Assembly (NCBI RefSeq): GCF_009765685.1
Contig: NZ_LMUY01000133.1
Coordinates: forward strand, 1 to 64,000
Direction: 5' to 3'
Length of the DNA: 64,000 nucleotides
From: Acidisphaera sp. L21
GTDB lineage: Bacteria; Pseudomonadota; Alphaproteobacteria; Acetobacterales; Acetobacteraceae
Below are positions 1 to 64,000 of the stretch, piece by piece. The notes below the pieces were generated by a model. It did no database searches and was not told where the DNA came from. It was given only the letters and a program-made list of their open reading frames with translations. Each line of letters starts with the position of its first letter. The stretch's first letter is position 1. A program made the translations under genes and the position numbers.

Positions 1-92
1 GGGGGCGCGGCGGGCGGCGGTGCTGGGCTGGACTGCGCAGCGGCAGGACTCGCCAGCAGGGCCAGCAAGGCGAGGGTTCGGCAAGAGGCCAT
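1..92 (-). CDS. secreted protein, N-terminus only (runs off window)
   Basis: Only the first 30 codons are inside the window. They read as a Sec signal peptide: a short N-terminus with one Arg, a hydrophobic Leu/Ala core and a likely cleavage site after Ala-Ala-Ala (residues 17-19), followed by a Pro/Ala-rich stretch typical of a flexible linker. The start ATG lies 29 bp downstream of the dapF stop on the same strand, so it is probably the second gene of a dapF operon. No domain is visible, so the function cannot be assigned from this fragment. Confidence 0.6.
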   Translation of the reverse strand, partial: MASCRTLALLALLASPAAAQSSPAPPPAAP

Positions 93-121
93 AGATCTAA
101 ATCTCTCCGTGATAACGATGG

Positions 122-931
122 TCACGCCGGGATGGTGTCCAGCTCGAACTGGCCCTGGAATGTTGTGGCGACCGGTCCCGTCATCTCCACGTGGTCATCG
201 TCGCGCCAGGCGATGTCCAGCACGCCACCATCGACGACGATCTCGGCATGCCGCCCTACCAGGCCACGCCGGCTGGCGTTGACCAGGGCGGCGCAGGCGC
301 CAGATCCGCAGGCCAGCGTCAATCCCGCGCCCCGTTCCCATACCCGCAGCCGCAGCCGGCCCGGTGCCAATACCTGAACGAACCCGACATTGGCACGGTC
401 GGGGAAGATCGGATCATGCTCGATCCGTGGGCCCAGGTCTGACGCAGATTCAAGCGGTTGATCGAAGAATGTGACGTGCGGATTGCCCATTGACGCTGCA
501 GCCGGGTCACCATCGAGCGGCACGTGCAGCGTGTCCGCCGCGTGGGCCAGTGGAATGTCCTGCCAGCCAAGCCGTGGCTTGCCCATATCCACCCGGACAC
601 GCCCATCGGGCAGCATCTCAGCCGCCAAAATGCCGGCGATCGTGCGGATCGACTGCCTGGGGTGCCCAGCTTCACGGAACAGCAGGTCAGCCACGCAGCG
701 TGTGGCATTGCCGCAAGCCCCAGCCTCACCGCCATCGGGGTTGTAGATGCGCATCGTCACGTCCGCATCCTCGGCCGGCCCCAGCACGATGAACTGGTCG
801 CAGCCGATCCCGGTATGCCGATCGGCCAGTGCGGCCACGCGAGCCGAGGTGAGACCGAGGGGGCCAGCACGCTCGTCCACCACGACGAAATCATTGCCGG
901 CGCCGTGCATCTTGTGGAAAGGGACGCGCAT
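122..931 (-). CDS. dapF: diaminopimelate epimerase
   Basis: Converts LL- to meso-diaminopimelate, the last shared step before lysine and the peptidoglycan cross-linking residue; cytoplasmic and PLP-independent. The 269-residue protein begins with the family signature KMHGAGNDF, and both catalytic cysteines are visible: Cys73 in EAGACGNATRC and Cys208 in ACGSGACA. The first motif usually reads CGNGxR, so the Ala in place of the second Gly is slightly unusual. The reading frame stays open far upstream, but homology begins at the chosen ATG and the usual length of about 270 residues fits. Window neighbours on this strand are a truncated secreted protein downstream; dapA lies at the other end of the window, not in the same operon. 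Confidence 0.95.
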   Translation of the reverse strand: MRVPFHKMHGAGNDFVVVDERAGPLGLTSARVAALADRHTGIGCDQFIVLGPAEDADVTMRIYNPDGGEAGACGNATRCVADLLFREAGHPRQSIRTIAGILAAEMLPDGRVRVDMGKPRLGWQDIPLAHAADTLHVPLDGDPAAASMGNPHVTFFDQPLESASDLGPRIEHDPIFPDRANVGFVQVLAPGRLRLRVWERGAGLTLACGSGACAALVNASRRGLVGRHAEIVVDGGVLDIAWRDDDHVEMTGPVATTFQGQFELDTIPA

Positions 932-989
932 GCGGCGGCTTATAGCCCGGGCGTTTGGCGGAGGTAAGACACCGCTTTCCCGCAGGTGC

Positions 990-1019
990 TTGATTTCCAG
1001 GTAATCCGTAGGGTATACG
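990..1019 (+). promoter_or_regulatory. candidate sigma70 promoter for rpmI-rplT
   Basis: A TTGATT hexamer (990-995) and a TATACG hexamer (1014-1019) are separated by 18 bp in the 180-bp gap between dapF and rpmI. Transcription would start near 1026 and leave a leader of about 85 nt, which contains a perfect 12-bp palindrome at 1051-1062. This is inferred from hexamer match and spacing only. Confidence 0.45.
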
Positions 1020-1111
1020 CCCGCCCCTAGTCTGTGCGCTGGGCCTGAAATGGGCATGCCCAGCCACGACGCCTGCGTTTCTGTCTGCAGGTCATTCGTA
1101 AGGAGATGCAA

Positions 1112-1315
1112 ATGCCCAAGTTGAAGACCAAGTCGTCGGTCAAGAAGCGGTTCAAGATTACCGCGACCGGCAAGGTGCTCGCCGGCCCCGGCAAGAAGCG
1201 CCACAACCTGATGGCGCGCAGCCAGAAGTCCAAGCGCGCCAACCGCGGCAGCCAGACCCTGACCCACGCTGACGGCCTGACCGTTAAGCAGTGGTGCCCA
1301 TACGGCCTCGTTTAA
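1112..1315 (+). CDS. rpmI: 50S ribosomal protein L35
   Basis: Small basic large-subunit ribosomal protein of 67 residues. It begins with the L35 signature [14 protein letters not shown] and has the conserved KRHNL and Lys/Arg-rich centre. An in-frame ATG lies two codons upstream, but the AGGAG at 1101-1105 has proper spacing only to the ATG at 1112. It forms an operon with rplT 12 bp downstream. In many bacteria infC precedes rpmI; here dapF stands divergently instead, so rpmI has its own promoter region. Confidence 0.96.
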
Positions 1316-1327
1316 GGAGAATCAGGA

Positions 1328-1684
1328 ATGGCACGCGTCAAACGGGGTGTAACCACCCACGCTCGTCACAAGAAGGTTCTGGAACAGAGCAAGGGCTTCG
1401 TCGGCCGCTCGTCCACGAACTACCGCATCGCGCTGGAGCGGCTGGAAAAGTCGCTGCAATACGCCTACCGCGACCGCCGCGTTAAGAAGCGCGAGTTCCG
1501 CGGGCTATGGATCCAGCGCATCAACGCTGCCGTGCGCGAGCATGGGCTCACCTACAGCCGATTTATCGATGGCCTGAACAAGGCTGGGATCGAGATGGAT
1601 CGCAAGGTGCTGTCCGCACTCGCCTTCGACGACCCGGCCGCGTTTGCTGCCGTGGTGCAGAAGGTCCAGGCCGCGCTGGCCTAA
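1328..1684 (+). CDS. rplT: 50S ribosomal protein L20
   Basis: The 118-residue protein has the expected family length and features: the very basic N-terminal extension ([15 protein letters not shown]) that reaches into the 23S rRNA, and the globular C-terminal part with the RRxKKREFRxLWIxRINAA pattern. It binds 23S rRNA early in 50S assembly. Preceded by an AGGAGA ribosome-binding site and cotranscribed with rpmI. In other bacteria L20 represses this operon through the leader; whether the leader here does so cannot be told by eye. Confidence 0.97.
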
Positions 1685-1687
1685 CGA

Positions 1688-2116
1688 ATGGTGGGCCGGC
1701 CCTTGACCCGTCGCGGCTTCGCCGCGCTGGCGGTGCTCGGGCTGGCCGCCTCGCCTGCCCTCGGGCAGAGCAGAGTTCCGGAAGTGGGGCCGCCCTTGGG
1801 GGTCGTCACCCTTCGGATCTCGTCCGCCAACGATGCGGGCTTTCTTCACGATCTGGCGGACTACACCAATCACTACGGCTTTGTCGTCGCCGGGACGCCC
1901 GGCGGCCCGGTCGTGGATGGCCGTCCCGCGTTCCTCGCCTGGTTCCGGCGCGACGATGGCGTGGTGATGCTGGTCACCGACATTTCCGCGGCGGAGAAGA
2001 TGCAGACCTTCTTCTACGGCCGAAAGGACGGAACCGGCGGCGAGATCGCGGCCGACCTGATGAAGAACTATGTCGGCAAGATGAGTGCTTATCCGGCGTT
2101 CGGCGCGGGCAACTAA
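1688..2116 (+). CDS. small secreted protein of unknown function
   Basis: 142 residues starting 3 bp after the rplT stop. The N-terminus (LTRRGFAALAVLGLAASPALGQ) has a twin arginine and a hydrophobic core ending in a typical Ala-x-Gly cleavage site near residue 26, so export by Sec or possibly Tat is likely. The mature part of about 116 residues has no cysteines and no motif I recognise. It ends about 50 bp before pheS and is therefore probably transcribed with the ribosomal protein and Phe-tRNA synthetase genes, an odd place for an exported protein. No function is proposed. Confidence 0.7.
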   Translation: MVGRPLTRRGFAALAVLGLAASPALGQSRVPEVGPPLGVVTLRISSANDAGFLHDLADYTNHYGFVVAGTPGGPVVDGRPAFLAWFRRDDGVVMLVTDISAAEKMQTFFYGRKDGTGGEIAADLMKNYVGKMSAYPAFGAGN

Positions 2117-2168
2117 TGCATCGGCGGCCCCTGGATTCGATCAACACCCAAATCAGTGGCATGCAATC

Positions 2169-3239
2169 ATGACCGACCTCGAGACGCTCCAAGCAGAGAC
2201 CGAGGCAGCGATCGCTGCCTCCACCACCCCGCGTGAGTTGGACGCGGTGCGCGTCGGCATCATGGGCAAATCCGGCCGATTGACCGCTATGCTGAAGGAA
2301 CTGGGCCGCGCTACCCCCGACGAACGGCGGGAACGCGGCGCTGCTCTGAACCGGGTGCGTGACGTCATCACCGGGGCGCTGGATCTGCGCCGGGTCGGGC
2401 TGGAAACGGCGGCGCTGGACTCCCGGCTGGCGGCCGAGCGGATTGACGTCACCCTGCCCCCACCGCCCGAGCAGTCCGGGCTGATCCATCCGATCAGCCG
2501 CACCATGGAGGAAATGGCCGCGATCTTCGGCGCCATGGGCTTCAGCGTCGGCGAAGGGCCCGATGTGGAAACCACCTGGCACAATTTCTCCGCCCTCAAC
2601 ATCCCCGCCCACCACCCGGCGCGCGCCGAAATGGACACCTTCTATCTACCCGGCACCCGCAACGGCCACCCGTTGGTGCTGCGGACGCACACCTCCAACG
2701 TGCAGATCATCTCCATGCTGCAGGGGGAGCCGCCGCTGCGGGTGATCGCGCCGGGTCGCACCTATCGCGCCGACCATGATGCTACCCACTCCCCCATGTT
2801 CCACCAATGCGAGGGCATCGCGATCGACCGCGGCCTCACGCTCGGCCACCTCAAGGGCTGCCTCATCGACTTCCTGCGCGCCTTCTTCGGCATCTCCAAC
2901 CTGCCGGTCCGCTTCCGCGCCTCCTACTTCCCCTTCACCGAGCCCTCGATGGAGGTCGATATTGGATGGAACCGCAAGACCGGCGAACTCGGCGGTGGCG
3001 GCGACTGGCTGGAGATCCTCGGCAGCGGCATGGTGCATCCCCGCGTGCTGGCCAATTGCGGCGTCGACCCGCGGGAGTGGCAGGGCTTCGCCTTCGGCAT
3101 GGGGGTTGAGCGGGTGGCGATGCTGAAATACGGCATGTCCGACCTACGCCCGTTCTACGAAAGCGACGCCCGCTGGCTCCGCCATTACGGCTTCAACCCC
3201 CTTGCCCCCGTGGCCCTGCACGAGGGAGTGGCCCCATGA
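2169..3239 (+). CDS. pheS: phenylalanine--tRNA ligase alpha subunit
   Basis: Catalytic alpha chain of the alpha2beta2 phenylalanyl-tRNA synthetase, charging tRNA-Phe with phenylalanine. The 356-residue protein has an N-terminal coiled-coil region (about 1-90) followed by the class II aminoacyl-tRNA synthetase core. Visible motifs are LLRTHTS-type LVLRTHTSNVQI, the motif-2 stretch RFRASYFPFTEPSMEVDIG, and the C-terminal motif-3 stretch GFAFGMGVERVAMLKYG. The reading frame stays open 84 bp upstream, but MTDLETL at the chosen ATG is the normal N-terminus. It overlaps pheT by 4 nt (ATGA), indicating translational coupling for stoichiometric subunits. Confidence 0.97.
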   Translation: MTDLETLQAETEAAIAASTTPRELDAVRVGIMGKSGRLTAMLKELGRATPDERRERGAALNRVRDVITGALDLRRVGLETAALDSRLAAERIDVTLPPPPEQSGLIHPISRTMEEMAAIFGAMGFSVGEGPDVETTWHNFSALNIPAHHPARAEMDTFYLPGTRNGHPLVLRTHTSNVQIISMLQGEPPLRVIAPGRTYRADHDATHSPMFHQCEGIAIDRGLTLGHLKGCLIDFLRAFFGISNLPVRFRASYFPFTEPSMEVDIGWNRKTGELGGGGDWLEILGSGMVHPRVLANCGVDPREWQGFAFGMGVERVAMLKYGMSDLRPFYESDARWLRHYGFNPLAPVALHEGVAP

Positions 3240-5692
3240 AGTTCACCCTCTCGTGGCTGAAGACGCATCTGGATACGGACGCGCCGCTGGACACGATCAC
3301 CGACGCGCTGACCCGCATCGGCCTGGAACTGGAGGGCGTGGAGGATGCCGGCGCCCCGCTAGCGCCGTTCCGCATCGCGCATGTTGTCGAAGCGGTGCAG
3401 CACCCCAATGCCGACCGCCTGCGCGTCTGCACCGTGGACACGGGCGATGGCGCCCCCGTCACGGTGGTGTGCGGCGCGCCCAATGCCCGCACCGGCATGA
3501 AGGCGGTATTCGCCCCACCGGGCAGCTACATCCCCGGCCTGGATACCACGCTGAAAATCGGCGAGATCCGCGGCATCCAGTCCGCCGGCATGCTGCTGTC
3601 CTATCGCGAAATGGCCCTGGGCGAGGACCACACCGGTATCGTCGACCTGCCCGAAGACGCCCCGATCGGCATCCCCTACCCCGCCTACGCCGGCCTCGAT
3701 GACCCGGTGATCGACATCTCCATCACCCCCAACCGCGGGGACGCGCTCGCCGTGCGCGGCGTCGCGCGGGACCTTGCGGCCGCCGGCATCGGCACCCTGC
3801 GACCCTGGGCGCGCCCGGCGATCGAGGGCAAATTCCCCTCCCCCATCACCTGGCGAATCGACAGCCCCGCCTGCCCCTGGGTGCTGGGCCGAACCGTGCG
3901 CGGCGTGCGCAATGGGCCGAGTCCGGAATGGCTGCAGCGCCGCCTGCGTGCCATCGGGCTGCGGCCGATTAGCGCCCTGGTGGACATCACTAACTTCTTC
4001 ACCATCGATCTGGGCCGCCCGTTGCACGTGTTCGACGCGAACAAGGTGCGAGGTGGCGTGCTAGCCTTCCGATCCGGCGCTGGCGAGACGTTCCGCGCCC
4101 TGAACGGCCGCGACTACACCACCACGGCGGACGATTGCGTGATCGCCGACGCGGCCGGCGTGCAGTCCCTCGCCGGCGTGATGGGCGGCGAGGCAACCGG
4201 CAGCCAGTTGGACACCACCGACGTGTTCATCGAATGCGCCCTCTTCGACCCCGTTGCCGTGGCACTGACCGGTCGCCGCCACGACATCATCTCCGACGCC
4301 CGCAGCCGGTTCGAGCGTGGGATCGATGTCTCTCTCCTCCCCGCCGCACTCGATGCGGCAACCGCCATGGTCATCGAACTCTGCGGTGGCGAGGCAAGCG
4401 AAGTCGCCGAGGCCGGTGCCGAACCCGCCTGGCAACGCCACGCCACCCTTCGCTTCGAGCGCCTGGAAACCCTGGGCGGCTTGGCCGTCCCAGCGGCTGA
4501 GGCCGTGGCAGCGCTGGAGGCGCTGGGCTTCACCGTCCAGTCGCGCGATGCGAACCAGGTGACGGTCGCCGTGCCACCGTGGCGCAACGACGTAGCGTCC
4601 GCCGGGTCGCTGGACCAGGCGCCCGCCCTGCTCCCCGAACTCGCCCTATCCGCCGCCGCTGGCCGTGCCGAAGCCGAGCCGGAGGCTGACCTGGTCGAAG
4701 AAGTCCTGCGCCTGCGCGGGCTAGATGCGGTTCCCGCCGTGTCGATGCCCGCAATGGCGCCGGTGCCCCTGGCCACCTACACCCCGCGTCAGGTCCGCGC
4801 CGCCACCGCCCGCCGCACTCTCGCCAGCCGCGGCATGCTCGAATGCGTCACCTTCTCCTTCGTCGCCCGCGACCGTGCCGCCCTGTTCGGCGACGCCCCG
4901 GCGGCGTTGCGCCTGGTCAACCCCATCGCCGCCGATCTGGACCAGATGCGGCCGACTCCCCTAGCCACCATCACCCCCGCCGCCGCCCGCAACGTCGCCC
5001 GCGGCCTGCCCGTCGGCGCGCTGTTCGAAGTCGGGCCCGCCTTTAGCGCCGAGTCGCAGGAGGTGCTGGCCGCCGGGTTACGCCATGGCCCGGCGCCGCG
5101 CAGTTGGGATGGCGCGGCCCAGGCCGCAAGCGCCATGGGGACCAAGGCCGACGTATTTGCCGTACTTGCCGCTTTGGGCGTACCCATGGACAGCCTCAGC
5201 GTCACTGCCGAGGCGCCCGCGCACTACCACCCCGGCCGATCCGGCACGGTTCGGCAAGGCCCGAAGCTAGCGCTGGCCTATTTCGGCGAGTTGCACCCGC
5301 GCGTGCTCGCCGGGCTGGATCTTCCAGGCCCGGCCGCGGCGTTCGAGGTGCGGCTTGACGCAATCCCCGAACCGAAGCGGCGCCGCAAGGCCCTACCCGA
5401 CCTACCCACTTTCCAACCGCTGCGGCGCGACTTCGCCTTCGTCGTCGACGCGGCCACCCCGGCGGAAACCCTGCTGCGCGCCGCCAAAGGGGCCGAGCGC
5501 ACCCTGATCACCGGCGTATCGTTGTTCGACGTTTACGAGGGCGAAGGTGTGCCCGCCGGCCAAAAATCGCTGGCGATCGAGGTGGTGATTCAACCCCGTG
5601 ACGCCACGATGACAGACGCCGCGATCGAGGCCGTGTGCGCCAAGATCGTCGCCGCCGTCACCAAGGCGAGCGGGGCCGTCCTGCGAGGGTAA
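3236..5692 (+). CDS. pheT: phenylalanine--tRNA ligase beta subunit
   Basis: Beta chain of phenylalanyl-tRNA synthetase, 818 residues. Order of domains: N-terminal substrate-like part, an OB-fold tRNA-binding domain (about 40-150, with NADRLRVCTVDTG and VVCGAPN), the B3/B4 editing domain that hydrolyses mischarged Tyr-tRNA (about 215-380), B5, an inactive synthetase-like core, and the C-terminal ferredoxin-like anticodon-binding domain (about 725-818, TFQPLRRDFAFVV). An Ala/Glu-rich insertion at about 455-480 separates the conserved PPWRND and DLVEEVLRLRG blocks, which are nearly adjacent in E. coli PheT; this may be lineage-specific. Starts within the pheS stop. Confidence 0.96.
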   Translation: MKFTLSWLKTHLDTDAPLDTITDALTRIGLELEGVEDAGAPLAPFRIAHVVEAVQHPNADRLRVCTVDTGDGAPVTVVCGAPNARTGMKAVFAPPGSYIPGLDTTLKIGEIRGIQSAGMLLSYREMALGEDHTGIVDLPEDAPIGIPYPAYAGLDDPVIDISITPNRGDALAVRGVARDLAAAGIGTLRPWARPAIEGKFPSPITWRIDSPACPWVLGRTVRGVRNGPSPEWLQRRLRAIGLRPISALVDITNFFTIDLGRPLHVFDANKVRGGVLAFRSGAGETFRALNGRDYTTTADDCVIADAAGVQSLAGVMGGEATGSQLDTTDVFIECALFDPVAVALTGRRHDIISDARSRFERGIDVSLLPAALDAATAMVIELCGGEASEVAEAGAEPAWQRHATLRFERLETLGGLAVPAAEAVAALEALGFTVQSRDANQVTVAVPPWRNDVASAGSLDQAPALLPELALSAAAGRAEAEPEADLVEEVLRLRGLDAVPAVSMPAMAPVPLATYTPRQVRAATARRTLASRGMLECVTFSFVARDRAALFGDAPAALRLVNPIAADLDQMRPTPLATITPAAARNVARGLPVGALFEVGPAFSAESQEVLAAGLRHGPAPRSWDGAAQAASAMGTKADVFAVLAALGVPMDSLSVTAEAPAHYHPGRSGTVRQGPKLALAYFGELHPRVLAGLDLPGPAAAFEVRLDAIPEPKRRRKALPDLPTFQPLRRDFAFVVDAATPAETLLRAAKGAERTLITGVSLFDVYEGEGVPAGQKSLAIEVVIQPRDATMTDAAIEAVCAKIVAAVTKASGAVLRG

Positions 5693-5702
5693 ACCGCCGC
5701 CG

Positions 5703-5737
5703 CCGTCATCGAACCGTCATCGTTGGGCGCGCATAAC
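5703..5737 (+). promoter_or_regulatory. Pho-box-like direct repeat with -10 element
   Basis: Two identical heptamers CCGTCAT at 5703-5709 and 5714-5720 are separated by exactly 4 bp (CGAA). This is the architecture of the PhoB box (consensus CTGTCAT-N4-CTGTCAT), with one change per half-site. Eleven bases downstream lies CATAAC (5732-5737), a plausible -10 hexamer at the spacing expected where PhoB replaces the -35 contact. The site lies in the 74-bp gap before an Ugp-type importer and a phosphodiesterase, a typical Pho-regulon context. PhoB control is an inference. Confidence 0.6.
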
Positions 5738-5766
5738 TGTAACGCAGTGCCGCCAAACAGCGCGCC

Positions 5767-6702
5767 ATGCCGGATGCGCTCGTCGATCTTGCCACTGTTC
5801 TGCCGACCGTGCCACAGCCCCAACGCCATGTCGGCGCTCGCTCCCAGGCGGGCACGGCGTGGCTGTTGCTGCTGCCGTCGGTGCTGTTGCTGATCGCCTT
5901 CACGTATTGGCCGATCGCGCAGGTGACGTGGCGCTCGCTCGACCAGGCACGGCTTGGCCAGGCATCGACGTTCGGCCTCGGCAATTACGCGCGGATGTTC
6001 GCCGACCCACATTTCGCCCAGGCGGCGTGGAACAACCTGCTCTACGCCGTCTTCACCGTCGTGCCCTCGATCGTGCTGGCGCTGCTGTTCGCGCTAGCCT
6101 TGCGGGAGAACACGCGGCTGGACGCAATCCTGCGCACGTTGGTGGTGTTGCCGCTGCTGATCCCATTGGTGGCCGCCGGCGCGCTGTTCACCTTCATCTT
6201 GCTACCCGGCGAAGGGCTGCTGGATTTCTACCTGGCGAAGTTGGGCGTCGGCGCGACCAATTGGCTGGGTAATCCCTCACTCGCGCTGGGCGCCGTCATC
6301 GCGATCACGGTGTGGAAGAACACCGGCTACTACATGCTGTTCTTCCTCGCCGGGCTGGCGGCGGTGCCGACCGAGTTGCTGGACGCCGCACGCGTGGATG
6401 GCGCGGGCGCCTGGAACCGGCTGCGCCACGTCACCCTGCCGCTCTTAGGCCCGACCTTCGGCTTCGTCATCCCGATTGCATTGCTGAACGCGCTGACCCA
6501 GGTGGATCACGTGGTGACGATGACGCGGGGCGGTCCTTCGGACTCCACCAATCTGCTGCTGTATTACATCTACCAGCAGGCCGAGCAGAATTTCGACCCG
6601 GGCGTCGCCTCCGCCGCCACGGTGGTCAGCGTCGCATCCCTGCTGGCCCTGGCGCTGCTGGCACTGCGCACGTCCGATCGGAACGCGCACCATGCCAGCT
6701 AG
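5767..6702 (+). CDS. Ugp-type ABC importer permease, first subunit
   Basis: 311-residue inner-membrane permease of the carbohydrate/glycerol-phosphate (CUT1) importer class, resembling UgpA. About six membrane segments begin near residue 32 (AWLLLLPSVLLLIAF). The cytoplasmic EAA loop that docks to the ATPase is visible as ELLDAARVDGAGAWNRLRHVTLPLL (shown only in part here; about residues 205-230). An N-terminal tail of about 30 residues is longer than in E. coli UgpA, and no good ribosome-binding site precedes the ATG. The second permease overlaps its end by 11 nt. Substrate assignment rests on the binding protein and the adjoining phosphodiesterase. Confidence 0.85.
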   Translation: MPDALVDLATVLPTVPQPQRHVGARSQAGTAWLLLLPSVLLLIAFTYWPIAQVTWRSLDQARLGQASTFGLGNYARMFADPHFAQAAWNNLLYAVFTVVPSIVLALLFALALRENTRLDAILRTLVVLPLLIPLVAAGALFTFILLPGEGLLDFYLAKLGVGATNWLGNPSLALGAVIAITVWKNTGYYMLFFLAGLAAVPTELLDAARVDGAGAWNRLRHVTLPLLGPTFGFVIPIALLNALTQVDHVVTMTRGGPSDSTNLLLYYIYQQAEQNFDPGVASAATVVSVASLLALALLALRTSDRNAHHAS

Positions 6703-7504
6703 CCGCATCCCAACGCTGATCGCGTTGCCCGCCGCGGTGCTGTGGGCTGTTCCGTTCCTCTGGATGCTGGTGGCAAGCCTGCGACCAGGCTACGCGCCCG
6801 ACATCGCCTCCCTACTGCCGCACGGGCCATTCGGCGCCGACAACATCGTCGAGGCTTGGCAGGACGGCAGTTTTCCCATCTGGTACCTCAACACCATCCT
6901 GCTGTGTGGTGGCATTCTGGTGGTGCAGTTCGTCACCATTTCCATGGCCGGTTACGCCTTCGCCCGCCTGCACTTCCGTGGCGAGCGGTTGGTGTTCGCG
7001 GCGTTCCTGCTGCAATTGCTGCTGGTGCCGACGCTGCTGATCGTGCCGAACCTCACCACGCTCTCCGCGCTCGGACTATACGACACATTGACGGGCGTCG
7101 CCGCGCCCTACCTCGCCTCCGCCTTCGGCGTATTCCTGATGCGCCAGACGTTCCGCGCCATCCCCCGCGATTACGAAGAGGCCGCGATGCTGGATGGCGC
7201 CTCGCGTCGCCAGGTCATCACCAGCATCCTCCTTCCCATGGCGCGGCCGGGGCTGCTGGCCTTCGCCATCGTCTCCGTCACCTCGCATTGGAACGAGTTT
7301 CTCTGGCCGCTGATGGTGATCTCCTCCCCCAGCCATCAGGTGCTGACGGTGGGGCTCGCCTCCTTCGCCTCGGGGTCGGAAGCCGGCGGTACCTGGGGCG
7401 TCCTCGCCGCTGGCACGCTGCTCGTCGCCGGTCCGTTGTTGCTGGGCTTCGTCGCCTTCCAACGGCAATTCACCCAGTCTTTCGTGTTCACTGGTATCAA
7501 GTAG
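6692..7504 (+). CDS. Ugp-type ABC importer permease, second subunit
   Basis: 270-residue permease of the CUT1 family resembling UgpE, with six predicted membrane segments. The EAA motif appears near residues 163-185 (DYEEAAMLDGASRRQVITS), followed by the conserved SHWNEFLWPLM stretch. Together with the preceding permease it would form the heterodimeric channel for a periplasmic-binding-protein-dependent importer. Its start overlaps the first permease by 11 nt, and the binding protein follows after 9 bp. No MalK/UgpC-type ATPase is encoded beside it. Confidence 0.86.
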   Translation: MPASRIPTLIALPAAVLWAVPFLWMLVASLRPGYAPDIASLLPHGPFGADNIVEAWQDGSFPIWYLNTILLCGGILVVQFVTISMAGYAFARLHFRGERLVFAAFLLQLLLVPTLLIVPNLTTLSALGLYDTLTGVAAPYLASAFGVFLMRQTFRAIPRDYEEAAMLDGASRRQVITSILLPMARPGLLAFAIVSVTSHWNEFLWPLMVISSPSHQVLTVGLASFASGSEAGGTWGVLAAGTLLVAGPLLLGFVAFQRQFTQSFVFTGIK

Positions 7505-7513
7505 GAACATCCT

Positions 7514-8828
7514 ATGCGCCGTCTCATGCAGATGCTTCTCGCCGGCACCGCCCTCTGCGGCGCCACCGCCGCGCATGCCGCCACCGAAATCGATTTCTTC
7601 TTTCCAGTCCCGGTGCAGGGCCGGCTATCGAACGAGATCCAGCGTCTGGTGACCGATTTCAACAACCGGCATCCGGATATCCACGTCACCCCCACCTACA
7701 CCGGCAGTTATGACGACACGAACCTGAAGACCCACGCCGCCATCCAGGCCGGTCACTCCCCCGCAGTGGCGCTAATGAGCGCCAATTTCATCCGCGAATA
7801 CGCCATCACTGGCGACGCGGTGCCGCTGGACAAGCTCATCGCCGCCGACGGCCAGACCGACGATCAATACATGGACAAGTTCTTCCCACCCCTGCGCACC
7901 AACGCGATGGAGGGTGGACACGTCTACGGCGTGCCCTACCAGAACTCGACCCCCGTGATGTACATCAACGAGACTGCCTTCCGTGAAGTCGGCCTGGACC
8001 CGGACCACCCCCCCCGCCACCTGGGCCGAGTGGGCCGACGCCGCCAAGAAACTCACCAAACGCGACGGCAACACCATCACCCGCTACGGCCTGATGATGG
8101 TCACCACCTACGACACACTGGGCTGGCTGATGTCGGGCTTCACCATGTCCAACGGCGGCCAATATTACGACCAGGCTTGGGGCGGCGAGGTCTACTACAA
8201 CCAGCCCTCCACCCTCGGCGCCGTGCAATTCCTCGACAATTTGGTCCACCGCGACAAGGTGATGCCCGAGGGCGTCACCGACCCGAACGCCGTCGCCTCC
8301 GCCTTCTTCTCCGGCCGCGCCGCGATGATCGTGAACTCCACCGGCGCGCTCAGCTTCGTGCGGGACAATATGAAGCAGCCGTATCGCGTCGCCTTCATCC
8401 CCCGCGCCATGCGCAACGCCGTGGCCATCGGTGGCGGCAGCCTCATCATCCCCAAGGGCAATACGCCCGAGCGGGAGAAGGCCGCCTGGACCTTCATCAA
8501 CGACATGACCAGCCCGGCGGTCTCTGGCGGATGGAGCCGGTTCACCGGCTATTTCGCCCCCAACCGCCACGCCTACGAGCTGCCGGAGATGACGTCCTAC
8601 CTGGCCGAACATCCGGATGCCAAGGTGGCGCTGGACCAGTTGCAATACGCCCAGCCCTGGTTTGCCACCTACGCCACCGTGGCCGTGCGCAAGGCCATGG
8701 AGGACCAGGTCCAAGCCGTGCTATCCGGCCGTATCAAGCCCGCCGAGGCCGTCGCCAACGCGCAGCACGCTGCCGATGAATTGCTGCGCCCCTATGCGGA
8801 GCGCACCGCCCTGGAGGTGACCAAGTGA
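7514..8828 (+). pseudogene. UgpB-like solute-binding protein, frameshifted in a C8 run
   Basis: Periplasmic solute-binding protein of an ABC importer with a clear signal peptide (cleavage after AAHA, near residue 23). The first part, to Asp-His-Pro-Pro at about residue 167, is in one frame; the rest, beginning ATWAEWADAAKKL, is in the next frame. The switch falls in eight consecutive C at 8008-8015; seven would restore one 437-codon gene, matching the length of E. coli UgpB. STPVMYINETAFREVGLDPD and the later GGGSLIIPKGNT region resemble UgpB. Both halves are otherwise intact, so this is either a recent mutation, a slippage-controlled gene or a sequencing error. The phosphodiesterase gene overlaps its stop by 4 nt. 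Confidence 0.85.
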
Positions 8829-9646
8829 GCACGACGACGATCGTCCAGATTACCGATTTGCACATCCGCCCGGAGGGTGTGCCCGCTTACCGCGTCTGCG
8901 AAACCAATGCGCTAGCGGAGCGTGCCCTGCGCGTCGTCGCCCGGCTGAAGCCCGACGCCGTCATCATCACCGGCGATCTGACGGATTGCGGCCTGGCGAC
9001 GGAGTACCAATTGCTGGCGGGTATGCTGCAACGGCACTTGCACATGCCGGTTCACATGATCCCCGGCAATCACGACCGCCGGTCCGAGATGCAGGCTCAC
9101 CTGCCCGGCGTGCCAATGAGCGAAGGCTTTTTCCAATACACCGCCGAGATCGGCCCGGTCCGGATCGTCATGCTGGACACGGTCGTCCCCGGCCATGGCC
9201 ACGGCAGCGTCGACGGCGGCCGCCTGGAATGGTTGGACCGCACCCTGGGGGAGCAGCCGAGCCAGCCCACCATGGTCGCCATGCACCACCCGTCCTTCGT
9301 GTGCGGCATTGCCCATATGGACCGGATCAAGCTGCAGGAGAGCGAGGCCTTCGCCGCCGTCATCGCCCGGCATCCCCAGGTCACACGGATCGTCAGCGGC
9401 CACCATCACCGCCCGATCGTCAGCCAGGTGGCGCACGCCATCGCCTCGATATCCCCCTCCGTCGTGAACGCGGTGGAGTTCGATCTGGACCCGGCCGCGC
9501 CGTCCGCCTTCGTGCTGGAGCCGCCGGCGTTCCAGGTCCACACCTGGACGCAGGCCGGCGGCTTCGTGTCGCACAACGTGTTGGTCGAAAGCTTCCCCGG
9601 CCCCTACCCGTTCACCCTGGACAAGGACTATCCAGGCCACTCCTAA
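8825..9646 (+). CDS. GpdQ-like metallophosphodiesterase
   Basis: Binuclear metal phosphodiesterase of the calcineurin-like fold, 273 residues. It carries the full ligand set of the CpdA/GpdQ group: Asp11-x-His13, Gly-Asp51, Gly-Asn82-His83-Asp84, a His pair near 154-155 in MHHPSF, and GHHHRP at 192-197. Length (GpdQ is 274 residues) and position behind a glycerol-phosphate-type importer favour cleavage of glycerophosphodiesters to glycerol-3-phosphate; a cyclic-nucleotide phosphodiesterase is the alternative. No signal peptide, so it acts in the cytoplasm on imported substrate. Starts within the stop of the binding-protein gene and ends 2 bp from the convergent ggt. Confidence 0.87.
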   Translation: MSTTTIVQITDLHIRPEGVPAYRVCETNALAERALRVVARLKPDAVIITGDLTDCGLATEYQLLAGMLQRHLHMPVHMIPGNHDRRSEMQAHLPGVPMSEGFFQYTAEIGPVRIVMLDTVVPGHGHGSVDGGRLEWLDRTLGEQPSQPTMVAMHHPSFVCGIAHMDRIKLQESEAFAAVIARHPQVTRIVSGHHHRPIVSQVAHAIASISPSVVNAVEFDLDPAAPSAFVLEPPAFQVHTWTQAGGFVSHNVLVESFPGPYPFTLDKDYPGHS

Positions 9647-9648
9647 GT

Positions 9649-11400
9649 CTAATACCCGGCGGCCGACCCAGCCGGCCGCCGGTCGTCGTTGGCGCCATAC
9701 AGCAGGCCGGGGCGCACCCGGCCGGACATGGCCGCATCGTTGGCTGGGGCCGCCAACGAGCCCCCGGCCGTTTGGGAGGGCCCCACCTCGATCAGTTCGG
9801 CCGCGCCCCAGGGCACTTGTTCCGTAATGGTGTACCCCATGCCGCGCAGCAGGGCCTGCGTGTCTGGGGACAACGCATATGGCTCGGCATACAGCACGTC
9901 CGGCAGCCATTGGTGATGGATGCGCGGGGCGTCCACGGCCTCCTGCGGGCTCATGCCCAAATCGACCACGTTGAGGATCGTTTGCAGCGTAATGGTGATG
10001 ATGCGGGAGCCGCCGGGCGAGCCCGTCACCAGCAGCGTGTGGCCATTCTGGGTGACGATGCTGGGCGCCATCGACGACAGTGGGCGCTTGCCCGGCGCGA
10101 TCGCATTCGCCTCCCCCTGCACCAGGCCATACAGATTCGGCACGCCCGCCTTGACGGTGAAATCATCCATTTCGTCGTTCAGCAGGAAACCGGTATCACC
10201 GGCAATCACCACCGCGCCGAACGACCCATTGATCGTGTAGGTGACCGAGACCGCATTGCCATCCTTGTCGACCACGGAATACTGCGTCGTTTCCGGTTTT
10301 TCGTGCGGGGCCGTGCCGGGCTGTAAATCCGCCGAGGGCGTGGCGCGGTCAGTGATGCGCGCGCGGATGTCAGCGGCATAGGCCTTGGACAGCAAGCGAT
10401 CCAGCGGGTTGTGCACGAACGCCGGGTCACCCAGGAAGGTGTTGCGGTCGAGATAGGCGTGGCGCATCGCCTCCGTCATCAGATGCACGGATTGCGCGCT
10501 GTGGAAGCCGAGCGACGTCATGTCGTAGCCTTCCAGAACGTTCAGGATCTCGCACATCGTGACGCCGCCGGACGATGGCGGCGGCGCGGAGACGACCACG
10601 ACGTTGCGATAGCTGCAGCGCAACGGGTCGGTGTCCTCCACGCGGTAGGCGGCGAAATCAGCTTCCGTCAAGATGCCGCCATCCTCGCGCGCCGCCGCCG
10701 CGACTGCCTGCGGAATGTGCCCGTGGTAGAAGGCATCCGCGCCGCCGGCTGAAATCGCGGCCAATGTGTTGGCCAGGTCGGTCTGCACGAGGCGGTCGCC
10801 AGGTTGGAACGGGCTGCCGTCGGAGCGTAGGAAAATCTTTGCGATATTCGGTTGGCGTCGAAAACGGGCGATCTTGCTGTCCAAGATATCGGTATCGCCG
10901 CGGGCCAACACGAAGCCGTCGCGCGCTAACTGGATGGCCGGCGCCATCACCACGGCCCGGGGCAAGGTGCCATAGCGACGCAGTGCCGCCTCCAACCCCG
11001 CGACCGTGCCGGGCACGCCGGCAGAGCGGGTGCCGTATAGCGTGGCCTCGGGGACTGGATTGCCGGCGGGGTCCAGATACATGCCGACCGTGGCCGCGGC
11101 TGGGGCGGTTTCGCGGAAGTTCAAAAACCGGTCGCGCCCGTCGGCCAGATGCAGCGTCATGAACCCGCCGCCGCCAATATTGCCGCAGCACGGGTTCACC
11201 ACTGCCAGCGCGTAGCCAACCGCCACTGCCGCATCCACCGCATTGCCACCCTGGCGTAACATCGCCAACCCGGCCTCCGACGCCGAATGTTGCGCGCTGA
11301 CGACCATGCCGTTGCGCGCCTCCGTTGCATCAGGTGACGCCGCAAGCGCCGGAACGCCGACGATGAGGAGGGCTGCAAGGATCAAGCCTGATGGCGACAT
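9649..11400 (-). CDS. ggt: gamma-glutamyltransferase
   Basis: Periplasmic N-terminal nucleophile hydrolase that transfers or hydrolyses the gamma-glutamyl group of glutathione. The 583-residue precursor starts with a signal peptide (cleavage near ALAAS, residue 21). The autocleavage site is visible: Thr371, first Thr of TTQYSVVDKDGNAVSVTYT, becomes the N-terminal nucleophile of the small subunit. The substrate-binding GSPGGSRI loop follows about 90 residues later, and the large subunit has the typical GGNAVDAAVAVGYAL and NIGGGGFM blocks. Transcribed alone, divergent from the small membrane protein/chemoreceptor pair across a 123-bp AT-richer gap. Use of glutathione as a sulfur or amino-acid source is inferred. 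Confidence 0.95.
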   Translation of the reverse strand: MSPSGLILAALLIVGVPALAASPDATEARNGMVVSAQHSASEAGLAMLRQGGNAVDAAVAVGYALAVVNPCCGNIGGGGFMTLHLADGRDRFLNFRETAPAAATVGMYLDPAGNPVPEATLYGTRSAGVPGTVAGLEAALRRYGTLPRAVVMAPAIQLARDGFVLARGDTDILDSKIARFRRQPNIAKIFLRSDGSPFQPGDRLVQTDLANTLAAISAGGADAFYHGHIPQAVAAAAREDGGILTEADFAAYRVEDTDPLRCSYRNVVVVSAPPPSSGGVTMCEILNVLEGYDMTSLGFHSAQSVHLMTEAMRHAYLDRNTFLGDPAFVHNPLDRLLSKAYAADIRARITDRATPSADLQPGTAPHEKPETTQYSVVDKDGNAVSVTYTINGSFGAVVIAGDTGFLLNDEMDDFTVKAGVPNLYGLVQGEANAIAPGKRPLSSMAPSIVTQNGHTLLVTGSPGGSRIITITLQTILNVVDLGMSPQEAVDAPRIHHQWLPDVLYAEPYALSPDTQALLRGMGYTITEQVPWGAAELIEVGPSQTAGGSLAAPANDAAMSGRVRPGLLYGANDDRRPAGSAAGY

Positions 11401-11523
11401 TGGCGACGCTCCGAGGGTGTCGAACCCTACCCTTCAAGCCCCGCGCCGAGCGAGGCGAGAAAGTCCTAACAAAATTTTTACGGTTCTCGATCAAAAATCG
11501 TCCAGTTTCTGACTAGGTGACCG

Positions 11524-11823
11524 ATGCTGTCCATCCTTCGACGCTTGCCACCCTACGCGCCGGCGCTGATGTTACTGGTCGCGCTCACCATGGCCACGCT
11601 CGCGAGGGCCCGCGTATCCGCGCCCGGCGGTGAAGTGGCACTGGTGTTCCCACCCTGGTGGTCGCAGGCGCAAGTGATGAGCGAGGCCGCGGCCGAGGGC
11701 CAGGTTATCCGGCTGGGGCCTTGGCGCAGCGTGGTCGTCATCAGGCCGACCACGGACGGGCAGCCCGGTGGGGCCTGGCTGCGACTAAACCCGATCATGG
11801 CAGGATGTGGCGATGTTGCTTGA
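11524..11823 (+). CDS. small single-span membrane protein preceding a chemoreceptor
   Basis: 99 residues: one hydrophobic segment (about residues 9-27) and a short C-terminal domain, probably periplasmic, with the blocks [20 protein letters not shown] and a closing LNPIMAGCG. The layout resembles small unnamed proteins I associate with alphaproteobacterial chemoreceptor genes, but I cannot name the family with certainty. The 3' end overlaps the chemoreceptor start by 11 nt, so the two are almost surely translationally coupled and may work together. No enzymatic residues are evident. Confidence 0.65.
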
Positions 11824-13300
11824 TCCAGGAACGAGCGTGCAGCCCGAGGCAGTAGAGCTTCAAACCATACGCCGCCTCGCCAATCGCGGCCTGCAAACAT
11901 TGTTGTGGCTGCAAGTGCCGCTCTGCGTCTTCGTGGCCTTGTGGAGGGGCGTCGACGCGATTTCCGCCGGCCTATCGACCGCGGGCATGGCAGCCGCGGC
12001 AACGCTCACTTGGGCCGCGTTCGGGTCGGGCGTGGCGACGCGGCTGACGGTTTCTGTTGCGCTGATGGGTTCGATTGCGGTGCTGCTGGCAGAAAGCGGC
12101 GGCGAATCCTGGCAGATCGACATCCACATGTATTTCTTCGCGGGCCTTGCCCTGCTGACCGCGTACTGCGACTGGCGCGCGATCGCATTGGCCACGGTGA
12201 CCGTGGCATTGCATCATTTGCTGCTGAACGAATTCGTGTCGGCCATGGTTTATCCCGGCGGCCCAAACATCCTGCGCGTTCTGCTGCATGCCGTGATCCT
12301 CATTCTTGAGGCGTCGGCGCTGATGTGGGCCACCCACACCGTCGTGCAGTTGCTGGCAAGCCGGGCGCGTCTGTCGGAACAGGTGCATCTGGCCGACCAG
12401 CGCGCCGCAACCGCCGCGTTAGAAACCGAGCGTCAAGCACTGTTGGCCCGGCATGAGGTCGCAACCAACCTCGCCAGCCGCTTTCAGGACACCGTCACGA
12501 AGGTAGTCGGCGAAATGCTGGTCGCGACGGTCGAGATGCAGAAGACTGCATCCAACCTGTCCGGTATCGCCGGCGACGCGTCCGAACAGACGGCGGCAAT
12601 CGCCGCGGCGTCGCAGCAAACCGCCATCAGCGTGATCTCGGTCGCGGAAGCTGCCGGACGGCTGACGGACAGCGTGTCCGGCCTGTCGGTGGAAATGGCC
12701 ACCGCGGCCGTTGCGGCACGGGATGCCAGCGCCGCCGCCGAGCAGACCCGCACCACCGTGGCCGACTTGGCCGACGCCGCCAGCAAGATCGGCGAAGTGG
12801 TGAGCATGATCCATGGCATTGCCGGCAAGACCAACCTGCTGGCCCTGAACGCTGCCATCGAGGCCGCCCGTGCCGGAGAGGCCGGACGGGGGTTCGCCGT
12901 CGTGGCTGGTGAGGTGAAGGCACTGGCCGCGCAGACCGCGCGCGCCACTGCGGATGTGCAGGGCCATGTCGCCACCATCCAGGCCCGCACCGGCCCAGCC
13001 GTCGATGCGATCGGTGCTATCGCCCGCTCGCTGGCAGACCTCGGTTCGGTCACCGACCACGTTGCCGCGTCGATCCAGGAACAGGGCCACGCCACGCGGG
13101 AGATCGCCGCCGGGGTGCAACAGGCGGCCAGCGGCAGCGACGCCATCGCCTCGAATCTGGAGCAACTGGCGCGCAGCACCTCGCAAACCGATCGCGCGGC
13201 GGCAAGCGCGCAAGAGGCAGCGTCCCGCCTGTCCGACCGGTCGGACCGGTTGAACGAGGTGGTCAACCGGTTCGTGACAACGGTGCAGGCGGCGGCGTAG
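11813..13300 (+). CDS. methyl-accepting chemotaxis protein with multi-span membrane sensor
   Basis: 495 residues. Instead of two membrane helices flanking a periplasmic sensor, the first 190 residues contain about six hydrophobic segments with a His/Cys-bearing stretch ([14 protein letters not shown], then [10 protein letters not shown]), suggesting a membrane-embedded sensor. No clear HAMP domain is visible; a charged helical linker (about 185-235) leads to the signalling coiled coil. The hairpin tip that binds CheA/CheW is well conserved around residue 340 ([18 protein letters not shown]). No C-terminal CheR-tethering pentapeptide. ATG 11813 is preferred over GTG 11807 because AGGA sits 7 nt upstream. 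The stop is 6 bp from the convergent phosphotransferase. Confidence 0.9.
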
Positions 13301-13306
13301 GTCGGC

Positions 13307-14368
13307 TCAGCCTAATAGGGCAAGACAGTCGAGGTCGTCGACGGCCAGCATGTTGCGCTCCAGGTTTGGCCACCAAACCCGCGCCGGCAGATTGCTGGTG
13401 GCCTGCCAGATCGGCCGCAGCATCTGCAGCAGAACCGACCAGCGATAGTCTTCGTCCAGCATCTGCCGTGTGTAGGTGGCTACGCCTAGCCCGGCGATGA
13501 CGCCATGATAGGCGTCCAGCAGCGGCGCCTCGACCCGGCGGCGGCGATCGGGAAACCACAGCATCGCCATCATGTAGGCGAGGTCGGTCGTGACCGTGCC
13601 GATCGCCCAATCCTCCCAGTCCAGCAGCCGGACCCGATCGTAGTCGCTGTTGCGTGGTAGCAGGCAATTCCACCAATGCGCGTCGCCGTGAATTAGGGTC
13701 AGGTTTTTGCCGGTATCGAGACGCGCGAGCAAACGCTGTGGCGAGTCCAGCAGCCGCGCGACCACATCACGCCGTTCGTCCGGCAGTGCCTCCCCAAACC
13801 GGTCCATGAACTGTTCGAACCGCGCGACGGACCGGTGGAGAAACTGCGCCCACATCATATTGGCCGAACGCCCCGCAAGCTGCACCAGCCGTGGGTCGTC
13901 CCACATCGCCGCATGCAGGCCGCCCCATGCCTCAATCACGCTACGGCACTGCGGCACGCTGGGAGGCAGCGGATGCTCTGTTGCGGTGACATGCGTGTCG
14001 GTTAGATCCTCCAGCACCAGGTGCCATGGACTTGCCGCAGTCGCGCTGGCAGTCGCATAGCAGTGCGGCACGAGCCGCTTGGGCAAGGTCGGCGCGATGT
14101 CGCGGTAGAACGCGATCTCATGCCTGTTCGTGGATGGTCGGCCTTCGACAGCGGGGTGGCCCATTTTGATGATGAGCGACGACGGGGCGGCTTTGGCCCG
14201 GTTGCCCTCATAGGTCAAACCGATACGGATTGTATGTGAGCGTAGCTTCTTGACCGAACTCAGCAGCGTGACATCGGCCAATTCGCTGGACGCCAACACG
14301 CCGGATCGGCGTAGCACCTCCGTCAGATACGCGGCGGTTGCCGGTGTTGGCATGGACAGCGCCATCAT
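13307..14368 (-). CDS. aminoglycoside-phosphotransferase/ecdysteroid-kinase-like protein
   Basis: 353-residue protein kinase-fold small-molecule phosphotransferase. Visible are an ATP-lobe Lys in SSLIIKMGHP, the catalytic loop LIHGDAHWWNCLL, and the metal-binding Asp in LLDWEDWAIG. The pattern (HLVLEDLTDTHV, then a His-Gly-Asp-x-His-x-x-Asn loop) is closest to the ecdysteroid-kinase-like/CHK branch rather than resistance enzymes, and the substrate is unknown. The start is uncertain: ATG 14368 has AGGGGG upstream, but an upstream in-frame ATG at 14450 also has GGAGG 8 nt ahead and would add 27 residues. Divergent from the GAF histidine kinase. Confidence 0.75.
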   Translation of the reverse strand: MMALSMPTPATAAYLTEVLRRSGVLASSELADVTLLSSVKKLRSHTIRIGLTYEGNRAKAAPSSLIIKMGHPAVEGRPSTNRHEIAFYRDIAPTLPKRLVPHCYATASATAASPWHLVLEDLTDTHVTATEHPLPPSVPQCRSVIEAWGGLHAAMWDDPRLVQLAGRSANMMWAQFLHRSVARFEQFMDRFGEALPDERRDVVARLLDSPQRLLARLDTGKNLTLIHGDAHWWNCLLPRNSDYDRVRLLDWEDWAIGTVTTDLAYMMAMLWFPDRRRRVEAPLLDAYHGVIAGLGVATYTRQMLDEDYRWSVLLQMLRPIWQATSNLPARVWWPNLERNMLAVDDLDCLALLG

Positions 14369-14467
14369 GTTTGCCCCCTCTCTCACGGCCCCTTCGCTGC
14401 CCGTAACTGAGGTGACGACCGGGTTCAATCGGGATAGGCTGAGGGACATGATAGCCGCCTCCCCCAG

Positions 14468-15655
14468 ATGACCCATGATTTCCAAGCGGACATCGACGCG
14501 GTGAACAGCATTGATGCCGTGCCGACCATTCTGAACGTTGTCTGTGCCACCACTGGGATGGGGTTCGCCGCCGTGGCTCGGGTGACGGAGGGGCGTTGGA
14601 TCGCCTGCAATGTTCGCGACGATGTTCAATTCGGTCTGGCGCCTGGCGGTGAGTTGAAGCTGGAGACGACGATCTGCCACGAGATCCGGCAACATCGGCA
14701 GCCCGTGATCATCGACAACGTCGCCGAGGACGCGGAGTATAGGAACCACCACACGCCGGCCATCTACGGCCTGCAGAGCTACATATCGATGCCGATCATC
14801 CTGCAGGACGGCACGTTCTTCGGCACGCTCTGCGCCATCGATACCAAGCCTCGCTTGCTGAAGACGCCAACGGTCCTTGGCATGTTCAAGCTGTTTGCCG
14901 AGTTGATCGCGTTCCATCTCGACGCCCATGCGCGGATCGCGCTCAGCGAGTCACGGCTGGCGACCGAGGTCGAGACGTCGAACCTGCGCGAGCAATTCAT
15001 CGCCGTGCTGGGCCATGACCTGCGCAACCCGCTCGCCTCGATCGGGAGCGGCGCCTCGATCCTGCTTCGGGAGCCGCAGACCGAGAAATCAACCCGCGTT
15101 GTCCAGCTGATGCAGAACAGTATCAAGCGAATGGCGGGGTTGATCGACAATGTCATGGATTTCGCGCGGGGTCGGCTGGGCGGCGGCATTACGCTGGCCG
15201 TCGATGCAGATGCCAGCCTGGGGCCGGCCCTGGAGCATGTCGTATCCGAGTTGCGGGCCAGTTGGCCGGATCGGCAGATCGAGGCAGCGTTCGACCTCCA
15301 AACGGCGGTAAGCTGCGATCCTGCCCGCATCGCCCAATTGTTTTCGAACCTGCTCGCCAATGCCCTCGCCCATGGTGTGCCGGAGTTGCCGATCACCGTG
15401 GCGGCCAGCGCCGGCAGCGGCGTATTCCGCCTGTCGGTCGCAAACCGTGGCGCGCCGGTTCCGGCGGAAACGCTGAAGCGTTTGTTTCAGCCATTCTTCC
15501 GGGGCGACGTCCGGCTGAACCAGCAGGGGTTGGGGCTGGGTTTGTTCATCGTATCGGAAATCGCCCGGGCGCATGGCGGCACGATCGACGTCACCTCCAC
15601 GGCCGAGCGAACGCAGTTCACGTTCCAGATGCCATTGCAGGCCAGCGTAGGCTAG
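14468..15655 (+). CDS. GAF-domain sensor histidine kinase
   Basis: 395-residue soluble histidine kinase. A GAF sensor domain covers about residues 10-160 (TICHEIRQHRQPVIIDNVAED and the SYISMPI/GTLCAID pattern), followed by a HisKA dimerisation helix with the phospho-accepting His in VLGHDLRNPLASI. The HATPase domain has the N box NLLANALAHG and G box GLGLGLFIV. No membrane segment, so it senses an intracellular or diffusible cue; the GAF ligand is unknown. No response regulator adjoins it (orphan kinase). The stop lies 10 bp from the convergent glutamine amidotransferase. Confidence 0.88.
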   Translation: MTHDFQADIDAVNSIDAVPTILNVVCATTGMGFAAVARVTEGRWIACNVRDDVQFGLAPGGELKLETTICHEIRQHRQPVIIDNVAEDAEYRNHHTPAIYGLQSYISMPIILQDGTFFGTLCAIDTKPRLLKTPTVLGMFKLFAELIAFHLDAHARIALSESRLATEVETSNLREQFIAVLGHDLRNPLASIGSGASILLREPQTEKSTRVVQLMQNSIKRMAGLIDNVMDFARGRLGGGITLAVDADASLGPALEHVVSELRASWPDRQIEAAFDLQTAVSCDPARIAQLFSNLLANALAHGVPELPITVAASAGSGVFRLSVANRGAPVPAETLKRLFQPFFRGDVRLNQQGLGLGLFIVSEIARAHGGTIDVTSTAERTQFTFQMPLQASVG

Positions 15656-15665
15656 GCCGCATGCC

Positions 15666-16451
15666 CTATGCGGCGAGCGCCAGTTCCGCCAGTGGTTGGA
15701 GCTGAACCGCGCGGGTGCGGTCCGACACCAGCACATGGCCGGCGGGCACGCTGGTCCAGCCGCCCGCCGCATCGTCGATCGGCTCCGACACGACCACCAG
15801 CCCGCGGGCATCCTGCCGCCAATACAGCGTCGCCGGGCGATTGTCCGAGGCCCAGCGAAACGCCCATAGCCGCGCCCCGTCCGTCAGCGCCGCGGTGAAG
15901 CGCAGTGGGGCGGCGATGCCGGCAGCCCCCATCTTCGTGCGGATATCCGCCAAGGTGGCGGCGATGGCGGCGACTGGGTCTGCCGCGAGGCCGCGCGCCA
16001 GAGCGGCAAGGAAAATCGCCTCCGAATCCGTGGTGCCGGTTCGGTCGTCGTAGAAATCGTCGGGGATCATCGCCTCGACCCGGCGGCGCACTTTCGCCCA
16101 CTCGCCCACCTGGCCGTTATGCATGAACATCATCCCGCCCGCGCTGAACGGGTGACAGTTCGCCCGGGTGGTGGCCGTGCCGGTGGAGGCGCGGACATGC
16201 GCGAAGAACAAGCCGGACCGTACCTGCGACGCCAGGGAGCGCAAATTTTCGTCCGACCAGGCGGGCCGGACCTCCCGATACAGCCCCGGTTCGGGCCGCT
16301 CGCCATACCAGCCCATGCCGAACCCATCGCCATTCGTCTCGGTCTTGCCTTCGCTGGCGTGCAGCGACTGATGCACTAACGAGTGGCACGGTGCGCACAC
16401 CAGCGACTCAATCAGGATCGGCTCACCCTGGTAGGCAAGGAAACGGCACAT
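15666..16451 (-). CDS. class II glutamine amidotransferase (YafJ/EgtC-like)
   Basis: 261-residue Ntn-type glutamine amidotransferase domain protein. The chosen ATG puts the catalytic cysteine at position 2 (MCRFLAYQG), which becomes the N-terminal nucleophile after Met removal; an in-frame start 7 codons upstream would bury it and is rejected. Other family blocks are NGDGFGMGWYG, the Arg-bearing FFAHVRASTG, and MFMHNGQV. There is no second synthase domain, so it must supply ammonia to a partner or act as a hydrolase (as YafJ or ergothioneine EgtC do). No ergothioneine genes are nearby, so the substrate stays open. Confidence 0.85.
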   Translation of the reverse strand: MCRFLAYQGEPILIESLVCAPCHSLVHQSLHASEGKTETNGDGFGMGWYGERPEPGLYREVRPAWSDENLRSLASQVRSGLFFAHVRASTGTATTRANCHPFSAGGMMFMHNGQVGEWAKVRRRVEAMIPDDFYDDRTGTTDSEAIFLAALARGLAADPVAAIAATLADIRTKMGAAGIAAPLRFTAALTDGARLWAFRWASDNRPATLYWRQDARGLVVVSEPIDDAAGGWTSVPAGHVLVSDRTRAVQLQPLAELALAA

Positions 16452-16519
16452 GCGGCTGACATCCAAACGCAATGACTGACGCGAGACTGTAGCATTTCAT
16501 CGGGCCGACATCACCTGAT

Positions 16520-16548
16520 TTGACAGGCTGCGCATCCGACGCGATACC
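16520..16548 (+). promoter_or_regulatory. near-consensus sigma70 promoter for fabD
   Basis: TTGACA at 16520-16525 is a perfect -35 hexamer. GATACC at 16543-16548 follows after exactly 17 bp. Transcription would begin near 16556 and give a leader of about 28 nt to the fabD ATG. It is the best promoter match I found in the window. Confidence 0.65.
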
Positions 16549-16583
16549 CCGCCGCCCCAACGATATCCTGGATCGCCAGCGCC

Positions 16584-17528
16584 ATGCCCGTGCACGCATT
16601 CATCTTCCCCGGCCAGGGCAGCCAGTCCGTCGGCATGGGCCGGGACCTGGCCGCCGCCTTCACTGCCGCCCACGAGGTCTTCGACGAGATCGACGACACG
16701 CTGAAGCAGAAGCTGTCCAAGCTGATGTTCGAAGGCCCGGCCGAAGACCTGATCCTGACCGAAAACACGCAACCCGCGCTGATGGCCGTGTCCATGGCCG
16801 TGCTGCGGGTGCTGGAGACCGAGGGCGGCTTGTCGTTGAAGCGCAGTGCGGCGCTGGTCGCCGGGCACTCGCTGGGCGAATACAGCGCCTTAACCGCCGC
16901 TGGCAGCCTGACCCTGTCCGACAGCGCCCGGCTGCTGCGGCTGCGTGGCGAGGCAATGCAGCGCGCCGTCCCCGCCGGCGAAGGCGCCATGGCCGCCCTG
17001 CTGGGCACTGATTTGGAGGCCGCCCGCGCCATCTGCGCCGAAGCGGCCGAGGGTGAGGTTGTGGAGGCCGCAAACGACAATGGCGGTGGCCAGGTGGTGA
17101 TCTCCGGCCACCGCACCGCAGTCGAACGCGCGGTGGAGCTTGCCAAGACGCGCGGGATCAAACGGGCGATGCTGCTCCCCGTGTCCGCGCCGTTCCACTG
17201 CTCGTTGATGGGTCCGGCGGCGGACGTCATGGCCGAGGCACTGGACGGTGCGGCCGTGCAAGGCCCCTTGGTGCCGCTGATCGCCAATGTGTCGGCGTCC
17301 AAGGTGACCGACCCGGCGGAAATCCGCTCCCTTCTGGTCAAGCAGGTGACCGGGACCGTGCGGTGGCGCGAATGCCTGCTGGCGGCGGTCGACCTGGGCG
17401 TCGACAGCTTCATCGAATTGGGCGCCGGCAAAGTGCTGTCCGGCCTGGCCCGCCGGGTGGCACCGGACGCTCGCACGGCATCCGCCGGGTCTCCGGCCGA
17501 GATCGAGGCGCTGCTGAAGACGCTGTAG
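16584..17528 (+). CDS. fabD: malonyl-CoA:ACP transacylase
   Basis: Loads malonyl units onto acyl carrier protein for fatty-acid synthesis; cytoplasmic. The 314-residue protein opens with AFIFPGQGSQSVGMG, has the nucleophile Ser96 in GHSLGEYSALTAAG and the catalytic His205 in SAPFHCSLMGPAA. Length is standard. fabG, acpP and fabF, which often follow fabD, are absent here; a small lipoprotein and the rpsF operon follow instead. A strong promoter sits 36 bp upstream. Confidence 0.96.
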   Translation: MPVHAFIFPGQGSQSVGMGRDLAAAFTAAHEVFDEIDDTLKQKLSKLMFEGPAEDLILTENTQPALMAVSMAVLRVLETEGGLSLKRSAALVAGHSLGEYSALTAAGSLTLSDSARLLRLRGEAMQRAVPAGEGAMAALLGTDLEAARAICAEAAEGEVVEAANDNGGGQVVISGHRTAVERAVELAKTRGIKRAMLLPVSAPFHCSLMGPAADVMAEALDGAAVQGPLVPLIANVSASKVTDPAEIRSLLVKQVTGTVRWRECLLAAVDLGVDSFIELGAGKVLSGLARRVAPDARTASAGSPAEIEALLKTL

Positions 17529-17594
17529 CTGCCGGAACCAGACTGGGGCTGCGGCGCTAGGGTTCGTGACTGAACCTATTTGGTGGACGCCGAG

Positions 17595-17990
17595 ATGATC
17601 CGGATAAGCATCGTTGCCCTGTTTTGCGCCATGGCGCTAAGTGGCTGCGCCGCCTATCAGCGCGATGCGGTGGGCGATCAGGAGAACCTGCTGTCCGCCG
17701 CAGGCTTCACCGTGCTGCCCGCCACTACTCAGGACCGTCAGACGATGCTGGCGGAATTGCCGCCCAATCGCCTGTCGCAGCGGATTGAGGGCGAACACGT
17801 ATCCTACCTCTACCCCGATCTAGTACTGTGCCGCTGCCTCTACGTCGGCAGCCAGGCGGCTTTCGGCCGTTACCAGCAGATTATGGTGCAGCGGCAGATC
17901 GCCGGGGCGCAATTGCAGGCAGCCCGGCTGAATACCGATTTCGCCTGGGATTGGGGTGTTTGGGGCGGATATCGCGGGTTATACTACTAA
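17595..17990 (+). CDS. small lipoprotein of unknown function
   Basis: 131 residues. The N-terminus is a lipoprotein signal peptide ending in the lipobox LSGC with Cys18 as the lipidation site. The mature part has Pro-Ala-rich and Tyr-rich segments, a Cys-Arg-Cys pair in LVLCRCLYVG, a run of Gln-rich helix and a Trp/Gly/Tyr-rich tail ending in Tyr-Tyr. An upstream in-frame TTG would extend it by five residues, but the ATG gives the proper signal length. It lies 66 bp after fabD, where a weak 5-bp hairpin (17561-17576) may lower read-through. Function not recognised. Confidence 0.65.
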   Translation: MIRISIVALFCAMALSGCAAYQRDAVGDQENLLSAAGFTVLPATTQDRQTMLAELPPNRLSQRIEGEHVSYLYPDLVLCRCLYVGSQAAFGRYQQIMVQRQIAGAQLQAARLNTDFAWDWGVWGGYRGLYY

Positions 17991-18082
17991 CTCACTCTGC
18001 TAACCTGTCGGCGCAGCCTTGCATTCCCGGGCTGGCCGTGCTTCACACCGCGCCTCCCTGCTGGGGCGCTTTGGCGGCGCCC

Positions 18083-18117
18083 TGGCTATGCCCACTTCCG
18101 GGCCGATCCAGCCATAG
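18083..18117 (+). promoter_or_regulatory. possible ribosomal-protein leader structure before rpsF
   Basis: Directly before rpsF, TGGCT (18083-18087) can pair with AGCCA (18110-18114). It encloses a second helix, GCCC (18090-18093) with GGGC (18100-18103), around an ACTTCC loop. Many bacteria carry an S6:S18-binding leader that represses this operon, so a nested stem just ahead of the start codon is suggestive, but I could not match the known consensus by eye. Confidence 0.25.
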
Positions 18118-18125
18118 GGCCGAAC

Positions 18126-18602
18126 ATGCCATTATACGAATGCGTGCTTATTGCACGTAACGACGTCACGCAGCAGCAGGTCGAAACCGTCGCCGATACC
18201 ATCGCCACCCAACTTGAGGGCGAAGGCGGGGCGATCAAGAAGCGGGAATACTGGGGCCTGCGCTCACTCGCATACCGCATAAAAAAGAACCGCAAGGGGC
18301 ATTATATGCTTCTCGGTCTCGATGCGCCGCCGGCTTCCATCAACGAGATGGAGCGCCAGCTGGGCCTCAACGAAGATATCCTGCGCTTCATGACCATCCG
18401 CGTCGAAGAGATCAACGACGAGCCGTCCGCCATCCTGTCGCGCAAGTCCGACGATCGCGAGCGTTCGTTCCGTGGACCCAAGCCGGCTGGCCGGTTCGAG
18501 AGCGGCCGCAAGCGTGGCTTCGACGATCGCGAGGAATTCCGCGCGCGTGATGATTTTGGCCGCGACGAGCGCGGTGGTTTCAACCCTGGCGGGGAGGAAT
18601 AA
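18126..18602 (+). CDS. rpsF: 30S ribosomal protein S6
   Basis: Small-subunit protein that binds 16S rRNA as a heterodimer with S18. The conserved core (about residues 1-100) shows MPLYECVLIARNDV, YWGLRSLAYRIKKNRKGHY and the MTIRVEE end. The 158-residue length comes from a C-terminal tail of about 55 residues rich in Arg, Asp, Gly and Phe, probably disordered, as seen in other alphaproteobacteria. First gene of rpsF-rpsR-rplI, 6 bp before rpsR. Confidence 0.96.
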   Translation: MPLYECVLIARNDVTQQQVETVADTIATQLEGEGGAIKKREYWGLRSLAYRIKKNRKGHYMLLGLDAPPASINEMERQLGLNEDILRFMTIRVEEINDEPSAILSRKSDDRERSFRGPKPAGRFESGRKRGFDDREEFRARDDFGRDERGGFNPGGEE

Positions 18603-18608
18603 GCCCCT

Positions 18609-18905
18609 ATGTCCGACATGAATCCCGCTGCGTCCAACGACAGCGACGTTAATCCCGCCGCCCGCCGCTCCGCGGTTGGTGCCCGCCGGCCGTTCTATCG
18701 CCGTCGCAAGTCCTGCCCGTTCTCTGGCCCGAATGCGCCGAAGATCGACTACAAGGATGTGCGCCTGCTGTCCCGCTTTTTGTCCGAGCGCGGCAAGATC
18801 GTGCCCTCCCGCATCACAGCGGTGTCGGCAAAGAAGCAGCGTGAGCTGGCGCAGGCGATCAAGCGCGCCCGCACCCTCGCCCTGCTACCCTACATTCTGG
18901 CCTAA
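18609..18905 (+). CDS. rpsR: 30S ribosomal protein S18
   Basis: 98-residue partner of S6 in the 30S platform. The conserved part starts at [15 protein letters not shown] and continues with [25 protein letters not shown] and the helical [19 protein letters not shown] end. About 25 N-terminal residues rich in Asn, Asp and Ala precede the core, longer than the 75-residue E. coli protein. Lies between rpsF and rplI in one operon. Confidence 0.96.
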
Positions 18906-18917
18906 GGAGCAGCCATC

Positions 18918-19499
18918 ATGGCCGCCGTTGAACTGATCCTGATGCAACGGGTCGAAAAGCTAGGGCAGATGGGCGATGTCGTCCGCGTCAAGCCCGGCTT
19001 CGCCCGCAACTACCTACTGCCGCAGAAGATGGCTACCCGCGCCAACAAGGCGAACCGCGAGGCGTTCGAGACGCAGCGTGTCCAACTCGAGGCGCAGAAC
19101 CTGCGCAAGCGTGAGGAAGCCGAGCGTTTTGCCGAGCGTATCGGCCAGATGACCGTCGTGATCATCCGCCAAGCCAGCGATTCAGGCAGCCTGTATGGCT
19201 CCGTTACGGTGCGTGACGTGGCCGATGCGTGCGTGGCCGACGGCCTGACGGTCACCCGCCAGCAGGTCATTCTCGAGCACCCGATCAAGGCGCTCGGCCT
19301 GGCTAAGGTGCGCGTCGTGCTGCACCCGGAAGTCTCGATCACGGTGACGGCCAACGTGGCCCGCAGCCCCGAGGAAGCCGAGAAACAGGCACGTGGCGAG
19401 CGCATCGGCCAGGATGCCGAGGACGAGGATGCCGCGGCTGACGAAGAGATCGCCGCGCTGTTCGAGCCCGGCGCCGAGCCCGGCACGCTGCCCAGCTAG
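18918..19499 (+). CDS. rplI: 50S ribosomal protein L9
   Basis: Large-subunit protein with two globular domains joined by a long helix. N-domain: VELILMQRVEKLGQMGDVVRVKPGFARNYLLPQ; the connecting helix (about 40-80) is rich in Glu, Arg and Gln; the C-domain ends near residue 150. A further acidic tail of about 40 residues (DAEDEDAAADEE) makes the protein 193 residues against about 149 in E. coli, common in alphaproteobacteria. It is the last gene of the operon; a small AT hairpin (19503-19519) follows 3 bp after the stop. Confidence 0.96.
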   Translation: MAAVELILMQRVEKLGQMGDVVRVKPGFARNYLLPQKMATRANKANREAFETQRVQLEAQNLRKREEAERFAERIGQMTVVIIRQASDSGSLYGSVTVRDVADACVADGLTVTRQQVILEHPIKALGLAKVRVVLHPEVSITVTANVARSPEEAEKQARGERIGQDAEDEDAAADEEIAALFEPGAEPGTLPS

Positions 19500-19658
19500 C
19501 TGCCAAAATGCCGTTTTGGTGCCCAACAAAGCGCCAGACCGGCCGATTTGGCCTGCCTGCGGAATAACAGATAGTTACCGTTAGATGACCAAAGGTTTTT
19601 GACGGCGTAATGTTGAGCGCTCATGCTTGCCCGGCTTTTGTTGGCCGAGTGAGGTGCA

Positions 19659-20920
19659 ATGCGGTCTATTCTCGATACGATCTTGCGACGGTACGTCACC
19701 AGCGGCCGTCTCTCTGTCCGTTACCCGGACGGCAGCCTCGTCACATATTCAGGCGCCGCAGGACCCGAAGCCGGCCTAGAGATTCGTACGGCGACGGCGC
19801 TTCGGCGTCTGATTATGGACCCCGCTTTGGCAGTCGGGGAGTGCTACATGGATGGCACACTATGCCCCCTTGGCGGAACAATCTACGACGTGCTGGACGT
19901 TCTCGGCCACAACATGATCGCGTCCGGGGCCCATCCCGGCCTGCAAATCGCGGACAAGATCCGCACGGCGTTCCGTCGGTGGGGCAGTTTAACCCGGCCA
20001 CACAATCACGCCGCAACGTGGCGCATCATTACGACCTCGGCGACAAATTGTATGGTTTGTTTCTGGACAAGGACTGGCAATATTCCTGCGCCTACTTCCC
20101 GACCGGCAGCGAGACGCTGGAAGAGGCGCAGATTGCCAAGAAGCGCCACATCGCGGCCAAGCTGATGATGGACCGCCCAGACTTGACGGTACTGGACATC
20201 GGCTGCGGCTGGGGTGGAATGGGGCTGACGCTGGCCCGCGACTACGGTGCCCGGGTCACCGGCGTGACGCTCAGCACCGAGCAACTGGCCCGGGCGCGCC
20301 AGCGGGCTCAAGAGGCCGGGCTGAGCGATCGGGTGAAGTTCGAACTGCTCGATTACCGCGATCCAAGCCTGATCGGGCCGTTCGACCGAATTGTGTCGGT
20401 CGGCATGTTCGAGCATGTGGGCATCAACCATTACGACACGTTCTTCCATCACGTCCGGCGGCTTCTTGCGCCCACGGGCGTGTCGTTGATCCACGCGATC
20501 GGCCGGTCGGACCGGCCTTCCACGACCAATCCCTGGATCAACCGGTACATCTTCCCGGGCGGCTATTCGCCTTCCCTGTCGGAGGTGTTCCCGGCTGTCG
20601 AACGCAGCAAGCTGATTGCGACGGATGTGGAGATCCTGCGGCTGCACTATGCCGACACGCTGCGCCACTGGCGCCGCCGGTTCGCGGCCAAGCGGGTTGA
20701 GGCCGCGGCGATGTACGACGAGCGATTTTGCCGCATGTTCGAATTCTATTTGGCAGCTAGCGAGATCGCGTTCCGCCGCATGGGCCATATGGTCTGGCAA
20801 GTGCAGCTAACCCGCGAATTGCGCACGGTTCCGCTGACCCGGGATTACATTGTGGAGGCGGAGCATGGACATGGCGCGCTGTCTCCAGTGTCTCAGAATG
20901 CGAGCGAGGACGCCGACTAG
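19659..20920 (+). pseudogene. cfa: cyclopropane-fatty-acyl-phospholipid synthase, frameshifted in a G run
   Basis: Adds a methylene from S-adenosylmethionine across double bonds of membrane phospholipid acyl chains. The N-terminal third (to Arg-Arg-Trp-Gly near residue 109, with GECYMDGTL) is in one frame; the rest (QFNPATQSRRNVAHHYDL onward) is in another. The switch falls at four G at 19981-19984, where a fifth G would give one 420-codon gene. The C-part has the SAM site LDIGCGWGGMGLTLARDYGA and the family blocks QYSCAYF and VSVGMFEHVG. All other conserved residues are intact. The break removes the N-terminal domain from the methyltransferase domain unless the sequence is wrong. It sits between rplI and dnaB, which are often neighbours in alphaproteobacteria. 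Confidence 0.85.
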
Positions 20921-20938
20921 CCAAAACTATCCCCGTTA

Positions 20939-20966
20939 CTATCCACAGCTACACCCGGTATCCACA
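20939..20966 (+). promoter_or_regulatory. two DnaA-box-like 9-mers upstream of dnaB
   Basis: CTATCCACA (20939-20947) and GTATCCACA (20958-20966) each differ at one position from the DnaA box TTATCCACA. They have the same orientation, 19 bp apart, inside the 95-bp cfa-dnaB gap. A weaker CTATCCCC precedes them at about 20928. DnaA control of dnaB is an inference from sequence and position. Confidence 0.45.
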
Positions 20967-21015
20967 GGCACGGGGCGTGCCGTTTGGCTGCGACTCGTCT
21001 ATGCTCGCGACTCGC

Positions 21016-22509
21016 ATGAATAGCATCGACACGCCTCTCCTCGGACTCTCCCAGCGGATTCCGCCCTCTAACATGCAGGCGGAGCAGGCGCTGTTAGGCG
21101 CACTGCTTGCGAATAACCGAGCGTATGAGCGGGTGGCCGAATTCCTGGCGCCCGAGCATTTTGCCGACCCGGTGCACGGCCGGATCTTCGCCGCCATCCA
21201 TCGCCGGGTGAACAGCGGCCAGTTGGCCGACGCGATCACCCTGCGGGCGGAGTTCGAGCATAGCGGCGTGCTGGATGATGTGGGTGGCACCGCCTATCTG
21301 GGCCAATTGCTGACGGCGATGGTCGGCATCATCAACGCCGGAGAGTATGGCCGGGCGATCCACGACGCCTGGCTGCGCCGCCAGTTGATCGATGTCGGCG
21401 AGGAGGTCGTCAACAACGCCTTCGGCGCCGATCCGGAAATGGACGGCAAGACCCAGGTGGAGGCAGCCGAGCAGCGACTGTTCGACATCGCCGATAAGGG
21501 CGTTACCACGGGCGGCTTCATCGTCTTCGAACAGGCGCTCACCGCCGCCATCCAAGGCGCCGAACGCGCCTTCCACCGACCCGGCGGCGTATCCGGCCTG
21601 GCAACCGGGCTGCGCGACCTGGACAAGAAGATGGGTGGCCTGCACCCCTCCGACCTGATGGTCCTGGCCGGCCGCCCCGGCATGGGCAAGACAGCACTTG
21701 CCACCAAGATCGCATTCGGCGCCGCCCGGTCCCTCCTGGCGGAGGCGCGAGCGAACGGCAATGGCGACGCCGTGCCGAAGGGCAGCGTCGCATTCTTTTC
21801 GTTGGAAATGAGCGCGGAACAGATCGCACTTCGTCTGCTAGCGGAGGAGGCACGGGTTTCCGGCGACAAGATCCGGCGCGGCGACATCGCCCAACGTGAC
21901 TTCGACCGCTTCGTGCAGGTCAGCCGCGAGATCGCTGGTTTGCCACTTCATATCGACGAAACACCCGGCATTTCGGTATCGGCACTGCGCACGCGGTGCA
22001 GGCGGCTGAAGCGGACCAGTGGGTTGAGCCTCATCATCATCGACTATCTGCAGCTGATGCGCCCCTCCGCCGGCACGCGACCAGAAAACCGGGTGTTGGA
22101 GATCAGCCAGTTCACCCAGGGTTTGAAGGCGATCGCGAAAGAGATGGCGGTCCCGGTCATCGCCCTCTCCCAGCTTTCCCGCGCGGTAGAGCAGCGGGAG
22201 GATAAGCGGCCGCAGCTCTCCGACCTGCGTGAGTCCGGCACGATCGAGCAAGATGCGGACTGCGTCATGTTCGTCTATCGCGACGAGTATTATCTGCAAC
22301 AACGCGGGCCGAAGCAGACGCAGTTCGACTCGGATGACAAGTTCAACGCCGCCATGGACAAGTGGCAGCAGGATATGGAGCGGGTGCATAACCGCGCCGA
22401 ATTGCTGATCGAGAAGCAGCGCCACGGCCCGACTGGCAAGATCGACCTGCTGTTCGAGGGTGAGTTCACCCGCTTCGCCGATCTGGACCTCGTCCATAGC
22501 GACATGTAG
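21016..22509 (+). CDS. dnaB: replicative DNA helicase
   Basis: Hexameric helicase that unwinds the replication fork. The roughly 497-residue protein has the N-terminal helical domain (RIPPSNMQAEQALLGALLANN), a linker, and the RecA-like motor with Walker A AGRPGMGKTAL near residue 217, the FFSLEMSAEQ block, Walker B LIIIDYLQLM, the LSQLSRAVEQR sensor loop and DLRESGTIEQDAD. No intein. The start is uncertain: ATG 21016, ATG 21001 and GTG 20977 are in frame and none has a clear ribosome-binding site. Two DnaA-box-like sites lie upstream. Confidence 0.95.
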   Translation: MNSIDTPLLGLSQRIPPSNMQAEQALLGALLANNRAYERVAEFLAPEHFADPVHGRIFAAIHRRVNSGQLADAITLRAEFEHSGVLDDVGGTAYLGQLLTAMVGIINAGEYGRAIHDAWLRRQLIDVGEEVVNNAFGADPEMDGKTQVEAAEQRLFDIADKGVTTGGFIVFEQALTAAIQGAERAFHRPGGVSGLATGLRDLDKKMGGLHPSDLMVLAGRPGMGKTALATKIAFGAARSLLAEARANGNGDAVPKGSVAFFSLEMSAEQIALRLLAEEARVSGDKIRRGDIAQRDFDRFVQVSREIAGLPLHIDETPGISVSALRTRCRRLKRTSGLSLIIIDYLQLMRPSAGTRPENRVLEISQFTQGLKAIAKEMAVPVIALSQLSRAVEQREDKRPQLSDLRESGTIEQDADCVMFVYRDEYYLQQRGPKQTQFDSDDKFNAAMDKWQQDMERVHNRAELLIEKQRHGPTGKIDLLFEGEFTRFADLDLVHSDM

Positions 22510-22550
22510 CCGGCTCCTGCTATCGTCCGGCGAAACCACGGGGTGCGCGA

Positions 22551-23552
22551 ATGGCCGAGATCAACCACCAGATCCTGCTCGCCAGCCGGCCGACCGGTGC
22601 GGTCAGCGCCGAAAATTTTCGCCTGGTCGAAACCCCGTTGCCGCCGCTGGTGGAAGGGCAGTTCAGGGTGCGCAATCACTTCCTGTCGCTGGACCCCTAC
22701 ATGCGCGGGCGCATGAACGAGACGAAATCCTACACCGCCTGCCAGGCCCTAAACGAGGTGATGGTCGGCGCCACCGCCGGTAAGGTCGTCGAATCTCGCA
22801 ATCCGGCCTGGTCAGTTGGCGACACGGTAACGGCTGGGTTCGGCTGGCAGGAATACGGCACCACCGACGGCGCGGGCGTGAAGAAGGTGGATGCCAGCCG
22901 CGTCCCCCTCTCCGCCTATATCGGCTGCGTGGGCATGCCGGGTGCCACCGCCTGGTACGGGCTGCTGCATGTGTGCAAGCCGGTGGCCGGCGAGACCGTG
23001 GTGGTGAGTGCGGCCAGCGGCGCGGTGGGCAGTGTGGTCGGCCAACTGGCCAAGAAGCATGGCTGCCGGGTCGTGGGCATCGCCGGCGGCGCGGACAAAT
23101 GCCGCTACGTGGTGGACGAGTTGGGGTTCGATGCCTGCGTCGACTACAAGGCCGGTGCGCTGGAGGCCGATCTGAAGGCCGCAGCGCCCAGCGGCATCGA
23201 CTGCTATTTCGACAATGTCGGCGGCGTCGTGTTGGACGCCGTCATGGCGGACATGAACGCGTTCGGCCGGATCGCGATATGCGGCGCCATCTCCGGCTAC
23301 GACGGCCACCCAATGATCATGGCCAATCCCCGTCTGATCCTGGTGTCCCGCCTGAGGATCGAGGGCTTCATCATCTCCGAACATCTGGACGTCTGGCCGC
23401 AGGCGCACGCCGAATTGGGCGAGATGGTCGCTAGTGGCGCGTTGAAATTCCGGGAAAGCATTGCACAGGGCCTGGCCAGTGCGCCGGTGGCATTCATGGG
23501 CATGCTGAAGGGCCATAATTTCGGCAAGCAACTGGTGAAGCTGATCCCGTGA
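22551..23552 (+). CDS. NADP-dependent medium-chain oxidoreductase (CurA-like)
   Basis: 333-residue zinc-independent medium-chain dehydrogenase/reductase. The N-terminal GroES-like part has LSLDPYMRGRM, typical of the leukotriene B4 12-hydroxydehydrogenase/curcumin reductase group. The Rossmann part has VVVSAASGAVGSVVGQLAKKHG and VGIAGGADKC, and FDNVGGVVLDAV follows. These enzymes reduce 2-alkenals and enones with NADPH. No zinc-binding cysteines. It is placed between dnaB and alr, overlapping alr by 4 nt, so the two are coupled; the specific substrate is unknown. Confidence 0.87.
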   Translation: MAEINHQILLASRPTGAVSAENFRLVETPLPPLVEGQFRVRNHFLSLDPYMRGRMNETKSYTACQALNEVMVGATAGKVVESRNPAWSVGDTVTAGFGWQEYGTTDGAGVKKVDASRVPLSAYIGCVGMPGATAWYGLLHVCKPVAGETVVVSAASGAVGSVVGQLAKKHGCRVVGIAGGADKCRYVVDELGFDACVDYKAGALEADLKAAAPSGIDCYFDNVGGVVLDAVMADMNAFGRIAICGAISGYDGHPMIMANPRLILVSRLRIEGFIISEHLDVWPQAHAELGEMVASGALKFRESIAQGLASAPVAFMGMLKGHNFGKQLVKLIP

Positions 23553-24634
23553 CAGCTTCGCCCGCGGCCGACTCCCTATGGCCGACCTGTCTCGAAATCG
23601 ACACCGCTGCTGTTGTCGCCAATTGGCAATCGGTGCGGCGCGGCCCGACGGCCAGCGTGGTGAAGGCGGACGCCTACGGCTTGGGCGCCACCAAGATCGC
23701 CCCGGCCCTGCACGCCGCCGGGTGCCGTCATTTCTTCACCGCCCATCCGTCCGAGGCGATGGCCATCCGCGACCTCATCCCCGGCGCCATGCTGGCGGTG
23801 CTGAACGGGTTGTGGCCCGGCCTGGAGACAGACTTCGCCGCCAACGACCTGACCCCTGTGCTGGGCACGCTGGACGAGGTGGATCGCTGGGCCGCCCATG
23901 CCCGCCAGAACGGCCGCGCCCTGCCCGCCATCCTGCACATCGACACCGGCATGAACCGGCTGGGCCTGGATGCGTCGGAGTTGGAGGTCCTCGCCGCCGA
24001 CCCGGCACGCCTCGGCGGGCTGACGATGCGCTACGTGATGACGCACCTCGTCTCCTCCGAATGCCCAGCCGATGCGATCAACGAGACGCAGCGCATCCGC
24101 TTCGCTGCCGCCTGCGCCCGGCTACCGGCGATGCCCCGCTCCCTCGCCAACTCCTCCGGCCTGTTCCTGGGGGCGGACTTCGACTCCGAGCTGTCTCGGC
24201 CGGGGGCCGCGCTGTATGGAGTGAACCCAACACCGGGCCAGCCGAACCCGCAGCGTTCCGTGGTGCGCCTGCGCGCCCGGGTGCTGCACGTGCGGGACGT
24301 GCCGCAGGGGGAGAGCGTTGGCTATAATGGCCAATGGACCGCCGTGCGGCCCAGCCGGATCGCAACGGTGTCGGTCGGTTATGCCGATGGCTATCTTCGT
24401 TCGCTCAGCCACCGCGCCACCGCGTATTTTGACGACCAGCCCGTGCCGCTGGTAGGTCGCGTATCTATGGACCTCTCCACCTTTGACGTGACGGAAGTAC
24501 CCGGCCTCGCGGCCGGCCATTGGCTAGACATGATCGGGCCCGGCGGCGTGGATGCGCTGGCTGCGGAGGCCGGCACCAACGGCTACGAAATCCTGACCTC
24601 GCTCGGGCGTCGTTATAAGCGCGTCTATCTGTGA
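23549..24634 (+). CDS. alr: alanine racemase
   Basis: PLP enzyme making D-alanine for peptidoglycan. The 361-residue protein shows the PLP lysine Lys39 in SVVKADAYGLG, the HIDTGMNRLGLD block in the barrel, and the C-terminal VGYADGY and VGRVSMDL segments that contribute the second catalytic base region. GTG start overlapping the preceding stop (GTGA). A biosynthetic role is inferred because it is the only racemase seen and lies near dnaB, as in many alphaproteobacteria. It overlaps the MlaE-like permease by 4 nt. Confidence 0.94.
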   Translation: MTASPAADSLWPTCLEIDTAAVVANWQSVRRGPTASVVKADAYGLGATKIAPALHAAGCRHFFTAHPSEAMAIRDLIPGAMLAVLNGLWPGLETDFAANDLTPVLGTLDEVDRWAAHARQNGRALPAILHIDTGMNRLGLDASELEVLAADPARLGGLTMRYVMTHLVSSECPADAINETQRIRFAAACARLPAMPRSLANSSGLFLGADFDSELSRPGAALYGVNPTPGQPNPQRSVVRLRARVLHVRDVPQGESVGYNGQWTAVRPSRIATVSVGYADGYLRSLSHRATAYFDDQPVPLVGRVSMDLSTFDVTEVPGLAAGHWLDMIGPGGVDALAAEAGTNGYEILTSLGRRYKRVYL

Positions 24635-25413
24635 TCGTGCTCGACTGGCTGGCGGCCATCGGCCGCGCAGCGTTCGCCATCTGCCGCACCACCGGCGCCG
24701 TCGCCCTGTTCGGGGCGGAAGGCGTGTCCCACATCGTCCGCCCGCCTTATTACGGGCGCATGTTCCTGCGGGCGTTCCTGGAATTCGCCTATTTCAGCCT
24801 GCCGGTGGTGGCGCTGACGGCGGTGTTCTCCGGCATGGTGATCGCGCTGCAATCCTACACCGGCTTCTCCCGCTTCAATGCGGAGGGCGCGGTCGCCTCC
24901 ATCGTCGTGCTCTCGGTGGTGCGGGAGTTGGGTCCGGTGCTGGCCGGGCTGATGGTGGCGGGCCGTGTGGGTGCGGCGATGGCGGCCGAACTCGGCACCA
25001 TGCGCGTGACCGACCAGATCGATGCGCTGGGTACATTGTCCACTAACCCGATGAAATACCTGGTGGCCCCTCGCCTGCTGGCCGGCACGTTGGCGTTGCC
25101 GCTGTTAGTCGTTGTGGCCGACATACTGGGCGTTGCTGGCGGGTATCTGGTTGCCACTGTGAAACTGGGGCTCAGTCCGTCTGCCTACCTGAACAACACG
25201 TTCAACTTCGTCACCACCAACGACGTCGTCAGCGGGCTGGCCAAGGCCGCGGTGTTCGGCTTCCTCATCGCGCTCATGGGCTGCTTTCATGGCTATAACA
25301 GCAAGGGTGGCGCGCAGGGCGTTGGCGCCGCGACCACATCGGCCGTGGTGATGGCCTCCATCATGATCCTGGCGGGCGACTACGTGCTGACGGAGTTGTT
25401 CTTTGCCCACTGA
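24631..25413 (+). CDS. mlaE: MlaE-family lipid ABC permease
   Basis: 260-residue inner-membrane permease of the Mla/YrbE family that moves phospholipids between inner and outer membranes. Family blocks visible: ALQSYTGFSRF, VLSVVRELGPVLAGLMVAGRVGAAMAAELGTM (about residues 90-122) and the DALGTLSTNPMKYLVAPR segment. Five to six hydrophobic segments. The GTG start lies in the alr stop, and the ATPase overlaps its end by 11 nt. The substrate-binding MCE protein (MlaD) and periplasmic MlaC are not in the window. Confidence 0.88.
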   Translation: MIVLDWLAAIGRAAFAICRTTGAVALFGAEGVSHIVRPPYYGRMFLRAFLEFAYFSLPVVALTAVFSGMVIALQSYTGFSRFNAEGAVASIVVLSVVRELGPVLAGLMVAGRVGAAMAAELGTMRVTDQIDALGTLSTNPMKYLVAPRLLAGTLALPLLVVVADILGVAGGYLVATVKLGLSPSAYLNNTFNFVTTNDVVSGLAKAAVFGFLIALMGCFHGYNSKGGAQGVGAATTSAVVMASIMILAGDYVLTELFFAH

Positions 25414-26182
25414 CCCGATCCCCAAGATCCGCATCCGCGGGCTGCGCAAGCGCTTCGGCGACAAGCAAGTGCTGGACGGCGTTGACCTGGACGTGATGCC
25501 AGGCACCTCGATGGTGGTGATCGGCGGCTCCGGGACCGGCAAGTCCGTCCTGCTGAAATCCATCCTCGGCCTGGTCGAGCCCGACGAAGGCACGATCGAG
25601 ATCGACGGCCGCAACATCCTCACGATGAGCCGGCACGAGCGGGAAACGCTGAACCGCCAGATCGGCATGCTGTTTCAGGCCGGCGCGCTGTTCGACAGCA
25701 TCCCGGTTTGGGAAAACGTCGCATTCGGCCTGCTGGCGCAGCAGAAGATGAGCCGTGACGACGCCCGCAAGCGCGCCGGCGAAGTGCTGAGCCAGGTCGG
25801 CCTCGCCGCGAGCGTCGGTGACCTGTCCCCGGCCGAACTCTCCGGCGGCATGCAGAAGCGTGTCGGCCTCGCCCGTGCCATTGCCGCGCAGCCGAGCATC
25901 CTGTTCTTCGACGAGCCGACCACCGGGCTGGACCCAATCATGGGCGCCGTCATCGACGGTCTTATCGTGGATTGCGTCAAACGCCTTGGCTCGACCGCCG
26001 TCGCCATCACCCACGACATGGCGAGCGCCGTGCGCATCGGCGACCGCGCCGCCATGCTCCACCGTGGCAAGATCGTCTGGACCGGCCCCGCTGCCGACCT
26101 GCTGCAAAGCGGCAACGAGGTCGTGGACCAGTTCACCCACGGCCGCCGCGACGGCCCGATCCAGATGGAATTGCGCAAGTAG
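25403..26182 (+). CDS. mlaF: MlaF-family lipid ABC ATPase
   Basis: 259-residue ATP-binding subunit paired with the MlaE-like permease. Walker A is GGSGTGKSVLLKSILG (near residue 35), the signature is LSGGMQKRVGLARAI, Walker B is ILFFDEPTTGLDP, followed by the H-loop AITHDMASA. The ILTMSRHERETLNRQIGMLFQAGALFDS stretch is characteristic of Mla/Ttg2A ATPases. Begins with TTG inside the permease gene; a later start cannot be excluded. Ends 8 bp from a convergent gene. Confidence 0.9.
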   Translation: MPTDPIPKIRIRGLRKRFGDKQVLDGVDLDVMPGTSMVVIGGSGTGKSVLLKSILGLVEPDEGTIEIDGRNILTMSRHERETLNRQIGMLFQAGALFDSIPVWENVAFGLLAQQKMSRDDARKRAGEVLSQVGLAASVGDLSPAELSGGMQKRVGLARAIAAQPSILFFDEPTTGLDPIMGAVIDGLIVDCVKRLGSTAVAITHDMASAVRIGDRAAMLHRGKIVWTGPAADLLQSGNEVVDQFTHGRRDGPIQMELRK

Positions 26183-26190
26183 CCGGCGGC

Positions 26191-26823
26191 TCAGTCCTCC
26201 GCCTGCACGAAGGTCACCACCGTCAGCACCGCCGCCACCGCTGCGGCCGGCCATAGTGCTCCCAGGCCAAGTTGGCGGAACACGAACCCGCCAATCACCG
26301 CACCCGCCACCAGGCCCAGCCAGCGCAGAAAATTGGGCACCCAGCCGAGCGGCGGGCCCCCCATCATCGCGCTCGCCATATGCTGCGCCATCTTCACCAG
26401 CGTGCCGGTCATGTAGGTCAACCCGACGCTGACCTCGCCGTCATGCTCGAACACGCTGTTCTCCACGCCCATGGCCAGCGTGGCAGCACAGATCGCCAGT
26501 GTGGTCTGGCCGAACGCCTGCAGCGCGCCCGCCATGGTCAGCAGGGCCGTAACCAGCGTCATCACCGCGGCCCTGCCGCCACGTACGACCCGGCGCAGCA
26601 GCGTGGCCAGGATCACGCCTACGACAAACAGGCCAACGATGCCCAGCGGAACCGCTGCGTGTGCCCAATCGGGGCTGCTCAACTCCACCCCCATCTGGGT
26701 GGAATTACCGCTCATGAACGAGATGAAGACGCCGCCGAGCCATAGGAAGCCGATGGCGTCGACGTAACCCGCAAGCCCGGCCAGGAAGATGGCAAGGGGC
26801 TGGTCCCGCCTTGGACGGAACAC
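26191..26823 (-). CDS. YoaK/DUF1275 family membrane protein
   Basis: 210-residue protein with six hydrophobic segments and the family pattern LAGYVDAIGFLWLGGVFISFMSGNSTQMG at residues 17-45, followed later by GVENSVFEHDGEVSVGLTYMTGTLVKM. No function is established for the family. The GTG start is immediately adjacent to the stop codon of a 46-residue acidic protein on the same strand, so the two form a compact operon. It separates mlaEF from radA. Confidence 0.85.
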   Translation of the reverse strand: MFRPRRDQPLAIFLAGLAGYVDAIGFLWLGGVFISFMSGNSTQMGVELSSPDWAHAAVPLGIVGLFVVGVILATLLRRVVRGGRAAVMTLVTALLTMAGALQAFGQTTLAICAATLAMGVENSVFEHDGEVSVGLTYMTGTLVKMAQHMASAMMGGPPLGWVPNFLRWLGLVAGAVIGGFVFRQLGLGALWPAAAVAAVLTVVTFVQAED

Positions 26824-26964
26824 CTAGGCGGGTTTTGTCCCATTGCCGCTGTGTGCCGGGTCGGTCTGGGACGGCGGGTCGCTTGCAGGGAAGCTCTCGT
26901 CCAGCGACTCGTCCAACGCGTCCTCGTCGGCCTGTGTCGGCGGGGGGGATTTTGGATCAGCCAT
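26824..26964 (-). CDS. 46-residue acidic protein with ESFPASDPPS motif
   Basis: A very short gene, translated from an ATG at 26964 with a GGGAGAACC stretch upstream. The product is hydrophilic, rich in Asp, Glu, Pro and Ser, with the repeated core LDESLDESFPASDPPS. I recognise this Asp/Glu-rich ESFPASDPP core from many small uncharacterised proteobacterial proteins, which supports it as a real gene although it is short. Probably disordered. It ends directly against the start of the DUF1275 gene, implying coupling, and is divergent from radA (88 bp apart). Confidence 0.6.
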   Translation of the reverse strand: MADPKSPPPTQADEDALDESLDESFPASDPPSQTDPAHSGNGTKPA

Positions 26965-27052
26965 CGCGGTTCTCCCTAGGGTATTCGGTGGTAACTTCTG
27001 CCCAGCCGCCCGAGTGCTTGACCGGCCGGGCGGGCCAGAGGATGGCTGCGTC

Positions 27053-28428
<1,376 letters not shown>

Positions 28429-28432
<4 letters not shown>

Positions 28433-30546
28433 GCCATCTGGCCCAGCCGATCCAACCCGGCGGCGCTGCCCAGCACGGCTGCCTTCTCGCCGCGGGTCAT
28501 CGCCGCGGCGGCGGCTTCAAGTGTGTCAGCCTCCTCCAGCTTCGCCAGGCCGGTCGCCAGCCCGGCATCCTCGGAGCGACGCCGCGTCGGCGGCAGCATC
28601 CGGACATGCGCGGCCCACAGCGCCGGGTCATCGCGCAGGCGGCGCATTGCCTCCGGGGTAGGCCCATCACCCATCTCGCGGGCGCGCGCGACCGCCATGA
28701 CCAGCACGGGCGGGGGCGCCACCTCCTCCGGGATCCGCAGCAACCCGATCCGGCGTAACCCACGCCCAATGCCGGCGCTGCCCGTGACCAACACCAGCGG
28801 GATCGCGAGGGCCTGGCCGATCACCACGGGCGACATCCAGGCCAGCAGATAGGGCGACACCAGGAACGACGCGACAGCCAGCGATATGCCGAACAGCGTG
28901 TGCCAGGCATACAGCCGCGCAATCATGCCGAACGGAATACTGCCATCGTCGCGGCGCTGCGCGTTCCAGCCGGAGTCCCGCCCCAACAGGATGGCGAACA
29001 CGTCCAATGACTGCGTCAGCATCGTCACCGGTGCCAGCAGCCCGGCAATCACCGTCTCCAGCAGCAGGGAAAACATGGCCCGGATCGCCCCGCCACAGCC
29101 GCGCCGCATCCGGCTATCGAACAGCAGGGCGATATAGGCCAGCAGCTTCGGCGCCAGCAGCAGCGCCATAGTGCCGATGAACACCAGCTTCGCACGCTCC
29201 GGGTCGATGATCGGCCAGGTCGGAAACAACGACTTCCCGTTCGGGAAATAATCCGGCCGAATGAACCGCGACTGCAACGAGATCAAGATCCCGACAAGGA
29301 TGAACGCCAGCCACATCGGCGCGGTGATGTAGGACCCGATCCCCGTCAGCAGATGCATCCGGCTCACCCAATGCAGCCCCCGCGACGGCAGCACCGCGAT
29401 ATGTTGCAAATTCCCCTGGCACCACCGCCGGTCCCGCACCGCCAGATCCGGCAAGGAGGGCGGGCTCTCCTCATATGACCCCGGCAAACCCGGCACCATA
29501 TGCACTGCCCAGCCGCCCCGCCGGATCAGCGCCGCCTCGACGAAATCGTGGCTGAGGATGTGGCCGCCGAACGGCTTGCGCCCCCGCAGCAGCGGCAAGC
29601 CGGCCTGCTCGGCAAACGCCACCGTGCGGATCATCGCATTATGGCCCCAGTAATTGCCCTCCGCCCCGTGCCACCAGGCGATGCCATGCGCGATCACCGG
29701 CCCGTACACCCGCCCGGCAAACTGCTGCATCCGGGCAAACAGGCTGTTGCCGTTGGCAATCGTCGGCAGTGTCTGGATCAGACCCACTTCCAGATGCTGC
29801 TCCATCGCGGCCGCCAGCCGCACCAGGGCGTCGCCGGTCATCACGCTATCGGCGTCCAGGATCAGGAATTGCGGGTAGCCGCCGCCCCAGCGCCGCACCC
29901 AGTCGGCGATGTTGCCAGCCTTCCGCTCGGTATTGATCGGGCGGCGGCGATAAAACACCCGCGACCCCGAGCCCAGCCGGTCGCGCAGGGCAAGGAACGC
30001 CGCCTCCTCCGCCACCCACACATCGGCATCCGTCGTGTCGCTGAGGATGAAGGTATCGAACTGGCTACCCTGCCCGGTTTCCCGCAACGACAGCTGGATC
30101 GCCTCCAGCCCTGCCATCACCCGGGAAGGCTGTTCGTTATAGGTCGGCATCAACAGCGCCGTGCGTATGCCCAAGCTTGGTAGCGGAGTCCGCAGCCCGA
30201 TTCCCAGCCGGCGCCCGCCACGGAACAGGCAGGATATGAACCCGGCCACCGAACTGGTGAACGACAGTGCAATCCAGGCGAACAGCGCCACGAACAGGAC
30301 CATCAGCACCACGATCAGCGTGGTGATACCGCCGGAGTCCAGCACCGCCGCCATCTCCCGCGCCGCCTGCACCGTCATCGCGATCGCGGGAACGATCACG
30401 ACCAGCCGGCGAAGCCACACCAGATGAGGCGCCTTGCCCACAGGTCGCATCCGCGGCGCCGCCGGGCCACGCAGCGCCTGCACTGGCATGTCCAGCGGCG
30501 TCTCCAGCGGCAGCGCCGCGGGGGAGTCCGGACTTATGTGGTCCAT
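28429..30546 (-). CDS. opgH: glucans biosynthesis glucosyltransferase
   Basis: Inner-membrane GT2 glycosyltransferase that polymerises UDP-glucose into the linear backbone of osmoregulated periplasmic glucans. The 705-residue protein (E. coli OpgH has 847) has membrane segments near residues 50-110, a large cytosolic catalytic domain with FILSDTTDADVW, LILDADSVMTGDAL and the acceptor motif RRWCQGNLQH, and about five C-terminal membrane segments. The frame is open further upstream, but the ATG at 30546 gives the usual start and a 13-nt overlap with opgG. The shorter length lies mostly in the N-terminal cytosolic tail. Confidence 0.92.
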
Positions 30547-32030
30547 CGATACAACCAGGTCTCGGTGAGCGGGGTATCGCCAGCCATCAGCCGGCCGTGC
30601 AGTTCGATCGCCGTCTCGCGGCCCGGCACCAGCTCGAAGCTGATGCGCCAGCCGACCCCGGGAATCTCGGTCGACGTTAGGTTGCGCAGCTGGCCCTTGT
30701 CGTTCGTGACATCCAGCTTCGGTGTGATGCCGGGCTTCAACGGCGCCAGATCCAGCACGACCAACCGCGACCCATCCGGCCCCGGCCCAACCATGGTGTT
30801 GGTGAACGGCGTCGGCAGCCCTTTCACCGGCGGCGCGGCACACCAATGCAGCCTGTAGGCGTAATTATACGCCACCCCCGCCTGCAGCTTCGATTTCGGC
30901 CGCCAAAACGCGACGATGTTGTCGTTCACCTCTTTATCGGACGGGATCTCCACCAGCATCACCGAACCCTCGCCCCAGTCGCCGATAGGCTCGATCCAGG
31001 CGCAGGGGCGGTTTTCGTATCGTGACTCGATATCCTCGTAGCCGGCGAAGCTGCGTTTGCGCTGCTGCAGGCCGAATCCCTTCGGGGATTTGTCCATGAA
31101 ACTGCTCACCTGCAGCCGGGTGGGGTTGTCCAGTTGCCGCCACAGCGTCTCACCGCGCCCGGTCAGCATCAGCAGCCCATCCGAGTCGTGGACCGCCGGG
31201 CGCCAATCATCCACGCGATTGCGTTCATTGCCGTCGAACAGGAACATGCTGGTCAATGGCGCGATGCCGGCCTGGTCGATGTCGACCCGGGGAAACAGCG
31301 TCACGGTCGTTTCGAACACCGTGTCCACGCCCGGCGAAATCACGAACTTGAAGGCGGCAGCCGCACTTTGGCTGTCCAGCAGCGCATACACCGTGATCGG
31401 CTGCGCCACCTTCCCCGGCTTCGGACGTTCGATCCAGAATGTCTTGAAATATGGAAATTCCTCGCCGCCCGGGTCCGCCGTCTTGATCGCCAGGCCCCGG
31501 GCCGACAGGCCGTAGCCGAGCCCTTTCGCCACCGCCCGGAAATAGCTCGCGCCGAGAAACGCGGCGACCTCGTCGAAATAATCCGGCCGGTTCAGCGGCG
31601 CATGCAGCCGGAACCCCGCATAGCCGAGATCCTCGTTGGTTGGGCGCTGCACGCTACCGAAGCTGAATTCCTCCGGATTGTAGCGCACCGGGGCACTGCG
31701 ACCGTCCACGACCTCATTGACGTCGATGCGGCCCTTGTAGATCGAGCCTCGATGGAAGAATTCCACCTGCCACGGCAGCTTCGTGTCCCGCCACAGCGCA
31801 TGCCGCTTGTCGAAGCGGAGCATGCGGTATTGGTCGTAGCCAATATTGGCGAGATACCCCGGCAGGCCGGTTTCCTGCGCCTGAAAGGGCCTGGAGGCGA
31901 GATCCCGCGCCGCGTCGCGCACGGTGGCGGCGGAGAAGGCGGTGCCGGTGTCAGGGGCGGCCAGGCTGGGCCGCGCTGCCAGTACCGCGGGCAAGGCGGC
32001 GGCGGCGGCGAGTAGGTCGCGTCGTTGCAA
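30534..32030 (-). CDS. opgG: glucans biosynthesis protein G/D with Tat signal
   Basis: Periplasmic partner of OpgH needed for glucan branching or release. About 498 residues with the family blocks YRMLRFDKRHALWR, FSFGSVQRPTNEDLGYAGFRLH, ENRPCAWIEPIGDWGEGSV and the C-terminal RISFELVPG. The N-terminus MQRRDLLAAAAALPAVLAA looks like a Tat signal, as in OpgD. I chose TTG at 32030 because GGAG lies 9 nt upstream and the signal peptide starts there; an in-frame GTG at 32108 would add 26 residues and leave only 27 bp to the divergent gene. OpgG and OpgD cannot be told apart by eye. Confidence 0.9.
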   Translation of the reverse strand: MQRRDLLAAAAALPAVLAARPSLAAPDTGTAFSAATVRDAARDLASRPFQAQETGLPGYLANIGYDQYRMLRFDKRHALWRDTKLPWQVEFFHRGSIYKGRIDVNEVVDGRSAPVRYNPEEFSFGSVQRPTNEDLGYAGFRLHAPLNRPDYFDEVAAFLGASYFRAVAKGLGYGLSARGLAIKTADPGGEEFPYFKTFWIERPKPGKVAQPITVYALLDSQSAAAAFKFVISPGVDTVFETTVTLFPRVDIDQAGIAPLTSMFLFDGNERNRVDDWRPAVHDSDGLLMLTGRGETLWRQLDNPTRLQVSSFMDKSPKGFGLQQRKRSFAGYEDIESRYENRPCAWIEPIGDWGEGSVMLVEIPSDKEVNDNIVAFWRPKSKLQAGVAYNYAYRLHWCAAPPVKGLPTPFTNTMVGPGPDGSRLVVLDLAPLKPGITPKLDVTNDKGQLRNLTSTEIPGVGWRISFELVPGRETAIELHGRLMAGDTPLTETWLYRWTT

Positions 32031-32135
32031 ACTCTGGATCTCCGATGCATCCACACCACAATGTGCGCAGACGTGTAGGGTTGCGTCATGATCCGCTAGA
32101 CCAGTCACATGCCACCCGTTACGAGGAGCGCCATC

Positions 32136-32549
32136 ATGACCGACCTACGCATCACAGCCGGCGCTTTCACCTTCGGCGCCCGGTTCGAGGCATCTGCCCC
32201 CCGCACTGTGGCCAAATTCCGCAGCCTGCTACCCTACCGCGAGCGCGTTATCCATGTGCGTTGGAGCGGTGAGGCCTGCTGGATTCCGTTAGGTGACCTC
32301 GACCTCGGCCTCGGCTACGAGAATCCGACCAGCTACCCGGCGCCGGGCCAAATCATTCTGCACCCAGGCGGCGTCAGTGAGACGGAGATCCTGTTGGCCT
32401 ATGGCAGCGTCCAATTCGCCAGCAAGGTTGGCGTTCTCGCCGGAAACCACTTCCTCACCGTCACTGAAGGGCTGGAGAATCTGCCGGCTTTGGGTAAATC
32501 TGTGCTGTGGAGTGGAGCGCAGGAGATTGTGTTCGAGCTTGTTGGTTAA
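32136..32549 (+). CDS. DUF3830 cyclophilin-like small protein
   Basis: 137 residues, no signal peptide. The sequence resembles the DUF3830 group of the cyclophilin-like superfamily: TFGARFEASAPRTVAKFRSLLP at the N-terminus, VRWSGEACWIPLGDL in the middle and PGQIILHPGGVSETEILLAYG towards the end. These are small beta-barrels with unknown ligands. A good AGGAG lies 8 nt before the ATG; an earlier in-frame ATG lacks one. Placed between opgG (divergent) and cvpA, 15 bp before cvpA, so it may be cotranscribed with cvpA-purF. Confidence 0.75.
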   Translation: MTDLRITAGAFTFGARFEASAPRTVAKFRSLLPYRERVIHVRWSGEACWIPLGDLDLGLGYENPTSYPAPGQIILHPGGVSETEILLAYGSVQFASKVGVLAGNHFLTVTEGLENLPALGKSVLWSGAQEIVFELVG

Positions 32550-32564
32550 CCAGAGCCTCTTCGC

Positions 32565-33146
32565 ATGAACTGGGTCGATGTCGCCATCCTGGCGGTGATT
32601 GCCTTTTCTGGCATGCTCGGATTCCTGCGCGGGATGGTGCGGGAGGTTTTCGGGCTGATCGCCTGGGTCGGCGCCGTCATCGCTGCGATCTGGTTCTTCC
32701 CGCAAGTTCAAGGCATTGCCCGCCGCTCCATCGAAAACCCGGACATCGCGGATCCAGTAGCGTTCGGCGCGGTTTTCCTGGTCGTGCTGATCATCCTGTC
32801 GCTGATTGCGCGCATGTTGGGCGGTGCTGTACGCAAGTCGGCGCTCGGTGGATTGGACCGCACGCTGGGCCTGGTCTTCGGGCTGGCCCGCGGTGCGGTG
32901 TTGATGATCGCTGCCTATCTCATAGCTGGTGTGGTCGAACCGGTGGACCGCTGGCCCAATGAAGTGTTGGCAGCGCGCACCTTACCATCCATCTATGTCG
33001 GATCGGTCTGGGTCGTACAACGTCTGCCGCCGGAGTATCGGCCGGCGCTGCCCGTCCCGCCGACCGATCGGCCCGCGAGTTCGGCAGATCTGCTACATGC
33101 CAACCCCGTAGGCCGCGCGCTCGGCTCACCGCCGCCGCGCCTGTAG
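32565..33146 (+). CDS. cvpA: CvpA family membrane protein
   Basis: 193-residue inner-membrane protein with four hydrophobic segments in its first 125 residues and the family N-terminus VDVAILAVIAFSGMLGFLRGMVREVFGLIAW (in part). GGLDRTLGLVFGLARG marks the third/fourth segment boundary. The C-terminal 60 residues are Pro/Ala-rich and cytosolic or disordered. CvpA is linked to envelope stress tolerance and is classically upstream of purF, as here (11 bp). Confidence 0.9.
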   Translation: MNWVDVAILAVIAFSGMLGFLRGMVREVFGLIAWVGAVIAAIWFFPQVQGIARRSIENPDIADPVAFGAVFLVVLIILSLIARMLGGAVRKSALGGLDRTLGLVFGLARGAVLMIAAYLIAGVVEPVDRWPNEVLAARTLPSIYVGSVWVVQRLPPEYRPALPVPPTDRPASSADLLHANPVGRALGSPPPRL

Positions 33147-33157
33147 GAGTGTCGCTC

Positions 33158-34621
33158 ATGCTGCCGGACCGTTTTGACGACGACAAGCCGCACGAGGAAT
33201 GTGGAGTTTTCGGTGTCTGGAATGTGCCAGACGCCGCGGCGCTCACCGCGCTGGGCCTGCACGCGCTGCAGCATCGTGGGCAGGAAGCCACGGGCATCGT
33301 TAGCTTCGACGGGCAGAAATTCCACCAGCACCGCGGCCTCGGCCTGGTCGCGGATACATTCGGCGATGCGCGGGTCATCTCGTCACTGCAGGGCCCGACC
33401 GCAGTCGGGCACAACCGATATGCCACGACCGGCGAGACGATTCTGCGCAACGTGCAGCCACTCTATGCCGATTTCGAGTTCGGTGGCCTAGCGGTCTCGC
33501 ATAACGGTAACCTGACCAACGCGATGGCGCTGAAACGCGCCCTCGTGCGTCGCGGCTGCCTGTTCCAGTCCACCACCGATAGCGAGGTGTTCGTTCACCT
33601 CATCGCCATCAGCCTGTATTCCACCGTGGTGGACCGTCTGATCGACGCGCTGAAGCAGGTCGTCGGCGCCTACTCCCTGGTATGCCTCTCCAACGACGCG
33701 CTGATGGGCGTCCGCGACCCGCATGGCGTTCGTCCCCTGATCCTGGGGCGCATTGGCGGCAACGAGCGCAATAATGGCGGCTGGGTCCTGGCCTCCGAAA
33801 CCTGCGCGCTGGACATTGTGGGGGCTGAATTCGTCCGGGACGTGGAGCCGGGCGAGATCGTTATCATCAACGACAAGGGCGTTCACAGCATCAAGCCATT
33901 CAGCCCGGCGAGCGACCGGTTCTGCGTGTTCGAATATATCTATTTCGCCCGTCCCGACTCGGTCGTCGAGGGCATGCCCGTCTACGAAGCCCGCAAGCGC
34001 ATTGGTGAGGCCCTCGCCCGCGAATCGGCGGTGCCGGCGGATGTGGTGGTGCCGGTGCCGGATTCAGGCGTGCCCTCTGCCATGGGCTACGCCGAGGCGA
34101 GTGGCCTACCCTTCGAGCTTGGCATCATCCGCAATCACTATGTCGGTCGCACTTTCATCGAGCCGACTGACCAGATCCGCAACTTGGGCGTGAAGCTGAA
34201 GCACTCCGCAAACCGAGCCGTGCTGAAGGGCAAGCGCGTCATCCTTGTGGACGACTCGATCGTGCGCGGGACCACCAGCCGCAAGATCGTGGAAATGGTG
34301 AGACAGGCCGGCGCCGCGGAGGTGCACATGCGCATCTCCTCCCCGCCGACGACACATTCCTGCTTCTACGGCATCGACACGCCGGAACGTGGCAAGCTGC
34401 TGGCCGCGCGGCATGACGTCGCCGAGATGGCCAAGCTGATCGGCGCCGACACCCTAGCCTTCATCAGCATCGACGGGCTGTACGAGGCGCTGGGCAAGGC
34501 TGGCGGGCGTGGCGCGCAACCGGCCTATTGCGACGCCTGCTTTACCGGCGACTACCCGATCAGCCTGTCGGACATGACCAATGAGGCAGAGCGTCAGCTC
34601 AGCCTGCTACCCGGCCAGTGA
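33158..34621 (+). CDS. purF: amidophosphoribosyltransferase
   Basis: First committed enzyme of purine synthesis: PRPP plus glutamine to phosphoribosylamine. The 487-residue protein has an N-terminal glutaminase whose catalytic Cys15 (HEECGVFGVW) is exposed by removal of a short propeptide, the GHNRYATTG and LAVSHNGNL blocks, and a C-terminal phosphoribosyltransferase with the PRPP loop VILVDDSIVRGTTS. ATG 33158 is preferred over GTG 33149 because AGGAG sits 8 nt upstream. Spaced cysteines near the C-terminus (YCDACF) may belong to an iron-sulfur site seen in the B. subtilis-type enzyme. Confidence 0.96.
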   Translation: MLPDRFDDDKPHEECGVFGVWNVPDAAALTALGLHALQHRGQEATGIVSFDGQKFHQHRGLGLVADTFGDARVISSLQGPTAVGHNRYATTGETILRNVQPLYADFEFGGLAVSHNGNLTNAMALKRALVRRGCLFQSTTDSEVFVHLIAISLYSTVVDRLIDALKQVVGAYSLVCLSNDALMGVRDPHGVRPLILGRIGGNERNNGGWVLASETCALDIVGAEFVRDVEPGEIVIINDKGVHSIKPFSPASDRFCVFEYIYFARPDSVVEGMPVYEARKRIGEALARESAVPADVVVPVPDSGVPSAMGYAEASGLPFELGIIRNHYVGRTFIEPTDQIRNLGVKLKHSANRAVLKGKRVILVDDSIVRGTTSRKIVEMVRQAGAAEVHMRISSPPTTHSCFYGIDTPERGKLLAARHDVAEMAKLIGADTLAFISIDGLYEALGKAGGRGAQPAYCDACFTGDYPISLSDMTNEAERQLSLLPGQ

Positions 34622-35324
34622 CCCGGCGTTGACGGGTCGCGTTGCTTTCGTCACCGGGGCGAGCCGCGGAATCGGGGCTGCTGCGGCGATCGCCCTGGCG
34701 AAAACCGGGACGCATGTGGTGATAACGGCCCGCACCCAGGGTGGCCTGGAAGAAACCGACGACGCGATCCGCGCCGCCGGCGGCACCGCGACCCTGTTGC
34801 CGCTGGATCTGGCGGAGGGCGACGTGCTGGATACCGTCGGCCCTAGCCTGTTCGAGCGGTTTGGCAGGCTGGACGCGCTGATCCACGCCGCCGGGTCGCT
34901 GGGAAAGCTCACCCCAGCGCCGCACATCCTGCCACGGGACTACACGGCCACGGCGGCGGTGAATATGGAGGCGGCTTGGCGGCTGATCCGCACCTGCGGC
35001 CCGTTGCTGCTGGCGAGCAGCGCCGGGCGTGCCGTGTTCGTCACCGATGCGTTGGTGGCCAACCCGCGGGCGTACTGGGGCCTGTATGGTGCCACCAAGG
35101 CAGCGATGCAGCATCTGGTGCTGTCCTGGGCGCACGAGACGGAGGACACGACCTGCCGGGTAAACCTGTTCGACCCCGGCCCGGTCGCAACCCGGCTACG
35201 CAAGGAGGCAATGCCGGGTGAAAACCCTGCCAAGCTGCGCCAACCGGAGGATGTGGCCGATCCGCTCGTTGCCCTGTGTGCCGCGACCGAGCAGCGGCAC
35301 GGTGCGATCGTCACGGTGGCTTAG
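34581..35324 (+). CDS. short-chain dehydrogenase/reductase with atypical active site
   Basis: 247-residue Rossmann protein: TGASRGIG cofactor loop at 25-32, an HAAG motif at 102-105, and the catalytic Tyr169-x-x-x-Lys173 (YGATK). The catalytic Ser expected 13 residues before the Tyr is replaced by Asp156 (FVTDAL), so normal dehydrogenase chemistry is uncertain. It overlaps the purF 3' end by 41 nt in another frame if the ATG is used; a TTG at 34629 would avoid this. The substrate is unknown. The stop overlaps the convergent acyltransferase stop by 3 nt. Confidence 0.8.
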   Translation: MRQSVSSACYPASDPALTGRVAFVTGASRGIGAAAAIALAKTGTHVVITARTQGGLEETDDAIRAAGGTATLLPLDLAEGDVLDTVGPSLFERFGRLDALIHAAGSLGKLTPAPHILPRDYTATAAVNMEAAWRLIRTCGPLLLASSAGRAVFVTDALVANPRAYWGLYGATKAAMQHLVLSWAHETEDTTCRVNLFDPGPVATRLRKEAMPGENPAKLRQPEDVADPLVALCAATEQRHGAIVTVA

Positions 35325-36379
35325 ACCCCCGCCTTCGGATGCGCGGCGGTCAGCCGGGGACGCAGCAGAACCCGTTTCGTCTGCTGCAATCTCTGCTGGA
35401 TTGGTCGGTCCAACCAGCGGTCGAATGCAACCCCGGCGAGTACTCCGCAGCCAGCGCAGGCCAGGCACAGCACGTTGGTGACGGGCAGGTTCAGCCGCAT
35501 GACTATGCCTGCCATCAACGTGACTACGGAGAAATGGACCAGGTAGATCGAGTACGACGCCTGCCCCAGCAGCATCAGGACGCCCGGCACGCGAATGCGG
35601 CCCGCCTGCTCCAACCGGACCAGCGATACCACGATCGCCCCTGCGCCGAGCGCACAGGCAATCCCGGCCCATTCCGGGTGATCGTTCCGCGCCATTCCGA
35701 CTACGAACGCCCCAATGCCCGTCAGCAGCACGGCATTCCAGACCGGCGCCGGCAGCAGGTTGGATGCACGGCGCAGCCACCAGGCGCATCCTAGCCCGAC
35801 GGCAAATTCCAGACAGATCGAACGCAGGTAGTAACCTGCCAGACCCAACTCCGCCCCGCTTAGCGTCAGCAACAGTGTGGCGACCTGCCATGCGAGCAGC
35901 AGCGCCAGCCCCATCGTCCGGTTGATGATGATGACGGCGAACACGGCGTAGAAGAAAAGTTCGTAGGTTAACGTCCAGGTGACGTTTACCAGCGCGTCAC
36001 CAAGCTGGGGCAGCAATAACGTGCTTGCCACCAGCGCGGATGGGGCCAGCTTGCCAATCTTATCCGGCCCTCCAAAGCCGAGGGAATAAAGGGCGATCGC
36101 CGGCACGGTCATAATCCAGACCGAGGGATAGATCCGCACGAGCCGGTTGTAGACGTAGTTCCCCAACCGAACCGGGCGGCCGATATCGGCCCCATGCACG
36201 TAGGCGATGATGAAGCCGCTGAGCACGAAAAACAGGTCGACGCCACGGTTGCCGGCGGCAAACCAACCGCCGAACGGCACGTGACCCGACCGGATGCCGA
36301 AGATAAACTGGGTGTGGAACAGCACGACCAGCAGCGCCGCCACCGCCCGAAGCATCTCCAGCGATCGCAGTTTCGGCAA
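35321..36379 (-). CDS. acyltransferase 3 family membrane protein
   Basis: 352-residue integral membrane acyltransferase with about ten hydrophobic segments. Family marks are the N-terminal RSLEMLRAVAALLVVLFH with the catalytic His near residue 22, FFVLSGFII with the preceding GNRGVDL, and YNRLVRIYPSVW. Such proteins acetylate or succinylate exported sugars, O-antigen or glucans. The TTG start is supported by GGAGG 7 nt upstream; an internal ATG 8 codons later is the alternative. A modification role for the OPG glucans encoded 5 kb away is possible but unproven. Confidence 0.85.
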   Translation of the reverse strand: MPKLRSLEMLRAVAALLVVLFHTQFIFGIRSGHVPFGGWFAAGNRGVDLFFVLSGFIIAYVHGADIGRPVRLGNYVYNRLVRIYPSVWIMTVPAIALYSLGFGGPDKIGKLAPSALVASTLLLPQLGDALVNVTWTLTYELFFYAVFAVIIINRTMGLALLLAWQVATLLLTLSGAELGLAGYYLRSICLEFAVGLGCAWWLRRASNLLPAPVWNAVLLTGIGAFVVGMARNDHPEWAGIACALGAGAIVVSLVRLEQAGRIRVPGVLMLLGQASYSIYLVHFSVVTLMAGIVMRLNLPVTNVLCLACAGCGVLAGVAFDRWLDRPIQQRLQQTKRVLLRPRLTAAHPKAGV

Positions 36380-36404
36380 GCTGGCCCCTCCAGTCGACGC
36401 AATT

Positions 36405-36446
36405 TGGCAGAGTTTGGTTAACGTGAACTAGCACGTCACTCTGCCA
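36405..36446. repeat. nested inverted repeat between MFS and acyltransferase genes
   Basis: Perfect 9-bp arms TGGCAGAGT (36405-36413) and ACTCTGCCA (36438-36446) enclose a second perfect repeat, ACGTG (36421-36425) and CACGT (36432-36436). It begins 8 bp after the MFS stop and lies 25 bp ahead of the acyltransferase start. It can act as a terminator-like hairpin (no T run follows) or as an operator. Confidence 0.5.
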
Positions 36447-36454
36447 GATTTGCA

Positions 36455-37756
36455 TCACTCTGCAGGCATGATCCTGCCGCTCGGCGCCTGTTCCAGGCTG
36501 GAATCGTGTCGCAGCGCCATGACGATGACCATTGCCACGAAGCCGGCCGCAGCCAGGGTCCACAGCCCGCCGTTATAGCTGCCGGTCGCATCTTTGATGT
36601 AGCCCATGGCATAGGGGCCAAAGAAACCCGATAGATTGCCGATGGAGTTCACCACTGCGATCCCGCCGGCGGCAGCCGGGCCGGAAAGGTAGGCGGTGGG
36701 CAGCGTCCAGATGACGGGCAGCGAGGCGAAGATTCCGAACCCAGCGACAGTGAACGCCACCATCTTGACCAGCGGATCGTCGAACATCGTCGAGGCGCCG
36801 ATACCGGCGGCGGCGATGAACAGGGCGATTGCCGCATGGCCCTTCCGCTCCTGCTTCAGATCGGACCGCCGGCCCCACAGCACCATCCCGACCGTTCCGA
36901 CGATATACGGCAGCGCAACGACGAAGCCGGTCTGCAGGTTGCTGAGGCCGAAGCCTTTCACGATGGTCGGCAGGAAGAAGCTGAAGCCATAATTACAGGC
37001 GACCGCGCCGAAATAGACCAGCGACACCGCCAGCACACGTGGGTCGGTCAAGGCCTGCCACACGCTGTAGTGCCGGGCGGCTTCGCGGACCTTCTGTTCG
37101 GTCGCCAGACGGTTGATCAGCCACGCCTGCTCATCCGCGGCAAGCCAGGTCGCATCGGCCGGCTTGTCGGTGAGGTAGAACAACACCACGACGGACAGAA
37201 CCAGGGCGGGCGCGGCCTCCAGAATATACAACCACTGCCAACCATGCATGCCCATCCAACCATCCAATCCCAGCAGCGCACCCGACACCGGCGCACCGAT
37301 GACGGAGGACAGGGGAATGGCCGCCATGAACAGGCCGATGATGCGCGCCCGCTCCTTCGCCGGAAACCACAGCGTCAGGAAGAAGATGATGCCGGGGAAG
37401 AAGCCGGCCTCGGCAAAGCCCAGCAGCACGCGCACGACATAAAAGCTGGTTTCACCACCGATAAACGCCATCGCGCCGGACAGCAGGCCCCAGCTGAACA
37501 TGATCCGCGCAATCCATTTCCGCGCGCCGAACCGCTCCAAGAACAGGTTCGAGGGGACTTCGAACAGGAAATACGCGATGAAGAAGATGCCGGCGCCTAA
37601 GCCGAACGCCGTCTCGGACAGGCCCAGGTCTTTGCTCATGGTCAGCTTGGCGAAGCCGACGTTCACCCGGTCCAGATAGGCGACGAAGTAACACAGCACC
37701 AGAAACGGTACCAACCGCAGCGTTACCCGGCGAAGGGTCCTTGCTTCCAAATCCAT
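36455..37756 (-). CDS. MFS transporter, anion:cation symporter family
   Basis: 433 residues with twelve predicted membrane helices. The N-terminus LVPFLVLCYFVAYLDRVNVGFAKLTM and the loop FLERFGARKWIARIMFSWGLLSG are typical of the ACS family (tartrate, phthalate, galactonate, pantothenate-type transporters). FFPGIIFFLTLWFPAKERAR is the conserved loop after helix 4. Substrate probably an organic anion; no catabolic genes adjoin to specify it. Divergent from a small lipoprotein gene over 144 bp. Confidence 0.88.
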   Translation of the reverse strand: MDLEARTLRRVTLRLVPFLVLCYFVAYLDRVNVGFAKLTMSKDLGLSETAFGLGAGIFFIAYFLFEVPSNLFLERFGARKWIARIMFSWGLLSGAMAFIGGETSFYVVRVLLGFAEAGFFPGIIFFLTLWFPAKERARIIGLFMAAIPLSSVIGAPVSGALLGLDGWMGMHGWQWLYILEAAPALVLSVVVLFYLTDKPADATWLAADEQAWLINRLATEQKVREAARHYSVWQALTDPRVLAVSLVYFGAVACNYGFSFFLPTIVKGFGLSNLQTGFVVALPYIVGTVGMVLWGRRSDLKQERKGHAAIALFIAAAGIGASTMFDDPLVKMVAFTVAGFGIFASLPVIWTLPTAYLSGPAAAGGIAVVNSIGNLSGFFGPYAMGYIKDATGSYNGGLWTLAAAGFVAMVIVMALRHDSSLEQAPSGRIMPAE

Positions 37757-37900
37757 CGAACATTCCCTGCAATACGCTGCCTTTGCGGCAGTTCGTTATG
37801 GTGCCGACTGTGGCGAAACCGGCCGCGGCTGGAAAGAACAATCTGAACCCAGCGCACCGCGTCACGTTGACCCGTGAGGGGGTAGCGGAGCACCAACCCA

Positions 37901-38113
37901 GTGATCAAATTACGTATACTTGCGGGATGCCTCGCCCTGGGGCTTGCCGGATGCAACGGTTCCGCCTCCCCGCCAGCAGTGGGACAGCGCGTCGGCGACT
38001 CGCTGGACAATGCAGGCGTCGCTACGGGAAACGCGCTCGGGCGGGCGGGCGATGCTACCGGGAGTGCTCTGCAGCGGGCCGGCAACAGCGTGCAAAAGGC
38101 GACCTCGCCTTAG
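37901..38113 (+). CDS. small lipoprotein, Gly/Ala-rich helical
   Basis: 70 residues starting with GTG. A lipoprotein signal ends in LAGC with Cys18. The mature 50 residues form a repetitive pattern in which GDxxDNAG, GNALGRAG and GSALQRAGN recur about every ten residues, suggesting an amphipathic helix. Resembles small entericidin- or YMGG-like lipoproteins only in general style; no family is assigned. An imperfect hairpin follows the stop. Confidence 0.55.
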   Translation: MIKLRILAGCLALGLAGCNGSASPPAVGQRVGDSLDNAGVATGNALGRAGDATGSALQRAGNSVQKATSP

Positions 38114-38115
38114 CG

Positions 38116-38150
38116 GATCAGACCCGGTGGCTGTTCACCCCGGTCCGATC
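38116..38150. terminator. imperfect hairpin between convergent genes
   Basis: GATC, GACC, GG and GG segments (38116-38130) pair with CC, CC, GGTC and GATC (38138-38150) with single-base bulges around a 7-nt loop. It lies between the small lipoprotein and der, which converge. No T run follows, so a terminator function is only suggested by position. Confidence 0.3.
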
Positions 38151-38209
38151 AGAACGCCTCGGGTTTCGCCAGCGGCTGCAGCAAGTGGATCGGATTGACC
38201 CCAGGTCGT

Positions 38210-39541
38210 TTACTCGTCGGCGTAGGGGTTCTTCGTTCCGCGGAACTGCAGTCGGATAGGGGTGCCGGGCAAGTTAAAACTATCGCGTAACCCATTGACC
38301 AAATAGCGGCGATAATCTTCCGGAGTTTGTTCCGCCCTGGTGCCGAAGATAATGAAGGTCGGCGGTCGCGCCTTCGCCTGGGTGGTGTAGCGCAGCTTCA
38401 AGCGGCGGCCGTCCACCAACGGCGCGGCGTGCCGTTCCAGAGCGGCTTCGAACCACCGGTTTAGTTCGCCGGTGGGCACGCGGGTGTTCCAGATGGTGTG
38501 GATTCGGCGCACGGCGGGCAGCAGCTTATCCACCCCGGCACCGGTCATGGCCGACAGGGTGACCACCGGAATGCCCTTCATCTGCGCCAGACTGGTTTCC
38601 AACCGGTCGCTGACGCCTTTGCGCGCTTCGTTCCGGTCCGCGACCGCGTCCCATTTGTTCAGCGCGATCACGCAGCCGCGGCCCTCACGCTCGATCAGGC
38701 GCGCAATCTGCAGGTCCTGCTCGTGAATGCCGTCCACCGCATCAATGCAGAGCACGACGACCTCCGCCATCTTCAGCGCTTCGATGGTGGACGAGGTGCT
38801 CATCTTCTCCAGCCCCACCTCGATCCGCGCCTTCTTGCGCAGGCCCGCGGTATCGACCAACTCGATCGGCCCCTCTTCGTCGGAGAAGCGGACGGCGACG
38901 GAATCCCGGGTCAGCCCTGGTTCCGGGCCGGTGATCATCCGCTCCTCGCCAAGCATGCGGTTCAGCAGGGTGGATTTGCCCGCATTGGGCCGGCCAACGA
39001 CAGCCAAGCGCAACGGACGATTCAGGCCGTCCTCATCCTCCTGCCTAGCAGGCAAGCGATCGGCAATTTCGCCCATCAGATCCGCAAGGCCCTCGCCATG
39101 CTCCGCAGAAACCGCCAGCGGCTGCCCAAGACCGAGGCTAAAGCCTTCCATCGCCGCCTGCGCGCCGCCCCTGCCCTCCGCCTTGTTGGCGACCAGCAGC
39201 ACTGGCCGACCCTGCCGGCGGAGCCATGCGGCGAAGTGCTCGTCGGCTGGCGTAATGCCAGTCCGGGCATCGACCACGAACACCACCAGGTCGGCGCCGG
39301 CAACCGCCGCCTCCGAACTCGCGCGCATGCGGCCATACAGGCTGTCGGGTGCGCTTTCCTCCAGTCCGGCGGTGTCGACCAGGCGGACGGTCCGGCCACG
39401 CAGTTCGGCCGTGGCGTCCTTGCGGTCGCGGGTGACGCCGGGCGTGTCGGCAACCAGCGCGAAACGGCGGCCGGCCAGTCGGTTGAACAGCGTGCTCTTC
39501 CCGACATTTGGCCGTCCAGCGATGACGACGACGGGAAGCAT
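38210..39541 (-). CDS. der: ribosome biogenesis GTPase Der (EngA)
   Basis: 443-residue double GTPase that assists 50S assembly. First G domain: GRPNVGKSTLFNRL with DTAG and NKAEG; second G domain near residue 180: GRPNAGKSTLLNRM, DTAGLRKKARIE and NKWD. The C-terminal KH-like domain (about 355-443) ends the protein. The second G4 and switch regions are intact. It is the last gene of yfgM-bamB-der, 4 bp after bamB. Confidence 0.97.
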   Translation of the reverse strand: MLPVVVIAGRPNVGKSTLFNRLAGRRFALVADTPGVTRDRKDATAELRGRTVRLVDTAGLEESAPDSLYGRMRASSEAAVAGADLVVFVVDARTGITPADEHFAAWLRRQGRPVLLVANKAEGRGGAQAAMEGFSLGLGQPLAVSAEHGEGLADLMGEIADRLPARQEDEDGLNRPLRLAVVGRPNAGKSTLLNRMLGEERMITGPEPGLTRDSVAVRFSDEEGPIELVDTAGLRKKARIEVGLEKMSTSSTIEALKMAEVVVLCIDAVDGIHEQDLQIARLIEREGRGCVIALNKWDAVADRNEARKGVSDRLETSLAQMKGIPVVTLSAMTGAGVDKLLPAVRRIHTIWNTRVPTGELNRWFEAALERHAAPLVDGRRLKLRYTTQAKARPPTFIIFGTRAEQTPEDYRRYLVNGLRDSFNLPGTPIRLQFRGTKNPYADE

Positions 39542-39545
39542 CGCT

Positions 39546-40889
39546 CTAACCGAACGCTGTTAGGGAGGCATCATCCGTCACGACGAACAGCTTACCCCCT
39601 GCTGCGACCAAGCCGACCGACACTGCATCTGGCAGATCCTGCTGGCCCAGAACCTCGCCAGTCTGCGGATTCACCGCCGTCAACTTCTCGGTCGAGCCGG
39701 CGAGATACAGGTATTGGCCACCCAGCAGCGGGCCTGTCCAGAAAATCGGGTCGCGCGACTTCGCCGGGTCCTCGTATCGGGCCAATTGCGTCATCCAGCG
39801 AATGCGGCCATCGGCCTTGCTGAGGCAGGCGATCTGCTGGTCCAGCGTCAGCACGAAGATCCAGTCGCCAGCGATGCAGGGTGTGTTCTGCCCGGCGGCC
39901 TCACGCTCCCAAAGACGGCGACCAGAGCGCAAGTCCAACGCCAGGAACAGGCCGCCGACGCCGATCGCGTAGACGACGTTGTCCACGATCACCGGCAGGG
40001 CGCGGATAGCGGACAAGTCGGCCATGCTATTGCGCCCACGGGCTGCCGCCAAGCTATCGCTCCACGCCAGGGTGCCGGTGTCGGCGCGCAATGCCACCAG
40101 GTCGCCTGAGCCAAACCCGGCTACGACCAGCCCATCCGCATAGGCCGGCGCCGGCTCCCCCAACACGATCGTGCTGGAGCTTGTGGCTTGATAATTCCAC
40201 AGCTGCTTGCCGTCCGACGTCGACAGGGCGACCAGGCGCTCGTCGATGGTCGACACGAACAGTCGGCCATCCACGACCGTGGGCGCAGACCGCGCGGGTG
40301 CGCCTATCGACACGCGCCAATTGGTCTTGCCGGTCGCCGGATCCAACGCCAGCACATCGCTGCGCCCGGTCGTCACGAACACGACGCCAGCGGCAAAGGC
40401 GAGGCCGCCGCCGACATTGGTGCTGCGGTCCTTCTCGCCCTGCGTATCCACCCGCCATTGGCGCGAGCCGCTCGCGAGGTCGAAGGCAGACACGCTGGCA
40501 TCCGAATCCATCGTATACACGCGGCCGCCGGCGATCACAGGGGCAGCGGTGATCTTCTGGCGATAGCCACCGCCCTCCCCGATCGAGCGGCGCCAATGCT
40601 GGCTGAGATCACCCAACGCCACATTGCCCATCACATGGGCCGGCCCGCCGCCGGACTGCGGCCATTCGGCATTCAGCACAGGGGCCGGAAGGTTCACCGG
40701 ACGATGGTCGGACGGGTCGACCTGCATGCCGCGGGTCGTGATGATAACGGCCTCGCGCTTGCCCGGCAGGGGCGGCTTGTCCGATTCGAACAGATCGTCG
40801 AGCGTGTTACAGCCGGCCAGCACCGCGATAGGCGCCAGCGACACCGTGCGCAGCAGCACGCGCCGGCTGAAATCGGGGGAACGGCTCAT
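39546..40889 (-). CDS. bamB: outer-membrane assembly lipoprotein BamB
   Basis: 447-residue PQQ-like beta-propeller scaffold of the BAM complex for outer-membrane beta-barrel insertion. The signal peptide ends in the lipobox LAGC (Cys27). Repeated WRxx/Wxx blade endings are visible (HWRRSIGEGG, QWRVDTQG, TNWRVSIG, LWNYQAT, LAWSDSL, LWEREAAG, RWMTQL), about seven to eight blades. Start ATG overlaps the YfgM-like stop by 4 nt. The yfgM-bamB-der order matches E. coli. Confidence 0.92.
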   Translation of the reverse strand: MSRSPDFSRRVLLRTVSLAPIAVLAGCNTLDDLFESDKPPLPGKREAVIITTRGMQVDPSDHRPVNLPAPVLNAEWPQSGGGPAHVMGNVALGDLSQHWRRSIGEGGGYRQKITAAPVIAGGRVYTMDSDASVSAFDLASGSRQWRVDTQGEKDRSTNVGGGLAFAAGVVFVTTGRSDVLALDPATGKTNWRVSIGAPARSAPTVVDGRLFVSTIDERLVALSTSDGKQLWNYQATSSSTIVLGEPAPAYADGLVVAGFGSGDLVALRADTGTLAWSDSLAAARGRNSMADLSAIRALPVIVDNVVYAIGVGGLFLALDLRSGRRLWEREAAGQNTPCIAGDWIFVLTLDQQIACLSKADGRIRWMTQLARYEDPAKSRDPIFWTGPLLGGQYLYLAGSTEKLTAVNPQTGEVLGQQDLPDAVSVGLVAAGGKLFVVTDDASLTAFG

Positions 40890-41554
40890 CCGCGGGCCTC
40901 CGGCGGGGCACCCAGCACGACCAGCAACTCGCTAGCCCGGCGGCGCAGGCCGTCGGCGGCGGCAGGGTCCGCCACCAGGGTGCGCAACAGCCGGGTCGCC
41001 TTATCTTTATCGTCCTGGCGAATCGCCACCATTGCATCCACTTCCTGCGCCAGCGGACGCCACGGGTTCGCCTGGGCCTGCAGCTTGGATGTGCGCGCGG
41101 CGATCGCGGACGGGTCGCCAGCATCGATCGAATGCTGCGCCCATAGCAGGTTGCCGAGGTCGCGCAGCATCGGGCTATCACCGTCCGTGCCGACCTTATC
41201 CCACAACGCCAGGGCCTTGGCGGTATCGCCGGCCGACCAGCGCAAAGCGGCCTCCTGCAGTTCGGCCAGCGTGCGGTAGCCGGTTGGCGCCGTGGCCGCA
41301 ATCTTCGCGAACGCGTCCGGATCGGTCGGCTGGCCGCGCTGGGCACCCGGCGTCAGCACGCCAGTGGCCGCCAGATATGGGCCGGACGCCGCCTCGGCCT
41401 GGCGGGACTGCTGCCACTTCCAGCCCTGCCAGCCACCAACGCCGATCAACACGACCACCAGCACGCCGGCTCCCATGGCGCCGTAGCGCCGTGCCAACCC
41501 GCGCGCGCGCTCGGCCCGGAGGTCCTCATTCAGCTCATCAAAGATGTCGGCCAC
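40886..41554 (-). CDS. YfgM-like tetratricopeptide membrane protein
   Basis: 222 residues: a cytosolic N-terminal segment (IFDELNEDLRAERAR), one membrane helix at about 27-47 (MGAGVLVVVLIGVGGW) and a periplasmic helical-repeat domain. Family: YfgM, an ancillary SecYEG translocon subunit that works with periplasmic chaperones. The C-terminal helices (WRPLAQEVDAMVAIRQDDKDKATRLL) resemble TPR units. First gene of the operon with bamB and der, consistent with a role in envelope protein export. Confidence 0.85.
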   Translation of the reverse strand: MADIFDELNEDLRAERARGLARRYGAMGAGVLVVVLIGVGGWQGWKWQQSRQAEAASGPYLAATGVLTPGAQRGQPTDPDAFAKIAATAPTGYRTLAELQEAALRWSAGDTAKALALWDKVGTDGDSPMLRDLGNLLWAQHSIDAGDPSAIAARTSKLQAQANPWRPLAQEVDAMVAIRQDDKDKATRLLRTLVADPAAADGLRRRASELLVVLGAPPEARG

Positions 41555-41646
41555 TCGATTAAAACCCTTGAACCAGGCGCGGGACCATAGCGGCGGGCCC
41601 CCGCGCGTGAAACCCTCTGTTCATCCGTTCATGGTTCATTAGATCC

Positions 41647-42057
41647 ATGAACAAGCTTCTGCGTATCACGCTCACCATCTCCACCCTCGGTCTGGCAGCC
41701 ACCCAGCTATGCGGCTGCGTGGCCGCGGCGGCCGCGGGCGGGGTGGAGGCAGCCAGCGTTGCAGTGTTCGGGCGGGGTGTGGTGGACATCGGTGTCTCCG
41801 CCGTCACCGGGCGGGATTGCTCGATCGTTCGGCTCGATCGGCAACAGGATTACTGCGCCCCGCGCGAGCACATGCCCCGCACGGAGCCCTATTGCAGCAG
41901 AACCCTTGGCGACGTCCAGTGCTGGCAGGATCCGGAGAGTTTCGGACCGACCCCGCCACGCTCGATCGCCGACAGCCCAGCTGTCACACCGGAGCAAGCG
42001 CGACAGATCACGTCGAACTGGCCGAAGACGCTAAACGTCCCCAAGACATTGGATTAG
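41647..42057 (+). CDS. lipoprotein of unknown function
   Basis: 136 residues. The signal peptide ends at LCGC with Cys24 as lipid acceptor; the Cys at -2 is unusual. A Gly/Ala helical stretch follows (VEAASVAVFGRGVVDIGVS), then a Cys-containing domain with four further cysteines (DCSIV, YCAPRE, YCSRTL, QCWQDP), probably two disulfides. Three GTTCAT repeats precede the start. The stop codon directly abuts the stop of the convergent dihydroorotase gene. No function recognised. Confidence 0.65.
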   Translation: MNKLLRITLTISTLGLAATQLCGCVAAAAAGGVEAASVAVFGRGVVDIGVSAVTGRDCSIVRLDRQQDYCAPREHMPRTEPYCSRTLGDVQCWQDPESFGPTPPRSIADSPAVTPEQARQITSNWPKTLNVPKTLD

Positions 42058-43374
42058 CTAGGCGGCGAAGTTCACCAATCGGCCGCCGGGTTCGCCCAAC
42101 ACTTCGCCATCCCGCATCACCGTGCGGCCGCGGATGATGGTGGCCATCGGCCAGCCGGTGATGGCCATGCCATCGAATGGGGTCCAGCCGCAGGGGGTGA
42201 CGATCCAGTCATTGGTGATCATGCGCTTCTGCTTCATGTCGACCAGGGTGAAGTCGGCGTCGTAGCCCGCTGCGATCCGCCCCTTCCCGACCACGCCATA
42301 CACGCGAGCCGGCCCGGCGCACATCAGATCCACCATGCGGGCCAGCGACAGCCGCCCAGCGTTCACGTGGTCCAGCATGACGGGTACCAGAGTCTGCACC
42401 CCGGTCAAACCGGCGGGAACCTCGGGCCACGGCTTCAGTTTCGCCGCGTGGGGATGTGGAGCGTGGTCGCTGCCGATTGTGTCGGCAGTGCCGTCGGCGA
42501 TGGCGGCCCAGGCAGCGTGCCAATGCTCCTTACCGCGGATCGGCGGGTTCATCACGCCGAAGCCGCCAAGACGGTCGTAGACGTCCGGCGCCCATTGCGT
42601 CAGGTGGTTGACCAACAGCTCGGCAGTTGCGACGTCCTTGTAATCGCGCAGTAATTCAAGTTCCGACGCGGTGGAGACGTGCAGGATGTGGGTCGCTCGG
42701 CCGGTCTTGCGGGCCAGCGCCATCAGCCGCCTGGTGCCCAGTAGCGCACATTCCTCATCCCGCCATTCCATGTGGCTGCGGTATGGCATGCCGGAGTGGA
42801 ACATTGGCCGGCGCTCCTGCAGCCGATACTCGTCCTCGCTGTGATAGGCGACGGCGCGGCGGCCGTTGCGCATCACCGCCTCCAGGCTGGCATCGTCCTC
42901 GATCAGCAGGTCGCCGGTGGAGCTGCCGGCGAACACCTTCACCGCGCACACGCCCGCCATGGTCTCCAGCATGCCGAGTTCCGGCGTGTTGCCATTCGTG
43001 GCGCCGACGTACAAGCCCATGTCGCACCAACTATTCGCCTCGATATAGCCCTGCTTCCACGCCACCCGATCGGCATTGGTGATCGAAGGCGTCGTGTTCG
43101 GCATGTCGAACACTGCGGCCAAGCCGCCCAGCACCGCGGCCTTGGTGCCGGTCGGCAGCGTCTCGATCGTCGGGTCGCCGGGGTCGCGCAGATGAACGTG
43201 CGGATCGATGAGCCCGGGCAGGACGTGCAGCCCAGTCGCGTCCACCACCGCGTCCGCCGTGCCAGAAGCGCCGATGGCCGCGATGCGCCCGTTGCGCACA
43301 CCGATATCAGCGGCGACCTCGCCCCAGGGCAGCACGGCGGTGCCGTTCTGGATCAGCAGGTCGAAATGGGTCAT
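42058..43374 (-). CDS. dihydroorotase-like amidohydrolase
   Basis: 438-residue cyclic amidohydrolase of the dihydroorotase/hydantoinase/allantoinase superfamily. Metal-binding HVHLRDPG at about residues 60-67, the candidate carboxylated Lys in CAVKVFAGSSTG, a His in AVAYHSEDE, another in HILHVSTA, and the final Asp in GSDHAPH. Sequence style fits class I dihydroorotase without a nearby pyrB, so de novo pyrimidine synthesis is likely but a hydantoinase-type role remains possible. Confidence 0.85.
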   Translation of the reverse strand: MTHFDLLIQNGTAVLPWGEVAADIGVRNGRIAAIGASGTADAVVDATGLHVLPGLIDPHVHLRDPGDPTIETLPTGTKAAVLGGLAAVFDMPNTTPSITNADRVAWKQGYIEANSWCDMGLYVGATNGNTPELGMLETMAGVCAVKVFAGSSTGDLLIEDDASLEAVMRNGRRAVAYHSEDEYRLQERRPMFHSGMPYRSHMEWRDEECALLGTRRLMALARKTGRATHILHVSTASELELLRDYKDVATAELLVNHLTQWAPDVYDRLGGFGVMNPPIRGKEHWHAAWAAIADGTADTIGSDHAPHPHAAKLKPWPEVPAGLTGVQTLVPVMLDHVNAGRLSLARMVDLMCAGPARVYGVVGKGRIAAGYDADFTLVDMKQKRMITNDWIVTPCGWTPFDGMAITGWPMATIIRGRTVMRDGEVLGEPGGRLVNFAA

Positions 43375-43398
43375 GCGCGGACTCCGGGGAACGATGGG

Positions 43399-44178
43399 TT
43401 AGGCCTTCACGCCGACGAAAAACAGCCGTGGGAACAAAAGCAACCGGTTGCCATCGGCCCGAACTTCGTAGTTCTCGGCAATAGCAGCTTCATATTGCTG
43501 CAAATACCCCGCCTTCTCGGCTTCGGATAGCGGCTTAATGAAGGGTTGCAAGCCAGTGCTGCTCACCCATTGGACGATGGCGGCGGCAGAGTCCATCGGA
43601 TGGTGATAGATCGTGCGCCACACTTCGGCCAGGCCGCCAGCGCCGACGAGAATGTCGTAATATGCGGTGATTGGCAGCACGGCCAGACGCTCCGCCGCCT
43701 TGTCGCCGATCGTCGCAGCCCACGGGCCGGATGCCGCAATCTCCCGCATCAACCGGTGGGAGGGCTCGTGGCGGTTGTCCGGCACCTGCACCGCCAACAC
43801 CCCGCCCGGTGCCAGCAGACCGAACAGTCGCGGCACCAGCGTCGCATGGTCCGGCACCCATTGCAGGGCGGCGTTCGCATAGATCAGGTCTGGCGCGCGA
43901 TCTGGCGTCCAACTGCCGATATCGCCGAGTTCGAACCGGCAGCCCGGCAGCCGCTCTCCCGCGGTTTCCAGCATGGATTCAGAGGTATCGACGCCAATAA
44001 CCTCTGCTCCCGGAAAGCGGTTCACCAGCAACTCGGTCGAATTACCCGGCCCACAGCCGAGGTCTACCACCAGGCGCGGTGATTCCAATTCTACCCGGGC
44101 TAGCAAATCGCGCGCCGGTTGGGTGCGCTGTGTCTCGAAGCGGCGGTAGAGTGCGGGATCCCAACTATCGGCTGCCAT
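43399..44178 (-). CDS. tam: trans-aconitate 2-methyltransferase
   Basis: 259-residue class I SAM-dependent methyltransferase. The family N-terminus [24 protein letters not shown] and SAM motif [15 protein letters not shown] match Tam, as do [14 protein letters not shown] and [17 protein letters not shown]. It esterifies trans-aconitate, a spontaneous toxic isomer of cis-aconitate. Its start overlaps the stop of the upstream FAD oxidoreductase by 14 nt. Confidence 0.9.
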
Positions 44179-45286
44179 GGGCGGTCTCCTCCAAACGGGC
44201 CAGCACCATATCGCCGACGGCCAGCGATGCGGTCAGGCCAGGGCTTTCGATGCCAAACAAATTCACCAGTCCGGGCACGCCATGCATGTCCGGCCCCAGC
44301 ACGGCAAAGTCCGCCGCCGGTTCCTTGGGGCCGCTGATCTTCGGGCGAATGCCGGCATACCCCGGCACCAGCGCGTCGTCCGGCAACCCCGGCCAATAGC
44401 GGCGGATAGCGGCGTAGAACCCGGCGGCGCGACTGAGGTCGACGTCGTACTCCTCCTGCGCCACCCACTCCACATCCGGCCCGAACCGCGCCTGCCCGCC
44501 CAAATCCAGCGTCAGGTGCACGCCGAGGCCGCCGGGCTCCGGCACCGGGTAGATCAGGTGGCGGAACGGCGCGCGGCCCTGCAGACCGTAGTAGTTGCCT
44601 TTGCACAGATAGGCTTGGGGGATCGACTGCGACGGGATGCCCACGATCCTCCGCGCCAGATCCGGCGCGTGCAGGCCGATCGCGTTCACCAACGTGCCGC
44701 ACTCGATCTGCATCGGGTGCTCACCCCCGACGTCCAGGCGGAAGCCGTAGGACAGCACCTCCCCAGACAGCACCGGCGCGTGGAAGGCGATCATCCCGCC
44801 GGCATCCTCCAGGTCGCCCTGATAGGCCAGCATCACGCCATGGCTGTCCACGATCCCGGTTTCCGGCGAATGCAACGCGGAGTCCACGCGCAAGGCCGGC
44901 TCCATCTCTCGCGCCTGCGCCCCGGTCAGCAGGGTAAGTTCCACACCATTGGCGGCGGCCTGGGCCTGGATCGCCTCCAGCTTCAGCGTCTCCGCTGGGT
45001 CGCTGGCGACGATCAGCTTACCGATCTTGTGCGCCGCCACTCCATGCGCCGCACAATACTCGTACAATGCCACCCGGCCCGCGACGCACAGCCGGGCCTT
45101 GAGGCTGCCGGTGGGATAGTAGATACCGGCATGCACCACCTCGCTATTACGCGACGAGGTGATCGTGCCGATCGCCCCGGCCGCCTCCAACACCAGCACC
45201 TCTCGACCGGCCATTGCCAGTGCGCGCGCCGTGGCGAGGCCGACCACGCCCGCCCCCAGAACAACCGAGTCCACACGTTCGATCAT
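44165..45286 (-). CDS. FAD-dependent oxidoreductase, L-2-hydroxyglutarate oxidase-like
   Basis: 373-residue DAO-family flavoprotein. The FAD-binding Rossmann motif is [27 protein letters not shown], followed by [25 protein letters not shown], a hallmark of LhgO/L2[13 protein letters not shown] near the C-terminus closes the FAD site. It would oxidise L-2-hydroxyglutarate to 2-oxoglutarate, complementing Tam as metabolite repair. Its ATG overlaps the ATG of the divergent YhiN-like gene by 2 bp. A GTG 4 codons inside (45274) is an alternative start. Confidence 0.87.
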
Positions 45287-46493
45287 GACCCTAGCATCCT
45301 CCACCTCCCCATCGCTGAAAAGCGCCGTTGTCGTCGGCGCCGGCCCCGCGGGGCTCATGGCCGCCGAGCGATTGGCGCTGGGCGGCGTGTCCGTGACGAT
45401 TTTCGACCACATGCCCTCCCCTGCGCGCAAGCTGCTGATGGCGGGTGTGGGTGGGCTGAACCTGACGCATAACGAGCCGCTCGAAACCTTCCTATCGCGC
45501 TATGGCGAGGCAAGGCGCGCGCTGGAACCCGCCATCACCGCATTTCCCCCAGCGGCGCTGCGGGAATGGTGCGACGGGTTGGGCCAGCCAACCTTCGTCG
45601 GCAGCAGCGGCCGGGTGTTTCCAAAGGCAATGAAGGCCTCCCCCCTGCTCCGCGCCTGGCTGCGGCGGCTGGACGGGCTTGGCGTGCAATTGCGCCTGCG
45701 CCATCGTTGGCTGGGGTGGGAGGGCGACGCATTGGTGTTCGATCCCGCGGTAGAACCGCAAGCCGGCGCCGTCGTGCTGGCCATGGGCGGCGCGTCCTGG
45801 CCCAGGCTGGGCTCGGACGGTGCTTGGTCCGGGGGAATGGCGCCCTCGCTGCTGGCACCGTTCCTGCCCGCCAATTGCGGCTTCATCGCGCCGTGGAGCC
45901 CCTACATGCTTCGTCACGCCGGCACGCCGCTGAAGCGTATCACGCTCAGCTTCGCCGGCCGCACCGTGCCCGGCGACGCCACGTTGACGGACGCTGGAAT
46001 CGAGGGCGGTCCGGTTTACGCCCTGTCCGCCGCGATGCGCGACACGATTGCGTCCGATGGCGTCGCCACCGCCATGCTGGATCTACGCCCCGACCTCTCG
46101 CTGGAAGACCTGCGCCAGCGCTTGGCCGTACCCCGCCGGGCACAATCCCTGTCCACCTTCCTGCGCAAGGCGGGTGGCCTGTCCCCTGTTTCCGTCGCGC
46201 TGCTACGGGAATGCGCAGGCACGCCGGAAAACGTCGCCGCCGCGATCAAGGCGCTGCCGGTGCGACTGACAGGAACGACCGGCCTCGCGCGTGCTATCTC
46301 CACCGCGGGCGGATTACGGCTGGGCGCGCTGCACGGCCTGGCGGAACGCGGCGTCTTCGCCGCCGGGGAGATGCTGGATTGGGAGGCGCCGACCGGCGGC
46401 TACCTGCTGCAGGCCGCATTCAGCACCGGCTATGCCGCCGGAGAGTCGGCGCTAGCCTGGCTGCAGGGCAACCCGGCTACATCGCCAGACTGA
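45285..46493 (+). CDS. YhiN/HI0933-type flavoprotein
   Basis: 402-residue NAD(P)/FAD-dependent oxidoreductase of the TIGR03862-type branch. FAD motif [20 protein letters not shown], then [36 protein letters not shown] and the C-terminal [20 protein letters not shown]. No catalysed reaction is established. The frame is open upstream over the divergent gene, but homology starts at this ATG. It ends with a 17-bp convergent overlap with the response-regulator kinase. Confidence 0.85.
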
Positions 46494-47526
46494 CCACGAC
46501 ACGCGTGCCTTCATACTTCGGGTCGACCGCCACGGTCGCCTGAACCGTGCGGGCCATCGCGTTTACGATCATGGTGCCCAGCCCGCTGCCCTTGGGAGCG
46601 GCGCCGCTCTCGTAGCCGACCCCGTCATCCTCGACCACCAGCTGCACGGTATCGGCGTGGCGGCGAAATCCGACCCGAATGTCGCCATCACCACCGGGAT
46701 AGGCATATTTCAGCGCATTGGTGACCAGTTCGTTCACAATCAGGCCGATCGACACGGCCTTGTCCGTCTCCACCCGGATCGGCTCGGCCAATAGGGTGAT
46801 TTGCCCCGAGCGTTCTTCCACTGCGCCCGCACGACGCAACTCGTCGATCAGGCCCTCCAGATATTGGTCCATGGCAACGAACTCGACGTCGTTGCTGGTG
46901 TAGAGCCGGCGGTGGACCAACATCACTGCCTCTACCCGCTCGGCAGCACGCTTCAGCGCCTCTCGCGCGTCAGGGTCGGCGATCTTACGGGCCTGTAGCT
47001 CGATCAACGAGGAAATAAGCTGCAGGCTGTTGGCGATGCGATGATTGACCTCTCGCAGCAGCAGCGCCTGCTGGGCGGCCAGTTTTTCCAGCCGATCCCG
47101 GCTCTCCTGCAGTTCCTGCAGCGCCGTCTCACGCTCCCGCCGCAGCCGAACCTGATGCTGGGATTGACGAATGGAGGTGGACAGGAACTCCATGAACGTC
47201 CCCTGGACGTCCTTGACCACGTAATCGAATGCCCCGGCTTTGAGGGCGGCGACCGCGATCCGCGGCTCCTCCGCCGCGGTGACGAAGATGATCGGGGGTG
47301 CCGCGGGCAGCCCGACCAGGTCCGCCAGCACGTCCAAGCCGTCGCGGCCGGGCATGAAGTGGTCCAGCGCGATGACGTCAAATTCCTGCGCGCGGGCCAA
47401 TGCCAGCCCAGCCTCGCCGTCGCACGCGACCTCCACCGCGAAGCCATCACGGGCCAGGTGGCGCCCCACCAGGCGGCACAGGCCTTGATCGTCATCCACG
47501 TAGAGCACTCGGACGGGAGGCGTCAC
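46477..47526 (-). CDS. hybrid response regulator-histidine kinase (HisKA_2 type)
   Basis: 349 residues. The N-terminal receiver (1-115) has the acidic DDD pocket and phospho-acceptor Asp55 in VIALDHFMPG. A coiled-coil linker (125-155) leads to a HisKA_2-type dimerisation domain with His162 in REVNHRIANSLQLISSLIELQ, followed by an HATPase domain (NELVTNALKYAYPGG, GSGLGTMIVNAM). Such receiver-kinases pass a signal from an upstream kinase to a further output. GTG start 4 bp after the preceding receiver gene stop. Last gene of a three-gene signalling operon; no DNA-binding output is present. Confidence 0.88.
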   Translation of the reverse strand: MTPPVRVLYVDDDQGLCRLVGRHLARDGFAVEVACDGEAGLALARAQEFDVIALDHFMPGRDGLDVLADLVGLPAAPPIIFVTAAEEPRIAVAALKAGAFDYVVKDVQGTFMEFLSTSIRQSQHQVRLRRERETALQELQESRDRLEKLAAQQALLLREVNHRIANSLQLISSLIELQARKIADPDAREALKRAAERVEAVMLVHRRLYTSNDVEFVAMDQYLEGLIDELRRAGAVEERSGQITLLAEPIRVETDKAVSIGLIVNELVTNALKYAYPGGDGDIRVGFRRHADTVQLVVEDDGVGYESGAAPKGSGLGTMIVNAMARTVQATVAVDPKYEGTRVVVSLAM

Positions 47527-47530
47527 CCGG

Positions 47531-47971
47531 TCAGTCCGCTTCGGGGACCTGCATCACCGCCAGGAACAGGCCGAGTTGCCGGATCGCGACGGCAAAGCTC
47601 TCATATTCGACAGGCTTGGTGATGTAGACGTTGCAGCCCAGGTCGTAGCAGCGCTGGATCTCCACCTTGTCGTCCGTCGTCGTCAGCACGATCACCGGGG
47701 CACGGCGCACCAGGTCATCGGCCTTGATCCGGGCCAGGATGTCCGTCCCGCTCATATCCGGTAGGTTCAGGTCCAGCAGCACGAGAACCGGGAGGTGCAC
47801 ATGGCGCTTGCCGTCCGGCCCGGTGCCGAACAGATGCTCCAACGCCGCCGTGCCGTCGGTGAACGGGATGATCTGGTTGTTCACCCCTGCCCGGCGCACG
47901 TTCTTTTCGATCAGCCTTGCGTGGCCGGGGTCGTCCTCGATCAGAAGGATCGTCACGGGATTGGCATTCAC
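47531..47971 (-). CDS. single-domain response regulator (Rcp1-like)
   Basis: 146-residue receiver-only protein. Acidic pocket ED-D at residues 12-14, phospho-acceptor Asp67 in LVLLDLNLPDMSG, Thr in VLTTTDD and the Lys in VYITKPVEY. The pattern with a long loop before the Asp (GTGPDGKRHVHLP) is that of Rcp1-type regulators linked to phytochrome-like or CHASE3 kinases. Overlaps the upstream kinase stop by 4 nt (ATGA), so the pair is coupled. Confidence 0.9.
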   Translation of the reverse strand: MNANPVTILLIEDDPGHARLIEKNVRRAGVNNQIIPFTDGTAALEHLFGTGPDGKRHVHLPVLVLLDLNLPDMSGTDILARIKADDLVRRAPVIVLTTTDDKVEIQRCYDLGCNVYITKPVEYESFAVAIRQLGLFLAVMQVPEAD

Positions 47972-49467
47972 GCCGCATTCTCCATCGCGTTCGGTGCGAC
48001 CACTGGTAGCCTAATGATGAAAGTCGTTCCTACGTCCAGCGTCGACGTGCAATCTATACTGCCACCCAGCCTGCGGACCAAAGCACGGACATGGGCCAAT
48101 CCGATACCCTCCCCCGGCACCGTTTGGTCGCCAGCGCGACGAAATAGCTCGAACACTCTCTCAAAATCTCGCTCGGCGATACCGCGCCCATTATCAGAGA
48201 TCTCATAGCGGATCATCGGCCCCTCTCGCCTGCCCTGCACACGGATCAGTCCAGGACGTCCAGGCTTGAGGTATTTTAGGGCGTTATCAATGACATTGGT
48301 GAACACCTGCTCAATCGCCAGTCGGTCGGCGGTGATGTTCGGCACGGTGGCGATCTCAATTTTCGCCTCCTTCAGGGTGGTTTGGTGCTGCATGCTGTCC
48401 GCCATCGCATCCAGCATGCCCGCCATATTCAACGGCTCCGCCGCCAGCACCCGGCGCCCCTCCCGCGACAGCTTTAGGATCGCGTTGATCAGCCGGTCCA
48501 TCTTGCTGGTGGAGCTTTTGATGAAACGCAGGGCTTCCGGGATGTCCTCCAACACGGCCTCGCGCAGGTCGGGCGGCGTGTCCTCAACCTTGATGTGCAG
48601 GCTCAGCGCCTGAGCAGCCTGCTCCAGCTCACTGGTAAACCCCATGATGTTGACCAGCGGCGCCCGAAGGTCATGCGAGACGATATAGGCGAACCGCTGG
48701 ATCTCCTCATTGGCCGCGGTGAGGTCGGCGGTGCGGTTTCGGACAGTCTCGTCCAGCCGTTCGTTGCTCATCTCCAGCAGGACGTTCGCCTCGTCCCTGG
48801 CCACCTGGGCGGCCCGCATCGTCTGCAGGTAACCGCGCAACCCCAGCCCGATCAGCCCAGCCAGGCCCAGCACCGTCACCAATCCAGCAAAGTCGATCGC
48901 GATCAGAAAACGTCCGCCGCTGGTGACCACCGCAACCCGGCGCGCCAGGTCGACGTCCAACTGGCCCTCTAGCGACGCGACGAGCTGGCGGATCATCACC
49001 ATGCTGTCCCGCCCGAGATTGCTGCGGACCAGCGCGACCGCATCGGGGAGTTTATCGTCCTGCGCCAGTGTGATCGTCTGACGTAGCTCGGCGAGCTTGG
49101 CCACGACCACTTGCTGAAATGCCGCCACCTGGGGGTCGCCAGGGCGATCCTGCATCAATGTCTTCAGCAGTCCCGGCAGCACCTGCTCGGCGTGGACCAG
49201 CGGATCGAGGTAGTCGGGGTTCAGCGTCAACAGGAAGCCGCGCTGCGACGTCTCGGCATCCTGAGCCGCCAATAGGATCGCCCCAACATTGTTACGTTGG
49301 GCCCGTGTCGTCTGCGCCCTGGCGAGCGCGGTCGAATTCCGGCTCGCCTGCCAAACCGACGCCCCGGCGACGCCAACGAGCAAGAGCAACACCGCGGCCA
49401 ATGCGACGATGCCGGCACCGCCCAAGGCACGGGGCGCACGCTTAAGCTGCACAGGGGCATTCACCAT
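47968..49467 (-). CDS. CHASE3-domain sensor histidine kinase
   Basis: 499-residue membrane kinase. First membrane helix at about 17-38, a periplasmic CHASE3-type helical sensor (about 45-185, with AQDAETSQRGFLLTLNPDYL), second helix at about 190-215, a coiled coil, then HisKA with YIVSHDLRAPLVNIMGF and an HATPase domain with NALKYLKPG, DNGRGI and GEGIGLAHVRALV. Starts at ATG 49467; the frame is open a little further upstream. Its ligand is unknown. Founder gene of the operon with the two receiver proteins. Confidence 0.9.
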   Translation of the reverse strand: MVNAPVQLKRAPRALGGAGIVALAAVLLLLVGVAGASVWQASRNSTALARAQTTRAQRNNVGAILLAAQDAETSQRGFLLTLNPDYLDPLVHAEQVLPGLLKTLMQDRPGDPQVAAFQQVVVAKLAELRQTITLAQDDKLPDAVALVRSNLGRDSMVMIRQLVASLEGQLDVDLARRVAVVTSGGRFLIAIDFAGLVTVLGLAGLIGLGLRGYLQTMRAAQVARDEANVLLEMSNERLDETVRNRTADLTAANEEIQRFAYIVSHDLRAPLVNIMGFTSELEQAAQALSLHIKVEDTPPDLREAVLEDIPEALRFIKSSTSKMDRLINAILKLSREGRRVLAAEPLNMAGMLDAMADSMQHQTTLKEAKIEIATVPNITADRLAIEQVFTNVIDNALKYLKPGRPGLIRVQGRREGPMIRYEISDNGRGIAERDFERVFELFRRAGDQTVPGEGIGLAHVRALVRRLGGSIDCTSTLDVGTTFIIRLPVVAPNAMENAA

Positions 49468-49533
49468 AGGATGGTTATGCCGCCTCGAGCCCTGATGCGT
49501 CAGTCGGCCCAGGCAAGGAACGCGCAATGATTA

Positions 49534-49549
49534 ATCACGAGACCGTGAT
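49534..49549. repeat. inverted repeat upstream of tkt
   Basis: Perfect 6-bp arms ATCACG and CGTGAT around a 4-bp centre (AGAC), in the 255-bp divergent gap between the CHASE3 kinase and tkt. Size and symmetry suit a dimeric regulator. The remaining gap contains no promoter I could place with confidence. Confidence 0.35.
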
Positions 49550-49722
49550 CTTGGTGATGGGTCGGCGAAATATTCAAGACTGTCACGAACCCCTTGGTCC
49601 ATTCCATGGTTAGGGTGTCATATGAGACGCCGCTGCCGCAGGGCGTGGCTTGGCTTGCCCTGCCCCACAGGCAGCGCTGGGCTGCAAACGGGGTAGACAC
49701 TGCCATTTGGAGAACGAGTTCG

Positions 49723-51813
49723 ATGGACCAACCGGTATCAACCATGACAGCGTCGACGACCGTGCGGGGGGACATCGACGAGGTTGCGATCAATACGATC
49801 CGGACCTTGGCCATGGATGCAGTGCAGAAGGCTAATTCTGGTCATCCCGGCACGCCCATGGGAATGGCCCCCGTCGGCTACACCTTATGGCAACACGCGT
49901 TGCGGTATGACCCGGCGGATCCGCATTGGCCAAACCGTGACCGCTTCGTCCTCTCCGTCGGCCATGCCTCGATGCTGCTCTACGCGCTTCTCCATTTGGC
50001 ACAGGTCGCGTCCGACAAGGAACACCGGGACAAGGGTCCATACGCCGTCACGCTGGACGACATTAAGCAGTTCCGGCAACTCAGTTCGGTCACGCCGGGT
50101 CATCCGGAATACCGTATGACGGCGGGCGTCGAGACGACGACGGGCCCGCTGGCACAGGGAGTGTCCAACAGCGTCGGCATGGCAATGGCGCAGCGCTATC
50201 TGGCCGCGCGCTACAACCGGCCTGGCTATGACATATTTGATTATCATGTCTACGCCCTTTGCGGCGACGGCTGCATGATGGAAGGCGTGTCAAACGAAGC
50301 AGCTTCCGTCGCCGGGCATCTGAAGCTCGGGAACCTCACCTGGATCTATGACAGCAACCACATCACCATCGAGGGCGCCACCAGCCTGGCGTTCAGCGAC
50401 GATGTGGGCGGCCGGTTGGCCGCGATGGGTTGGCACGTCATCCACGTGAACGACGCGAACGACACTGCGGCAGTGGCCAAGGCACTGGACGATGCGAAGG
50501 CCGTCACCACCGGCCCCACCATCATCGTAGTGCATAGCATCATCGGCTACGGCGCGCCCAAAAAGGCCGGCACGCGCGAGGCGCATGGTGAACCGCTGGG
50601 CGTCGAGGAGATCAAGGGCGCCAAGCGCAATTATGGCTGGCCCGAAGATGCGCAGTTTCTGGTGCCAGACGGCGTGCACCAGCGCTTCTCCGAGGTGATG
50701 GGAGCGCGCGGAGCCACAGCGCATGCCGCGTGGAACGAACTGATGGCGCGCTACCGCAAGGAATATCCTGATCTCGCGGCCGAGTTGGACATGATCGAGG
50801 GCCATACGCTCCCGCAAGGCTGGGATGCCGATATCCCGGTTTTCCCCGCCGATGCGAAGGGCATCGCCTCGCGAGATTCGTCGCAGAAAGTCTTGAATGC
50901 TATCGCGAAGAACGTGCCGTGGTTGATCGGCGGTGCGGCAGACCTTGCGCCGTCCACCAAGTCCAACGTCACTTTCGAGGGCGCCGGTTCGTTCGAGGCG
51001 GGTAGTTATGGCGGCCGCAACTTCCATTTCGGCATTCGCGAACACGCCATGGGCTCGATCGTCAACGGCATGGGGCTATCAGGCATCCGCGCGTATGGAA
51101 GCGGCTTCTTGATCTTCTCCGACTATATGAAGGCGCCGATCCGGCTCTCTGCGATCATGGAGCTGCCAGTGATCTACATCTTCACCCATGACAGCATCGG
51201 CGTCGGCGAGGACGGCCCGACTCACCAGCCGATCGAGCAGATCGTCTCGCTGCGTGCCATCCCCGGCATGATCGTGCTGCGCCCCGCCGATGCGAACGAG
51301 GTGGCGGAGGCCTGGCGCATCACGATGCACGAGGTCGACCGGCCGGTATCGCTGATCCTTAGCCGGCAGGCACTCCCGACGCTGGACCGTAACAAGTACG
51401 CCCCAGCGTCCGGCGTTGCCAAGGGCGCCTATATTCTGGCCGATTGCGAGGGCACGCCCGAGGTGATCCTGATGGCAACGGGCTCCGAAGTGTCGATGTG
51501 CATCGGCGCCTATGAAACGTTAAAGACCGAGGGCGTTAAGGCACGGGTCGTGTCCATGCCGTCCTGGGAACTGTTCGAGGCACAAGGACAGGCCTACCGC
51601 GAGGAAGTGCTGCCCCCGTCGGTCAAGGGACGCCTGGCTGTGGAACAGGCGGCGACGATTGGCTGGGATCGCTATGTGGGCTTTGGCGGTTTCGTGATCG
51701 GCATGCACAGCTTCGGCGCCTCTGCCCCGCTGGCCGCACTACAAACCAAGTTTGGCTTCACCCCCGAGGCTGTGTTGAACGAAGCACGCAAGCAGGCAAA
51801 GCGCGCGAGCTAG
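49723..51813 (+). CDS. tkt: transketolase
   Basis: Thiamine-diphosphate enzyme of the non-oxidative pentose-phosphate pathway, 696 residues. N-terminal part: NSGHPGTPMGMAPVGYTLW, SVGHASMLLYALLH, GPLAQGVSNSVGMAMAQRYL and the ThDP motif GDGCMMEGVSNEAASVAGH...N. Central part: GGAADLAPSTKS and FGIREHAMGSIVNGM with the catalytic Glu, then the conserved THDSIGVGEDGPTHQP. The frame is open further upstream; ATG 49723 is chosen because homology starts near there, with ATG 49744 as an alternative. First gene of the pentose-phosphate operon, 10 bp before tal-pgi. Confidence 0.95.
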   Translation: MDQPVSTMTASTTVRGDIDEVAINTIRTLAMDAVQKANSGHPGTPMGMAPVGYTLWQHALRYDPADPHWPNRDRFVLSVGHASMLLYALLHLAQVASDKEHRDKGPYAVTLDDIKQFRQLSSVTPGHPEYRMTAGVETTTGPLAQGVSNSVGMAMAQRYLAARYNRPGYDIFDYHVYALCGDGCMMEGVSNEAASVAGHLKLGNLTWIYDSNHITIEGATSLAFSDDVGGRLAAMGWHVIHVNDANDTAAVAKALDDAKAVTTGPTIIVVHSIIGYGAPKKAGTREAHGEPLGVEEIKGAKRNYGWPEDAQFLVPDGVHQRFSEVMGARGATAHAAWNELMARYRKEYPDLAAELDMIEGHTLPQGWDADIPVFPADAKGIASRDSSQKVLNAIAKNVPWLIGGAADLAPSTKSNVTFEGAGSFEAGSYGGRNFHFGIREHAMGSIVNGMGLSGIRAYGSGFLIFSDYMKAPIRLSAIMELPVIYIFTHDSIGVGEDGPTHQPIEQIVSLRAIPGMIVLRPADANEVAEAWRITMHEVDRPVSLILSRQALPTLDRNKYAPASGVAKGAYILADCEGTPEVILMATGSEVSMCIGAYETLKTEGVKARVVSMPSWELFEAQGQAYREEVLPPSVKGRLAVEQAATIGWDRYVGFGGFVIGMHSFGASAPLAALQTKFGFTPEAVLNEARKQAKRAS

Positions 51814-51823
51814 GAGAGCGACG

Positions 51824-54679
51824 ATGGACATGCAGACCGAAACTTCCAATCCGCTTAAGTCGCTCGAGCAATTCGGGCAGTCACCATGGCTGGACTTCAT
51901 CGAACGGAACTTCCTAACCGAAGGCTTACAGGCGCTGATCGAGCGCGACGGGCTGAAGGGGATGACCTCAAACCCGTCGATCTTTGAAAAGGCGATGGGT
52001 CACGGCACCAACTATGACGCCGGATTCAAGGAGCTTGCGGCGAAGGGTGACGTAGACGCCCAGACAATCTACGAGAGCCTGGCAATCCAGGATATTCAGA
52101 AAGCGGCAGATATGCTGCTGCCCGTCTATCACGCGACCAACAAGGTCGATGGCTACGTCTCGCTGGAAGTCTCCCCCTATCTGGCGCTGCGGACCGATGA
52201 CACCATCGCCGAAGCGCGTCGCCTGTGGAAAATGGTCGGGCGCGACAATCTGATGGTGAAGGTGCCCGGCACTCACCAAGGAACACCCGCCATTCGCACG
52301 CTGATCGGCGAGGGCATGAACATCAACGTCACCCTGCTGTTCAGCCAGCAGGCCTACAAGGACGTGGCCGAGGCGTTCATCGCCGGGCTGGAGGATTTCA
52401 AAGCCAAGGGTGGCGATGTCAGCCGCGTGGCGAGCGTGGCGTCGTTCTTCGTCAGCCGCATCGATGCACAAATCGACAAGCAGATCGACAAGAACCTGGA
52501 AGCCGGCGGCACGGACGTGCCAGACCTGAAGCGTATTCGGGGCAAGGTTGCTATCGCCAACGCGAAGCTGGCGTACCAACACTTTCTATCCCTGATCAGC
52601 AGCGATCGGTGGAAAGCCCTGGGCGGCGCCGGCGCGATGCCACAGCGTTTGCTGTGGGCCAGCACCGGCACCAAGGACAAAGCATATAGCGACGTCCTGT
52701 ATGTCGAAGGGCTCATCGGCCGCGACACGGTAAACACCATGCCACCTGCGACAATGGACGCGTTCCGCGACCACGGTAAGCCGGCAGAGGCGTTGACCGT
52801 CGGTGTCGACGACGCGAAGGAAGTGCTGGCAACGGCGAAGCGCCTTGGCCTGAATCTGGACAAGGTGACGAGCGACCTGGTGGATGACGGCGTCAAGCAA
52901 TTCGCCAAGGCCGCCGACGACCTGCTCGGCGCCGTGGCTGCGAAGCGCAACGCCATGTTGGGCGACACGCTTGTCACCGTTTCGTCCAGCCTGCCGAAAG
53001 ACATGGGTGAGGCCGTCGAAAAGAGCCTGGATAGCTGGCGCGAAGCCGGCAAGGTTCGGCAGCTCTGGGCGCACGACTCCTCGATTTGGACCGGGCAGGA
53101 TGAGGGGAAATGGCTTGCTTGGCTGGATATCGTCAACGACCGCATCGCCGATCTGGCGCAGCTGCAGTTGTTCCAGGACAGCGTGAAGGAAGGTGGCTTT
53201 ACCGACGTCCTGCTGCTCGGCATGGGCGGCTCCAGCCTAGGGCCAGAGGTGCTGGCCGAGACATATGGCAAGCGCGGCGGCTTCCCCACCCTGCACGTCC
53301 TGGACAGCACCGATCCGCAGCAAATTGCGGCGTTCGAGAAGAAGGTGACGCTGGCGACCACCCTGGTCATCGTGTCCAGCAAGTCCGGCGGAACGCTGGA
53401 GCCAAATATTCTGAAGGCCTATTTCTTCGACGCCATGCAGAAGGCGGTCGGCGCTGGTAAGGCGGCCGAGCATTTCGTCGCCGTCACCGACCCTGGGTCG
53501 CACATGCAGGAAGTCGCGGAGAAGGACGGGTTCCGCAACATCTTCTACGGTGACCCAGGCATTGGCGGCCGCTACTCCGTGTTGTCCAATTTCGGCATGG
53601 TGCCGGCGGCTGCGATGGGGCTCGACCTCGATCAGTTCCTGAACTCTGCCGCGCTGATGGTGCGTGCCTGTGCGGCTGGCACACCACCGCTGCAAAACCC
53701 TGGCGTCCAGTTGGGCGCCGTGATTGGCATCGGTGCGACCACCGGGCGTGACAAGGTCACCATCACCGCCTCGCCCGGGATCGCCGATGTGGGCGCCTGG
53801 TTGGAGCAATTGCTTGCGGAAAGCACCGGCAAGGAAGGCCACGGCATCGTCCCCGTGGATAACGAGCCGCTGGCCGATGCTTCGCATTACGGCACCGACC
53901 GTGTGTTCGCCTATCTACGGATGCGGGATGCCCCTGACGCCGCGCAGGAGAAGGCGGTCGAGGCCTTGAAGGCGGCCGGCCAGCCCGTCGTGACGGTCGA
54001 GATGGCCACCACGCTGCAGCTTGGCCAGATGTTCTTCCTGTGGGAATTCGCGACCGCGGTGGCCGGGTCGATCATCGGGATCGACGCATTCAACCAGCCG
54101 GACGTAGAGGCCAGCAAGATCGCCACCAAGAAGCTGACCAGCGCCTATAATGACAGCGGCAAGCTGCCGGATGAAACGCCGTTCCTGACCGATGGCGCCA
54201 TCCAATTGTTTAGCGACCCGAAGAATGCCGGGGAACTGGCCAAGGCCGGCAACACGCTGGCTGCAGTGATGAAGGCGCATCTCGCCCGCGTGGGTGCCGG
54301 CGATTACGCAGCCCTGCTCGCCTACATCCAGCGCACGCCCGAAAATATTGCGCTGCTACAGGAATTGCGGACTGGCATCCGCGACGCCAAGAAGGTGGCG
54401 ACCGTGGCCGAGTTCGGGCCACGGTTCCTACACTCCACTGGCCAGGCCTATAAGGGTGGGCCAAACAGCGGTGTGTTTACGCAGGTGACGGCAACCGACG
54501 CCGCCGATCTCGCCGTGCCTGGTGAGCGTTACACGTTCAGCGTCGTCAAGGCGGCGCAGGCGCGCGGCGACTTCGACGTACTAGCCGAACGTGGCCGCCG
54601 CGCCTTGCGTGTGCATATAACCGGCGACTTGCAGGCTGGGCTGAAGACGCTGGCGACCGCCATTCGCGGCGCCCTCTAG
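51824..54679 (+). CDS. fused transaldolase / glucose-6-phosphate isomerase
   Basis: 951-residue bifunctional enzyme. Residues 1-370 are a transaldolase with KGMTSNPSIFEKAM and the Schiff-base Lys146 in NLMVKVPGT. From about 380 to the end it is a phosphoglucose isomerase: LLLGMGGSSLGPEVLAET, IVSSKSGGTLEPN, GGRYSVLSNFGMVPAAAMGLD, and the later FLWEFATAVAGSIIGIDAFNQPDVE. Such Tal-Pgi fusions are characteristic of acetic acid bacteria and some cyanobacteria. It links sedoheptulose/erythrose exchange directly to fructose-6-P/glucose-6-P interconversion, feeding the zwf product cycle encoded downstream. A double hairpin follows the stop. Confidence 0.95.
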   Translation: MDMQTETSNPLKSLEQFGQSPWLDFIERNFLTEGLQALIERDGLKGMTSNPSIFEKAMGHGTNYDAGFKELAAKGDVDAQTIYESLAIQDIQKAADMLLPVYHATNKVDGYVSLEVSPYLALRTDDTIAEARRLWKMVGRDNLMVKVPGTHQGTPAIRTLIGEGMNINVTLLFSQQAYKDVAEAFIAGLEDFKAKGGDVSRVASVASFFVSRIDAQIDKQIDKNLEAGGTDVPDLKRIRGKVAIANAKLAYQHFLSLISSDRWKALGGAGAMPQRLLWASTGTKDKAYSDVLYVEGLIGRDTVNTMPPATMDAFRDHGKPAEALTVGVDDAKEVLATAKRLGLNLDKVTSDLVDDGVKQFAKAADDLLGAVAAKRNAMLGDTLVTVSSSLPKDMGEAVEKSLDSWREAGKVRQLWAHDSSIWTGQDEGKWLAWLDIVNDRIADLAQLQLFQDSVKEGGFTDVLLLGMGGSSLGPEVLAETYGKRGGFPTLHVLDSTDPQQIAAFEKKVTLATTLVIVSSKSGGTLEPNILKAYFFDAMQKAVGAGKAAEHFVAVTDPGSHMQEVAEKDGFRNIFYGDPGIGGRYSVLSNFGMVPAAAMGLDLDQFLNSAALMVRACAAGTPPLQNPGVQLGAVIGIGATTGRDKVTITASPGIADVGAWLEQLLAESTGKEGHGIVPVDNEPLADASHYGTDRVFAYLRMRDAPDAAQEKAVEALKAAGQPVVTVEMATTLQLGQMFFLWEFATAVAGSIIGIDAFNQPDVEASKIATKKLTSAYNDSGKLPDETPFLTDGAIQLFSDPKNAGELAKAGNTLAAVMKAHLARVGAGDYAALLAYIQRTPENIALLQELRTGIRDAKKVATVAEFGPRFLHSTGQAYKGGPNSGVFTQVTATDAADLAVPGERYTFSVVKAAQARGDFDVLAERGRRALRVHITGDLQAGLKTLATAIRGAL

Positions 54680-54688
54680 ATGACGACC

Positions 54689-54736
54689 GTGGCCAGGGGG
54701 ATCCTTCCCTGGCCACACGCCGGGGCTCGGCCCCGG
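54689..54736 (+). terminator. tandem hairpins between tal-pgi and gnd
   Basis: Hairpin 1 has perfect 10-bp arms GTGGCCAGGG (54689-54698) and CCCTGGCCAC (54707-54716) with an 8-nt loop. Hairpin 2 has perfect 7-bp arms CCGGGGC (54720-54726) and GCCCCGG (54730-54736) with a 3-nt loop. A TTTT occurs 9 nt later. It may attenuate, process or stabilise the operon transcript; complete termination is unlikely as gnd follows in the same order. Confidence 0.5.
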
Positions 54737-54768
54737 ACCCAGGTTTTCCCTAATTTCGGAGCATCGGC

Positions 54769-55746
54769 ATGAAACTCGGCGTGATCGGCCTCGGTCGCAT
54801 GGGCGGCAACATCAGCCTGCGTTTGATGAAGCACGGCCATGAATGCGTGGTCTTCGACCAGAGCGAAAAGGCAGTGGATGGCATCGTTGGCCAGGGGGCC
54901 GCCAAGTCCAGCGGCTTGCAGGACATGGTGAAACAACTCCCCTCCCCCCGCATCGTCTGGGTGATGCTGCCCGCCGGCAAGATCACTGAAGAGGCGGTAC
55001 AAACACTGGGTGGCATATTGGAGAAGGGCGACATCATCATCGATGGCGGCAACTCCATGTACAAGGACGACATCCGGCGCGCAAGGGAGCTGCGCGAGAA
55101 GGGCGTCGTCTATGTCGACGTCGGCACCTCCGGAGGCGTGTGGGGCCTGCAACGCGGTTATTGCATGATGATCGGCGGCGAGGATGCGGCCGTAAAGCAC
55201 ATCGACCCAATCCTATCCGCGCTGGCACCAGGCGAAGGCACCATCGACAAGACGCCGCATCGCGAGGGGCGCAATCCAACTGCCGAACAGGGCTATCTGC
55301 ATTGCGGCCCGGCAGGCAGCGGTCATTTCGTCAAGATGGTCCACAATGGCATCGAATACGGGATGATGCAGGCCTATGCCGAGGGCTTCGACGTCCTAAA
55401 GAACAAAAACAGCACCGAACTTGAGGAAGACCAGCGTTTCGACCTCAACATGGGCGACATCGCCGAAGTGTGGCGCCGCGGCTCCGTGGTGTCGTCCTGG
55501 CTGCTGGATCTGACCGCATTGGCGCTGGCCAGTGATGAGAAGCTGGAGAAGTTCACCGGCGACGTGTCCGACAGCGGTGAAGGCCGCTGGACAATCGACG
55601 CCGCGGTGGAGGAGGCCGTCCCCGTCCCTGTGCTGGCCGCCTCCCTCTTCGCACGCTTCCGTTCGCGGCAGGAGCATACGTTCGGCGAGAAGATGCTGTC
55701 GGCGATGCGCTTCGGCTTTGGTGGCCACGTCGAACCGAAGGCTTGA
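54769..55746 (+). CDS. gnd: 6-phosphogluconate dehydrogenase, short form
   Basis: Oxidises and decarboxylates 6-phosphogluconate to ribulose-5-phosphate. The 325-residue protein is the short, mostly NAD-using type found in Gluconobacter and some bacilli, lacking the C-terminal duplication of the 470-residue enzyme. Cofactor loop [23 protein letters not shown], the substrate motif [10 protein letters not shown] with catalytic region [24 protein letters not shown]. Good GGAG 8 nt before the ATG. zwf follows after 5 bp. Confidence 0.93.
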
Positions 55747-55751
55747 GCGCG

Positions 55752-57296
55752 ATGAGCGAGACCGGAACCGTGCCGGAAGACACCGCCGCCCTGGCGAAAT
55801 CGGCGAAGCCCGCACCGGCCTGCACCATGGTGATCTTTGGCGCCAATGGCGATCTGACAAAGCGCCTGCTGATGCCGGCGCTGTACAATCTATCGGGCGC
55901 CAAGCTGCTGGACGATCAGTTCACCATCCTCGGCGTCGATCGTGACACCGGGAGCGACCAGGACTTCCAGGGCCGCCAGCGAACCATGATGGAGAGTTTT
56001 ACCCCCGACAAAGGGGGGGAGTTTGCCGAGAAGACTCTGAACCAGGATTGGTGGAGCTGGCTGGAACAGCGTCTGCACTACATGGCCGGCGACTTCACCA
56101 AGCCGGAGACGTTCAAGGCGCTTGCGGACAAGTTGGGCGACGGCAACGCGATCTTCTATCTGGCCGTGGCCGACCGTTTTTTCGGCACCATCATCGACCA
56201 ACTGCATGCCGCCGGGCTGGTGAAGGAAAAAGAAGGGACATTCCGCCGGGTCGTGATTGAAAAGCCGTTTGGCCACGATCTGCAATCCGCCAAAGACCTG
56301 AACGCGCACATTCTGTCTGAACTGGATGAAAACCAGATCTACCGAATTGACCATTTCCTGGGCAAGGAAACGGTGCAGAACATCATGGCCCTGCGCTTCG
56401 GCAACGGCATCTTCGAGCCGCTGTGGAATCGCGATCATATCGATAGCGTGCAGATTACTGCATCCGAAACCGTTGGTGTGGAAAAGCGCGGCAAGTTCTA
56501 CGAAATTACCGGCGCGCTGCGTGATATGGTGCCGAACCACATGTTCCAACTGCTGGCGATGACGACGATGGAACCACCTAACTCCTTCGACGCCGACGCC
56601 GTCCGCAGCGAAAAGGCGAAGGTGATCGAGGCCATCCACCCGATGTCCGCCGCCGACGTCGAGACGAATGTCGTACGCGGCCAGTACATCGCCGGGCACA
56701 TGAAGGAAGAGGGCGACGTCCAAAGCTACACCAGCGAGCCCGATGTGGCGGGAGACTCCACCGTGGAGACCTACGTTGCCCTGAAGCTGATGATCGACAA
56801 CTGGCGTTGGGCTGGCGTGCCGTTCTACCTGCGCACGGGCAAGCGGATGTCCACACGCAAGACCGAAATCGCCATCCACTTCAAACAGGCGCCATTCGCG
56901 ATGTTTCGCGATACCCCGGTGGATAAGATGACCCCCAACGTCATGGTGTTGCATCTGCAGCCGCATGAGGGTATCTCCGTCCATTTCAGCGCCAAGCAGC
57001 CGGGCCAGAATGTTGTCCTGAAGCCGGTGCGCATGGACTTCAACTACCAAGACTACTTCGAACTGAAGCCTTCCACCGGGTATGAGACGCTGATCTACGA
57101 CGTGCTGATCGGCGATCCGACGCTGTTCAATCGCGCCGATAATATCGAGGCGGGATGGACCGCGGTTCAGCCGATCCTGGATGCAGTGGCGAAGGGCGGC
57201 TGCAAGATCCACACCTACGCCGCCGGCACCAACGGCCCGGCGGCGGCCGATGCCATGCTCTCGCTCGATGGGCGTGAGTGGCGGAAGCCCGGCTGA
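55752..57296 (+). CDS. zwf: glucose-6-phosphate 1-dehydrogenase
   Basis: Entry enzyme of the oxidative pentose-phosphate pathway. The 514-residue protein has the nucleotide site VIFGANGDLTKRLLMPALYNL, the conserved EKPFGHDLQSA and the substrate-binding RIDHFLGKETVQNIMALRF with the catalytic His. GVPFYLRTGKRM is the second substrate block. An upstream TTG overlapping the gnd stop is in frame but ATG 55752 is preferred. Its stop shares one base with the first HAD gene start (TGATG). Confidence 0.96.
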   Translation: MSETGTVPEDTAALAKSAKPAPACTMVIFGANGDLTKRLLMPALYNLSGAKLLDDQFTILGVDRDTGSDQDFQGRQRTMMESFTPDKGGEFAEKTLNQDWWSWLEQRLHYMAGDFTKPETFKALADKLGDGNAIFYLAVADRFFGTIIDQLHAAGLVKEKEGTFRRVVIEKPFGHDLQSAKDLNAHILSELDENQIYRIDHFLGKETVQNIMALRFGNGIFEPLWNRDHIDSVQITASETVGVEKRGKFYEITGALRDMVPNHMFQLLAMTTMEPPNSFDADAVRSEKAKVIEAIHPMSAADVETNVVRGQYIAGHMKEEGDVQSYTSEPDVAGDSTVETYVALKLMIDNWRWAGVPFYLRTGKRMSTRKTEIAIHFKQAPFAMFRDTPVDKMTPNVMVLHLQPHEGISVHFSAKQPGQNVVLKPVRMDFNYQDYFELKPSTGYETLIYDVLIGDPTLFNRADNIEAGWTAVQPILDAVAKGGCKIHTYAAGTNGPAAADAMLSLDGREWRKPG

Positions 57297-58102
57297 TGCC
57301 CATCAAGCTGGTTGTGTCCGACGTCGATGGGACGATGGTGAACAGCGAAAAGCTGCTCACTCCGGCCACGATCGACGCCGCCCACCGCCTGCGCCACGCG
57401 GGTGTGCATCTGGCCCTGGTCAGCAGCCGACCGCCGCGTGGCATGGCGTTCCTCACCATGGACCTCGGCCTCACCGGGCCGTTGGGCGGCTTTAACGGCG
57501 CGACCATCCTGGCGCCGGACGGTGCGGTGATCGAGGAGAACGTGGTGCCGGAGGCGGCGGTCCGCGCCAGCCTGGATTTGCTGGCAAGGCGAGGCGTCGA
57601 TGCCTGGCTGTTCGCCGACAACCAGTGGTTCATCAAGAACTTGGACGGCGCTTACGTCCCGAAGGAGCGGCGGACCGTCCGGTTTGACCCAGTCGTGGTC
57701 GACGATTTCGAGCCCTATGTCGCGCGTTGCGGCAAGGTCGTCGGCGCGTCGAAGGATTTCGACGGGTTGGCGGAGTGCGAGGCCGAGTTGCAAGGCGTGT
57801 TGGGGCATAGCGCTCACGCTCACCGCTCCCAGCGGTACTACCTGGACGTGACCAACCCGCATACGGACAAGGGCACGGCAGCGAGATCCTTCGCGAGTTG
57901 GTACGGCATCGACATTTCCGAAGTCTGCGCCATTGGTGACCAATTCAACGACGTGCCGATGTTCCGTGTCGCCGGGTATAGTGTAGCCATGGGCAATGCG
58001 CCACCTGCGGTATCCGCGCACGCAAAGCATCACTCGTCGACCAACGAAGAAGACGGCTGGGCCGCGGCGATCGATCGCTACGTGCTGCCCAACGCAGGAT
58101 AG
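57296..58102 (+). CDS. Cof-type HAD phosphatase, first of a tandem pair
   Basis: 268-residue HAD-IIB hydrolase. Motif I DVDGTM near residue 10 (nucleophile Asp), motif II VSSRPP, motif IV GDQFNDVPMF. A large C2-type cap lies between. It is cotranscribed inside the pentose-phosphate operon, so a sugar-phosphate or phosphorylated side-product is a plausible substrate, but the sequence does not show which. About 30-40 percent of visible blocks match the next gene (GFNG, YYLDVT, KG, GDQxND), so the pair looks like an old duplication. Start shares a base with the zwf stop. Confidence 0.85.
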   Translation: MPIKLVVSDVDGTMVNSEKLLTPATIDAAHRLRHAGVHLALVSSRPPRGMAFLTMDLGLTGPLGGFNGATILAPDGAVIEENVVPEAAVRASLDLLARRGVDAWLFADNQWFIKNLDGAYVPKERRTVRFDPVVVDDFEPYVARCGKVVGASKDFDGLAECEAELQGVLGHSAHAHRSQRYYLDVTNPHTDKGTAARSFASWYGIDISEVCAIGDQFNDVPMFRVAGYSVAMGNAPPAVSAHAKHHSSTNEEDGWAAAIDRYVLPNAG

Positions 58103-58112
58103 GAGTTTCCGA

Positions 58113-58931
58113 ATGGGTCGTCCTCGCCCCGACAAGATCAAACTGTTCCTCGCCGACGTCGATGGCACGCTGGTCACGAAAGACAAGATTCTCACCGAAC
58201 GCGCGCAGAAGGCGGTACGCGATCTGGAAGCCAAGGGCATCAAATTCGCCCTCACCAGCGGCCGCCCGCCAAAGGGCATGAAGATGCTGATCGAGCCGCT
58301 GAAGATCACGACCCCGATCGCCGGTTTCAACGGCGGTCTATTCGTGAATGCCGACATGAGCATCATCGAAAGCCGCACTCTGTCCCCGGAAGCCGCCCAC
58401 AAGACTGCCGATCTGATCGCCAAGCAGGGCCTCGACGTCTGGCTCTATTCCGGCGACGACTGGCTAATCCACGACCTGAACGCCCCCCACCGGGAGAAGG
58501 AGGAGCACACCGTGCAATTTCCCCCCAAGGTGGTGAAGGAATACACGGACGAGCAGCTGAAGAACGCGGTGAAAATCGTCGGCGTCAGCGATGATCTGGA
58601 CAAGGTCGCCGCCTGCGAGAAGGCCGTGCGGGAGGCACTGGGGAAATCAGCCTCCGCGGCGCGATCCCAGCCCTACTACCTCGACGTGACCCATCCGGAG
58701 GCCAATAAGGGCGGCGTCGTCGCCTACCTTGCACGCACCATGAAGATCGACCCGGGCGAGATCGCGACCATTGGCGACCAGCCGAATGACGTGCTGATGT
58801 TCAAGCCAAGCGGCTTCTCCATCGCCATGGGTAATGCCAGCGAGGCCGTGCAGAAGGAGGCGGACGTGGTCACCGACAGTTTCGACGATGAAGGGTTCGC
58901 CAAGGCCGTCGAAAAGTACCTGCTGGCATGA
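58113..58931 (+). CDS. Cof-type HAD phosphatase, second of a tandem pair
   Basis: 272-residue HAD-IIB hydrolase, paralogue of its neighbour. Motif I DVDGTLVTKDK (nucleophile Asp near residue 15), motif II TSGRPPKGM, motif III Lys in KGG, motif IV GDQPNDVLMF. Preceded by AGGAG and starting with MGRPRPDKIKLFLA; a longer in-frame start in the previous gene lacks support. Overlaps pgl by 4 nt. The substrate is unknown; its place between zwf and pgl suggests clearing of phosphorylated intermediates or production of free sugars. Confidence 0.85.
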   Translation: MGRPRPDKIKLFLADVDGTLVTKDKILTERAQKAVRDLEAKGIKFALTSGRPPKGMKMLIEPLKITTPIAGFNGGLFVNADMSIIESRTLSPEAAHKTADLIAKQGLDVWLYSGDDWLIHDLNAPHREKEEHTVQFPPKVVKEYTDEQLKNAVKIVGVSDDLDKVAACEKAVREALGKSASAARSQPYYLDVTHPEANKGGVVAYLARTMKIDPGEIATIGDQPNDVLMFKPSGFSIAMGNASEAVQKEADVVTDSFDDEGFAKAVEKYLLA

Positions 58932-59644
58932 CCGGCACCGTCGACATCTCCGTCGATGGCGATGCGGTCGCACGCCGGGTCGCGGAATGGGTGCTGGAGC
59001 GAGCCTTGGCCACGGCAGGACGCTTCGCCTGGTGCCTATCCGGCGGGTCGACGCCAAAAACCACGTTCGGCGTCCTCGCCAGCGACGCATTCCGCAACCG
59101 CTTCCCCTGGGACCGAACGCACATCTTCTTCGGTGACGAGCGCTTCGTGCCGCCCGATCACCCCGATAGCAACTACCGCATGGCACGGGAGGCGATGATC
59201 AGCCACGTGCCGATCCCGGCGGAGCAGGTCCATCCCTGGCAGACAATCGGCACCGACCCGGAACACTCTGCCCTGCACTACGCCGACACACTGAAGCGCT
59301 TTTACGGTGCCGACACGTTGGACCCCGCGCGCCCGTTATTCGACGTGATGTTCCTGGGATTGGGTGAGGACGGTCACACCGCCTCCCTCTTCCCCGGCGT
59401 AGCGGCCTTGAAGGAGCGCACGGCATGGACCGCCGCGGTGATCGGCGCCAAGCCCGAGCCGCGTCTGACGCTCAGCTATCCTGTGATCGACAGCAGCCGC
59501 GTCGTCGCCTTCCTGGCCGCTGGCGAGGGTAAACGCGACATCCTGGCAAAGGCACTCGCCGGCGATACCAGCCTGCCCGCAGTCGGTGTGAAGCCGATTG
59601 GCGAACTGTGTTGGTTTACCGACAAGGCTGCCGCCGGGACATGA
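58928..59644 (+). CDS. pgl: 6-phosphogluconolactonase
   Basis: Hydrolyses 6-phosphogluconolactone from Zwf to 6-phosphogluconate. The 238-residue DevB-type protein shows CLSGGSTPKTTF, HIFFGDERFVPPDHPDSNYRMA and FLGLGEDGHTASLFPG. Start overlaps the HAD stop (ATGA) and its stop overlaps rpiA, showing a tightly coupled operon. Standard family length. Confidence 0.95.
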   Translation: MTGTVDISVDGDAVARRVAEWVLERALATAGRFAWCLSGGSTPKTTFGVLASDAFRNRFPWDRTHIFFGDERFVPPDHPDSNYRMAREAMISHVPIPAEQVHPWQTIGTDPEHSALHYADTLKRFYGADTLDPARPLFDVMFLGLGEDGHTASLFPGVAALKERTAWTAAVIGAKPEPRLTLSYPVIDSSRVVAFLAAGEGKRDILAKALAGDTSLPAVGVKPIGELCWFTDKAAAGT

Positions 59645-60333
59645 CGGACGATCCGAACGCGGCGCTAAAACGCCAGGCAGCGGAGGCGGCGGCCGCCCTG
59701 GTGACGGACGGCATGGCGGTCGGACTTGGCACCGGGTCCACCGCCTACTTCGCCATCGCCAACCTCATCGCACGGGTGAAGCAGGGTCTTCGCATCACCG
59801 CCATTCCCACCTCCGAGAGAAGCGCCACCCAAGCTCGTGAGGGCGGGATCGAGCTGGTGGAGCTGACCGAAACCACCCGCCTGGACCTGACGATCGACGG
59901 TGCCGACTCCGTGGCCGCCGGGTCGCTGGACCTGGTGAAGGGCCTTGGCGGTGCTCTGCTGCGGGAAAAGATCGTCGCCGCAGCAAGCGCCAAGCTGCTG
60001 ATCGTGGTCGATGGCGGCAAGTTAGTGGACAAATTGGGGATGAACGCCCCCATCCCGGTGGAGGTCGTGCCGTTCGGCTGGCGCCGCGTTGCCGGGCAAA
60101 TGGCTGAACTCGGCGCCCGCCCGGTGCTGCGGCTGGATCCCGGCGGGTCGCTGTTCCATACCGATGGCGGTAACTTCATTCTGGACTGCCACATGCCCCC
60201 GATCGACGACCCTGCCGCTTTGGACTCCGCGCTGCAATCCATCGTTGGCGTGGTCGAAACCGGCCTCTTCATCAGCCGCACCACCACCGTGTTCGTCGCG
60301 GACCCGGCGGGCGTTCGGACGCTCACCCCATGA
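59641..60333 (+). CDS. rpiA: ribose-5-phosphate isomerase A
   Basis: Interconverts ribulose-5-P and ribose-5-P. 230 residues with VGLGTGSTAYFAI, DGADSVAAGSLDLVKGLGGALLREK and the active-site Asp and Lys in these blocks; PVEVVPFGW and DGGNFILDC follow. ATG 59641 overlaps the pgl stop; an upstream in-frame ATG would place 11 extra residues inside pgl and is less likely. gntK overlaps its end by 4 nt. Confidence 0.95.
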   Translation: MTDDPNAALKRQAAEAAAALVTDGMAVGLGTGSTAYFAIANLIARVKQGLRITAIPTSERSATQAREGGIELVELTETTRLDLTIDGADSVAAGSLDLVKGLGGALLREKIVAAASAKLLIVVDGGKLVDKLGMNAPIPVEVVPFGWRRVAGQMAELGARPVLRLDPGGSLFHTDGGNFILDCHMPPIDDPAALDSALQSIVGVVETGLFISRTTTVFVADPAGVRTLTP

Positions 60334-60830
60334 GCCGCGTTGTCGTCGTCATGGGCGTCTCCGGGTCCGGCAAGACCACCGTGGCGGAGCGTATTGCCGG
60401 CGCGCTGGGCTGGATCTTTCAGGAGGGGGACAAGCTGCACCCCGCTGCCAATGTGGCGAAAATGAAGGCCGGGCAGGCGCTGGACGATGCCGATCGGGCA
60501 CCTTGGCTGGCAATCATCGCCGAGTGGATCGACGCCCGGCTGCACACCGGGCAGAACGCCATTATCACCTGCTCCGCCCTGAAGCGCCGCTACCGCGACC
60601 AGATCGGCAACGGCAAGTCCGGTGTGCAGATCGTGTACCTCTACGGCGATCGGCACACGTTGGAAGACCACGTCGGCAACCGCCACCACGAGTACATGCC
60701 AGCCACCCTGCTCGACAGCCAGTTGGCAACCCTGGAGGAGCCCGTCGCGGACGAGCACGTCATCACCGTCGACGTCGACGGCACGATCGAGCACACCGTT
60801 GCCGAGGTGATCCGTCAGCTACAGGTGTGA
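60330..60830 (+). CDS. gntK: gluconokinase
   Basis: Phosphorylates gluconate to 6-phosphogluconate, feeding the gnd reaction. 166 residues with the Walker A VMGVSGSGKTTVAERIAG, EGDKLHPAANVAKMKAG and CSALKRRYRDQI. Last gene of the operon tkt, tal-pgi, gnd, zwf, HAD, HAD, pgl, rpiA, gntK. A gluconate route suits acetic acid bacteria, which make gluconate in the periplasm. Confidence 0.95.
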   Translation: MSRVVVVMGVSGSGKTTVAERIAGALGWIFQEGDKLHPAANVAKMKAGQALDDADRAPWLAIIAEWIDARLHTGQNAIITCSALKRRYRDQIGNGKSGVQIVYLYGDRHTLEDHVGNRHHEYMPATLLDSQLATLEEPVADEHVITVDVDGTIEHTVAEVIRQLQV

Positions 60831-60857
60831 TGTAAACGCGCCCCAGCCATGAAACTT

Positions 60858-60886
60858 TTGTGGCATCCTGATTAACGGCATGTAAT
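60858..60886 (+). promoter_or_regulatory. candidate sigma70 promoter for the symporter gene
   Basis: TTGTGG (60858-60863) and TGTAAT (60881-60886) are separated by exactly 17 bp in an AT-richer patch within the 123-bp gap after gntK. Transcription would start near 60893, 60 nt before the GTG start. Supported by match and spacing only. Confidence 0.45.
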
Positions 60887-60953
60887 TTGTTCCCATGGGC
60901 GTGGAACGCGCAGGCATTTCGCCCGCGGTGCGCACGTCAGGGAGATTGCGGCC

Positions 60954-62225
60954 GTGAAATCTAGCCGAATGACGACCTACATCCTGGTCGCGATGGTCTT
61001 GGGTGTCGTGGTTGGCGGGCTGATCCACTCGTATTTCGTCGATGCCGCCACCCAGAAGATGCTCGCCAGCTACATTTCATTCGGCAGCATGATCTTCCTG
61101 CGGCTGATCAAGATGATCATCGCCCCCCTCGTCTTCTCCACGCTGGTGGTTGGCATCGGCCGTATGTCGGATGCCGGCGCGGTCGGCCGGGTCGGCGGCA
61201 AGGCCATGCTGTGGTTCGTCAGCGCCTCGCTGGTGTCGCTCACCCTGGGCCTCATCCTGGTAAACATTTTCGAACCGGGCGCCGGCGTGCACAAGGTCGC
61301 CAGCGGCCTGGCCACGGGCATCGATGCCCACGCCATGTCGCTCGACGGCTTCGTCAAGCACGTTTTTCCTGACTCCGCCCTGCGCCCGATGGTCGAGAAC
61401 GAGATCCTGCAGATCGTGGTGTTCTCCATCTTCTTCGGCGTCGCCTGCGCCTCGATGGGCTCGAAGGCCAAGCTGGTGCTGGAGGGGATCGAGGGGATTT
61501 CCCACATCATCCTGCTGGTCACCGGTTACGTCATGAAGCTTGCCCCGCTCGCAGTGTTCTGTGCCATGGCGGCGACGATCGCCACCAACGGCTTGGGCAT
61601 CCTGCTGAACTATGCGAAGTTTATGGGCGAATTCTACTTCGGCCTAGTCTGCCTCTGGCTCGTGCTCATCCTCGTGGGCTTCCTCATCCTGGGCCCATCC
61701 GTCTCGCGGCTCATCCGCCTGGTACAGGAGCCATTCCTGCTCGCCTTTTCCACGGCGAGTTCGGAGGCCGCTTATCCTAAGATGTTGGAACAGCTGGCGA
61801 AGTTCCCCATCTCGAAGAAGATCTCCAGCTTCGTCCTGCCGCTCGGCTACTCGTTCAACCTGGACGGGACGATGATGTACTGCACCTTCGCCAGCGTGTT
61901 CATCGCCCAGGCCTACGACATCCCGCTGGGTTGGGGCACACAGATCGCGATGTTGCTCACGCTGATGCTCACCAGCAAGGGCGTCGCCGGCGTGCCGCGG
62001 GCATCATTGGTGGTGATCGCCGCAACGCTCAGCCAGTTCAGCCTGCCGGAAGAAGGCCTGCTGCTGATCCTGGGCATCGACACCTTCCTGGACATGGGCC
62101 GCTCGGCGACCAACGTCATCGGTAACTCATTGGCGACGGCAGTCGTCGCGAAGTGGGAGGGTCAGTTGGTCCCCGACGCCGACACGGCCGAGGTCATCGG
62201 CGAGTTGGAAGGCCACCCGGCGTAA
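60954..62225 (+). CDS. dicarboxylate/amino acid:cation symporter
   Basis: 423-residue DAACS/EAAT-family transporter (GltP/DctA group) with eight helices and two re-entrant loops. Visible family marks: FLRLIKMIIAPLVFSTLVVGIG, the serine-rich hairpin AFSTASSEAAYPKMLE, LPLGYSFNLDGTMMY with the sodium/proton site, and the second loop AGVPRASLVVIAA. DTFLDMGRSATNVIGNSLAT ends the substrate site. GTG start with GGGAG upstream. The substrate could be glutamate, aspartate or C4-dicarboxylates. Confidence 0.9.
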   Translation: MKSSRMTTYILVAMVLGVVVGGLIHSYFVDAATQKMLASYISFGSMIFLRLIKMIIAPLVFSTLVVGIGRMSDAGAVGRVGGKAMLWFVSASLVSLTLGLILVNIFEPGAGVHKVASGLATGIDAHAMSLDGFVKHVFPDSALRPMVENEILQIVVFSIFFGVACASMGSKAKLVLEGIEGISHIILLVTGYVMKLAPLAVFCAMAATIATNGLGILLNYAKFMGEFYFGLVCLWLVLILVGFLILGPSVSRLIRLVQEPFLLAFSTASSEAAYPKMLEQLAKFPISKKISSFVLPLGYSFNLDGTMMYCTFASVFIAQAYDIPLGWGTQIAMLLTLMLTSKGVAGVPRASLVVIAATLSQFSLPEEGLLLILGIDTFLDMGRSATNVIGNSLATAVVAKWEGQLVPDADTAEVIGELEGHPA

Positions 62226-62237
62226 GCCGACACGAAA

Positions 62238-62262
62238 GCCCCTCCCCAATCGTGGGAGGGGC
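62238..62262. terminator. strong hairpin between convergent symporter and smpB genes
   Basis: Perfect 9-bp GC-rich arms GCCCCTCCC (62238-62246) and GGGAGGGGC (62254-62262) enclose a 7-nt loop. It lies in the 53-bp gap between two converging genes and can serve both strands. No T run follows on either side. Confidence 0.55.
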
Positions 62263-62278
62263 GATCAGCCCCCGTCGA

Positions 62279-62761
62279 TCAGCCCTTGTCGCGCATGAGC
62301 CGGGCTTTGTCCCGGGCCCAATCCTTCGCCGCTGCCGCCTGGCGCTTGTCCGCCTTCTGCCGGCCTTGGCCCAGGCCCAGCAGCACCTTGGCCATTCCCT
62401 TGTCGTTGAAATGGATATCCAGCGGCACCAACGTGTTGCCATCGCGACTGACAGCACCCAGCAGGCCATCGCGCTGCTTACGCTTCACCAACAGCTTGCG
62501 CGGCGCGCGGGGTTCGAACTTGGACAGCACGCCGCCCTGGTATTCGGGGATATAGCTGTTGAACAGCCACAACTCGCCATCGCGCTCACCGGCCCAGGCC
62601 TCGGTGATCGTGGCGCGGCCGTAGCGCAGGCTCTTCACCTCCGGCCCCTTCAGCACGATCCCTGCCTCCACCGTCTGCTTGATGGTGTAGTCGAAACGGG
62701 CCTTGCGGTTCTGCGCGGCGATCCCGTGGCTGATCAGGCCACTCTTCTTCTTCTCCGGCAC
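62279..62761 (-). CDS. smpB: SsrA-binding protein SmpB
   Basis: 160-residue partner of tmRNA in ribosome rescue. Core blocks: NRKARFDYTIKQTVEAGIVLKGPEVKSLR (beginning part), SYIPEY, PRAPRKLLVKRKQ, VPLDIHFNDKGMAKVLLGLGQGRQKADKR with the basic C-terminal tail ending DKARLMRDKG. GTG start, 4 bp after the dapA stop; the pair is an operon in many alphaproteobacteria. tmRNA itself is not in the window. Confidence 0.95.
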   Translation of the reverse strand: MPEKKKSGLISHGIAAQNRKARFDYTIKQTVEAGIVLKGPEVKSLRYGRATITEAWAGERDGELWLFNSYIPEYQGGVLSKFEPRAPRKLLVKRKQRDGLLGAVSRDGNTLVPLDIHFNDKGMAKVLLGLGQGRQKADKRQAAAAKDWARDKARLMRDKG

Positions 62762-62765
62762 GGTC

Positions 62766-63644
62766 TTAGTTCAGCAGTCCCGCCTGCGTCATGGCGGCGC
62801 GAACCTTCGCCTTGGTCGCCTCCGCCACGGGTGCAAGCGGCAGGCGGCAATGGTCGCTGCCACGCCCGAGCAAGCTTGCGGCATATTTCACCGGACCCGG
62901 ACTGGTTTCGGCGAACATCGCGTCGTGCACGGGTGTGAGCCGCTGCTGGATCTGCATCGCGTCGGCGATCCGCCCCTCGGTCCAGGCCGTATGCATCGCG
63001 CTGCACAGCGCCGGAGCGATGTTGGCCGTCACGCTGATGCAGCCATGACCGCCGGACGCCATGAACGCCAAGGCGGTATGGTCCTCCCCCGACAACTGAG
63101 TGAAATTGGGGCCGCAGGTCGCGGTGGTGTGCAGCGGCCGTGTCAGGTTTGCGGTCGCATCCTTCACGCCGACGATGTTCTTGTGCTTGGCCAGCCGGGC
63201 CATGGTGTCCACGCTCATGTCCACGACGGACCGGGCGGGGATGTTATAGATCACCAGCGGTATGTCTACCGCGTCGGCGATGGCGCTGAAATGCAGAAAC
63301 ATGCCTTCCTGGGTCGGCTTGTTATAGTATGGCGTCACCACCAGGACGCCATCCGCGCCAGCTTGCTTTGCATGCCGGGCCAGTTCCACCGCCTCGGCCG
63401 TGCTGTTGGACCCGGCGCCCGCCATAACGGGCACGCGCTTGGCGGCCACTTCGATCGCGATCTCGACCACCCGTTTATGCTCGTCATGGGACAGGGTCGG
63501 GCTCTCGCCTGTGGTTCCGACGGGGACCAACCCGTGCGTCCCCTGGGCAATCTGCCATTCGACGAATTGGGCGAACGCATCCTCGTCCACGGCGCCGTCG
63601 GGGCGCATGGGGGTGATGAGGGCGACGAGCGAGCCGGTGAACAT
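62766..63644 (-). CDS. dapA: 4-hydroxy-tetrahydrodipicolinate synthase
   Basis: Condenses pyruvate with aspartate semialdehyde, the first step of the lysine/diaminopimelate branch. 292 residues with the Schiff-base Lys161 (GVKDATAN), Tyr133 (IYNIPARS) and the [14 protein letters not shown] block. ATG 63644 yields the normal length and N-terminus [12 protein letters not shown]; an upstream TTG would add four residues. Divergent from a lytic transglycosylase gene. Confidence 0.95.
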
Positions 63645-63667
63645 GGCGGGGGCCAATCCAGGTAAAG

Positions 63668-63687
63668 GGATGCCAACCTAGGCATCC
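63668..63687. repeat. inverted repeat in the dapA/lytic transglycosylase gap
   Basis: Perfect 7-bp arms GGATGCC (63668-63674) and GGCATCC (63681-63687) flank a 6-bp centre in the 91-bp divergent gap. The position suits an operator serving both genes. No regulator is identified. Confidence 0.35.
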
Positions 63688-63735
63688 ACCGGACTGGCTG
63701 CAAGGATGCTGCAATCTGTGCCATGCTGCGTTTGC

Positions 63736-64000
63736 ATGTTACGCGCAATCGCCCTGTCCGTGCTGCTGATGACCGCCTTGCCCGCCTGGGCGGCGACGGA
63801 GGGCATGGGTGCCGCCCTGCACGACAACAAATGGGCCGACGCAGACGCCATCGCCGCCACCTCTCCCGACCCGGTGGCGCGCAAGCTGGTGCAGTATTAC
63901 CGCATGCTGACGCCGGGCGCCGCCCACCCGGCGGAAATCGCCGCCTTCATGGCGGACAACCCGACCTGGCCCAACCAGGGCCTGCTATCGCGTCGCCTGG
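63736..64000 (+). CDS. lytic transglycosylase, N-terminus (cut by window end)
   Basis: The first 88 codons are present. A signal peptide (RAIALSVLLMTALPAWAA) ends near residue 19, followed by the helical segment ALHDNKWADADAIAATSPDPVARKLVQYYRML (partly listed) and PAEIAAFMADNPTWPNQGLLSRRL. This superhelical N-domain is typical of soluble lytic murein transglycosylases (Slt type), and the position divergent from dapA is common in alphaproteobacteria. The catalytic domain lies beyond the window. Confidence 0.75.
   Translation, partial: MLRAIALSVLLMTALPAWAATEGMGAALHDNKWADADAIAATSPDPVARKLVQYYRMLTPGAAHPAEIAAFMADNPTWPNQGLLSRRL

Follow-up and report, generated by a model that had tools for sequence, protein, structure and literature searches.

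Described relatives and layout of the cassette

The ugpBAECQ operon of Escherichia coli joins a Pho-regulated importer of the UgpB/A/E type to a cytoplasmic diesterase in a single operon, as outlined in excerpts of PMC5438359 and PMC4415409. The excerpt of PMC4415409 defines the Pho box as a tandem 11-bp direct repeat with seven conserved and four less conserved positions. Described hydrolases that resemble the enzyme discussed below are GpdQ from Enterobacter aerogenes (PDB-IDs: 2dxl, 2zo9, and 3d03) and SpdA from Sinorhizobium meliloti (NF050112), a class III phosphodiesterase that is encoded at the cyaD1 cAMP-signalling locus (PMC4222275, in excerpt).

A cassette of this kind is found in the alphaproteobacterium Acidisphaera sp. 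L21. The analyzed stretch, termed the window, comprises 64 kb (contig NZ_LMUY01000133.1, positions 1-64,000) and harbors two permease genes (A and E), a gene for a substrate-binding protein (B), and a phosphodiesterase gene (PDE), all on one strand (Table 1). The diesterase is co-encoded with the importer, as in a ugpBAECQ-like uptake and hydrolysis unit. Compared to ugpBAECQ, however, the cassette has no ATPase gene, takes on the order A-E-B, and encodes subunits that score far below the Ugp cut-offs. Its hydrolase is a metallophosphoesterase (PF00149), whereas UgpQ is a GDPD (PF03009); the only PF03009 protein found in the genome sits on contig C1. No ABC-ATPase motif occurs in the gene calls of window positions 1-16000, and of 23 UgpC-like places in the genome (E <= 1e-60) none lies on the contig of the window.

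Table 1. Features of the cassette and its upstream region in window coordinates.
Feature	Position	Strand	Basis
Putative PhoB site: direct repeat of two 11-bp units resembling a Pho box, CCGTCAT-CGAA-CCGTCAT	5703..5720	+	Sequence; conserved in relatives
-10-like CATAAC, weak	5732..5737	+	11 bp 3′ of second heptamer; sequence and inference
Permease A, UgpA-like, BPD_transp_1 (PF00528)	5767..6702	+	UgpA model 134.8 bits, cut-off 335
Permease E, UgpE-like, BPD_transp_1	6692..7504	+	UgpE model 97.6 bits, cut-off 297
Substrate-binding protein B (SBP_bac_1/SBP_bac_8)	7514..8828	+	Frame change at C8 run
C8 homopolymer, reading-frame shift of B	8008..8015	+	Sole run of >=8 in the 64-kb window
Class III metallophosphodiesterase (PF00149), GpdQ/SpdA/Rv0805 group (PDE)	8825..9646	+	Profile and PDB matches, motifs

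The E gene overlaps the A gene by 11 bp, and the GTG start of PDE overlaps the TGA stop of B in the sequence GTGA (8825-8828). A gap of 74 bp (5693-5766) separates permease A from a large ORF (3236-5692), which we take by eye to be pheT. The N-terminus of B is signal peptide-like as judged by eye. An earlier note on this DNA had described a heptamer repeat ahead of permeases, a UgpB-like protein, and a phosphodiesterase; this layout holds, with the qualifications that the cassette lacks an ATPase gene and that the B gene is not one open frame. In 18 relatives examined the B gene is a single open frame, and the C run at the frame-shift point counts six at most among 20 relatives. The break at the C8 run leaves two readings: an impaired unit in this strain, or a miscount of one base in the assembled run.

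The putative Pho box and its conservation

The two heptamer copies CCGTCAT (5703-5709 and 5714-5720), the 4-bp spacer CGAA, and CATAAC 11 bp further on are all present where the earlier note had placed them. The repeat corresponds to the definition of a Pho box as a tandem 11-bp direct repeat. Its exact 18-bp pattern, CCGTCAT-4-CCGTCAT, occurs once in the 6.38-Mb genome, and three of the nine start positions of identical 7-mers spaced by 11 bp in the 64 kb belong to it. YGTCRY pairs with a spacing of 11 or 22 bp arise by chance in 2.1% of Markov-resampled versions of the 400-bp upstream region, so the repeat of the window is only mildly unlikely on its own.

The putative Pho box is made convincing by its conservation in relatives, not by the repeat of the window alone. 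In the upstream regions of the same operon from 21 relatives (window excluded), YGTCRY half-sites form 22 pairs at 11 bp and 13 pairs at 22 bp; there are no pairs at other spacings within 6-21 bp and none at 11 or 22 bp on the minus strand. A pair at 11 or 22 bp precedes the orthologous operon in 17 of the 21 relatives, compared to a resampled mean of 0.25 and a maximum of 3, and the array is missing from the remaining four regions. The set includes L002 and L004, which did not come from the family search, and L003 was taken as the same contig as L177, which alone was counted. Three further cassettes from other families, outside the 21-region count, have no strict half-site pair before A. For CATAAC, a conserved -10 was not established in the relatives. 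As a control, the regions upstream of 41 PDE homologues outside the cassette were inspected, four of which (L014-L017) are merely 36-39% identical; a convincing array was found in one (L054), and a second 22-bp pair (L042) was not convincing.

The genome itself encodes PhoB, which scores over its curated cut-off and lies beside the pst operon. Units of 11 bp were read by eye upstream of pstS and were not flagged by the consensus scan (11/14 or better); boxes are also found upstream of a separate ugpBAEC operon on contig C162 and of a sister importer on contig C67. With up to three mismatches, the consensus pattern matches 289 sites, compared to 113 for the reversed pattern. Twenty own-genome regions were taken, of which seven were read gene by gene and the other 13 served for the homopolymer count only. 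The Pho box is supported because its spacing is conserved in relatives and similar units stand before pstS, ugpBAEC, and the sister importer. The Pho-box claim of the earlier note is thereby upheld by the strict 11-bp periodicity in relatives, the PhoB gene by the pst operon, and the units before pstS, and the comparison of the same gap in relatives that it had proposed found the repeat conserved.

The sister operon on C67 has the gene order ATPase-SBP-SBP-permease-permease-inositol monophosphatase family. Among the own-genome loci compared, it encodes the closest paralogues of A (45%) and E (47%), and its Pho box shares the CCGTCATCGAAC core with the window cassette. It differs in encoding an ATPase of its own and two binding proteins, and its last gene is of the phosphomonoesterase type. 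An orthologue of the C67 ATPase is found in 12 of 20 cassette genomes, own genome counted. No strict half-site pair precedes it in the 11 relatives (one with only 282 bp of upstream sequence); looser boxes were seen by eye in five of them.

The Ugp-like importer and its phosphodiesterase

The best NCBIfam model for all three transport proteins is a Ugp model. UgpA and UgpE scores are nevertheless far under their cut-offs (Table 1), as are those of the two halves of B with the UgpB model (72 and 78 bits, cut-off 411). In the ugpBAEC operon on C162, by comparison, A, E, and C, the three that were scanned, pass their curated cut-offs, and its UgpB has the full UgpB pocket in the alignment. The plain designation “Ugp importer” from the earlier note was rejected, as the subunits fail the curated cut-offs; what stands is the Ugp-like family and the retention of the phosphate ligands. 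The importer is not Ugp proper because of its sub-cut-off scores, the separate ugpBAEC, an alanine in place of an acidic pocket residue, the missing ATPase gene, and the broken B frame.

The pocket residues of UgpB (PDB-IDs: 4aq4, 9lff, and 6r1b) were taken from an excerpt of PMC12718374 and located in E. coli UgpB through their motifs. B belongs to the same family and keeps the phosphate ligands (two Tyr and two Ser) as well as the Gly and Arg of the pocket in the window and in 18 of 18 relatives. The second Ser is the S of S-T-G, which reads S-S-G in E. coli and S-T-G in Mycobacterium tuberculosis. The pocket differs in the Glu/Asp that binds the hydroxyls of glycerol in UgpB: this position is Ala in the window and in all 18 relatives, with phmmer and MAFFT in agreement. 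Ligands with a glycerol part are therefore not assured for B. The Trp clamp is likewise not whole, and the alignments differ on which Trp is lost: phmmer pairs the second with Met, MAFFT pairs the first with Tyr/Thr/Ser, and neither yields both. The B proteins of L175, L179, and L182 do not appear in the pocket table, as the gene runs off the contig in each; the second C67 binding protein was set aside because its row had been read in the wrong frame, and in the M. tuberculosis row the Arg column is shifted by one residue. An AlphaFold model of B from three sequences was too poor for use (mean pLDDT 45.9).

The product of the last gene is assigned by sequence to the GpdQ/SpdA class of phosphodiesterases. 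By sequence, GpdQ is its top match in the PDB (109 bits, E 3e-30), and so it is in a fold search with an AlphaFold model of moderate quality (pLDDT 64.7), which confirms the class only. The metal-ligand motifs D-x-H, GD, GNHD, HH, and GHxH are shared with GpdQ and correspond to the class III motif D-(X)n-GD-(X)n-GNH[E/D]-(X)n-H-(X)n-GHXH (PMC4222275, in excerpt). PDE differs from GpdQ in being linked to an importer, in its identity of 22-23% in the structural alignment, and in that its substrate is putative. Its nearest NCBIfam model is SpdA, with a score of 143.9 bits that is under the cut-off of 400. “GpdQ-type,” as the earlier note had it, is accurate at the level of the class. The class does not fix the substrate, because S. 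meliloti SpdA cleaves 2′,3′-cyclic nucleotides (excerpt of PMC4222275).

PDE occurs in 18 of the 20 genomes with the cassette, compared to 53 of the family's other 377, a raw count that ignores kinship between genomes. It lies next to the importer in 12 of the 20 (L049 and L175, two contigs of one genome, count as one adjacency), is located elsewhere in five, and was not found in two; in the remaining genome (G092), the contig stops short of this point. The adjacency also occurs in Reyranella (L004) and in G772. In G753, which belongs to a different family, a divergent GpdQ/SpdA-like enzyme with 32% identity to the PDE of the window is encoded by the first gene, which lies behind CTGTCAT-CAAA-CTGAAAC and overlaps A of an A-E-B set. 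With 244.5 bits, it is nearer to the SpdA model than PDE of the window and still under the cut-off; its best solved match is GpdQ. The GpdQ-like hydrolase is the last gene in the family of the window and the first in that of G753. In G219, the gene for a PDE homologue (55%) overlaps one of the glpD type, with a glpK-type gene next in line. Among the loci scanned for motifs of glpK, glpD, and PF03009-type GDPD, glpD-glpK stood beside PDE in this genome only (L030 and L059 being the same place). Among the titles and abstracts searched in the open-access literature, none described a PDE with a Ugp-like importer.

Proposed function and alternatives

The cassette is probably a Pho-regulon operon A-E-B-PDE for the import of a phosphodiester and its cleavage inside the cell, with an ATPase supplied from elsewhere. 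Upon phosphate starvation, phosphorylated PhoB would bind the 11-bp repeats at 5703-5720 and bring RNA polymerase to a nearby downstream promoter, as the conserved repeat suggests. The periplasmic B would take up a small organic compound that contains phosphate, most probably a phosphodiester, for instance a glycerophosphodiester. Subsequently, A and E may transport the ligand inward using the ATPase encoded elsewhere, for which the UgpC-like protein on C67 with its own Pho box and the UgpC of ugpBAEC on C162 are candidates. The binuclear PDE would then split the diester in the cytoplasm into a phosphomonoester, for example glycerol-3-phosphate, for use of its phosphorus. The scheme would resemble that of E. 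coli ugpBAECQ, with UgpQ replaced by a non-homologous hydrolase. Of the phosphate-starvation import-and-cleave unit put forward in the earlier note, the conserved Pho box stands and import with internal cleavage is the likeliest reading, while the importer is not Ugp proper.

The unit could also be Pho-regulated and serve a nucleotide diester (a 2′,3′-cyclic nucleotide, a dinucleotide, or similar), with PDE as an SpdA-like cyclic-nucleotide phosphodiesterase. We consider this unlikely. SpdA is the nearest NCBIfam model of PDE and is approached more closely by the G753 enzyme, the pocket of B keeps the phosphate ligands and not the glycerol-binding acid of UgpB, and a uridylyl-guanosine-binding protein is placed close to UgpB in an excerpt of PMC12718374. 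Both SpdA scores are far under the cut-off, however, GpdQ is the best solved match for both enzymes, and a PDE homologue stands with glpD and glpK in G219. Quite improbable is an ordinary Ugp-family importer of glycerol-3-phosphate or GPC, with PDE as a housekeeping hydrolase that only shares its transcript. The separate ugpBAEC with its passing subunits and full pocket, the sub-cut-off scores of the cassette, and the second GpdQ-like enzyme that joined an importer in G753 speak against it, even though Ugp models are the top match for all three transport proteins, PDE lies apart from the importer in five of 20 genomes, and the Pho array is mostly missing before PDE homologues outside the cassette.

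There is very little to be expected from a chance repeat before an operon that is not phosphate-regulated. Half-site pairs do occur in about 2% of resampled regions, but the strict periodicity in relatives and the comparable units that this genome carries in its pst and ugp regions contradict it, and this explanation was rejected as largely refuted by the conservation in relatives. A bolder extension of the import-and-cleave reading is conceivable, if doubtful: the cassette might represent an undescribed class of Pho-regulated importers, derived from Ugp, that has dropped the glycerol-binding acid in favor of a different headgroup, such as that of a diester bearing inositol or a nucleoside, has recruited GpdQ-like hydrolases more than once, uses an ATPase in trans, and divides organophosphates by substrate class three ways with ugpBAEC and the C67 importer.

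Pho-regulated uptake and hydrolysis is a known scheme from ugpBAECQ, of which the cassette is probably a new variation. It offers a test case for substrate change in Ugp-type binding proteins and for ABC importers without an adjacent cognate ATPase gene, and a possible physiological setting for the GpdQ enzyme class. The findings suggest that the cytoplasmic use of phosphodiesters in phosphate-starved alphaproteobacteria could rely on metalloenzymes of the GpdQ class rather than on UgpQ.

The operon and its putative Pho box

The A-E-B-PDE cassette encodes two permeases (A and E), a binding protein (B), and a metallophosphodiesterase (PDE), whose genes all lie on the plus strand and overlap or almost do so. 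It is preceded, across a 74-bp gap, by a gene that we take to be pheT and followed on the minus strand by what is presumably a gamma-glutamyltransferase gene.

Coordinates of the cassette, the gap before it and the sister operon on contig C67
Feature	Position	Strand
Gap before the cassette (74 bp; within positions 5693-9646 of the window)	from 5693	
Permease gene A	5767-6702	+
Permease gene E	6692-7504	+
Binding-protein gene B	7514-8828	+
Metallophosphodiesterase gene (PDE)	8825-9646	+
Sister operon (contig C67)	L134:5952-11249 and L184:446-2028	

B changes frame at a run of eight C (8008-8015), which is the sole homopolymer of at least eight in the 64-kb window; 231 kb of other sequence from the same genome holds one, and 20 aligned relatives carry at most six C at this point. 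After the frame shift the sequence is still gene-like, with a third-position GC of 0.90, and the closest named loci to this 3′ half (64-65%) are from MAGs labeled Acidisphaera sp. and Alphaproteobacteria bacterium, which suggests that the genome probably belongs to the Acetobacteraceae. The run is possibly a recent slip, phase variation, or a one-base assembly error.

The Pho-box-like repeat CCGTCAT-CGAA-CCGTCAT (5703-5720) is present as the earlier note described it, and its 18-bp pattern CCGTCAT-N4-CCGTCAT occurs only once in the whole genome (6.38-Mb draft, 162 contigs). According to PMC4415409, a Pho box consists of two 11-bp units, each having seven conserved bases and four that are less so. 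The earlier note had proposed comparing the same gap in relatives. YGTCRY half-sites were sought in the 400-bp stretch preceding a fixed position in permease A at 21 related loci (window excluded), and spacings were tallied up to 40 bp. The plus strand gave 22 pairs at 11 bp and 13 at 22 bp, no pair at the remaining spacings between 6 and 21 bp, and further single pairs at 23, 33, 35, 36, and 37 bp; the minus strand gave one pair overall, at 21 bp. A pair at 11 bp is found in 13 of the 21 regions, and a pair at 11 or 22 bp is kept in 17, with L004, L050, L176, and L177 having neither. First-order Markov resampling (1000 trials) yielded a mean of 0.25 such regions and a maximum of three. Among 41 control regions upstream of PDE homologs outside the cassette, four of these homologs being distant (36-39%), one (L054) carries a convincing array; a second with a 22-bp pair (L042) was judged unconvincing. 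The strict pair before A is absent from all three further cassettes from other families, and looser 11-bp units were seen by eye in L209 and before the PDE-like gene of L211. Comparison with relatives thus strongly supports putative Pho regulation of the operon.

Pho boxes elsewhere in the genome and the ATPase

The same genome carries a pst operon on contig C100, in which pstB lies above its model cut-off, as does the PhoB gene beside it (325.7 versus 296.2 bits), and what we recognized by eye as pstS is preceded by CTGTCAC-ATTA-GCTTCAT-CGTT-CTGTCAC-ATAG-CCGTCGC; these units were likewise read by eye and were not flagged by the consensus scan. A ugpBAEC operon on contig C162 (L140:5859-10073) has UgpA, UgpE, and UgpC above their cut-offs and CCGTCAT-AGAT-CTGTCAC near its start, within the longest ORF and upstream of the likely start of its B gene; the Pho box reads CCGTCATAGATCTGTCAC, and no ugpQ adjoins. 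Two further sites are ATGTCATCGAACTGTCAT (L136:4895-4912, contig C9), which is among the four best Pho-box matches in the genome (13/14, same CGAA spacer), and TGGACATCGATCTGTCATCGGTATGTTAC (L139:5673-5701, contig C25), which comprises three Pho-like 11-bp units in tandem upstream of a gene.

The cassette itself contains no ATPase gene. On contig C67, CCGTCAT-CGAA-CTGTCGT stands directly before the gene for an UgpC-like ATPase, after which come two binding-protein genes in tandem, genes for two permeases with 45% and 47% identity to A and E, and an inositol-monophosphatase-family gene, so that this sister operon looks like a unit for phosphomonoester uptake and hydrolysis. A clear ortholog of its ATPase is found in 12 of 20 family genomes with an E ortholog (cassette genomes), own included; those in the 11 others are at 64-68%, the next best match at 53%. 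A shared ATPase encoded elsewhere is therefore plausible for the cassette. In G772, a genome from another family, an UgpC above its cut-off is divergent from and adjoins the cassette.

The importer and its ligand pocket

A, E, and B score best with the UgpA, UgpE, and UgpB models, respectively, and all scores fall far under the cut-offs. The residues that contact the ligand in UgpB are those given in PMC12718374, located on E. coli UgpB by motif. In the window and 18 of 18 relatives, B keeps both Tyr, both Ser, Gly, and Arg; the second Ser is taken to be the S of an S-T-G motif, which the M. tuberculosis protein shares. In place of the Glu/Asp that contacts the glycerol hydroxyls in UgpB, all of them have Ala (MAFFT), and phmmer of the L044 B protein against 4aq4 and 4mfi likewise gives Ala. 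The alignments conflict on the two clamp Trp and neither recovers both: phmmer puts Met opposite the second, and MAFFT puts Tyr, Thr, or Ser opposite the first. The UgpB of contig C162 served as positive control and shows a complete pocket.

From this comparison, the ligand of B is likely phosphate-bearing. The Ugp importer of the earlier note is only partly supported: the cassette would work like ugpBAECQ but, by these tests, lies outside the Ugp family.

The phosphodiesterase and its link to the importer

PDE has a PF00149 domain with a complete class III motif, and its nearest solved structures, by sequence and by the fold of a moderate model, are GpdQ and then Rv0805, which bears out the proposed GpdQ-type enzyme at class level. 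The closest NCBIfam model is SpdA (143.9 bits, cut-off 400). As SpdA is a slow 2′,3′-cyclic-nucleotide phosphodiesterase according to PMC4222275, class membership leaves the substrate unfixed. In one genome only (G219, L059:7551-11471), a 55% identical homolog overlaps a glpD-type gene with a glpK-type gene after it, an arrangement that points to glycerol-3-phosphate as a product. The sole GDPD (PF03009) place found in the window's genome is L205:1480-2337 (contig C1), with no importer gene among its examined neighbors.

E orthologs (E-value ≤ 1e-75) occur in 20 of 397 Acetobacteraceae genomes and in four of 385 sampled across the class, own genome counted in both, and PDE (≤ 1e-60) occurs in 71 of the 397, the two family draws being taken as identical. 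PDE is present in 18/20 cassette genomes versus 53/377 others (Fisher 7e-13, uncorrected for relatedness). It lies directly 3′ of B in 12 of the 20 (11 on a single contig, one across two) and elsewhere in the genome in five; in G092 the cassette meets a contig end before the PDE position. PDE was not found in G117 and G276, the latter cassette also being at a contig end.

Outside the family, the order A-E-B-PDE recurs in Reyranella (L004) and G772 (L209); G502 carries A-E-B alone, and no PDE lies on the contig of L002. In G753, from another family (L211:3608-7647), the first gene encodes a divergent member of this enzyme class and overlaps the start of A; its product is 32% identical to the window's PDE, scores 244.5 bits with SpdA, and the operon is preceded by CTGTCAT-CAAA-CTGAAAC. 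This GpdQ/SpdA-like enzyme was apparently recruited independently. An open-access literature search found, by title or abstract, no published description of this importer-PDE arrangement. That two distinct enzymes of one class have joined one importer is the strongest sign that uptake and cleavage go together. The function given in the earlier note, short of its Ugp-family assignment, which fails on model cut-offs and pocket, holds in outline: the cassette would be a Pho-regulated unit for the uptake and internal cleavage of phosphodiesters.
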